From a virus, in IMG/VR virus record IMGVR_UViG_3300044638_005911, positions 1 to 28,548 of that record: a stretch of 28,548 nucleotides of DNA; one strand, given 5' to 3'. Position numbers and translations under genes: made by a program. Below are positions 1 to 28,548 of the stretch, one piece after another. Position 1 is the stretch's first letter. Each line of letters starts with the position of its first letter. Under the pieces are notes generated by a model. It had not been told where the DNA came from. It saw nothing but the letters and a program-made list of their open reading frames with translations, and made no database searches.

Positions 1-1
1 T

Positions 2-67
2 AACATCGAGCATTCAATATCAAGTATTAAAGAGCTCAAATCTAAAATATCAGAAATTTATGATTAA
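2..67 (+). CDS. 3' end of an upstream gene (partial)
   Basis: Reading frame 2 is open from the window edge to a TAA at 65-67 and encodes about 21 residues ending KSKISEIYD. The last bases overlap the ATG of the next gene by 8 nt, which is the kind of translational coupling seen through the rest of this plus-strand run. The visible tail looks like an amphipathic helix. Nothing more can be said about function because the body of the gene lies outside the window. Confidence 0.55.
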   Translation, partial: NIEHSISSIKELKSKISEIYD

Positions 68-338
68 TGTATTAGGAGAAACTTATTATGTTGACTTAGA
101 CTTAGTTGAAGAGTATATTGGAATACCAAACAATGAAGTGTCAATGTCAGGTGAAACATCTGAAATGAAAATAAACATTATTAAGTTTGACTTGGTTAAA
201 ATGTTGTTGGACACAGTATTAACTGAACATGAAGACGGGGATGAAACCTTAGGTATGAAACAATCATCAAACACAAGCATTCCGTTTAGAATTGCATTCA
301 ACAGTTTATTAAATAAAAAACTTATAAATCACTATTAA
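60..338 (+). CDS. Small protein of unknown function in the structural run
   Basis: A 92-residue acidic protein with no signal peptide or membrane segment. It starts at an ATG overlapping the end of the preceding gene and stops 3 nt before the next gene, so it is almost certainly translated as part of the same operon. The first half is acidic and strand/helix mixed, and the C-terminus (IPFRIAFNSLLNKKLINHY) is basic and helical. I do not recognise a domain. Its place beside tail and late-transcription genes suggests a virion or assembly role, but that is inference from context only. Confidence 0.7.
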   Translation: MINVLGETYYVDLDLVEEYIGIPNNEVSMSGETSEMKINIIKFDLVKMLLDTVLTEHEDGDETLGMKQSSNTSIPFRIAFNSLLNKKLINHY

Positions 339-341
339 AAT

Positions 342-1394
342 ATGGAAAATTCGTTAGAAGAAAAAGTAAAACAATCCATCCAAACATTAAGAGACAAACA
401 AGCTCGAATTTATCTATTAGTTCAAGACACTAAAGGTAATGCAAGAGCGTCTGTCCGTTATATGTATCAAATGGGTAAAACATTAAAAGATAATGGGTTT
501 AACCCAATCATACTTCATGAAAAAGTTGATTATGCAGGTGTTGTTGCATGGTTAAGTGAAGAGTATATGGAGTTACCTCATAAAGCCATTGAAGGTCAAA
601 ACTTAGAAATATCTCCTGAAGACTTTTTAGTTATACCTGAAGTATTTGGTTATGTTATGGACCAAGTAAAACAATTACCGTGTGCTAAAATTGTATTAAC
701 GCAATCTTATGCATATATGTTGGAAACATTACAACCGGGTCAAACTTGGGCACAATATGGTTTTATGAAATGTATCACAACCAATAACAAACAAAAAGAA
801 TATATTGAGAAAGTTATGAGAAATTGTTCTTTTGATATTATTGAACCTTACATTAGTGAGTCGTTTGAACCTAAATCTTTACCTCCAATGCCAATTATTG
901 GTATCCACACTAAAGACCAAAGTGACGCAGTTAATTTAATTAAAACATTTTATTTAAAATTCCCACAATATCGTTGGTTTACATTTAGAGACTTGAGAGG
1001 GTTATCTGAAGTAGAATTTGCAAATTCTCTTAAAGATTGTTTCGTAAGTGTTTGGGTTGACAATGAAAGTGGATTTGGAACTTTCCCATTAGAGTCTATG
1101 AAGTGTAATGTACCGGTTATTGGTAAAGTACCTAATTTACCACCTAGTTGGATGAATGAAGATAACGGAATATGGATTACCGACCAAACGTTACTTGCTG
1201 ATGTTGTTGCGGATTTTATTCAAAATTGGTTAGAAGATAATATTAAACCTGAAGTTTATGAAGAAATGAAAAAAACCTCAGAACAATTTTCAGATAAACA
1301 AAAATTCGAATCAACTGTAGTTACCTTATTTGAAGGTTATTTAAACACAAGAGCTGACGCGTTCGAACAACAAATAACAAAAACAGAAGAATAA
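342..1394 (+). CDS. GT-B fold glycosyltransferase (GT4-like)
   Basis: A 350-residue cytoplasmic protein that looks like a GT-B glycosyltransferase, which would move a sugar from a nucleotide-sugar donor to an acceptor. The best support is the C-terminal half: residues about 240-262 read NESGFGTFPLESMKCNVPVI, the E(x)nE donor-binding pattern of GT4-type enzymes (a glutamate, a glycine-rich turn, then PLESM followed by a PV(I) strand). The N-terminal half starts with a beta strand (ARIYLLVQDT) and a helix, as expected for the first Rossmann domain. It lies 3 nt after the previous gene and 1 nt before a second, GT-A type glycosyltransferase, so the two probably act together. The acceptor (virion protein, phage DNA base or host surface glycan) cannot be read from the sequence. 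Confidence 0.72.
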   Translation: MENSLEEKVKQSIQTLRDKQARIYLLVQDTKGNARASVRYMYQMGKTLKDNGFNPIILHEKVDYAGVVAWLSEEYMELPHKAIEGQNLEISPEDFLVIPEVFGYVMDQVKQLPCAKIVLTQSYAYMLETLQPGQTWAQYGFMKCITTNNKQKEYIEKVMRNCSFDIIEPYISESFEPKSLPPMPIIGIHTKDQSDAVNLIKTFYLKFPQYRWFTFRDLRGLSEVEFANSLKDCFVSVWVDNESGFGTFPLESMKCNVPVIGKVPNLPPSWMNEDNGIWITDQTLLADVVADFIQNWLEDNIKPEVYEEMKKTSEQFSDKQKFESTVVTLFEGYLNTRADAFEQQITKTEE

Positions 1395-1395
1395 T

Positions 1396-2202
1396 ATGGA
1401 AAACAAATTATCACTTTCAATTATATTACCAATCAAATCCTCAAAAGCAAAAGATTTTGAAGATTATTTCAACAAAGCAATCGAATCTATTAAAAACCAA
1501 CAAGTTGGTATTGAAGAATTAGTTATTATACATACTCCGGAAGAGTCGTTGGTCTCTCATTTAAATGGGTATGATTTTGGAGAGTTAACTGTTACTAAAC
1601 TACTTTGGGATAAAGACCCAAGTTATATGGACCAAGTTAATCACGGAATTAAAAACGCTAAGGGTAAATGGATTTCATTATTTGAATTTGACGATGAATA
1701 CTCATCAATTTGGTTTAAAAATGTTAAAACATATACTGAGGCTTATCCTGAAATACAGATGTTCTTACCTGTAGTTGTTGAAACTGACGATAAAGGTGTG
1801 TTTGCAGGATTTACAAATGAAGCAACATTTGCTGCTAACTTTACTCAAGAAGTCGGATTTTTAACTAATGACACCTTACAAAATTATCAGAATTTTCAAA
1901 CTGCTGGTTCAGTATTTAAAAAAGAAATTATTGAAGATTTTGGTGGTTTCAAACCATCAATTAAATTAACGTTCATTTATGAATTTTTATTAAGGTTAAC
2001 ATATAATTCTGTTTCAATTATGACAATCCCTAAACTTGGTTACAAACACACCAATATGAGAGAAGGTTCAATATTTTGGAATTATAAGTTTGGAGAGTCT
2101 GTAATGACAGAGGATGAAGTTAAGTTTTGGATTCAAACGGCAAAACGAGAATACTTCTTTGTTGAAGATAGAGCCATAAAGTATGAACCATCTAATGAGT
2201 AA
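1396..2202 (+). CDS. GT-A fold glycosyltransferase (family 2-like)
   Basis: A 268-residue protein with the hallmarks of a family 2 glycosyltransferase. The N-terminus LSLSIILPIKSSKAKDFEDY gives the first strand and loop of the GT-A fold; residues 88-102 contain KGKWISLFEFDDEYSS, where DDE at about 99-101 is the DxD-like metal and nucleotide-sugar binding site. A later segment (NFQTAGSVFKKEIIEDFGGF) resembles the acceptor-side region in which the new sugar donor is checked. No membrane segment is present, so it is a soluble enzyme. The gene starts 1 nt after the GT-B gene and is followed immediately by the sigma factor gene, so it belongs to the same late-type operon. The substrate is unknown. 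Confidence 0.75.
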   Translation: MENKLSLSIILPIKSSKAKDFEDYFNKAIESIKNQQVGIEELVIIHTPEESLVSHLNGYDFGELTVTKLLWDKDPSYMDQVNHGIKNAKGKWISLFEFDDEYSSIWFKNVKTYTEAYPEIQMFLPVVVETDDKGVFAGFTNEATFAANFTQEVGFLTNDTLQNYQNFQTAGSVFKKEIIEDFGGFKPSIKLTFIYEFLLRLTYNSVSIMTIPKLGYKHTNMREGSIFWNYKFGESVMTEDEVKFWIQTAKREYFFVEDRAIKYEPSNE

Positions 2203-2949
2203 ATGCAAGAAACACTATCTGCGTCAACAGAAGATGTTTTATCAAAAAAAAGAGGTAGGAAAACAGTTAATTTAAATTATTTTGATGTTAAGGAAGAATT
2301 AGCGGTAAGGAATTTTTTAATTGCAGAAACTTTTGAGGAGAAAAATAAAATTTATAATGAATTTTTAAGAGAACCTCTTGATAAGATGATATCTTCTATA
2401 ATTAGACGATACAAACTTTACCGTAAAGATATGAATTTTGTTGAAATTCATACCGACACTCATTCTTTTTTAATGACAAAAGTTGATAAATTTCAACCGT
2501 CAAAAGAAAAGAAAGCTTATTCGTATTTTGGAACTATTTGTAAAAATTACTTAATGGGTCAAATCATTAAGGACCAAAAAGAAACAAATAGAAAAGTATC
2601 TTATGAAGACATTTCTGCCAGTATTGAGGAAAGACCTGATATGATATACCGAATTGATGATGATGTGGTTGAAAGTCATGTCATCATCAATGAATATCTT
2701 AAAGAATTAAAAGAATTTATTGAACGTGAATCGTTAAATGATAATGAAAAAAAATTAGGTTATGCATTAATTGATTTATTTGACAATTATGAAGAAATAT
2801 TTTCAGGTGCCGATAATAATAAGTTCAATAAAAATGTCATTCTTCTTTCACTAAGAGAAATGACAAATTTAAGTACTAAAGAAATTCGTAGCTCTATCAA
2901 ACGATTCAAGAAACTTTACCTAATTATTCAGGTAAAGATGAAAAACTAA
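2203..2949 (+). CDS. 55: Late-transcription sigma factor, T4 gp55-like
   Basis: A 248-residue protein that I read as the phage late sigma factor, which would bind host RNA polymerase core and direct it to late promoters. Residues about 104-136 carry KKAYSYFGTICKNYLMGQII followed by KDQKETNRKVSYED; this matches the shape of gp55/sigma70 region 2 (an aromatic-rich helix, a second helix, then a basic patch), with the preceding acidic FQPSKEK segment. The N-terminus has a basic patch (KKRGRKT). A second helical part near the end (LREMTNLSTKEIRSSIKRFK) looks like a helix-turn-helix of region 4 type, which T4 gp55 lacks. I see no C-terminal sliding-clamp-binding tail like that of T4 gp55. The start codon directly follows the stop of the glycosyltransferase gene. 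Alternative: another sigma-like regulator of the same fold. Confidence 0.7.
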   Translation: MQETLSASTEDVLSKKRGRKTVNLNYFDVKEELAVRNFLIAETFEEKNKIYNEFLREPLDKMISSIIRRYKLYRKDMNFVEIHTDTHSFLMTKVDKFQPSKEKKAYSYFGTICKNYLMGQIIKDQKETNRKVSYEDISASIEERPDMIYRIDDDVVESHVIINEYLKELKEFIERESLNDNEKKLGYALIDLFDNYEEIFSGADNNKFNKNVILLSLREMTNLSTKEIRSSIKRFKKLYLIIQVKMKN

Positions 2950-2968
2950 ACGGAAAGTATTTATTAGT

Positions 2969-3334
2969 ATGGCAAGACCTACAAGAAAAGAAATTAATTT
3001 TTCTAAAGATTCTATATTATCGCTTATGCAAGAAATCTATAATGAACTTGTTGAGCAAAGACAGACTGCAATTAGAATTCAAAACAAAATGTTGGCAATG
3101 TTGAAAGACCCTGCTGATATGGTAACTATTGGACCGGTAATTGAAAAACAACAAAAAATCGTTAATGATTGTGTTGAGAAAAAAATTAGTTTGTCAAAAC
3201 TACAATCGAGTATTTGGGAAAAATCTAATAATAATACCGAATCATTTTCATTAGCAGATTTAGATGAAGATTTAATACAGAATCTTATTGAAAAAGATGT
3301 TTCTGATGATTTAGAAAATTATAAAATGAACTAA
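2969..3334 (+). CDS. Small helical protein of unknown function
   Basis: A 121-residue, mostly helical protein: a basic N-terminus (MARPTRKEINF), a long coiled-coil-prone middle (LMQEIYNELVEQRQTAIRIQ to KLQSSIWEK) and a very acidic C-terminal tail (LADLDEDLIQNLIEKDVSDD). No enzyme motif is visible. It sits directly after the late sigma factor and 1 nt before a large structural gene. The acidic hydrophobic tail next to gp55 makes a gp33-like transcription co-activator conceivable, but the sequence is not recognisably gp33 and a chaperone or minor structural role fits equally well. Confidence 0.65.
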   Translation: MARPTRKEINFSKDSILSLMQEIYNELVEQRQTAIRIQNKMLAMLKDPADMVTIGPVIEKQQKIVNDCVEKKISLSKLQSSIWEKSNNNTESFSLADLDEDLIQNLIEKDVSDDLENYKMN

Positions 3335-3335
3335 G

Positions 3336-5444
3336 ATGCAGAGTCTATCAGCTAGCGCACCACCACCATCATCCGGTGGAATGGTGGACCTAAATAATTC
3401 GGAAGAAAAAATCCAAAGAAGACTTGCGGCAATTCAAACATTTAATGAAGTATCTAAATCGGAAAAAGAGTTACTTAAAAATGCTGGTAGTTCTTTATCA
3501 AAGTCCAACGCAGAAGTTGCAACTCAACTTGATAAGATTAAAGACTTTCAAAAAAGGTATTTAAAAGACCCACCAAATTCAACAGATAAAATGTTGGATT
3601 TTTTGGGTACTACAAAAGGTAATGGTTCAGAATCTTTATCATACATAAAAAAGAAAGTTCTTGAAGTTGCTGTAAAAATTGAACCAACAATTGCAGCAAT
3701 TGTCAAAGAACAAACTATAAAGGCGTTAGGATGTTCTCAAGAACAAACATACAAGGGTTTTAATCTAAATGGTGCTCAGATAAGCCCTCTTGCAAACCTA
3801 GCACCAATTAATGGTATTTACATTCCGGTTGAATCAATAGATTTTTTTTCTAACTTAAAAAATTCACCCGACACACCATTTGGTAAAATGTTTTACGAAA
3901 AACAGTTACCATCTGCAAATCCAATATTCAAACCTTATGGTGGTACAAAGCCGTTCCCAATGAACAAGCAAATGTACCAAATAATGGAAACCCAAAACTT
4001 AAATAAGTCATATTCTCAAATCACAGGTAAAAATTATTTAGGGAAATCAGGTCAAAATTTATTTGATTTTCAATACACAACAACAAATAGTTTTGGTGTG
4101 ACCGGTAACTATTTTAGAATGTTATTACTTGACCGAGAAAATAACGTAAATAATGTTGGTGAGTTTTTATCTGATTACTACAGTACAATTAAATTAATTG
4201 ACCCTGTAGATGTTGGAATGCAATTAACTAATATAGTTTCAGGGGCCATTAGTATTAATTCCCAAATTGGTATTGGAGAAATAACAAATCAATCTAAATT
4301 CATGTTAATTGCACAACGAGTTTTAGGTCTTTGTTTTGATTCAAGACAAGAAATTGATGTTAGTGGTACTGCAAAAATTGCCGAGTTGGATGGGGTAGAC
4401 GATAGTTTTTTTGAACTAACTGAAGTTGATTTAAGAAATATTGATATTGAAATAACAAATGTACAGAACGGAGTCATGGAATTTGTTGATTGTGACAACG
4501 TTAAATTACCTGTAGATAGTGAATCATTAGTTTCACAACTTATAGATTTCCGAGATGATGTTGATAACCAAACAACCGAACAACAAGTTAATTCAATTAA
4601 TAACATTCTTAATTCTATATCACAAAACCCTCAATGGGCACCTTTGCTCCCATCAAACTTTAATGCTGGAGTTGCAATAGATAAGAATATTATTCAAAAA
4701 ATACCATTAGCAATTGCCGCAGGTGTTTTATCTCCTAAAGTATTGTTACCTCTCTATACTTTGTTATCAGTTGTTCAATCAGGAGCTACTTACACATATA
4801 ATCAACAAGTAACTTCGGTAAATGAGGTCATACAATCAGGAAATAGTAATACAGCACAAGGAAGTAATATAGTTGCTGATGGAGCTGACTTCTTAAAAAA
4901 ATATAAAAAATTCTCAATAGATACAATTTCATTAATTAATAATGAATTTTTAAAAGTTTTATTTCAAGAATTAAAAAGAGATATTTTATTATTAGTCGCC
5001 GCGGTTTTAAAAGATGTTACTAAATCTCAACGATTAAAAAAATATGCAATTATATTAAAATTAATACAATTGGCATTAATTATTGCCCAATTAATTAATG
5101 ATTATAGAAAGTGTAAGTCTTTAATGAGTAGTATTTTATTATTATTAGATACTATCAATGGATTAGGGCCAAAACAATTAATTAGTAAAAATGCAATACC
5201 AGCACCATTGTTGTACTTATCACAATTTTTACCAGGATATTCACCTGAAAGAGCAACTATAAACACAATTGAGTTATTACAAGGAATTGGTATTCCAACC
5301 GGAACTTTACCTGACGGTTCACCTAATTTAATGTTATTGTATAATTTAATGTCAAACAGAGGTGCCGATACTGAAAATGCAGAAAATGGATTTGTATCAG
5401 TTGTATTAACATCTGCTGTAACAGGAACCGGAAAATCACAATAA
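3336..5444 (+). CDS. Large virion structural protein, probably tail or baseplate
   Basis: A 702-residue protein without signal peptide or catalytic motif. The N-terminus is low complexity (SASAPPPSSGG) and is followed by a helical, coiled-coil-like region to about residue 130; the centre (about 150-430) is mixed strand and helix; the C-terminal third holds two unusually hydrophobic helical stretches, at about 548-560 (DILLLVAAVLKD) and 568-588 (YAIILKLIQLALIIAQLI). Such internal hydrophobic helices are common in tail-tube, tape-measure and hub proteins. The gene is directly upstream of a 68-residue protein and the gp5-like baseplate gene, which supports a baseplate or tail-hub role. I do not recognise the family; a gp29-like hub/tape role is possible but unsupported by motif. 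Confidence 0.65.
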   Translation: MQSLSASAPPPSSGGMVDLNNSEEKIQRRLAAIQTFNEVSKSEKELLKNAGSSLSKSNAEVATQLDKIKDFQKRYLKDPPNSTDKMLDFLGTTKGNGSESLSYIKKKVLEVAVKIEPTIAAIVKEQTIKALGCSQEQTYKGFNLNGAQISPLANLAPINGIYIPVESIDFFSNLKNSPDTPFGKMFYEKQLPSANPIFKPYGGTKPFPMNKQMYQIMETQNLNKSYSQITGKNYLGKSGQNLFDFQYTTTNSFGVTGNYFRMLLLDRENNVNNVGEFLSDYYSTIKLIDPVDVGMQLTNIVSGAISINSQIGIGEITNQSKFMLIAQRVLGLCFDSRQEIDVSGTAKIAELDGVDDSFFELTEVDLRNIDIEITNVQNGVMEFVDCDNVKLPVDSESLVSQLIDFRDDVDNQTTEQQVNSINNILNSISQNPQWAPLLPSNFNAGVAIDKNIIQKIPLAIAAGVLSPKVLLPLYTLLSVVQSGATYTYNQQVTSVNEVIQSGNSNTAQGSNIVADGADFLKKYKKFSIDTISLINNEFLKVLFQELKRDILLLVAAVLKDVTKSQRLKKYAIILKLIQLALIIAQLINDYRKCKSLMSSILLLLDTINGLGPKQLISKNAIPAPLLYLSQFLPGYSPERATINTIELLQGIGIPTGTLPDGSPNLMLLYNLMSNRGADTENAENGFVSVVLTSAVTGTGKSQ

Positions 5445-5445
5445 T

Positions 5446-5652
5446 ATGAGAAAAGAAGAATTTGAAATTATAATTAAGGAACAATCAAACCTTAAAAACT
5501 TACCTAATCAAAAATTGGTTGAGTTTATGGATTTACTATCTTCAGATTTTGAAGGTACTAAACAAAACATAATCGATTCAACACTTTATTTAGACAAAGT
5601 GGAAGAATTGTATAATAATACTTTAAAGGTATATCAAGAAAGAAATAAATAA
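5446..5652 (+). CDS. Small helical protein, unknown
   Basis: A 68-residue, highly charged helical protein (FEIIIKEQSNLKNLPNQKL, then VEFMDLLSSDFEG). It lies 1 nt after the large structural gene, and its stop overlaps the next ATG in a TAATG junction, so it is translationally coupled to the gp5-like gene. The size and location suggest a small assembly chaperone or a minor baseplate component, but nothing in the sequence identifies it. Confidence 0.65.
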   Translation: MRKEEFEIIIKEQSNLKNLPNQKLVEFMDLLSSDFEGTKQNIIDSTLYLDKVEELYNNTLKVYQERNK

Positions 5653-7169
5653 TGAGTGATTCTATATTTTATCAGTGTATTGTATTAGATAATCAAGACC
5701 CCCTAATGCTTGGAAGAGTTAGGGCTAGAATTGTTACGGACAATTATGAAGACATTCTTAAAAGCGTTGATAGTCCAAAATGGAATCCTGAAAAAGACCC
5801 GTGGACATCTAGAGACCCATTAGTATTTAATTCATTATTACCTTACTTTGTTTATCAAGTCCCAAAAGTTGATGAGTTGATTCAAGTAATGTTTTTGAAC
5901 TCTGATTTTAAATATCAAAATCAATATTACGTTCAAAATAATTTCTCAAGCCCTACCGCAACATTTAAAGAATTTAATTTTGGAGCAAACAAATTTACCG
6001 GGACCGGATTCCAAATACAAAATCCAAGACCATTAAAAAATCAAAATGGTACGTACACCGATAATGGGATTCACGAAGGTGTATTCCCTCAACCGGGAGA
6101 TAATGCAATCTTAGGTCGAGGAAGTGCTGATTTAATTGTTAAACAAGATGAGGTATTATTAAGAGCCGGTAAGTTTATGGGCGATGTATTACAACCTAAT
6201 GTTGTACCAACCGCAAATACAAAACGAGGATTTTTACAACTAACAAAATTTAATAGTGTTAAACAATCTTTGGCACCTAAAACTTATTTTGAACTTAAAG
6301 AAAATGTTCTTTTAACTAAATACCTAATTGAATGGGTTATTAATAACCCTGAAAACACACAAGATAAATTTGGAGGTTCGGTTTATTTATATCAATTAAA
6401 ACCAGACCCATCAGTTAACACTAATAACCTAACAGTAGGTAGTTTAGTGAACGAAAATTTAAAACAGTTAGTTACTGTACAAGATTTTAATTTACTGTCT
6501 AAAGCAGATGTAATAAAATTTATTAATGCATTTATTAAAAAATGTAATGATAAAAGTCCTTCTATTGGTGGAGTTGTGACATTCACACCAAACGCTCAGG
6601 ACCCTAATCTTCCAATATTTTTTAGACCATCAAATTCGATGTACAATATAATTAATTCACCATCCGGAACTGAATCAGTAAATCTTGCGGAAATTTATAA
6701 AGGAGTTAAGTTAAACTCTGCAGACCCTGGTGGGTATGGATTCATATATGTAAAAGGTAAAGTAACGTTAAGAACTCCTTTAGTTCCCGTTAAAAAAGTT
6801 ATTCCTCAAAGCACATATGTTAATGTCGAATCAACATATGGAGCCCTTGGTTCGGATAAATTTTATTTATTATCACATCAGTCCCAAATTCCGGGTAAAC
6901 AAAAAATTAATTTTGATAACACATTATACGGTATTAGTACTGAAAAATTTGCCGATGATATTGAACCAAATACCTCAAGTATGGTTAGAGGAGAAGAACT
7001 TTTAGAACTAATGGGATTGATTGTTAGATTTTTAGTAAGTCACACTCACGCGTACCCTGGATTACCACCAGTACCTAAAACTCAAGACGGTTCTACGGTT
7101 GAAAATATCCTAACTCAGATGCAAAATGCATATACTAAAATACTTAATACAAATATTCGACTTAATTGA
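5652..7169 (+). CDS. gp5-like baseplate hub protein with N-terminal OB-fold
   Basis: A 505-residue protein whose first 100 residues resemble the OB-fold domain of T4 gp5/VgrG-type spike proteins: FYQCIVLDNQDPLMLGRVRA at the start and VPKVDELIQVMFLNSDFKYQ at about residues 72-91, where a gp5 OB domain has its PxxGE-type turn. T4 gp5 has a lysozyme domain after the OB-fold and a C-terminal beta-helix; here I see no lysozyme catalytic pattern, so wall digestion must come from another protein. Near the C-terminus, H464-T-H-A-Y-P-G470 resembles the HxH iron-binding tips of short contractile-tail spikes, which is suggestive only. A helical tail follows (residues about 480-500). The start codon overlaps the preceding stop. 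Role: central spike or hub at the end of the tail tube. Confidence 0.7.
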   Translation: MSDSIFYQCIVLDNQDPLMLGRVRARIVTDNYEDILKSVDSPKWNPEKDPWTSRDPLVFNSLLPYFVYQVPKVDELIQVMFLNSDFKYQNQYYVQNNFSSPTATFKEFNFGANKFTGTGFQIQNPRPLKNQNGTYTDNGIHEGVFPQPGDNAILGRGSADLIVKQDEVLLRAGKFMGDVLQPNVVPTANTKRGFLQLTKFNSVKQSLAPKTYFELKENVLLTKYLIEWVINNPENTQDKFGGSVYLYQLKPDPSVNTNNLTVGSLVNENLKQLVTVQDFNLLSKADVIKFINAFIKKCNDKSPSIGGVVTFTPNAQDPNLPIFFRPSNSMYNIINSPSGTESVNLAEIYKGVKLNSADPGGYGFIYVKGKVTLRTPLVPVKKVIPQSTYVNVESTYGALGSDKFYLLSHQSQIPGKQKINFDNTLYGISTEKFADDIEPNTSSMVRGEELLELMGLIVRFLVSHTHAYPGLPPVPKTQDGSTVENILTQMQNAYTKILNTNIRLN

Positions 7170-7177
7170 TATTTATA
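7170..7177 (+). promoter_or_regulatory. Putative late promoter element TATTTATA
   Basis: TATTTATA followed by ATAAAAAAGG lies 13 nt before the ATG of the next structural gene. The same element at nearly the same distance precedes several minus-strand genes in this window. It marks the only gap larger than 20 nt in this part of the operon, consistent with a second transcription start inside the plus-strand run. Confidence 0.5.
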
Positions 7178-7190
7178 ATAAAAAAGGTAA

Positions 7191-8693
7191 ATGTCAATTT
7201 TAAGGTCTTACATAGATAAAAACAACACCATCATTTCAAACTCTTATGTTAATACAGGAAGGAACCCTGTTATTGAGTTAAATTTTGGTGCGTCTGATTT
7301 AATAGTTCCCAATTTTGGTTATACAAGATTCATCTTTGATTTAGATTTATCACTACTACGCCAAAATATCCAATCCGGAGTAATATCAACAGGTTGTACT
7401 ACGGGGATGACACATACACTAAACATGACCAACACATCTTCGTTTGATAATGAACTATTAAATACGTTCATGACCAACGAAAGAAGAAGAGCAACTTCAT
7501 TTGATTTAATCTTATTTAGAATACCTCAAGTTTCCGGAACTACCGGAGGAGCTCAAGTATGGGATGAAGGTGTTGGATATGATTATAATAATTTTAACTT
7601 ATCTCAAGGAAGTGCCAATGGGACATCAACCCCATTAACATTTGTCGATAGTCGAGCATTCTCATCAAGACCATCAAACTGGTATCAAACAACAACTATC
7701 AATAATTGGTCTCAACCGGGAATCTACGATAATAATAACCAAGGAGTTGTAAATTACTCAGGATTAACAATTGTTGCCCGACAACATTTTGAGTTAGGTA
7801 ATGAAGACCTAAACATGGATATGTCCAATGAAATTAATGGTGTATTAAATGGAACAATAACCGGTGTTACAGGTTATGGAATTGCGTTTTTACCTCAAAT
7901 AGAAAATATCTCAGGTCTTACCGATAGTTATAGCGTTGCATTCTTTTCAAGACACACACAAACTTTTTACCAACCATTTCTACAAACAACGTATGATGAT
8001 TTAATTCAAGATGACCGAAATATATTTTTAAAGAACCAAGAAAATAAATTGTTTTTATACATTTATCAAAATGGAGATTTAGTTAATTTAGATTCAGACC
8101 CGTTTGTTAGAATCGAAGACCGAAATGGTGATGCGGTTAGTGGCATGGCATCACTAAACACTTGTTTAAAGGCAAAAGGAGTTTATGAAGTTATAGTACC
8201 TAATGGGTTTAGTGGAAGTCCAACACCTTGTCTATTCTACGATATATGGTCAGGTTTGACAATTAATGGTCAGGCAATACCTAATGTCCAAAATCAATTT
8301 ATTCTTCAAGAATACAACGCAGGCATCCAAATTGGGTCAACATCAAGAGAACCTCAAAAATATGGATTCAATTTCTATGGTATATTACAAAATGAACAAA
8401 TACTTAATACCGACATTAGAAAAGTTGGTGTAACAATTAAAAAAGCATACACCGGACAGCAATTATTGTTGGACGTTTCATCTTTCTATAGAGTATATGT
8501 TAAAGAAGGAACTACTGAAGTTTTAGTTCAAGATTGGACACCTATCAATAGAACCCCGAATGAATATTACTTCATGTTTGATATGAGAGATAAAATACCA
8601 AATCAATATTATGTTGACATTCAAGTGAACACTTCAGGTGAAAAAGATACTTATAAGAAACAATTAACATTTAATATCGTAAATACAAAATAA
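7191..8693 (+). CDS. Large beta-rich virion protein, probably baseplate or fibre associated
   Basis: A 500-residue protein, rich in Asn, Thr, Gly and aromatic residues and predicted from its pattern to be almost all beta strand. The N-terminus (VNTGRNPVIELNFG, then YTRFIFDLDLSLLR) resembles the start of a jelly-roll type domain in which a bundle of strands holds a structural chain. The middle is low in charge, with several Tyr/Trp-rich segments; the last 100 residues (VGVTIKKAYTGQQ to KDTYKKQLTFNIVN) look like an immunoglobulin-like sandwich. No enzyme motif is seen. It follows the gp5-like gene and is preceded by its own TATTTATA element. A tail-fibre, baseplate-peripheral or capsid-decoration role is likely from composition and context, not from a recognised family. 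Confidence 0.65.
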   Translation: MSILRSYIDKNNTIISNSYVNTGRNPVIELNFGASDLIVPNFGYTRFIFDLDLSLLRQNIQSGVISTGCTTGMTHTLNMTNTSSFDNELLNTFMTNERRRATSFDLILFRIPQVSGTTGGAQVWDEGVGYDYNNFNLSQGSANGTSTPLTFVDSRAFSSRPSNWYQTTTINNWSQPGIYDNNNQGVVNYSGLTIVARQHFELGNEDLNMDMSNEINGVLNGTITGVTGYGIAFLPQIENISGLTDSYSVAFFSRHTQTFYQPFLQTTYDDLIQDDRNIFLKNQENKLFLYIYQNGDLVNLDSDPFVRIEDRNGDAVSGMASLNTCLKAKGVYEVIVPNGFSGSPTPCLFYDIWSGLTINGQAIPNVQNQFILQEYNAGIQIGSTSREPQKYGFNFYGILQNEQILNTDIRKVGVTIKKAYTGQQLLLDVSSFYRVYVKEGTTEVLVQDWTPINRTPNEYYFMFDMRDKIPNQYYVDIQVNTSGEKDTYKKQLTFNIVNTK

Positions 8694-8695
8694 TT

Positions 8696-9076
8696 ATGGG
8701 ACCAGTTAAATTTCACATATCAAATAATTCAGGTTTAAGTTTACTTGTAATGAATAATCAAGTAGGTAATATTGGAGGATGTAACAATGGTGAAACATTT
8801 GATTATGAATTTGATTCATCATTTACAAATAACACAAATTCCATCAGATTCTATGACCCATCAACACCGGGTACTTTTACAGATGTTGCAGGTTCTTCTT
8901 GGTCAGGTGGTGGAAGTGGATTTGACCCGGGATGGCAATCACCATTTACTATTTCGGCAAATGGAGATTATAACGGTGTCCCTTTTAATGCCACTCAAAA
9001 TGGGTGGATTGAATTACAACCTTGGAACCTGATGGAAAATGGTGGTAATGTAAACATAACTTTTACAAAAATTTAA
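8696..9076 (+). CDS. Small beta-rich protein, possible virion decoration
   Basis: A 126-residue protein starting 2 nt after the previous gene. It is poor in Lys and Arg and rich in Asn, Gly, Ser and aromatic residues, with alternating hydrophobic strands such as VKFHISNNSGLSLLVMNNQ and a glycine-rich loop (WSGGGSGFDPGW). This pattern suits a single beta-sandwich domain. No signal peptide is present, so export in a classical way is unlikely. Its partner is probably the 500-residue protein encoded just upstream. Family not recognised. Confidence 0.6.
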   Translation: MGPVKFHISNNSGLSLLVMNNQVGNIGGCNNGETFDYEFDSSFTNNTNSIRFYDPSTPGTFTDVAGSSWSGGGSGFDPGWQSPFTISANGDYNGVPFNATQNGWIELQPWNLMENGGNVNITFTKI

Positions 9077-9080
9077 TATA

Positions 9081-9542
9081 ATGAAAAAAATAGTTAAACT
9101 AACAGAATCCGATTTAAACAGACTTGTTGAAAAAGTTCTAAAAGAACAAGAAGTTGCTGATTATATGTTTTTTAGTAATCTACAACAAATTAAAAGACAA
9201 TGTGAAATATTGTTAGAAATGGACCCTCAACAAATTGACGAAATTATTAATGAAGGGGGACATGATTGGGCTGATGACCACGTAACTGAAGCTAAAAATA
9301 ATATGGACCAAGTATTCGATTTCTTAATGAACGAAACAAAAAAAGAATATATCGATTACGAAGATATTACAGAAGGTAGAAAGAAAACCGGAACTAAATT
9401 ATGTGCAAGAGGTATGGCATCCGCCAAAGCTAAATATGACGTGTACCCCTCAGCTTATGCAAATGGACATGCTATTCAAGTATGTAAAGGTAAAATAAAA
9501 GGACTTGATGGTAAAAAACATTGTTCAGGAGCATATTGTTAA
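9081..9542 (+). CDS. Protein with LTESDL leader and C-terminal Cys domain
   Basis: A 153-residue protein in two parts. Residues 1-23 (MKKIVKLTESDLNRLVEKVL then KEQ) form a short amphipathic leader; from memory, close variants of this leader occur at the start of many unrelated small proteins of Bacteroidota phages. The leader contains LTE|S and LKE|Q, both compatible with a gp21-type protease site. The middle is acidic and helical. Residues about 99-153 are a compact basic domain with YDVYPSAYAN and four cysteines (about 108, 135, 148 and 153), a cassette I have seen in T4-like phages and giant viruses without a known function. It is the last gene of the plus-strand run and is followed at once by a terminator. 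A packaged internal protein is a fair guess. Confidence 0.65.
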   Translation: MKKIVKLTESDLNRLVEKVLKEQEVADYMFFSNLQQIKRQCEILLEMDPQQIDEIINEGGHDWADDHVTEAKNNMDQVFDFLMNETKKEYIDYEDITEGRKKTGTKLCARGMASAKAKYDVYPSAYANGHAIQVCKGKIKGLDGKKHCSGAYC

Positions 9543-9548
9543 AAACTA

Positions 9549-9577
9549 AAAAAACCTTCAAACTTGGAGGTTTTTTT
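9549..9577 (+). terminator. Rho-independent terminator after the plus-strand structural run
   Basis: AAAACCTTC at 9551-9559 pairs with GGAGGTTTT at 9566-9574 (one T-G pair) around a 6-nt loop, and the stem runs into a T tract. It lies just past the stop codon at 9542 and upstream of the next promoter, so it closes the long structural transcript. Confidence 0.75.
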
Positions 9578-9604
9578 ATTTTATAAATTATTTTTTTATT
9601 ATGT

Positions 9605-9635
9605 TTTGGTAATATCAAAAATATGATTATCTTTG
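9605..9635 (+). promoter_or_regulatory. Bacteroidota-type promoter for the gene at 9659
   Basis: TTTG at 9605-9608 and TATCTTTG at 9628-9635, separated by 19 nt, match the primary-sigma consensus known for Bacteroidota (TTTG, about 19-21 nt, TAnnTTTG). Transcription would start near 9641, which is after the first in-frame ATG at 9623 and before the ATG at 9659. Confidence 0.65.
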
Positions 9636-9658
9636 TGGTGTTAAAAAACACTAAACAA

Positions 9659-10069
9659 ATGAGAAGATATTTCAAAAGATTATTTAAGAGATTATGTTTA
9701 AGAATCTATTTAAGATTTAAAAGCATATCAAGAACTAATATGTCGTCTGTTGATGCAAATGAAATTAAGTCCTCCGCAATTTGTAGAAAATTAATTGCAC
9801 ATCCGGATTCAACTTTTTTAATTGCACCATTATCTCAGAAAAGATATATCAAAAATGATTCTTTAGGTGTGTTTATTGTTTTATCCAACAATAGAATTAA
9901 CATTACCAATCACGTTTATAATTACGACGTTAATTTAAATCAAACTATTTCTGATAAACTAAATGGTATTTTTGATAAAAAAGTGGAAGCTTTACGTTTG
10001 GAATTTGAAACCGAAATTAAAAGTCAAATCAAACATTCGTTAACAACCATACTTGGAAAATTAACCTAA
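9659..10069 (+). CDS. Basic small protein of unknown function
   Basis: A 136-residue protein. I place the start at the ATG at 9659 rather than at the in-frame ATG at 9623, because 9623 lies between the two promoter boxes and would not be on the transcript. The first 25 residues (MRRYFKRLFKRLCLRIYLRF) are strongly cationic and amphipathic, which could bind membrane or nucleic acid. The rest is mixed, with a helical C-terminus (VEALRLEFETEIKSQIKHSL). I recognise no family. It has its own host-type promoter, and its stop is 1 nt from that of the convergent gene, with no terminator between. Host-sigma expression suggests an early or constitutive accessory gene. Confidence 0.6.
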   Translation: MRRYFKRLFKRLCLRIYLRFKSISRTNMSSVDANEIKSSAICRKLIAHPDSTFLIAPLSQKRYIKNDSLGVFIVLSNNRINITNHVYNYDVNLNQTISDKLNGIFDKKVEALRLEFETEIKSQIKHSLTTILGKLT

Positions 10070-10070
10070 T

Positions 10071-10757
10071 TTAATTTTTATATTGTTCCTTAATTATTTT
10101 GATGATTAAACCTCTTAACGATTCGTTTTGAGGTTTTTTTGGTTTATAACTAACCATTGTCGGTTTGTTACCTTTACCAATTTTAGGGTCTTTCTTTTCT
10201 TCTCTACGTTTTTGTGAACAAGCTGATTTTTTTTGACTATCACTCATTTTTCCCGCAACTCCGGTTGCCCGACATTTTGGATAACCTTTTGAATTTGCAT
10301 CAGGTCGACCACATGGTGGATGTTTTCCATCAACTTTACGACAAATATTAACCCAAGGTCCACTTGGTTGTTTAGACCCTTTAGGTTTTTTCTTTGTACC
10401 AAACCAAACCGCTAAATCTTCTCTTAATAAATCTTCTTTCAATGGTAATCCATCCATAGTTGGATTAACCGCAGAACCTTCTTCATCATTTTGTCCTCGG
10501 TAATCTTTCTTTTGTTTCATCAATAATTTAGATATTTTTATTGTTCTATTTTCAATTTCTTTTCGTTTTTGTGGAGTTTCTTTAAAATCACCATCTGCCT
10601 CTTCATACGCTAATTCCGCATTCGTATATTCGTACACATCATCAGTAAAAGGTCCTAATTGTTTTTTTTCCCAAATTTGAGGCGCTAATACTATTGGAAC
10701 TTTAATTGAACCTGAATTTCCGGAACTGGTTGCTTCACTAATCTTATTCTTTTTCAT
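10071..10757 (-). CDS. Cys-rich DUF5872-like protein with short N-terminal cleavage motif
   Basis: A 228-residue protein. The frame can be extended to a TTG at 10766, but the ATG at 10757 is better: it lies exactly 14 nt from a TATTTATA element, as in other genes here. The N-terminus MKKNKISEATSSGNSG contains ISE|A at residues 6-9, a good match to the T4 gp21 protease rule (L/I)xE|A. Residues about 130-200 hold a basic cysteine-rich domain (WVNICRKVDGKHPPCGRP and GYPKCRATGVAGKMSDSQKK, then CSQKRREEK), which resembles what I remember as DUF5872 of phages and large viruses; function unknown, possibly metal or nucleic acid binding. The C-terminus (SLRGLIIKIIKEQ) is an amphipathic helix. An internal capsid protein is plausible. 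Confidence 0.65.
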   Translation of the reverse strand: MKKNKISEATSSGNSGSIKVPIVLAPQIWEKKQLGPFTDDVYEYTNAELAYEEADGDFKETPQKRKEIENRTIKISKLLMKQKKDYRGQNDEEGSAVNPTMDGLPLKEDLLREDLAVWFGTKKKPKGSKQPSGPWVNICRKVDGKHPPCGRPDANSKGYPKCRATGVAGKMSDSQKKSACSQKRREEKKDPKIGKGNKPTMVSYKPKKPQNESLRGLIIKIIKEQYKN

Positions 10758-10771
10758 ATATTTCAATTAAC

Positions 10772-10779
10772 TATAAATA
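10772..10779 (-). promoter_or_regulatory. Putative late promoter element for the DUF5872-like gene
   Basis: On the minus strand this reads TATATTTATAGTTAA, with the 8-mer TATTTATA ending 14 nt before the ATG at 10757. The same distance is found upstream of both OmpA-like genes. The reverse strand of the site, TATAAATA, also lies 15 nt before the plus-strand gene at 10795, so it could serve either direction. Confidence 0.5.
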
Positions 10780-10794
10780 TACAATTAAAGAATA

Positions 10795-11034
10795 ATGGAA
10801 CAAGAAAGACAACCAATGGGATTATTATTTGACAGTGTAGGTTATAACAAACCTGAAGATGTTGATAAATTAATTGATGAAATGACAATTGAACAATCTT
10901 TTTACCTATTAACACAGTCATTACATTATGTTCACAATACTAGATTATTTACAATGCAAGAAACGGAAGTTGTATCAAAGGCATTAAGAGTTCTTCATAA
11001 GAAAATTTCAAGTAATGATGAAGTTATAGAATAA
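10795..11034 (+). CDS. Small acidic helical protein, unknown
   Basis: A 79-residue, helical, acidic protein (KPEDVDKLIDEMTIEQSFYL and TEVVSKALRVLHKK). The ATG at 10795 follows a divergent intergenic region of only 37 nt shared with the minus-strand DUF5872-like gene. It ends just before a strong bidirectional terminator, so it forms a single-gene transcript. No domain is recognised; the size suits a small regulatory or host-takeover protein, but that is a guess. Confidence 0.6.
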   Translation: MEQERQPMGLLFDSVGYNKPEDVDKLIDEMTIEQSFYLLTQSLHYVHNTRLFTMQETEVVSKALRVLHKKISSNDEVIE

Positions 11035-11035
11035 A

Positions 11036-11061
11036 AAAAAAGGTCTCACGGGACCTTTTTC
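11036..11061. terminator. Bidirectional terminator between convergent genes
   Basis: AAAAAGGTC at 11037-11045 pairs perfectly with GACCTTTTT at 11052-11060 around a 6-nt loop. A-tract and T-tract flank the stem on the two sides, so it can stop transcription from 10795 on the plus strand and from 11852 on the minus strand. Confidence 0.8.
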
Positions 11062-11066
11062 TGTTT

Positions 11067-11852
11067 TTATAATTTATTACCACAAGACGGACAAAACTTA
11101 AAGTTTGATTTTGTTTTGACCCCGCATTCAGTACAATACTGTCTAATATCCTGAGATGTCTTATTTTTAGTTGTTAGTGGTTGTATCTTATACAATATCT
11201 GATGAGAAGTATAAGAATTAAATTCCTCATATGAGTTTTGAAAATTTTGGTCGGATTTCTCACCTTTCTCAACTCTACCTGTTTCAATTGATTTTGTACT
11301 ACGAGTACGAGGTATACTTAAATCAACTGATGATGTATTAGTATAATATGCGTTTGAACCTCCAATAAAACTTGCAGTATTAGTTGTAAATGTTGTTGGA
11401 GAAACATATCCACCTGTATGGTTTAAATTTCCGTACAATACATCATTCGCCCATGGACGATATGTACCGGAATGATTCAGATTAAGGTTATTCACATGAA
11501 CAACTCTTTCGTCGTAGAACTCTACCCTAACATCCCCGTTTAACGTTATTGCCGATTGATTTTCGGAAGTATTATTAACAGAGTAGGTACTAAACTGAAA
11601 TTTATTATTCGTGTCTAAAAACCTCTCTAAAAAGATTCTTTCACCCGGTCTTAAAACTAAACCACTTTGAGAGATATAATCTCCGTTCAATTTAATTTTA
11701 CAAAGTACTGTTTTTCTTGTTGGGTTATGAATTTCGAATTCGAAATTGTCTTTGTCTTCCATGAAGACTACGTGTCCATTGTAGATTTTTAGACGCGATT
11801 TTTTCTTTGTGATGTGAGCATTTGGTTTGCTCACCGCAGTTGTGTAATTCAT
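11067..11852 (-). CDS. Beta-rich protein with C-terminal zinc ribbon
   Basis: A 261-residue protein. Residues about 20-115 look like a beta-sandwich: RLKIYNGHVVFMEDKDNFEF, then IHNPTRKTVLCKIKLNGDYI and LVLRPGERIFLERFLDT. From memory this pattern, an N-P-T turn, LNG and a PGxRxxLERFxD motif, recurs in uncharacterised proteins of large dsDNA viruses and marine phages. A low-complexity Ser/Thr/Asn/Tyr segment follows (about 120-215). The end is a classic zinc ribbon with C240-x2-C243 and C254-x2-C257. No signal peptide. The leader upstream is long (see the regulatory entry). A virion surface protein or an adaptor are both possible; the combination of a beta domain with a terminal zinc ribbon does not settle it. 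Confidence 0.65.
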   Translation of the reverse strand: MNYTTAVSKPNAHITKKKSRLKIYNGHVVFMEDKDNFEFEIHNPTRKTVLCKIKLNGDYISQSGLVLRPGERIFLERFLDTNNKFQFSTYSVNNTSENQSAITLNGDVRVEFYDERVVHVNNLNLNHSGTYRPWANDVLYGNLNHTGGYVSPTTFTTNTASFIGGSNAYYTNTSSVDLSIPRTRSTKSIETGRVEKGEKSDQNFQNSYEEFNSYTSHQILYKIQPLTTKNKTSQDIRQYCTECGVKTKSNFKFCPSCGNKL

Positions 11853-11955
11853 TTTACTTAATTTTATAATAGTTAATGACTATGTTACTGATACCTTCGT
11901 GTCCGTGAATACTCAAAAGTCAAAATGACTCGGGACCAATAATCTAAAATCTATG

Positions 11956-11963
11956 AATAAATA
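11956..11963 (-). promoter_or_regulatory. Possible promoter element far upstream of the zinc-ribbon gene
   Basis: The minus strand reads TATTTATT here, 103 nt before the ATG at 11852. If used, it would leave a leader of about 95 nt, much longer than at the other sites. The leader contains a small inverted repeat AGTCA-AAA-TGACT at 11918-11930. The distance makes this the weakest member of the set. Confidence 0.25.
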
Positions 11964-11976
11964 TATGTGAAAAAAT

Positions 11977-12007
11977 TTTGCAGTGTAGTAAAAACTATTT
12001 ATATTTG
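11977..12007 (+). promoter_or_regulatory. Bacteroidota-type promoter for the gene at 12025
   Basis: TTTG at 11977-11980 and TATATTTG at 12000-12007 are spaced by exactly 19 nt, matching the primary-sigma promoter of Bacteroidota. The -7 box ends 17 nt before the ATG. Confidence 0.7.
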
Positions 12008-12024
12008 TAGAAAATTTATAAATT

Positions 12025-12297
12025 ATGAAAAAATTATTTATTACTTTAGTATTACTTGTTGGAACATTAACATTTTCTCAAACTAAACCAAAAACAAAAG
12101 ACATCGATAAGGATATCAATGTCTTATTAGATTCATTATCTAAAGTCTATAAAGTAAAAGTTGGTTCAGTTATTGTTGAGGATTATCCTAATTTAAGAGT
12201 CACGTCAATTGCCTATTATCAAAACGATGAATTAACCTACAAAGTTATTCAAACAGAAAAAAACCCAACAAAAAGAAATATATTTGGCAACTATTAA
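12025..12297 (+). CDS. Small exported protein (signal peptide)
   Basis: A 90-residue protein with a clear signal peptide: MKK, a hydrophobic core (LFITLVLLVGTLTF), then SQ, the usual Bacteroidota ending where cleavage leaves an N-terminal glutamine. The mature part, about 70 residues, is charged and mixed (DIDKDINVLLDSLSKVYKVK), with no cysteines or enzyme motif. It has its own host-type promoter and is therefore likely expressed without phage late factors. Its stop codon overlaps that of the convergent OmpA-like gene. A periplasmic or surface protein that alters the infected cell, for example in superinfection exclusion, is a reasonable hypothesis but is not shown by sequence. Confidence 0.65.
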   Translation: MKKLFITLVLLVGTLTFSQTKPKTKDIDKDINVLLDSLSKVYKVKVGSVIVEDYPNLRVTSIAYYQNDELTYKVIQTEKNPTKRNIFGNY

Positions 12298-13466
12298 ATA
12301 GTTTTATTACAGTTTGCGGTGACACTATATCCGGTTTTAATCTTATATGTTCCAATTGGTGAATAAACTTTAAGTCCTGATTCTCCAGAAGGTCCATTAA
12401 AATTTAAAGTTACTGGGCCTGTTTGTTGTGTATAAACAACAAATTCTTTAACACCTTGTTCACATAAACGTTTAAGGTCGTCTAATGGGTCACCAACTTC
12501 ATCATTTCCTCCACCAAAACTTTTTGTTGGGTCTATTAAAAGTTGTTTAAATAATTCTTCATAACTATTGGCAGTTATTTTAATAATTTTACTACCACTA
12601 ACCGATACATTATTTTTTAAATTAATAAGTGTTAATTGGTAAACATATAATGGAACCCATTTAAAATTTCTATATACATGAGCACGTGTTGTAACATATC
12701 CGGTGTCTTGAGTTATTACATTATTTTTATTAGTAACAATTAATCTATCAGGAATACTTCCGGTATCAAAAGTTATAACACCTTTACCAAATAATTTTTC
12801 ATTGGTTAACACATAATCATACCTTTCTTCACCTTGTCCTGCGTTTATTTTTCTACCGGGCCATTGACAAATATTTTGGGAATCCGAATCTCTAACCTCT
12901 CCAGTTCCTTTAATATCGAAATTAACAAATTGTTCCTGTTTGTATAATTTAATTAATTCAGGATTTTTACTGTCACCTTTAGTTTTATCATATGGTGTTT
13001 TACCTAAAACAACTTGGCTAACATCCTTAGGTCCTTCAATAATTAAAGTACCGTTTTCAATTAACTCAGGAAATATTTCTTGAAAATATTGTTTAACCGA
13101 ATTGGCTCTTGCCAAAGCTAAACTTCCTTTTTCTTCAAACCCTTTTGGATTTGTAACATTTGATTCTCCCGCACTAATGTTTACAATAAATTCGTTACCA
13201 CCACTTTTTTTAATAAATTCTTCAATTTTAGGTTTTAACGCAACAATGGAATTTTTAACAACATCAGATTGATATTCACCAAATTTAAATTGATTTCCAA
13301 TTTTTTGTTCTGGAAATACCGTATTATCAGATGATGTAGTTGTTTTAGTCACAATTGGTTGTACTGCTTGTTCTAAAGTTAAGTATTGTCTATTTGTTGC
13401 AGATTCATGAAGATTTAATATCCTATTTCTCTCATCTTCATCTATATTCCATGTTTGTTTAATCAT
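12294..13466 (-). CDS. OmpA-like domain protein with capsid-targeting-like leader
   Basis: A 390-residue protein. Residues 1-29 are a leader (MIKQTWNIDEDERNRILNLH, then ESATNRQYL) that is 24/29 identical to the leader of the next minus-strand gene at 15087, although the rest of the two proteins differs. It contains LHE21|S22, a match to the gp21 protease rule. Residues about 59-187 look like an OmpA-type domain: FKFGEYQSDVVKNSIVALKP, a strand (EFIVNISAGES), then SLALARANSVKQYFQEIFP, the usual RAxxV helix, and a closing strand (VNFDIKG). The rest (about 190-390) is beta-rich and unrecognised. There is no secretory signal peptide, so a peptidoglycan-binding domain here must reach the wall by another route, such as injection from the virion. 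Confidence 0.7.
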   Translation of the reverse strand: MIKQTWNIDEDERNRILNLHESATNRQYLTLEQAVQPIVTKTTTSSDNTVFPEQKIGNQFKFGEYQSDVVKNSIVALKPKIEEFIKKSGGNEFIVNISAGESNVTNPKGFEEKGSLALARANSVKQYFQEIFPELIENGTLIIEGPKDVSQVVLGKTPYDKTKGDSKNPELIKLYKQEQFVNFDIKGTGEVRDSDSQNICQWPGRKINAGQGEERYDYVLTNEKLFGKGVITFDTGSIPDRLIVTNKNNVITQDTGYVTTRAHVYRNFKWVPLYVYQLTLINLKNNVSVSGSKIIKITANSYEELFKQLLIDPTKSFGGGNDEVGDPLDDLKRLCEQGVKEFVVYTQQTGPVTLNFNGPSGESGLKVYSPIGTYKIKTGYSVTANCNKTI

Positions 13467-13480
13467 TTCAACTATTTTAT

Positions 13481-13488
13481 AATAAATA
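13481..13488 (-). promoter_or_regulatory. Putative late promoter element for the first OmpA-like gene
   Basis: The minus strand reads TATATTTATTATAAAA, with the 8-mer TATTTATT ending 14 nt before the ATG at 13466. Confidence 0.5.
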
Positions 13489-13500
13489 TAACCAAAAAAT

Positions 13501-13531
13501 TTTGTGGGTAATTAAAAAATATTTATATTTG
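13501..13531 (+). promoter_or_regulatory. Bacteroidota-type promoter for the gene at 13557
   Basis: TTTG at 13501-13504 and TATATTTG at 13524-13531 are spaced by exactly 19 nt. The -7 box ends 25 nt before the ATG. It is divergent from, and only a few bases away from, the late-type element of the neighbouring minus-strand gene. Confidence 0.7.
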
Positions 13532-13556
13532 TACAAATATTAAAACATCTACACAT

Positions 13557-13946
13557 ATGAAAAACTTAATTACCATCATTCTTTTTATTTTTATTTCAAA
13601 TTTATCATTTGGTCAAATTCAAGCCGTAAAAGCGGGGAACTATTATGAATTAAATGATTTGTGGAAACGTGATTCCATATCAGTTAAACAATTAATGGAT
13701 ACCTACAAATTAGATATCTCTAATTTAGTTTATGTTAAATTTTTTGGCGATTTTGAATTAAGTCAAGAATTACACGATAACTACTCTTACACAACATATG
13801 TTTATGCACTAGACAAGAAAACAGGTGTTGTCACTATGGAATCAATTCCTCACGTAAATAAAATACCAAAACCTAACAAATATGTTATGGTTTATTGTTT
13901 TGATAATTATACTGACAGTAAAATTATTAATATTAAGGTATTTTAA
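13557..13946 (+). CDS. Small exported protein (signal peptide)
   Basis: A 129-residue protein with a signal peptide: MKN, a hydrophobic core (LITIILFIFISNLSF), then GQ, the typical Bacteroidota cleavage zone. The mature domain, about 110 residues, contains aromatic and charged strands (NLVYVKFFGDFELSQEL and YTTYVYALDKKTGVVTM) and one cysteine. No family is recognised. Like the 12025 gene it has its own host-type promoter, ends at a terminator, and sits between two OmpA-like genes on the other strand. A periplasmic or outer-membrane accessory protein is likely; it could be a lysogeny-independent moron. The lack of sequence similarity to the 12025 protein beyond the signal peptide suggests separate acquisition. 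Confidence 0.65.
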   Translation: MKNLITIILFIFISNLSFGQIQAVKAGNYYELNDLWKRDSISVKQLMDTYKLDISNLVYVKFFGDFELSQELHDNYSYTTYVYALDKKTGVVTMESIPHVNKIPKPNKYVMVYCFDNYTDSKIINIKVF

Positions 13947-13949
13947 TAA

Positions 13950-13981
13950 AAAAAAAAAGGGTCTATTAAGACCCTTTTTTT
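13950..13981. terminator. Bidirectional terminator between convergent genes
   Basis: GGGTC at 13959-13963 pairs with GACCC at 13970-13974 around a 6-nt loop; the stem is extended by an A tract on the left and a T tract on the right. It can end both the 13557 transcript and the minus-strand transcript that ends at 13981. Confidence 0.78.
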
Positions 13982-15087
13982 TATTGTTGTTGTTTCATTA
14001 TTTGAGGAAGTTTAATAATTAATCTTCTATTAGGTGCCGTTTGATTTTCATCTGTTACGTCAGGCCATTTTTTACCCTTAGCAAATTGGTCAGTTTCTCC
14101 AATACCTTTAGGTATAAAATTTAATTTAATTCCCGGTAAACTATTTTTAAGAAGTGAAGCAATTGTTTCTGCTCTTTTTTTAGATAAATCCATATTATAA
14201 TCTTTTCTTTTTTGACCTGTTTTAAGTTTACCTTCAGGGTCTTCATCGATAGATGCTGATGATATTACTTCTACATCTCCTGTAGCATCAGAATAATTAG
14301 TTTTAATTGATTTGATAAAATCTTTAAATTCTTGTTTAGCCTCATCTGTTAAATTAGTCTCATTAAATCTAAATGGACTTTCAATATTTAATTCAAATGG
14401 TATATCTGTTGGTATGTCTTCAGGTGTTTCAGGTGTAGGTTTATTTGAAAAATATTTAGCACTAACACCAGGAAACAATTGTATTAAAATTCCTTTATTA
14501 CCTTTTTTAACATACATTACTGGTGATATTGTATCATCTTCAGATTCTTCATACCTACCTTCTAATAAAGTTATATCCATCGCCACTATTTTTGCGGTAT
14601 AAACTGTTGGTACTCCAACTTTTGTTTTGTCAAGTGCATGTGGAAGTCTTTTGTCTGAGAATGGGGGTGACATAGCAATAAGTTTATATTCAACATTATT
14701 ATATTGCATAGGTCTAATACCTTGTGAGGATAACGAAGTTGCACCAATTTCATTCCAATATTCGTCAGTAATTTTAAAATTTAAACCCCAACCTTTATCG
14801 GAAATTAACTCCCCTGATTTATAATTAACTTTAAAATTATATAAATCACCACCTATATAAGTCCAAGGAGTCGCCTCTTTATTTTTTCTATCATCCCATA
14901 CTGAACAGTATAAGTAACCTTCGTTAATTTTAAAATATAGTGGAGTATTAACTATTTGATAATAAGAATCATCTATTACTTCTTCGTTTTCTTGTTCTGA
15001 TAAGTACAATCTTTTAGTTGCACTCTCATGAAGATTTAAAATTCTATTTTTTTCATCCTCATTTATATTCCAATTCTGTTTAATCAT
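13981..15087 (-). CDS. OmpA-like domain protein with capsid-targeting-like leader
   Basis: A 368-residue protein when started at the ATG at 15087. The frame is open back to 15159, but that stretch contains the terminator palindrome and the promoter-like element, and the 15087 start lines up exactly with that of its leader-sharing neighbour. Residues 1-29 (MIKQNWNINEDEKNRILNLH, then ESATKRLYL) form the shared leader with LHE21|S22. The middle (about 35-225) is unrecognised and strand-rich. Residues about 231-368 resemble a C-terminal OmpA domain: FRFNETNLTDEAKQEFKDFI, a strand (DVEVISSASID), MDLSKKRAETIASLLKN, then APNRRLIIKL, the usual NRRxxI ending. No signal peptide. Peptidoglycan binding is known for the family; where this protein acts is inference. 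Confidence 0.72.
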   Translation of the reverse strand: MIKQNWNINEDEKNRILNLHESATKRLYLSEQENEEVIDDSYYQIVNTPLYFKINEGYLYCSVWDDRKNKEATPWTYIGGDLYNFKVNYKSGELISDKGWGLNFKITDEYWNEIGATSLSSQGIRPMQYNNVEYKLIAMSPPFSDKRLPHALDKTKVGVPTVYTAKIVAMDITLLEGRYEESEDDTISPVMYVKKGNKGILIQLFPGVSAKYFSNKPTPETPEDIPTDIPFELNIESPFRFNETNLTDEAKQEFKDFIKSIKTNYSDATGDVEVISSASIDEDPEGKLKTGQKRKDYNMDLSKKRAETIASLLKNSLPGIKLNFIPKGIGETDQFAKGKKWPDVTDENQTAPNRRLIIKLPQIMKQQQ

Positions 15088-15101
15088 TTCTATTGTTTTA
15101 C

Positions 15102-15109
15102 TATAAATA
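15102..15109 (-). promoter_or_regulatory. Putative late promoter element for the second OmpA-like gene
   Basis: The minus strand reads GTATTTATAGTAAAA, with the 8-mer TATTTATA ending 14 nt before the ATG at 15087. It is directly downstream of the terminator of the capsid gene, so it restarts transcription there. Confidence 0.55.
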
Positions 15110-15114
15110 CTTCG

Positions 15115-15149
15115 AAAAAAAAAAGAGGACAAATATTTGTCCTCTTTTT
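15115..15149 (-). terminator. Terminator of the major capsid gene
   Basis: 15120-15149 is a perfect 30-nt palindrome (each half AAAAAGAGGACAAAT on the plus strand); on the minus strand the stem is followed by about ten T residues. It ends the scaffold-capsid transcript 20 nt after the capsid stop codon. Confidence 0.8.
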
Positions 15150-15169
15150 GGTATATCATAAGATATTGA

Positions 15170-17002
15170 TTATCTCAATTCTCTTAAGTCGAATGTTCTA
15201 ACACCATCAACTGTGATACGTCCGTAGAAACGGTTATTAACCATTTTCTTAGCGTAACGTGTCATAATACCTTTGATAGGTGTAAAGTTGAATGGGTTAT
15301 ACATTGTTGGAGTTAATTGTAATGGTACGTATGGTGCGTAGATATAACCTGTGTCTAACAATGATGTTCCTTTGTGTCCCATTAACACTTGGTTTGGTGG
15401 GAAGTAAGGGTCACGGTAAACTTGGTAACGTCCTGCAAGAGTACCAACTCTTTCAATACCCATGTTGTATTGGTCTTGCTCAGGAGAAGCGTTTGATACG
15501 TGGAAGTATTCTAAATCGTCAAAGATAGCTGAGATTTCAGAAGAAACTACAATCCAGTTCGCTCCACCTCTTAATGTAGATTTGTGGATTTGAGCAGAAA
15601 TTTGGTTAATCGCTGTGATAAGCGTTTGGTTCCAGTCTTTTTGAGTATAAGGAACTGCAGAAGACCCTAAACGTTTCCAACCATTGTAATCCCAACGTAA
15701 GTTCCATGCCGCACCTTTACGTAAATCTCTTAAGATTTCACGGTCGATTTCAGCCGCAACTTGCTCAGATAATAAAGCTGTTAATTCAGCTTCAGCATCG
15801 ATGTTGTGGAATGCAGCAACGTCTTGAGCCATTTCAGGAGACCATTGTGCTCTTAATTTTCTTTCTGTTACAGAAACAGTTACTGACATTAAGTCAAAAG
15901 AAACTTCACCGATTCTATCTTCAAACTCTAAGTTTCTGTAGATTCTATAACTTGCAACGAATGCGTTGTTAGTTTCTGTGTTACTTGAGAATGTTGAACC
16001 TGTGTAACCGTCCATTGAACCACCACAAGTAATACATACTGGTACTTGTAAATCAACCTCTAAGTAAATTTTTCCTTCAGCATCACATAAGTCGTCATAT
16101 TGACCACCACCTGTTTTACTTTCAGGGAATAATAAACTCTGGTTATTATTTCCGTACTCAACAATTCCTTTACCGTATCTTTGAGTCACAACTCTAAATA
16201 AGTAAGCGTTATTTGCATTTGCTGCAGTTGTTGGGTTTGTAGAAATACCTTTAATTGTTAAATCAGCTAAGAAAGATTCGTTATCCATTGGTTGACCATC
16301 AGGACCGATTAATTTACCTGCCCCATTACTTGCGAAACCTGACATAACAATTAATACTTTTCTATAATCAGATGTTCCATATCCTGAAACAACTAATTGG
16401 TCACCAGCCCATGCAACAGTAGAGACTTTAGTCCCATTAGTACTTAAATGTGTAACTGCTGAGAATTGTCCTTTTGAATAGTCATATAAACCTGGTGGGT
16501 CTAAAGCTGGTTCATTACCTTCATAGAATCTATCGTAAAGGTCTTTAGTGTTGTTGTAGTCGTAACCACTTCCTGGTCCATCAGGACCGTCAATTGCGTT
16601 ATCATACCCAGGTGCTCCGTAAGGTTTACGGTGAATACCATTAGTAGATGTTGAATCTTCAGTATACGCTTGAATGTTTGGTACGAAGTAGAATAATTTA
16701 CCAATTGGTAAGTTCATAGCTTGTACAGAAACGATGTCGTTAGATAATAATTTAGAGAATACTCTTCTAACAATTGGGAAAACCACTGTTTCAAATGCAC
16801 CTGTATCAGATGTAGATGATGCTTCGTTAATTAAATACGATGCTTGGTTTTCATATAATTGTGCAACGTTTTCTCTCATGTGACCTTTAAGACCCTCTAA
16901 GAATCCTAATTTGTCCCATTTGTTGATTGTGTCTTCTTTGATAACTTTAAGGTGTTTCAACCCGATGTTACCAACTAATCCTGATTCTAATAATGCTCCC
17001 AT
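15170..17002 (-). CDS. 23: Major capsid protein, T4 gp23-like
   Basis: A 610-residue protein, the main shell subunit (T4 gp23 is 521 residues). The N-terminal 60 residues are helical (KHLKVIKEDTINKWDKLGFL, ending SYLINE) and would be the prohead delta domain; L57-I-N-E60|A61 fits the gp21 cleavage rule and is close to the T4 site at 65. The next part (FPIVRRVFSKLLSNDIVSVQ, MNLPIGKLFYF) is the highly conserved gp23 core. Later, MAQDVAAFHNIDAEAELTAL and EIDREILRDLR are also gp23 signatures. A central region (about 110-330) rich in Gly, Asn and Asp is longer than in T4 and probably forms the inserted surface domain. It follows the scaffold gene by 41 nt and ends at a strong terminator, as expected for the most abundant product. 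Confidence 0.93.
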   Translation of the reverse strand: MGALLESGLVGNIGLKHLKVIKEDTINKWDKLGFLEGLKGHMRENVAQLYENQASYLINEASSTSDTGAFETVVFPIVRRVFSKLLSNDIVSVQAMNLPIGKLFYFVPNIQAYTEDSTSTNGIHRKPYGAPGYDNAIDGPDGPGSGYDYNNTKDLYDRFYEGNEPALDPPGLYDYSKGQFSAVTHLSTNGTKVSTVAWAGDQLVVSGYGTSDYRKVLIVMSGFASNGAGKLIGPDGQPMDNESFLADLTIKGISTNPTTAANANNAYLFRVVTQRYGKGIVEYGNNNQSLLFPESKTGGGQYDDLCDAEGKIYLEVDLQVPVCITCGGSMDGYTGSTFSSNTETNNAFVASYRIYRNLEFEDRIGEVSFDLMSVTVSVTERKLRAQWSPEMAQDVAAFHNIDAEAELTALLSEQVAAEIDREILRDLRKGAAWNLRWDYNGWKRLGSSAVPYTQKDWNQTLITAINQISAQIHKSTLRGGANWIVVSSEISAIFDDLEYFHVSNASPEQDQYNMGIERVGTLAGRYQVYRDPYFPPNQVLMGHKGTSLLDTGYIYAPYVPLQLTPTMYNPFNFTPIKGIMTRYAKKMVNNRFYGRITVDGVRTFDLRELR

Positions 17003-17043
17003 TTTAAAATATTTTGTTTTTAATTTTTATTTATTTATTTTGA

Positions 17044-18624
17044 TTACCCTAATTTACTCATTAAATCTTTCATTCTCATGAATTGCGGATTTTCGTAAGT
17101 TTTTGATTCAATTAAAGTAGTCGATGAACCTGTAGATACTGTTTTTTGAATTCTGTTTTCTACTGATTCACTAAGTGATTTTTTAATTTCCGGTTTAGAT
17201 AATTCACCTTTAATTGACTGATAAAGATTTTTAGATTCTTTTAAAGTTTCAACATCGTCAAATCTTCTTAAGATATTAATTTTCTCTTTTTTAGTAGTCG
17301 AATGTTCAGTAAACAATCTAGTTGCATATGCCAAGTTTGAATTGAAGATTGCAACTTCGTTAAGTTTTTCTCTGAAAACATTTAACGCTTTTCTGTATTC
17401 TTCATTTTTTTCTCTTAACATAGTCACCTCTTGAGTAGATTCTACTTTTACTCCATTTTTACCGTAAACATAATTTCTGTTATTAGTAATCGCTTTTCTA
17501 AGTCCTCTACCTTCTTTGGAACCCATTCCGTATGTTCTAGCAGCTTCTTTTGTTTCTTCTTTTTCAAAAGCTTTTCTTTTTAAAGTATCACCTTTTTTAG
17601 TAGTGTAATCTTCTTTACCTTTCATGGTTTTAGATTTTTCACCCTTATTCATTCCGTAATCACCTTCTTTTGTTTCTGCCTTTACAACTTTGGATTTTCC
17701 TTCCATATTTCCACCCTCTTTGTATTCGAATTTAGCTTTACCTGTACCTACAGATTTTGGACCTTCTTTTTTATTTTCATCGAATCCACCACCGGCTTTA
17801 TCTTTGTAAGTAAATTTAGGTCCTGAGCCAACTATACCTTTAGGTTTAACTGTTGATTTTCCTTCTCTCACAGCTCTTCTTGGGTTGTAAGACTCTCCTA
17901 AGTCCTCTCCGTCCTCTAAGTCCACCATGTCTTCACCGTCTTCTTCGTCGATAAATTTTTCTTCTTCATCGTCTTCAAATACAATTTCGAACATAATTCC
18001 TTCAGAATCTTCAGAATCTTCGATATCGTCAACATCACCGTCAGCAAAAATTGCATCAATAACGTCATCAGTTGTTTGGTCATCCATTTCACCTAATTCT
18101 TCAAAATTAAATTCCGTGTCATCCATTTCTTCATCCATATTATACTCATAGATATCGTCTTCAGATTCACCAAGTTTAACTAAATACTCTTCATCAGTAT
18201 CATTATCAGTTAAGTGGATATCATCACCGTCTTTTTTTACAATGATTCCATCTTCTTCACCCATAGCTTTAAATACTTTCAGAATTTCTTCATCTGATGC
18301 ACCTGTTAAGTCGATTGGACTTTCGTCTGAATCCATGTCCATATCAAAATCCATTTCAATGTCCATTTCATCTTCGTCTTCATTATCAGCATCCATGTCA
18401 AAATCCATTTCCTCTTCATCAGAGTCCATTTCATCATCCATGTCAACATCTAATTCAACCTCATCATCTTCTAAATCTTGTTCAGAAAGAGATTCTTTTA
18501 CTAGCTGATTGATTTCTTCCTTCATAGTTGAAGCAAGTATTCCTTTTGCATTCTCGGCAATAGCTTCTTCAACTTGTCTCATTTGAATAAGCGCCTCTTG
18601 TACTAATTTGTTATTTTCTTGCAT
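17044..18624 (-). CDS. 22: Prohead scaffold protein, T4 gp22-like, with long acidic and basic tracts
   Basis: A 526-residue protein in the position of T4 gp22 (269 residues), directly upstream of gp23. It would form the internal core around which the shell grows and be degraded by the protease. The N-terminal 50 residues are helical (LIQMRQVEEAIAENAKGILA). Residues about 55-240 are extremely acidic (strings such as DVDMDDEMDSDEEEMDFDMD). Residues about 245-375 switch to Lys/Gly-rich sequence with short repeats around KFTYK and KFEYK. The final 130 residues (EEYRKALNVFREKLNEVAIF, NLAYATRLFTEHSTTKKEK) are the conserved helical gp22 part. Several L/IxE sites fit protease digestion. The charge-split insert is the unusual part. 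It is preceded by two terminators and its own promoter element. Confidence 0.82.
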   Translation of the reverse strand: MQENNKLVQEALIQMRQVEEAIAENAKGILASTMKEEINQLVKESLSEQDLEDDEVELDVDMDDEMDSDEEEMDFDMDADNEDEDEMDIEMDFDMDMDSDESPIDLTGASDEEILKVFKAMGEEDGIIVKKDGDDIHLTDNDTDEEYLVKLGESEDDIYEYNMDEEMDDTEFNFEELGEMDDQTTDDVIDAIFADGDVDDIEDSEDSEGIMFEIVFEDDEEEKFIDEEDGEDMVDLEDGEDLGESYNPRRAVREGKSTVKPKGIVGSGPKFTYKDKAGGGFDENKKEGPKSVGTGKAKFEYKEGGNMEGKSKVVKAETKEGDYGMNKGEKSKTMKGKEDYTTKKGDTLKRKAFEKEETKEAARTYGMGSKEGRGLRKAITNNRNYVYGKNGVKVESTQEVTMLREKNEEYRKALNVFREKLNEVAIFNSNLAYATRLFTEHSTTKKEKINILRRFDDVETLKESKNLYQSIKGELSKPEIKKSLSESVENRIQKTVSTGSSTTLIESKTYENPQFMRMKDLMSKLG

Positions 18625-18646
18625 GAAAAATTATTGTTATTTTCAT

Positions 18647-18654
18647 TATAAATA
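18647..18654 (-). promoter_or_regulatory. Putative late promoter element for the scaffold-capsid unit
   Basis: The minus strand reads AATATTTATAATGAAAA, with TATTTATA ending 22 nt before the scaffold ATG. Two terminators just upstream mean that a promoter is needed here for scaffold and capsid expression. Confidence 0.5.
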
Positions 18655-18665
18655 TTACCAAAAGC

Positions 18666-18705
18666 AAAAAAAGTTTATTTTATCTAACTATTAGACAAAA
18701 TAAAC
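18666..18705 (-). terminator. Second of two tandem terminators before the scaffold gene
   Basis: GTTTATTTTATCTAA at 18673-18687 pairs with TTAGACAAAATAAAC at 18691-18705 (15 bp with one G-U pair in the minus-strand RNA) around a 3-nt loop; on the minus strand the stem is followed by seven T residues. Confidence 0.7.
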
Positions 18706-18719
18706 CTTAATTTAGAGTA

Positions 18720-18749
18720 AAAAAAAAGTGGTCAAATATGACCACTTTT
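18720..18749 (-). terminator. First of two tandem terminators, after the DUF4494-like gene
   Basis: AAAAGTGGTCA at 18724-18734 pairs with TGACCACTTTT at 18739-18749 around a 4-nt loop; the minus-strand stem runs into a long T tract. It is 20 nt past the stop of the gene at 18770. Confidence 0.78.
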
Positions 18750-18769
18750 GTTAAATTGGATTAAAACAA

Positions 18770-18979
18770 TTATTGAATTACTTCATCAATTTTACTTTCA
18801 GAGACTGAAGTGATTCTCCACTCATGTGAAAACCCCTCATATTTTTTTGTAACTTTGGCTTCAACATCTGTTACTGAATACCCTTCTACAAGTTTTTCTT
18901 CTCTAATTTTTTTAATTTTACCTGTTTTATCATCAGGTAAGTCATACTGAATTTTTGCTACGAAATACTTTTCTTCCAT
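18770..18979 (-). CDS. DUF4494-like small protein
   Basis: A 69-residue protein: YFVAKIQYDLPDDKTGKIKK, then EEKLVEGYSVTDVEAKVTKK and WRITSVSESKIDEVI. The layout (an initial K-I-Y strand, a KxxxEx(Y/L)LV strand, a SxTDAEA helix, a strand with I-x-x-V and a final S/K-E-V segment) resembles DUF4494, a family I know from Bacteroidota and their phages; function unknown. It lies 8 nt after the protease gene and ends at a terminator, so protease and this protein form one transcript. A role in capsid maturation or simple hitch-hiking cannot be separated. Confidence 0.6.
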   Translation of the reverse strand: MEEKYFVAKIQYDLPDDKTGKIKKIREEKLVEGYSVTDVEAKVTKKYEGFSHEWRITSVSESKIDEVIQ

Positions 18980-18987
18980 GTGTTTTT

Positions 18988-19704
18988 TTATTTTCCTAAA
19001 AAGTCGTTTAATTTTTTCATTAAGTCAACTGACTTCTCTACATAATCGTCTTTTTGTTTATATTTTTTTTCTTCTTCAAGATTTTCTTCATACTTGTCTC
19101 TATCATCAGCATTTGTAAACAAATACGCTCCCGGTGTTGATGGTGATGATACTAAGTCAAAACAAATTAATTCAAAATCATCTTGAACTTCATTCCTTTC
19201 ACCAACTTTTTTAAGTGAACCAACCCCACGAGAAGAAATACCTAAAGTAACCCCTTGTCTCATTAAGTTTGCCGCTTGGTCTCCTTTGGTTGAAACAATT
19301 CCTCTTTCATGAAATCCCGGGGAAGTTAGCAATTTAAGTTTTCCCATTAATATGTTTCTGTCCCACCATACGTCAGTAATGATATGAGATACTCGGTCTA
19401 AATCAATTAAAGATGATTCAGGGTGATTTAACTCTGATGTTGATAACCCTTTTTCGATTGCAATTTTATAATTGTCGGCCTCTCTTTTTAATATCCTTTC
19501 AGGATATGTTCTACCGTTTCTATTAGGTGTGTCATATTTTTGTAAAACAGCATAAAATTCAAATGGGTTTCTATAATCCATTTCTTTCGCCTCTTTTAAA
19601 ACTTTTTCATTATGTTTGTCTTTTGGTGAAACCCAACCTGCGTCTGCCTCAACTAATATACCGTGTCCGGTTTCGGTTGCCTCTAATATTCTTAATTGTT
19701 TCAT
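18988..19704 (-). CDS. 21: Prohead protease, T4 gp21-like
   Basis: A 238-residue serine protease that matures the prohead by cutting scaffold and capsid proteins after glutamate. The conserved core is clear: FEFYAVLQKYDTPNRNGRTY at about 48-67, then ELNHPESS with the catalytic His94, a strand (ILMGKLKLLTSPGF) and GVTLGISSRGVGS with the catalytic Ser at 157 or 158; a downstream Asp lies in DFELICFDLVSSPSTPGA. This is the herpesvirus-assemblin-like fold shared by T4 gp21. The N-terminus MKQLRILEATETG contains ILE8|A9, a possible self-cleavage site. T4 gp21 is 212 residues, so the size fits. It has its own TATTTATC element 13 nt before the ATG and lies upstream of the scaffold gene, as in T4. 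Confidence 0.9.
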   Translation of the reverse strand: MKQLRILEATETGHGILVEADAGWVSPKDKHNEKVLKEAKEMDYRNPFEFYAVLQKYDTPNRNGRTYPERILKREADNYKIAIEKGLSTSELNHPESSLIDLDRVSHIITDVWWDRNILMGKLKLLTSPGFHERGIVSTKGDQAANLMRQGVTLGISSRGVGSLKKVGERNEVQDDFELICFDLVSSPSTPGAYLFTNADDRDKYEENLEEEKKYKQKDDYVEKSVDLMKKLNDFLGK

Positions 19705-19717
19705 TAATTCTTTTTAA

Positions 19718-19725
19718 GATAAATA
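19718..19725 (-). promoter_or_regulatory. Putative late promoter element for the protease gene
   Basis: The minus strand reads ATATATTTATCTTAAAA, with the 8-mer TATTTATC ending 13 nt before the ATG at 19704. Confidence 0.45.
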
Positions 19726-19741
19726 TATCAATTATGATACT

Positions 19742-20182
19742 TTACAAGATAACCTCTTTTTTTGTGGTTGAAAATTCAAAATATTTGTTTGTTGTGATGT
19801 TATTATCATAGATAGATTGGACTATATTTTTTACGGAGTCTTTAATTTCTATGGATTTAAAATCTAATTCATTTGTCGTGTATAGATTTATTTCTAAATT
19901 AAAGAATGATTTTTTACCGTGAGATATTCCACTGGTCCTTAAATCTAAATCCACAATACTTTTATTTTGGAATAAATTGGTGTTAATGGATTTATAAACA
20001 GAATGTTTAATCTCTCGACTTAAATTGGAAACAACTCGATTCCAATTATCGTATTCTTCTTTTGGGGTTACCCATGATTGAATGTTTATGTAAACTGATT
20101 TTAAGTTTTTTGAATCTACGGTACCATAGACCGATTTAATTGGATTGTATAAATTTAATTTTACACTTTTTCCTTTTTTCAT
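19742..20182 (-). CDS. Unknown protein between core protein and protease
   Basis: A 146-residue protein with a basic N-terminus (MKKGKSVKLNLYNPIKSVYG) and alternating strands and helices (SVYINIQSWVTPKEEYDNWN, then VVSNLSREIKHSVYKSI). No signal peptide, membrane helix or catalytic motif. It has its own upstream element and lies 37 nt before the protease gene, within the head block, so a head-assembly role is likely from position. I do not recognise the family. Confidence 0.65.
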   Translation of the reverse strand: MKKGKSVKLNLYNPIKSVYGTVDSKNLKSVYINIQSWVTPKEEYDNWNRVVSNLSREIKHSVYKSINTNLFQNKSIVDLDLRTSGISHGKKSFFNLEINLYTTNELDFKSIEIKDSVKNIVQSIYDNNITTNKYFEFSTTKKEVIL

Positions 20183-20195
20183 TAATGTTTTTCAT

Positions 20196-20203
20196 TATAA
20201 ATG
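20196..20203 (-). promoter_or_regulatory. Putative late promoter element for the gene at 20182
   Basis: The minus strand reads ACATTTATAATGAAAA, one base different from the common 8-mer, and ends 13 nt before the ATG. A terminator lies about 50 nt further upstream. Confidence 0.42.
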
Positions 20204-20248
20204 TTTATTGGTTATAATAAAAATATAATTGAAATTATTGTGTATGTC

Positions 20249-20290
20249 AAAAAAAAAAGTGTTTTTACCGTTTGAATAGCAAAAACACTT
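20249..20290 (-). terminator. Terminator after the core-protein candidate
   Basis: AAGTGTTTTT at 20257-20266 pairs perfectly with AAAAACACTT at 20281-20290 around a 14-nt loop; on the minus strand the stem runs into a T tract of about ten. It closes the transcript of the gene at 20317. Confidence 0.72.
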
Positions 20291-20316
20291 ATTGAATTAT
20301 AATGTAATATGTTAAA

Positions 20317-21015
20317 TTAAATAGATTCTTCTAAATTTTTAAGTTTTAAAAAATTCATTTGGTCAAACTTTTCATCTTTTAATCTATCGATAGTTTCAGA
20401 AATTTTTGTTTTTATTTCAGATTCTTGTTCAGTATCTAACATCCCTTTAAGTTTTGTGATTGTATTCTCACGTAAAGTCTCAAATTTAGTTTCAAGAGTT
20501 TTAGTGTCTTCAGATATTAATTGAAAAAATTCTTTTTTAGAGTTTTCATCTAAGTTTTCAATATATCCTCTTAATGTTTGGTTGGCAATACTAACCATCG
20601 ATTTAATTGGAATATTAATTGATTCTTTAACCGTTTCTTTTTTAGTAGTTAAAACTTTAATTATGTTCTTCTTAGCGTTTACTCTTTCAAGTAAATTTAA
20701 TTTGTTCGAATACGCCAATACATCTAAATCAGAATAATTATTTTTAATTGTTTCTGATAGACTTTTTGGTGATTTTATTGTTGGTAAAATTTTATGTAAT
20801 AAACTAATTCCTTCTTCTAAAAATTCTTTAGCATCCTGTTCAGATAAACCTTGAGGCGTACTTAATTGGTCATATAATGCATAAGCCTTTGACATAGATT
20901 TATTGTTCAGAACATTATGTTTGAACTCTCTTAAAGATTTTTTGAAATCTTTCTCGTCACTATATGACTCAAGTAGATTTTTTTCGATTATGGATTTTAG
21001 GTTTCCGAAGGTCAT
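20317..21015 (-). CDS. Putative prohead core protein (gp67/gp68 position)
   Basis: A 232-residue, almost wholly helical and highly charged protein. The N-terminus (MTFGNLKSIIEKNLLESYSD) carries LLE16|S17, compatible with cutting by the prohead protease; it is followed by EKDFKKSLREFKHNVLNNKS and a long helical region ending in coiled-coil-like sequence (TIDRLKDEKFDQMNFLKL). In T4 the small core genes 67 and 68 lie between the portal gene 20 and the protease gene 21; this gene holds that place. Composition and position both suit a scaffold-core component. Direct similarity to gp68 is only a remembered resemblance, so the call stays putative. Confidence 0.6.
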   Translation of the reverse strand: MTFGNLKSIIEKNLLESYSDEKDFKKSLREFKHNVLNNKSMSKAYALYDQLSTPQGLSEQDAKEFLEEGISLLHKILPTIKSPKSLSETIKNNYSDLDVLAYSNKLNLLERVNAKKNIIKVLTTKKETVKESINIPIKSMVSIANQTLRGYIENLDENSKKEFFQLISEDTKTLETKFETLRENTITKLKGMLDTEQESEIKTKISETIDRLKDEKFDQMNFLKLKNLEESI

Positions 21016-21032
21016 TACACTTAATTTTATTA

Positions 21033-21040
21033 AATAAATA
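21033..21040 (-). promoter_or_regulatory. Putative late promoter element for the core-protein gene
   Basis: The minus strand reads TAATATTTATTTAATAAAA, with the 8-mer TATTTATT ending 17 nt before the ATG at 21015. It overlaps the stop region of the portal gene. Confidence 0.42.
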
Positions 21041-22903
21041 TTAGGAATTTAGTAACTTATCCAATTCTTTTGAAATTTCTCCTAAAGAATCTTGACCATG
21101 ACCTAAATTAATCATTTGAGCACCATCAATTAGGTTATTTTCAACTAACATATTTAAGTTATTCATTCGTGATTCCGGAGTTATTTCAGCCTCACCTCCC
21201 GCCGGTGGTGGTGCAACAGTTTCCTCACCCGCTGGCGGTAATTCTTCTCCTCCACCTAAATCAGCGGTTTCAAATCCACCTCCACCAAATGATGTCTCCG
21301 GTTCTGATGTTTCAGTAGCAGTTGCAGACGCAGTTCCTCCTGAAGTATTACCATAAAGTTTATCAATATTATCAAATAAACCTGTTTTAGTTATAACAGT
21401 CGCAGTTGCTTTAAGTTCTTCACCAACTGCTCTTTCAATTCTTTGTTGTTGTAAATCTAAACGAACCTCTTCGTCAGACCATCCAAATATATGTTTCTTA
21501 GCCCAAGTAGATGATGTTGCTTGAATACCATTTCCTGGGTCAGATACTAAATCTTTATACAATAACACTTTTTCTTTCCAAACATCAATTTTTAATAAAT
21601 CGGCTTGTGTTGAAGGGTTTGATAATCCTAATGTAAAATTATCTAATTCATCTTCAAACCCAAGTAAAAATAAATGTACAATCGCGATTTTATTTAATTC
21701 CGCAACCATACTTTTTTGGATTCGATTAATAGTTCTCGCAAAACGAATATCTTGTAATGATAAATTTTTACCATCTCCAACTACTTCTTCAAATCCTAAG
21801 AACGCCTTAGGAACACGAAGAGCGGTTAATAATTTCTTTTGGATGTATTCAATATCCGCAATCTCAGAAAGGTTTGTTGCTCCCGGTAATGTTGTAATAG
21901 GGTCCGGTGCTGATGGGTCTCTCACAGGAATAAAGTAATCTTGGTCAACCGCCATTTGATTAAACCTCATATCTACGTTACCTGTTTTATTATCAACTAC
22001 TTGTTCTCTTTTGAATTTGTTCGCAACACGTTGTACATACGCCTCAACATCATCATCGTTCATATTACCTACGAATACTTTAAACATTCTTCTCTCAGGT
22101 GCTCTTGATGTACGATAAATCAACATCGCATCCTCAGATAATAATAATTGTTTCCAAATACGTCTTGCTTTTTCTAACATAGACGTACCATAAGGAAGTT
22201 TTCGGTCGTCCCCTAATAATCTAAAGTGACCAATCTCCCATGATTGAAATTCCATGTTTTTATTCTTCCAAGTAAAATGAAGTGATTTTTTATCTTTATC
22301 CATTTCCTTAGTAATATCTGTTGAGATTTTTGCACTAACACCTACTTCATGACGTTCAATTTCAATGGTAGGTAATTGTTGTACACCAACAATACCCTTT
22401 TCAGGGTCTAATTTTAAATAAATAAAGTTATCACCATACTTACAAGTGTTTCTTGTCCACATTGGTAAGTTAGTGTTAATATCAAGTGAGTTATTAAATA
22501 AATCTGCTAATACTCCTTTTATTCTTTTTGATTCAGAATAAATTTGTAAAATAAAACCATCTTCATTTGTTGTTGTTGATTCTTCCGCGTAGATATCTAA
22601 TGCAGCCGAAATCTCAGGAGTATACTCCATTGACTCGTAATCATATTGTGCAGATAATCTTGATGGTTCGTAATAGATTGCTTGTGAATATAAATTATTC
22701 TCAACTTTCGCCCATTGGTTTGTTAAGTAAAAGGTTTGTTGTGCCTGTAACTTCTCTTTTTCGTATTCTTCCTTACTTTTGGTACGTAATAACTCCTTCT
22801 TATCAAACTTAAAAGTTGGATAATCTTGATTTAATAAAGAATTTGGCCCAAATGTTTGGGACAATCTCTGCCATACCGTCATATTATTTTGTTGTTCACT
22901 CAT
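21041..22903 (-). CDS. 20: Portal protein, T4 gp20-like
   Basis: A 620-residue protein that would form the dodecameric portal through which DNA is packaged. Typical gp20 features are present: YESMEYTPEISAALDIYAEE at about 88-107, then GDNFIYLKLDPEKGIVGVQQ, a long helical segment with ARRIWKQLLLSEDAMLIYRT and SRAPERRMFKVFVGN, and IEYIQKKLLTALRVPKAFLG. The length is greater than T4 gp20 (524) mainly because of a Gly/Pro/Glu/Thr-rich C-terminal extension (about 520-585, with stretches such as TSFGGGGFETADLGGGEELP) followed by a short helical end. The gene follows the terminase directly; the sheath and tube genes that separate these in T4 are missing here. It has an upstream TATTTATA element. Confidence 0.92.
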   Translation of the reverse strand: MSEQQNNMTVWQRLSQTFGPNSLLNQDYPTFKFDKKELLRTKSKEEYEKEKLQAQQTFYLTNQWAKVENNLYSQAIYYEPSRLSAQYDYESMEYTPEISAALDIYAEESTTTNEDGFILQIYSESKRIKGVLADLFNNSLDINTNLPMWTRNTCKYGDNFIYLKLDPEKGIVGVQQLPTIEIERHEVGVSAKISTDITKEMDKDKKSLHFTWKNKNMEFQSWEIGHFRLLGDDRKLPYGTSMLEKARRIWKQLLLSEDAMLIYRTSRAPERRMFKVFVGNMNDDDVEAYVQRVANKFKREQVVDNKTGNVDMRFNQMAVDQDYFIPVRDPSAPDPITTLPGATNLSEIADIEYIQKKLLTALRVPKAFLGFEEVVGDGKNLSLQDIRFARTINRIQKSMVAELNKIAIVHLFLLGFEDELDNFTLGLSNPSTQADLLKIDVWKEKVLLYKDLVSDPGNGIQATSSTWAKKHIFGWSDEEVRLDLQQQRIERAVGEELKATATVITKTGLFDNIDKLYGNTSGGTASATATETSEPETSFGGGGFETADLGGGEELPPAGEETVAPPPAGGEAEITPESRMNNLNMLVENNLIDGAQMINLGHGQDSLGEISKELDKLLNS

Positions 22904-22931
22904 GATATAAATTTACTTGTTTCCTCAGTAA

Positions 22932-22939
22932 TATAAATA
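22932..22939 (-). promoter_or_regulatory. Putative late promoter element for the portal gene
   Basis: The minus strand reads ACTATTTATATTAC in the 39-nt gap between the terminase and portal genes, with TATTTATA ending 28 nt before the portal ATG. Confidence 0.42.
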
Positions 22940-22942
22940 GTA

Positions 22943-24703
22943 TTACCCACCAAATAACCACCCATATTTTTGGTAATCTTCCCTAGTGGCTCCTTGGTTT
23001 ATTGGATGTTGTCTACCCATTTGAGGTACCATTGGATTAAAAAACTCAGATGAGTTTTTATTTTCATTTACCGCAGTAGACCAAGAATTTAACATTGCTC
23101 TGGTATGGTTGGTAACTTTTTCTAATGATTGGAATGATTTTTCCGCAACATATATTGCCATCGCAATACTCATAATACAGTCATCATGATGCATTTTTTG
23201 ATGGTCAGGTCGTCCATTAATGTAAACAAACGTATTCATTTCGTTATAAAGACGACTTGAATAAATTCTAAACTTATGTCTCATCGCTTCTTCAAACGCT
23301 GCAATAATCTGAACTCTTTTTGAATTAAAGTTAATTCCCGGGATTTTTTCATTTATTTTTGGGTCATACTTCCACTTATTGGTTGTATCAACACCATCAA
23401 CATATAATCCACCCTGATAGTTCATTTCTTGTAGTTTTCTTGCTGTTGAAACTCCCATACCACCTGTAATATCCACAACACAATAAGCACTATACATAGT
23501 ACCCCACTTATATGCAATCTCCGCTAAAATGTCCGGAGGAACTTTTCCAACATATTCTAACACCTGTTCTCTAGTATCAAAATCAATAATCTCAACACTT
23601 GAAAAATCTTCAGAATCACCACGAGATACATCACAACCCATAACATATTTATGTCCATTTTCCGGTTCTTTCCATATCCATAATCCACCACCCATCATTT
23701 TAGCCATTGGTTCTTTAACTTGATTTTTGGCAATGTCTTGCATCAAATCAGAATCAAATACGTTATCTCCGGAACCTAAGAAGTTACATTCTAACTCTTG
23801 AGCAACCTTACGTCTATCATATTTTAATTTTTTTACCATTCCTTCAAACCAAGCAGAACATGGCTTGTACCCATCTTCAATATATTTGGTTACAATTGAA
23901 TGGTCTCTTTCAAATGGATTAGTCATTGATAAGTCAATAATGACCTCATCAAGGTTATATTCTTCCCTATTTAATAAAAAGTGAACTAAATCGTGTGTTT
24001 TAACCATATACAAATCTTTTGTATATCGAGGGTCACGGTACCAAAACATTTCAGAAATTTTAAAGTCATTCATGTTTCTAAGTGACTGGTCATAAATTTC
24101 ATAATAAATTGCATCATAACCATTTGGTGTGGAAACTACAATTACTTTACCCCCGGTAGATAGGGATGCCATACACGCTGACCAAAAATCTCCGTCAGCC
24201 TCAATAAACGCCGCCTCATCAAAGATAAGAATAGTTGGGGTATAACCCCTCAATGCATCTCGAGATGTCGCAACTGCTTTTACCTCACACCCATTTGTTA
24301 GTTTAAAATGTCGTTGTGCATTTTTTTCGTTTGAAAAACCTACTCCAACCCAACTAGGCCATTGTTCGGTAAAACTTCTAATTTTATTTGCCATCTCCAT
24401 GGACGTATCCAATTTATTGGCGATGATTAGAATTTTTTCAGGCTTAGTTTTTTTTGCAAATACAAGTTTTTTAGATGCCCAAGCAGCTGTCACAGTAGAT
24501 ACACCTGCCTGTCTGTACTTAAGGGCAATATTTTCATTGTATTTATCGTAATCCTCAATCAAGGATACTTGGTCGGGGAATAAATCTAACGGTACGTATT
24601 TTGATACCGTATTATCGTATGTCTGTAAATAAGTACGAAGTGCGTAGGGTGTATTCCTCATGCACTTCGTTATCTCAATTATTAATTGTTCTTTATTATT
24701 CAA
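22943..24703 (-). CDS. 17: Terminase large subunit, T4 gp17-like
   Basis: A 586-residue packaging motor and headful nuclease, close to T4 gp17 in length (610). The ATPase half has a deviant Walker A, YRQAGVST at residues 63-70, in which the lysine of T4 SRQLGKTT is replaced by valine; Walker B is TILIFDEAA with D162 and E163; the coupling motif VVSTPNG is at about 185-191. The nuclease half shows the acidic triad pattern: GCDVSRGDSEDF at about 355-366, VVDITGGMGV, and HHDDCIMSIAMAIYVAE near the end. The gene begins 13 nt after an acidic gene and lies 39 nt before the portal gene. No small terminase was recognised in the window. Confidence 0.93.
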   Translation of the reverse strand: MNNKEQLIIEITKCMRNTPYALRTYLQTYDNTVSKYVPLDLFPDQVSLIEDYDKYNENIALKYRQAGVSTVTAAWASKKLVFAKKTKPEKILIIANKLDTSMEMANKIRSFTEQWPSWVGVGFSNEKNAQRHFKLTNGCEVKAVATSRDALRGYTPTILIFDEAAFIEADGDFWSACMASLSTGGKVIVVSTPNGYDAIYYEIYDQSLRNMNDFKISEMFWYRDPRYTKDLYMVKTHDLVHFLLNREEYNLDEVIIDLSMTNPFERDHSIVTKYIEDGYKPCSAWFEGMVKKLKYDRRKVAQELECNFLGSGDNVFDSDLMQDIAKNQVKEPMAKMMGGGLWIWKEPENGHKYVMGCDVSRGDSEDFSSVEIIDFDTREQVLEYVGKVPPDILAEIAYKWGTMYSAYCVVDITGGMGVSTARKLQEMNYQGGLYVDGVDTTNKWKYDPKINEKIPGINFNSKRVQIIAAFEEAMRHKFRIYSSRLYNEMNTFVYINGRPDHQKMHHDDCIMSIAMAIYVAEKSFQSLEKVTNHTRAMLNSWSTAVNENKNSSEFFNPMVPQMGRQHPINQGATREDYQKYGWLFGG

Positions 24704-24716
24704 AAGTCATTTTTGG

Positions 24717-26015
24717 TTATTTAGGTCTCGATATACCTAAACTACCCAAGAAATCATCTAATCCGTCGTCTTCGTCTTCATCAGAATCAATCCCTTCTTC
24801 TTCTTTGTAATCTTCAAACTCTTCTTTAATTTTGATTGCCTCTCTCATAATTTCATCAAATTTTGAGGTCGCTTTCGCCACTTTTGAAGAATCTTCAGAG
24901 ATTGCGTTTCCGATAATTTCTAAAAACTCTTGGGCTTCAATTTGGTATAACAAAGTATGAAACCAGTTTATCAAACCTTTGTTCTCAGGTTCGTACATTT
25001 TATCAGGTAATGCAAACCTTATTCTTTCCACGATTTCCGGACCTATTCTCAACTGCATTGGTTCATTACTTAATGTATCAGTTTGTCCCATAACTCGTTG
25101 AGCCATTTCAGGGTCTTTAGGTAATCCGTGTCTACCTTTCGCCTCTTCTAATCCTTTGATTATTTCATGACATAAAATTGGGAAGATTAAACCAAACGCT
25201 TTTATCACTGTGTCCGGAGTTTCTTCTCCTTCTTCTCCTTCTTCACCCTCTTCGTCATTATCATCTAATTCAACTTTTCCCGCAATTCCTTGACCTGTTT
25301 GACTCATCATTTCAATCATTTGTTCCATACTAAAGTATAAGAAATCATTAATTGCCATAATACCTAAGTAATCACCATAAAGAGATGGGTCAATTTCGTC
25401 AAGTCTTGCTTTAATATCCGGTTTTTGAAAAATATAATGACCTTTTTTCGCAGCACCCTGAATAATTGCATTAATTATGTTTCTTTTATGTTTTTCTAAT
25501 TCAAAAATTTCGTCCTCAGTTAAATCCTCAATATCAAAAGACGGAATTTCCATTTCTTCTTCCTCATCTTCTTCCTCTTCATCATCCTCTTCTTCAGGTT
25601 TCATTCTAAAGTTAGACGTATCAATCGGTTCTCTATTTAAATAAGCTTCAATTTTATACCAATCAACAGGTACTTCAGATTCCTCTAACGCCGCCTCAAT
25701 TGCTAATTCTTCAAGTTCATCCCTATGTGCCGCCTCAATTCTCATGATGTTAGGTAATTTTCTCATCATCTCTTGGTATATCATACCTTGAGTTTGTTGA
25801 GAACTTAAATTTTGAATACCTGTAACATCACTTAATTTTTCAGCAACTTTTTGAAATCGATTACTAACTAATCTTTGAACGTCACCCTCTTTCTTTTTCA
25901 TTGCGGGATTCTGAGCATATAAACCTTCAGGACTTGCAAGTTTTCTTTCCAAATTTGGGTCCATTCTTTCAGGTCTATCCCCGTAATCTAATTGTTCTTT
26001 AATTTTCTTTGCCAT
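24717..26015 (-). CDS. Acidic protein of unknown function upstream of terminase
   Basis: A 432-residue protein with a conserved-looking body and three very acidic inserts (around residues 134-150, 247-262 and at the C-terminus). The body is helical: QKVAEKLSDVTGIQNLSSQQ, then MMRKLPNIMRIEAAHRDELE and GLINWFHTLLYQIEAQEFLE. No nucleotide-binding or nuclease motif is seen. It is placed where T4 has the small terminase gene 16, but is far larger and has no visible DNA-binding domain, so I do not assign it that role. It starts 2 nt after the preceding gene and ends 13 nt before the terminase gene, so all are probably co-transcribed. Confidence 0.68.
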   Translation of the reverse strand: MAKKIKEQLDYGDRPERMDPNLERKLASPEGLYAQNPAMKKKEGDVQRLVSNRFQKVAEKLSDVTGIQNLSSQQTQGMIYQEMMRKLPNIMRIEAAHRDELEELAIEAALEESEVPVDWYKIEAYLNREPIDTSNFRMKPEEEDDEEEEDEEEEMEIPSFDIEDLTEDEIFELEKHKRNIINAIIQGAAKKGHYIFQKPDIKARLDEIDPSLYGDYLGIMAINDFLYFSMEQMIEMMSQTGQGIAGKVELDDNDEEGEEGEEGEETPDTVIKAFGLIFPILCHEIIKGLEEAKGRHGLPKDPEMAQRVMGQTDTLSNEPMQLRIGPEIVERIRFALPDKMYEPENKGLINWFHTLLYQIEAQEFLEIIGNAISEDSSKVAKATSKFDEIMREAIKIKEEFEDYKEEEGIDSDEDEDDGLDDFLGSLGISRPK

Positions 26016-26017
26016 TA

Positions 26018-26854
26018 TTATTTTTCTAAGATTTGCATAATCACATCCATAATTTTGTCTTTAGACTCCTCAGGTGATGGTCTATTAGCCTTCGGTGCCG
26101 GATTAGTTCCCGGATTTGGATTCTTACCAGGATGATTTGGTCTTGTACCAGGTTTTGTTGTCGGTTTTGTTCTCGTCGGTGCGGTCTCAGTACCTGCCTC
26201 GTTTAAATAATTCATAAGTTCCTTTTTAGTTATTTTTGGTGGTAAATTTCTTTCCACAATTTTAATAATTTCATTCTCAAGGAACAAAGATACGGGATTT
26301 TTTTGTTCTTTCAAAGATTTTTTTACATCCTTAACGCATCTCTCATATTTATTATTTTCTTTAGCACTCCATAAGTGTCTTTCTCTAGTACCAAATTCTT
26401 TACCTAATTGTGATGTACAAATGGCCCATGGATTATCTTCATCTTTTTTAGACTTCTTTTTCTCTTCGGACATACCAATCATTTTACTATCGTGATTTTC
26501 AGGTGAAGTGTCATCGTCCATCCCATCATCAGACGCTTGATATTCGTCATGAGAACCTTGTTGCCCTGTATATGCTTGGTCAGCGTCTAAATCAAAATCA
26601 TCATCTTCAGACATTTCAGATTCTGTTGCTGTAACCATAACTTCTTTAGTGTTTGGGTCTTGTGTAATATTTAAATTACCAACCTTACCACCTGATGGAC
26701 CTACTTTATAAGTTTTTTTAGCAGGAACTTCGGTTACTTGTTCATTAACAAGTTTACTATGTAATACATTAATTTGCGATTCTGTTAATTTCCCAACAGT
26801 TTTTGAGGATAACCCTTTTTCGATAAGTTCTAATGCTTTAATATTAATTTTCAT
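26018..26854 (-). CDS. Protein with acidic middle and Cys-containing PWAIC/KYERC cassette
   Basis: A 278-residue protein if started at the ATG at 26854, which leaves an 11-nt overlap with the preceding gene; the ATG at 26872 would add six residues and lengthen the overlap. The N-terminus is helical (MKINIKALELIEKGLSSKTV, then GKLTESQINVLHSKLV), partly like the LTESDL leader seen elsewhere. An acidic segment follows. Residues about 140-185 hold NPWAICTSQLGKEFGT and NNKYERCVKDVKKSLKE, a two-cysteine cassette I recall from many T4-like and uncultured phages, function unknown. The C-terminal 70 residues are a Pro/Thr/Lys/Asn-rich linker ending in a helix. Its position among head genes suggests a core or internal protein. 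Confidence 0.65.
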   Translation of the reverse strand: MKINIKALELIEKGLSSKTVGKLTESQINVLHSKLVNEQVTEVPAKKTYKVGPSGGKVGNLNITQDPNTKEVMVTATESEMSEDDDFDLDADQAYTGQQGSHDEYQASDDGMDDDTSPENHDSKMIGMSEEKKKSKKDEDNPWAICTSQLGKEFGTRERHLWSAKENNKYERCVKDVKKSLKEQKNPVSLFLENEIIKIVERNLPPKITKKELMNYLNEAGTETAPTRTKPTTKPGTRPNHPGKNPNPGTNPAPKANRPSPEESKDKIMDVIMQILEK

Positions 26855-27239
26855 AAATAACTTTCTTTTCAAATTCTAATACCAAATCTCTTTCGTATAG
26901 TTTGTCTTTTATTTCTTGTTCCGGAACTCCAAATCTAAATACCATTCTTTTCTTAATGTTTTCGTCATCAGTTTCCCATGCTAATGCAATTATGTCATCC
27001 ATTGCATCCATCACTGAAAAAAAATCGGAGTTTTGAATCAATTCCAATTTTACATCAGTATCTCTCAAAACTCCTACTTTTTTAATATATTTTAAATCGG
27101 GTGGTTGAGGATATCCATTAGATGGTCGATTATCCCACGATTCACCCCACACGTCTAAAGTGTCCGAGAATACGAATTCGTAAAGATTATCCCCTTTATA
27201 GTTAGGACCTAAACCATTTACGTAAATCAAATAACTCAT
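26844..27239 (-). CDS. Conserved-looking small protein of unknown function
   Basis: A 131-residue acidic protein. Its start ATG overlaps the stop of the preceding gene in an ATGA junction, and its end overlaps the next start, so it is translationally coupled on both sides. The first part (YLIYVNGLGPNYKGDNLYEF, then VFSDTLDVWGESWDNRPSNG) is strand- and turn-rich with several aromatic residues; the second (VMDAMDDIIALAWETDDENI) is helical. I recall similar proteins at this place in other T4-like phages of Bacteroidota, but no function. No signal peptide or metal-binding motif is visible. Confidence 0.7.
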   Translation of the reverse strand: MSYLIYVNGLGPNYKGDNLYEFVFSDTLDVWGESWDNRPSNGYPQPPDLKYIKKVGVLRDTDVKLELIQNSDFFSVMDAMDDIIALAWETDDENIKKRMVFRFGVPEQEIKDKLYERDLVLEFEKKVIYEN

Positions 27240-28537
27240 GACAATAATCCTTCAGGTGTGATTTTAATTTCTTTTCCTTTATTTTCAAAAACTAAATTAT
27301 TTTTATTAGTTTTCCCTATAATTTTTGCTCCTAAGTTTTCTTCTAAAAATTTTTGAGAAGCTAATTCTTGTTCAATAGTTTCAGTTAATTTAACAACTGA
27401 TTTCATTTGTCTTCTAACCTCAGTAATTGTTTTGGTTTTTCTTTCCGCAGTTTTTTGTCTATTCTCAACAATTTCTTTTTTAGAAACTTCAAAATATTTT
27501 GATAATACTTTATCTACTTTAGACTCTCCAAAAATACTATCAAAGATAGCTCCGTTTCCGTAATCTGAATCTTTTTTCTTGAATTTAGAATATTTGTACG
27601 AATCCTCATCATTATAAAAATCATCAGGATTAACATCATTAACATCGTCGTACTCATAACCTTCTCCCATATCACCTTCAACAGCAACATCCATATCAGC
27701 TTGGATATCTTCAACTTCACTATCGTCAGTTAAGTCTTCACCATCCATATCGTCTCCACCTAAATCTTCAGTTTCGTCTTCGAATTTAGATAAAATATCT
27801 TCTCTATCCTCTTCTGTTAATTCAGTTAAATCAAACGAAGATAATACCATATTGATAACGTATTTGATATTCTCAGAAGTCATACCTTCTTGAGACTCTA
27901 ATGTTCTAATTTTTTGAGTCAATTTACCTGTTAATTTTTGAATAGATTTAAAAGTAACAGTTTCATTTGAATCGTCAGATTCAGTATCATCCATTTCCAT
28001 GTCATCCATTTCCATATCGTCTTCCATTCCCATGTCATCCATTTCCATATCGTCTTCAATACCCATATCATCCATTGGTGATGGTGGTAATTCCGGAGAT
28101 GGGACTGCTGGTGGTGCTGAAGGAACCGCTGCCGGTGCCGGAGCATCTATTTGTGGTTTTGGGGTTTTTAATGTGAATTTTTTTTGTTCACCATATAAAG
28201 ACAAACCTTCTTCATTTTCGTTAAGTCTATTTAACTCACCAGCAACTAAGTTTAATCTTTTGAATGCTTGTGAATATGAAGAATAGTATTTTCTATTTTT
28301 CATTGGCTCCATATAATCTGTTTCAGATTCTGAGATAGTTTTCTTAATGATATAACCTTGTCTCTCTTTAACAATTTCATATTTATTACCATCTGCAAGA
28401 CTAATAGAATATTCTGATGTTGCATTTTCGTTTATACGATTAGGAATTACTTCATTGAAACGAGCAATTTCCATAATTCTTTTTAATTTTTGGTCCCCTG
28501 TTAGTTTTTCACTACCAATTGGTTTTAAATTTCCCAT
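27236..28537 (-). CDS. Acidic, scaffold-like protein with Asp/Met repeats
   Basis: A 433-residue protein with an ATG at 28537, complete within the window. The N-terminal 100 residues (LTGDQKLKRIMEIARFNEVI) are helical and charged; a Pro/Ala-rich linker follows (APAPAAVPSAPPAVPSPELP); then a tandem 11-residue repeat of the form DDMxMEDDMEM at about 155-185, encoded by a 33-bp DNA repeat. A helical part (SIQKLTGKLTQKIRTLESQE) and a second acidic part come next. The C-terminal 100 residues are basic and helical (AERKTKTITEVRRQMKSVVK, LTETIEQELASQKF). The layout resembles the gp22-like scaffold, and it starts the minus-strand head block here, so a core/scaffold role is likely. It is not similar enough to call a second gp22. 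Confidence 0.65.
   Translation of the reverse strand: MGNLKPIGSEKLTGDQKLKRIMEIARFNEVIPNRINENATSEYSISLADGNKYEIVKERQGYIIKKTISESETDYMEPMKNRKYYSSYSQAFKRLNLVAGELNRLNENEEGLSLYGEQKKFTLKTPKPQIDAPAPAAVPSAPPAVPSPELPPSPMDDMGIEDDMEMDDMGMEDDMEMDDMEMDDTESDDSNETVTFKSIQKLTGKLTQKIRTLESQEGMTSENIKYVINMVLSSFDLTELTEEDREDILSKFEDETEDLGGDDMDGEDLTDDSEVEDIQADMDVAVEGDMGEGYEYDDVNDVNPDDFYNDEDSYKYSKFKKKDSDYGNGAIFDSIFGESKVDKVLSKYFEVSKKEIVENRQKTAERKTKTITEVRRQMKSVVKLTETIEQELASQKFLEENLGAKIIGKTNKNNLVFENKGKEIKITPEGLLS
27998..28080. repeat. 33-bp tandem repeat inside an acidic gene
   Basis: 27998-28030 and 28031-28063 are 31/33 identical, and a third, partial copy begins at 28064. The unit begins CATGTCATCCATTTCC. The repeat is in frame (11 residues) and codes for an Asp/Met/Glu-rich string, so copy number may vary without breaking the gene. 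Confidence 0.8.
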
Positions 28538-28548
28538 TGTATATTAAT

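Follow-up and report, generated by a model that had tools for sequence, protein, structure and literature searches.

A modular N-terminal leader ending at a gp21-type site as a probable capsid-targeting propeptide in T4-like phages

In phage T4, the prohead protease gp21 cleaves after L/I-x-E, and the internal proteins carry a capsid targeting sequence (CTS) of 10-19 residues, which directs them to the core before it is cleaved off (PMC9026906). The same paper reports that IPIII with D at its position 10 still reaches its target but escapes cleavage. According to PMC5694885, the gp23 propeptide has 65 residues and Alt is cleaved at ITE-6 and LTE-619; Ip1-3 have only their leader in common and block restriction enzymes after injection, as described in PMC12373910. 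We analysed an IMG/VR virus record (IMGVR_UViG_3300044638_005911) of 28,548 bases that bears a T4-type head region; this whole stretch is called the window below. The gene at 9081 starts with a leader that, judged from sequence comparisons, is probably a capsid-targeting propeptide, CTS-like in function and with no detectable sequence kinship to the T4 CTS.

An earlier note on this DNA had described the beginning of the 9081 ORF as an LTESDL-type leader on a Cys-domain protein, resembling a start common to many unrelated short proteins of Bacteroidota phages, at 9081-9150. The description was borne out: the start of this ORF (153 aa), MKKIVKLTESDLNRLVEKVLKEQ, occupies 9081-9149, the coordinates are correct with the leader proper stopping at E22 (9146), and the leader was found in 103 body clusters among the matches listed. 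The gene and its surroundings contain the following features.

7170 to 7176, plus strand: TATTTAT promoter-like element, upstream of the 7191 gene, the first in the gene run 7191-8696-9081
9081 to 9146, plus strand: leader type 1, residues 1-22 (MKKIVKLTESDLNRLVEKVLKE); conservation in 103 body clusters ends after residue 22
9081 to 9542, plus strand: tagged 153-aa protein, with the leader, then an MFFSNL helical domain, then a Cys-rich YPSAYANG domain (phrog_27331)
9550 to 9577, plus strand: terminator-like hairpin with a T run, 3' of the tagged gene, seen in the sequence by eye and unscored

Across the 9081 protein and eight orthologs, the leader residues M1, L12, V19 and E22 are invariant. 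The fold prediction for this protein (pLDDT 52.7) is usable only for a helix at 9-22. Its Cys-rich domain (window 9390-9540) has further matches in phages of Pelagibacter, Prochlorococcus and Synechococcus. In a 642-kb uncultured phage (LR756502; L153:7727-8201), the MFFSNL body follows another start, MENIKSFDSFNE, similar in form to the T4 CTS.

A degenerate DNA pattern for leader residues 1-12 was used to scan IMG/VR and matched at least 120 stretches, with 0 matches there for 2 scrambled-order versions; in 257 Gb of bacterial and archaeal genomes the pattern matched 2 contigs only. Among the matches listed (120 stretches), we found 152 proteins with the type 1 start, or 141 after dropping identical bodies, and BLASTP of the bodies (E 1e-3) placed these 141, again among the matches listed, in 103 unrelated clusters. 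The leader is modular, and it ends sharply at a gp21-type site. Beyond the patterned residues, R14, I15, V16, R18, V19, I20 and E22 are also conserved, with 13, 17 and 21 looser, and the information falls from 3.5 bits at residue 22 to 1.3 at 23 and 0.4 at 24. The motif [I/L]-x-E occupies residues 20-22 in 94 of 103 clusters versus 21/3379 at positions 27-59; of the nine exceptions, five have VxE or MxE, three have [IL]xE four residues later and one is without it. A local profile added 64 distinct proteins outside the pattern, all 64 with LxE or IxE at 7-9 (middle residue T, S, N, K or D) and 60 with [ILVM]xE at 20-22, matches of a kind that the profile favours; by itself the type 1 profile gave 4 to 15 matches apiece in 13 large records. 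On these grounds, removal of the leader of the 9081 protein is predicted after E22, with a possible second site after LTE (residues 7-9). Two ORFs (L103:4550 and L003:671) carry the leader at the start plus a second leader-like copy internally, and look as if two tagged proteins had been fused with a cut site between them.

A tblastn search of 50,697 phage records found no isolate with the leader, the 23-mer query being insensitive at that length, and no match for a 506-aa tagged protein, a type 2 protein or the candidate scaffold described below. Among the closest relatives by capsid that were compared, immuto, Mel-JY01, RM378 and two uncultured records are without the leader; LR756502, chosen for its MFFSNL body, is also without it. 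We found no description of this leader in the literature covered, which excluded most subscription papers and all bioRxiv preprints. Counted over all ORFs, N-terminal [IL]xE is in strong excess in one large record (G007, 111/253 vs 70 and 60 in body windows) and not in another (G009, 80/268 vs 68 and 81). The leaderless immuto and T4 also show a moderate excess (53/146 vs 35 and 38, and 51/158 vs 39 and 32, respectively), and therefore we dropped this whole-proteome excess as evidence.

Type 1 is accompanied by further leader types. Type 2, with the consensus (I)-x-E-(D/E)E(K/R)NRILNLHE(S/T)ATKxxYLxE, stands on two proteins of the window.

13371 to 13466, minus strand: leader type 2 (MIKQTWNIDEDERNRILNLHE.SATNRQYLTLE) on the protein at 12294-13466; LHE conforms to [I/L]-x-E, the terminal TLE does not
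14995 to 15087, minus strand: leader type 2 (MIKQNWNINEDEKNRILNLHE.SATKRLYLSE) on the OmpA-domain protein 13981-15087

The start of the latter protein was set at 15087 because a TATTTAT element falls inside the longer ORF. Type 2 matched 97 stretches and lies about 10 residues past the nearest Met; in 54 of 62 distinct sequences, [ILVM]xE follows LHE within 15 residues, and conservation ends about there. Its bodies are less varied, with 92 proteins in 10 clusters. Type 3 (MNLQENIRRI...) matched at least 120 stretches and comprised 107 distinct proteins over all loci, in 56 clusters; 53 of these clusters have [ILVM]xE somewhere between residues 11 and 30, with 13, 18 or 19 as its usual last residue, a count taken without a chance control. 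Also common is a fourth start, MKxIITESQ, defined by pattern only. The Alt cut tripeptides ITE and LTE recur in leaders of type 4 and type 1, respectively. Simple patterns, which include some false matches and miss variants, marked 36/326 ORFs in G007 (292 kb) and 26/333 in G009 (322 kb) as tagged proteins, and 1/205 ORFs in immuto and 2/224 in T4, each over about 150 kb.

Leaders are exchanged at the gp21-type site. The exchange screen compared bodies across loci in 80 rows, many of them type 1 variants or bodies lying downstream in another protein, and only the clear exchanges among these rows were counted. In these cases, homologous bodies bear different leaders, and the junction falls at the E of the [I/L]-x-E motif or up to three residues away. 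Exact junctions were found for MKKIIRLTESDLTRIVNRVINE.NQEEVDRILDK (VINE.N) versus MKYLITESQYEILLE.NQNYVDSLLDK versus MKIIITESQYRFLVE.NTQEIDQILEK (...FLVE.N), for ...KRVLKE.EVTE versus MGNKLRKIVRGVLME.SLTE, and for a 500-aa family versus MSIKNIIKNMVLE.QSEE, where M1 and E22 are the sole invariant leader columns. Junctions within 1-3 residues join type 1 ...RRVISE.QAKK and type 2 ...NVISE.QNSQ, ...KRVLKE.EVTE and MKSLIRKILKE.EYTP, and the window protein VLKE.Q and MKNLDRLIKQVLRE.D. Two orthologs of the window protein (L156 and L159) are without leader residues 2-9 and retain the helix and VL/VI-x-E; L153, also related to the window body, lacks an [I/L]-x-E-type motif at the junction, which counts against the capsid-targeting reading. 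A DHH-like protein starts with MKMVITESQYKRLLNE.SGIR in one genome and with MKKLINE.SGIR in another.

These junctions bear on a different reading, in which the leader would be a virion tag for tail, baseplate or neck, or an uncleaved core anchor, and [I/L]-x-E would merely cap an uncut helix. The predicted leader helix does end at residue 20-22, at low confidence, and the promoter-like element discussed below stands on baseplate and fibre-like genes besides head genes. We nevertheless regard this reading as unlikely: differing leaders adjoin homologous bodies directly at the E of the motif or beside it, a helix cap has no need for I or L two residues ahead of the E, the major capsid protein and the portal-adjoining protein bear the same kind of site, and T4 gp21 cleaves the tripeptides LTE and ITE.

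The T4-type head region of the window comprises the following features, all on the minus strand.

15170 to 17002, minus strand: gp23-like major capsid protein (PF07068, E=6.4e-70)
16823 to 17002, minus strand: predicted 60-aa propeptide of this capsid protein, ending YLINE.A
17044 to 18624, minus strand: acidic candidate scaffold/core protein that includes INQLVKESLSE.Q; adjoins capsid protein and protease genes, with orthologs
18988 to 19704, minus strand: S77 prohead protease, gp21-like (PF03420, E=1.7e-21)
20968 to 21015, minus strand: N-terminus MTFGNLKSIIEKNLLE of the protein adjoining the portal, a candidate core protein with an LLE.S site
21041 to 22903, minus strand: portal protein, gp20-like, from gene order and size; the PF07230 scan covered related records
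22943 to 24703, minus strand: large terminase, gp17-like, from gene order and size; the PF03237 scan covered related records

The portal- and terminase-sized genes are arranged as in T4. The S77 protease is presumed to be the leader peptidase; the S77 proteins of the leader group aligned with T4 gp21 at H85 and S140, which we take to be its catalytic residues. The candidate scaffold gave no family match. It contains EEINQLVKESLSEQ, by eye close in form to the leader helix, although the score matrix does not single this segment out; a docking helix common to both is possible. The closest capsid proteins in the phage collection, with Flavobacterium phage immuto among them, are 42-45% identical, and one leader was located in a Bacteroidota MAG; the host may be a bacterium of this phylum.

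The leader co-occurs with S77 and gp23. We tested 40 leader records, mostly the longer ones, out of 80 stretches listed: S77 was present in 21, gp23 in the identical 21, the T4 portal in 20 of those, and terminase in 20 of the 21 and also in G032. In G032 the terminase match lies 1.2 kb from the record end, before the portal would come, with no space for the remaining head genes; in G036, S77 is 4.6 kb from the record end and stands without a terminase or portal match. The other 18 records without S77, two of them of 214 and 274 kb, matched none of the four head genes and may therefore be fragments. S77 was present in 10 of 12 leader records of at least 140 kb, and the absence of all four head genes from the remaining two fits missing regions and does not prove them. 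Sixteen records were found by type 2, some of which look like near copies; 15 had type 1 and 13 had S77. S77 was absent from the Bacteroidota MAG with one leader match; in an Alphaproteobacteria MAG, a single contig carried both S77 and a leader match.

As a control, S77 was found in 1/26 random contigs versus the 21/40 leader records. The single leader match in these 26 contigs was weak and lay in an ORF adjoining that S77 gene (MKSSELKELIKQVIKE.ES), plausibly a core protein. Beside S77 in an S77-encoding contig other than the window, the ORF L154:3016-3306 starts MKSSELKELIKQVIKEES, a leader-like helix, and is likely a core protein. At matched length (35-75 kb), S77 occurred in 4/15 records with the leader versus 1/10 controls, which is not significant; therefore we put the weight on the agreement among S77, gp23, portal and terminase. 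The Bacteroidota phages crAss001, phi38:1, phi14:2 and phi13:2 had neither S77 nor leader. The leader profile gave no match in T4, PTm1, immuto, Mel-JY01 and RM378, all of which have S77; since T4, immuto and PTm1 have S77 without the leader, S77 phages do not require it, and the tie is one-way. On the question raised in the note, whether leader matches are limited to phages with gp21, the 21 records with S77 and the four leaderless, S77-less Bacteroidota phages agree with such a limit; 19/40 leader records, 3/16 type 2 records and the Bacteroidota MAG show no S77, and 18 of these 19 leader records matched none of the four head genes. The broader idea of a leader family with a common function such as capsid targeting was supported by the gp21-motif end and by the co-occurrence with S77 and gp23.

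Leader-like segments also occur elsewhere in the window, at the following positions.

26741 to 26803, minus strand: leader-like segment (KTVGKLTESQINVLHSKLVNE) in protein 26018-26854, score equalled in 0/2000 shuffles
10086 to 10127, minus strand: C-terminal leader-like helix (NESLRGLIIKIIKE) in protein 10071-10757, with a conserved end

The first had been noticed as a partial echo in the 26854 protein, which was supported: the best-scoring segment under a 22-column score matrix is KTVGKLTESQINVLHSKLVNEQ, and none of 2000 shuffles of the protein reached its score. Its spacing matches that of the leader and it ends VNE.Q; its orthologs vary (MTDSQVDVLFSKLQEQ). The other supposed echo, VVKLTETIEQEL in the 27236-28537 protein, did not hold up and is put down to chance: 10/400 shuffles scored equally high, the helical half misfits, and the segment sits about 35-55 residues from the C-terminus. 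As for protein 10071-10757, the matrix score of NESLRGLIIKIIKE alone is not strong, being reached by 81/2000 shuffles; the protein begins with KISE.AT and finishes in a conserved SLRGLIIKIIKE.Q. Its distant orthologs (L156/L159) have the helix at the N-terminus instead (MIERTIKNILKE.ATS), and therefore either end of a protein can probably hold the tag helix. The C-terminal half of this protein matches phrog_23735 (unknown function).

Regarding the cargo, a Pfam match was obtained for 1/81 type 1 proteins (DUF6576), and PHROGs gave 2 unnamed families with one member each for the same 81. For 44 proteins of types 2-4, Pfam returned LysM (3), lysozyme, GH19, peptidoglycan-binding, DHH, GNAT, pterin dehydratase and, more weakly, a few other names, and one type 3 protein was P-loop kinase-like. 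Some type 2 and type 4 proteins are OmpA-, LysM- or lysozyme-type (window 13981-15087; L213, L270), suggesting cargo whose target may be the cell wall, during entry or lysis. The lysozyme- or kinase-like proteins could act elsewhere, which counts against capsid targeting. The model of the 506-aa tagged protein has a mean pLDDT of 81.6, and its sole stretch of at least 3 residues below 50 is 1-23, the leader; a fold search gave no solved relative (best E 0.34) and one uncharacterised viral relative.

Leader genes share a promoter-like element with head genes. The 7-mer TATTTAT is common upstream of type 1 genes, mostly 21-26 bases before the start, and in the window it was found at the following positions.

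7170-7176, 13482-13488, 15103-15109, 18648-18654 and 19719-19725: TATTTAT elements; many structural genes have one some 20-30 bases ahead of them

The window genes that follow the element are those of scaffold, protease and portal, the 20317 gene, the two with type 2 leaders and the 7191 gene. In G007 and G009 it lies within 32 bp upstream of 165/659 ORFs, for which shuffling predicts 3.4%; five comparison 7-mers, three of which overlap TATTTAT, had 32 to 88 occurrences. By class, these two records have it on 16/21 type 1, 2/4 type 2, 4/8 type 3 and 19/29 type 4 genes and on 124/597 other ORFs. Over all loci, it precedes 91/151 type 1 genes, 34/34 type 2 genes (the MIKQ form only, as the MKNLF-form pattern matched nothing), 14/15 scaffold genes, 30/107 type 3 genes and 0/27 major capsid protein genes. 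Its absence from the capsid protein genes and the incomplete type 2 and type 3 counts in G007 and G009 weigh against the capsid-targeting reading. Genes like T4 or immuto structural genes have it in 8/15 cases versus 3/22 for replication or metabolism, in categories set by hand, and type 1 differs from replication genes with Fisher P 4.8e-5. The element is common to leader genes and to scaffold, protease, baseplate and fibre-like genes, and may be a late promoter; its reverse complement resembles the T4 late promoter.

This distribution also weighs on the reading that the leader is an intracellular tag by which proteins dock on a complex of phage or host (replication compartment, membrane or polymerase) with no virion role, which we consider very unlikely. 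The helix is basic and amphipathic, as such a tag might be, and the DHH, P-loop kinase, GNAT and pterin dehydratase bodies of types 2-4 are enzyme-like; but an enzyme (Alt) and inhibitors make up the internal proteins of T4 too, the element is shared with structural genes and present on only 3/22 replication or metabolism genes, and the leader agrees with the S77/gp23 records and is absent from the four S77-less Bacteroidota phages. Conservation of DNA or RNA instead of peptide, as in a translation enhancer or a recombination hot spot at gene starts, would explain why nearly all copies stand at gene starts and leaders are swapped between genes, but it is highly improbable, since codons vary freely while residues are kept (five codons at Leu7, several at Ile15 and Val19), which places conservation in the peptide and speaks against the DNA level, and since one family has a like helix at its C-terminus and two ORFs have an internal copy.

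For the capsid-targeting propeptide, we propose the following course. A phage protein made late would carry the N-terminal tag MKKIIRLTE-SDLTRIVKRVIxE, whose amphipathic helix (residues 10-22) may bind the prohead core, and the tagged protein would be enclosed as the gp23 shell assembles. The S77 protease (18988-19704) would then cut after [I/L]-x-E at residue 22, with a probable further cut after LTE (residue 9), and the mature protein would be released inside the head and ejected with the DNA. The protein encoded at 9081 would be an example. A wider reading, which we favour with less assurance, is that a large, mostly uncultured T4-like group loads dozens of proteins per genome into the head through a few interchangeable, protease-removed tags, and that the tag points to an otherwise concealed repertoire of injected proteins for host takeover and counter-defence, several times larger than that of T4; because 80/81 type 1 cargo families are without a Pfam match, the tag would flag this repertoire from sequence alone. 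If so, a short motif reveals which phage proteins enter the host alongside the DNA; in T4, proteins of this class act against restriction enzymes and modify RNA polymerase. Roughly a hundred protein families that had gone unrecognised would become testable candidates, a packaging tag would be on offer for T4-like phages of other hosts, and tagged internal proteins could be a main feature of such genomes.

Compared with known systems, the leader resembles the T4 CTS (IPI-IPIII, Alt) in being a short N-terminal segment on unrelated bodies (152 proteins, 141 distinct, 103 clusters, among the matches listed) that ends at an L/I-x-E site of S77 (94/103 clusters), and the leader phages have the gp20, gp21 and gp23 types, with S77 and gp23 encoded in the window and in 21/40 leader records, the other 19 having neither. 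T4 gp24 starts MAKINELLRE.S and IPIII starts MKTYQEFIAE.A. The leader differs from the T4 CTS in length, with 22 residues instead of 10-19 (14-residue orthologous forms occur in L156 and L159), in its amphipathic basic helix flanked by two candidate sites, in its several interchangeable types, and in sequence, its profile having no match in the T4 record. Position, motif and gene context fit and length and sequence do not, so we regard it as CTS-like in its action without classing it as a homologue. The C-terminal end IIKIIKE.Q of the 10071 protein recalls Alt, which is cut at LTE-619 near its C-terminus, whereas here a like helix stands at either end in different orthologs. The giant phages phiKZ and SPN3US likewise possess several head proteins whose N-terminal propeptides are cleaved by a relative of gp21, in some cases at more than one site; the SPN3US propeptides are mostly >100 residues with the site A-x-E, and phiKZ has S/A/G-x-E, unlike the leader of about 22 residues with I/L-x-E. 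By pattern, a large leader genome has about 26-36 tagged proteins, versus the three IPs and Alt of T4.
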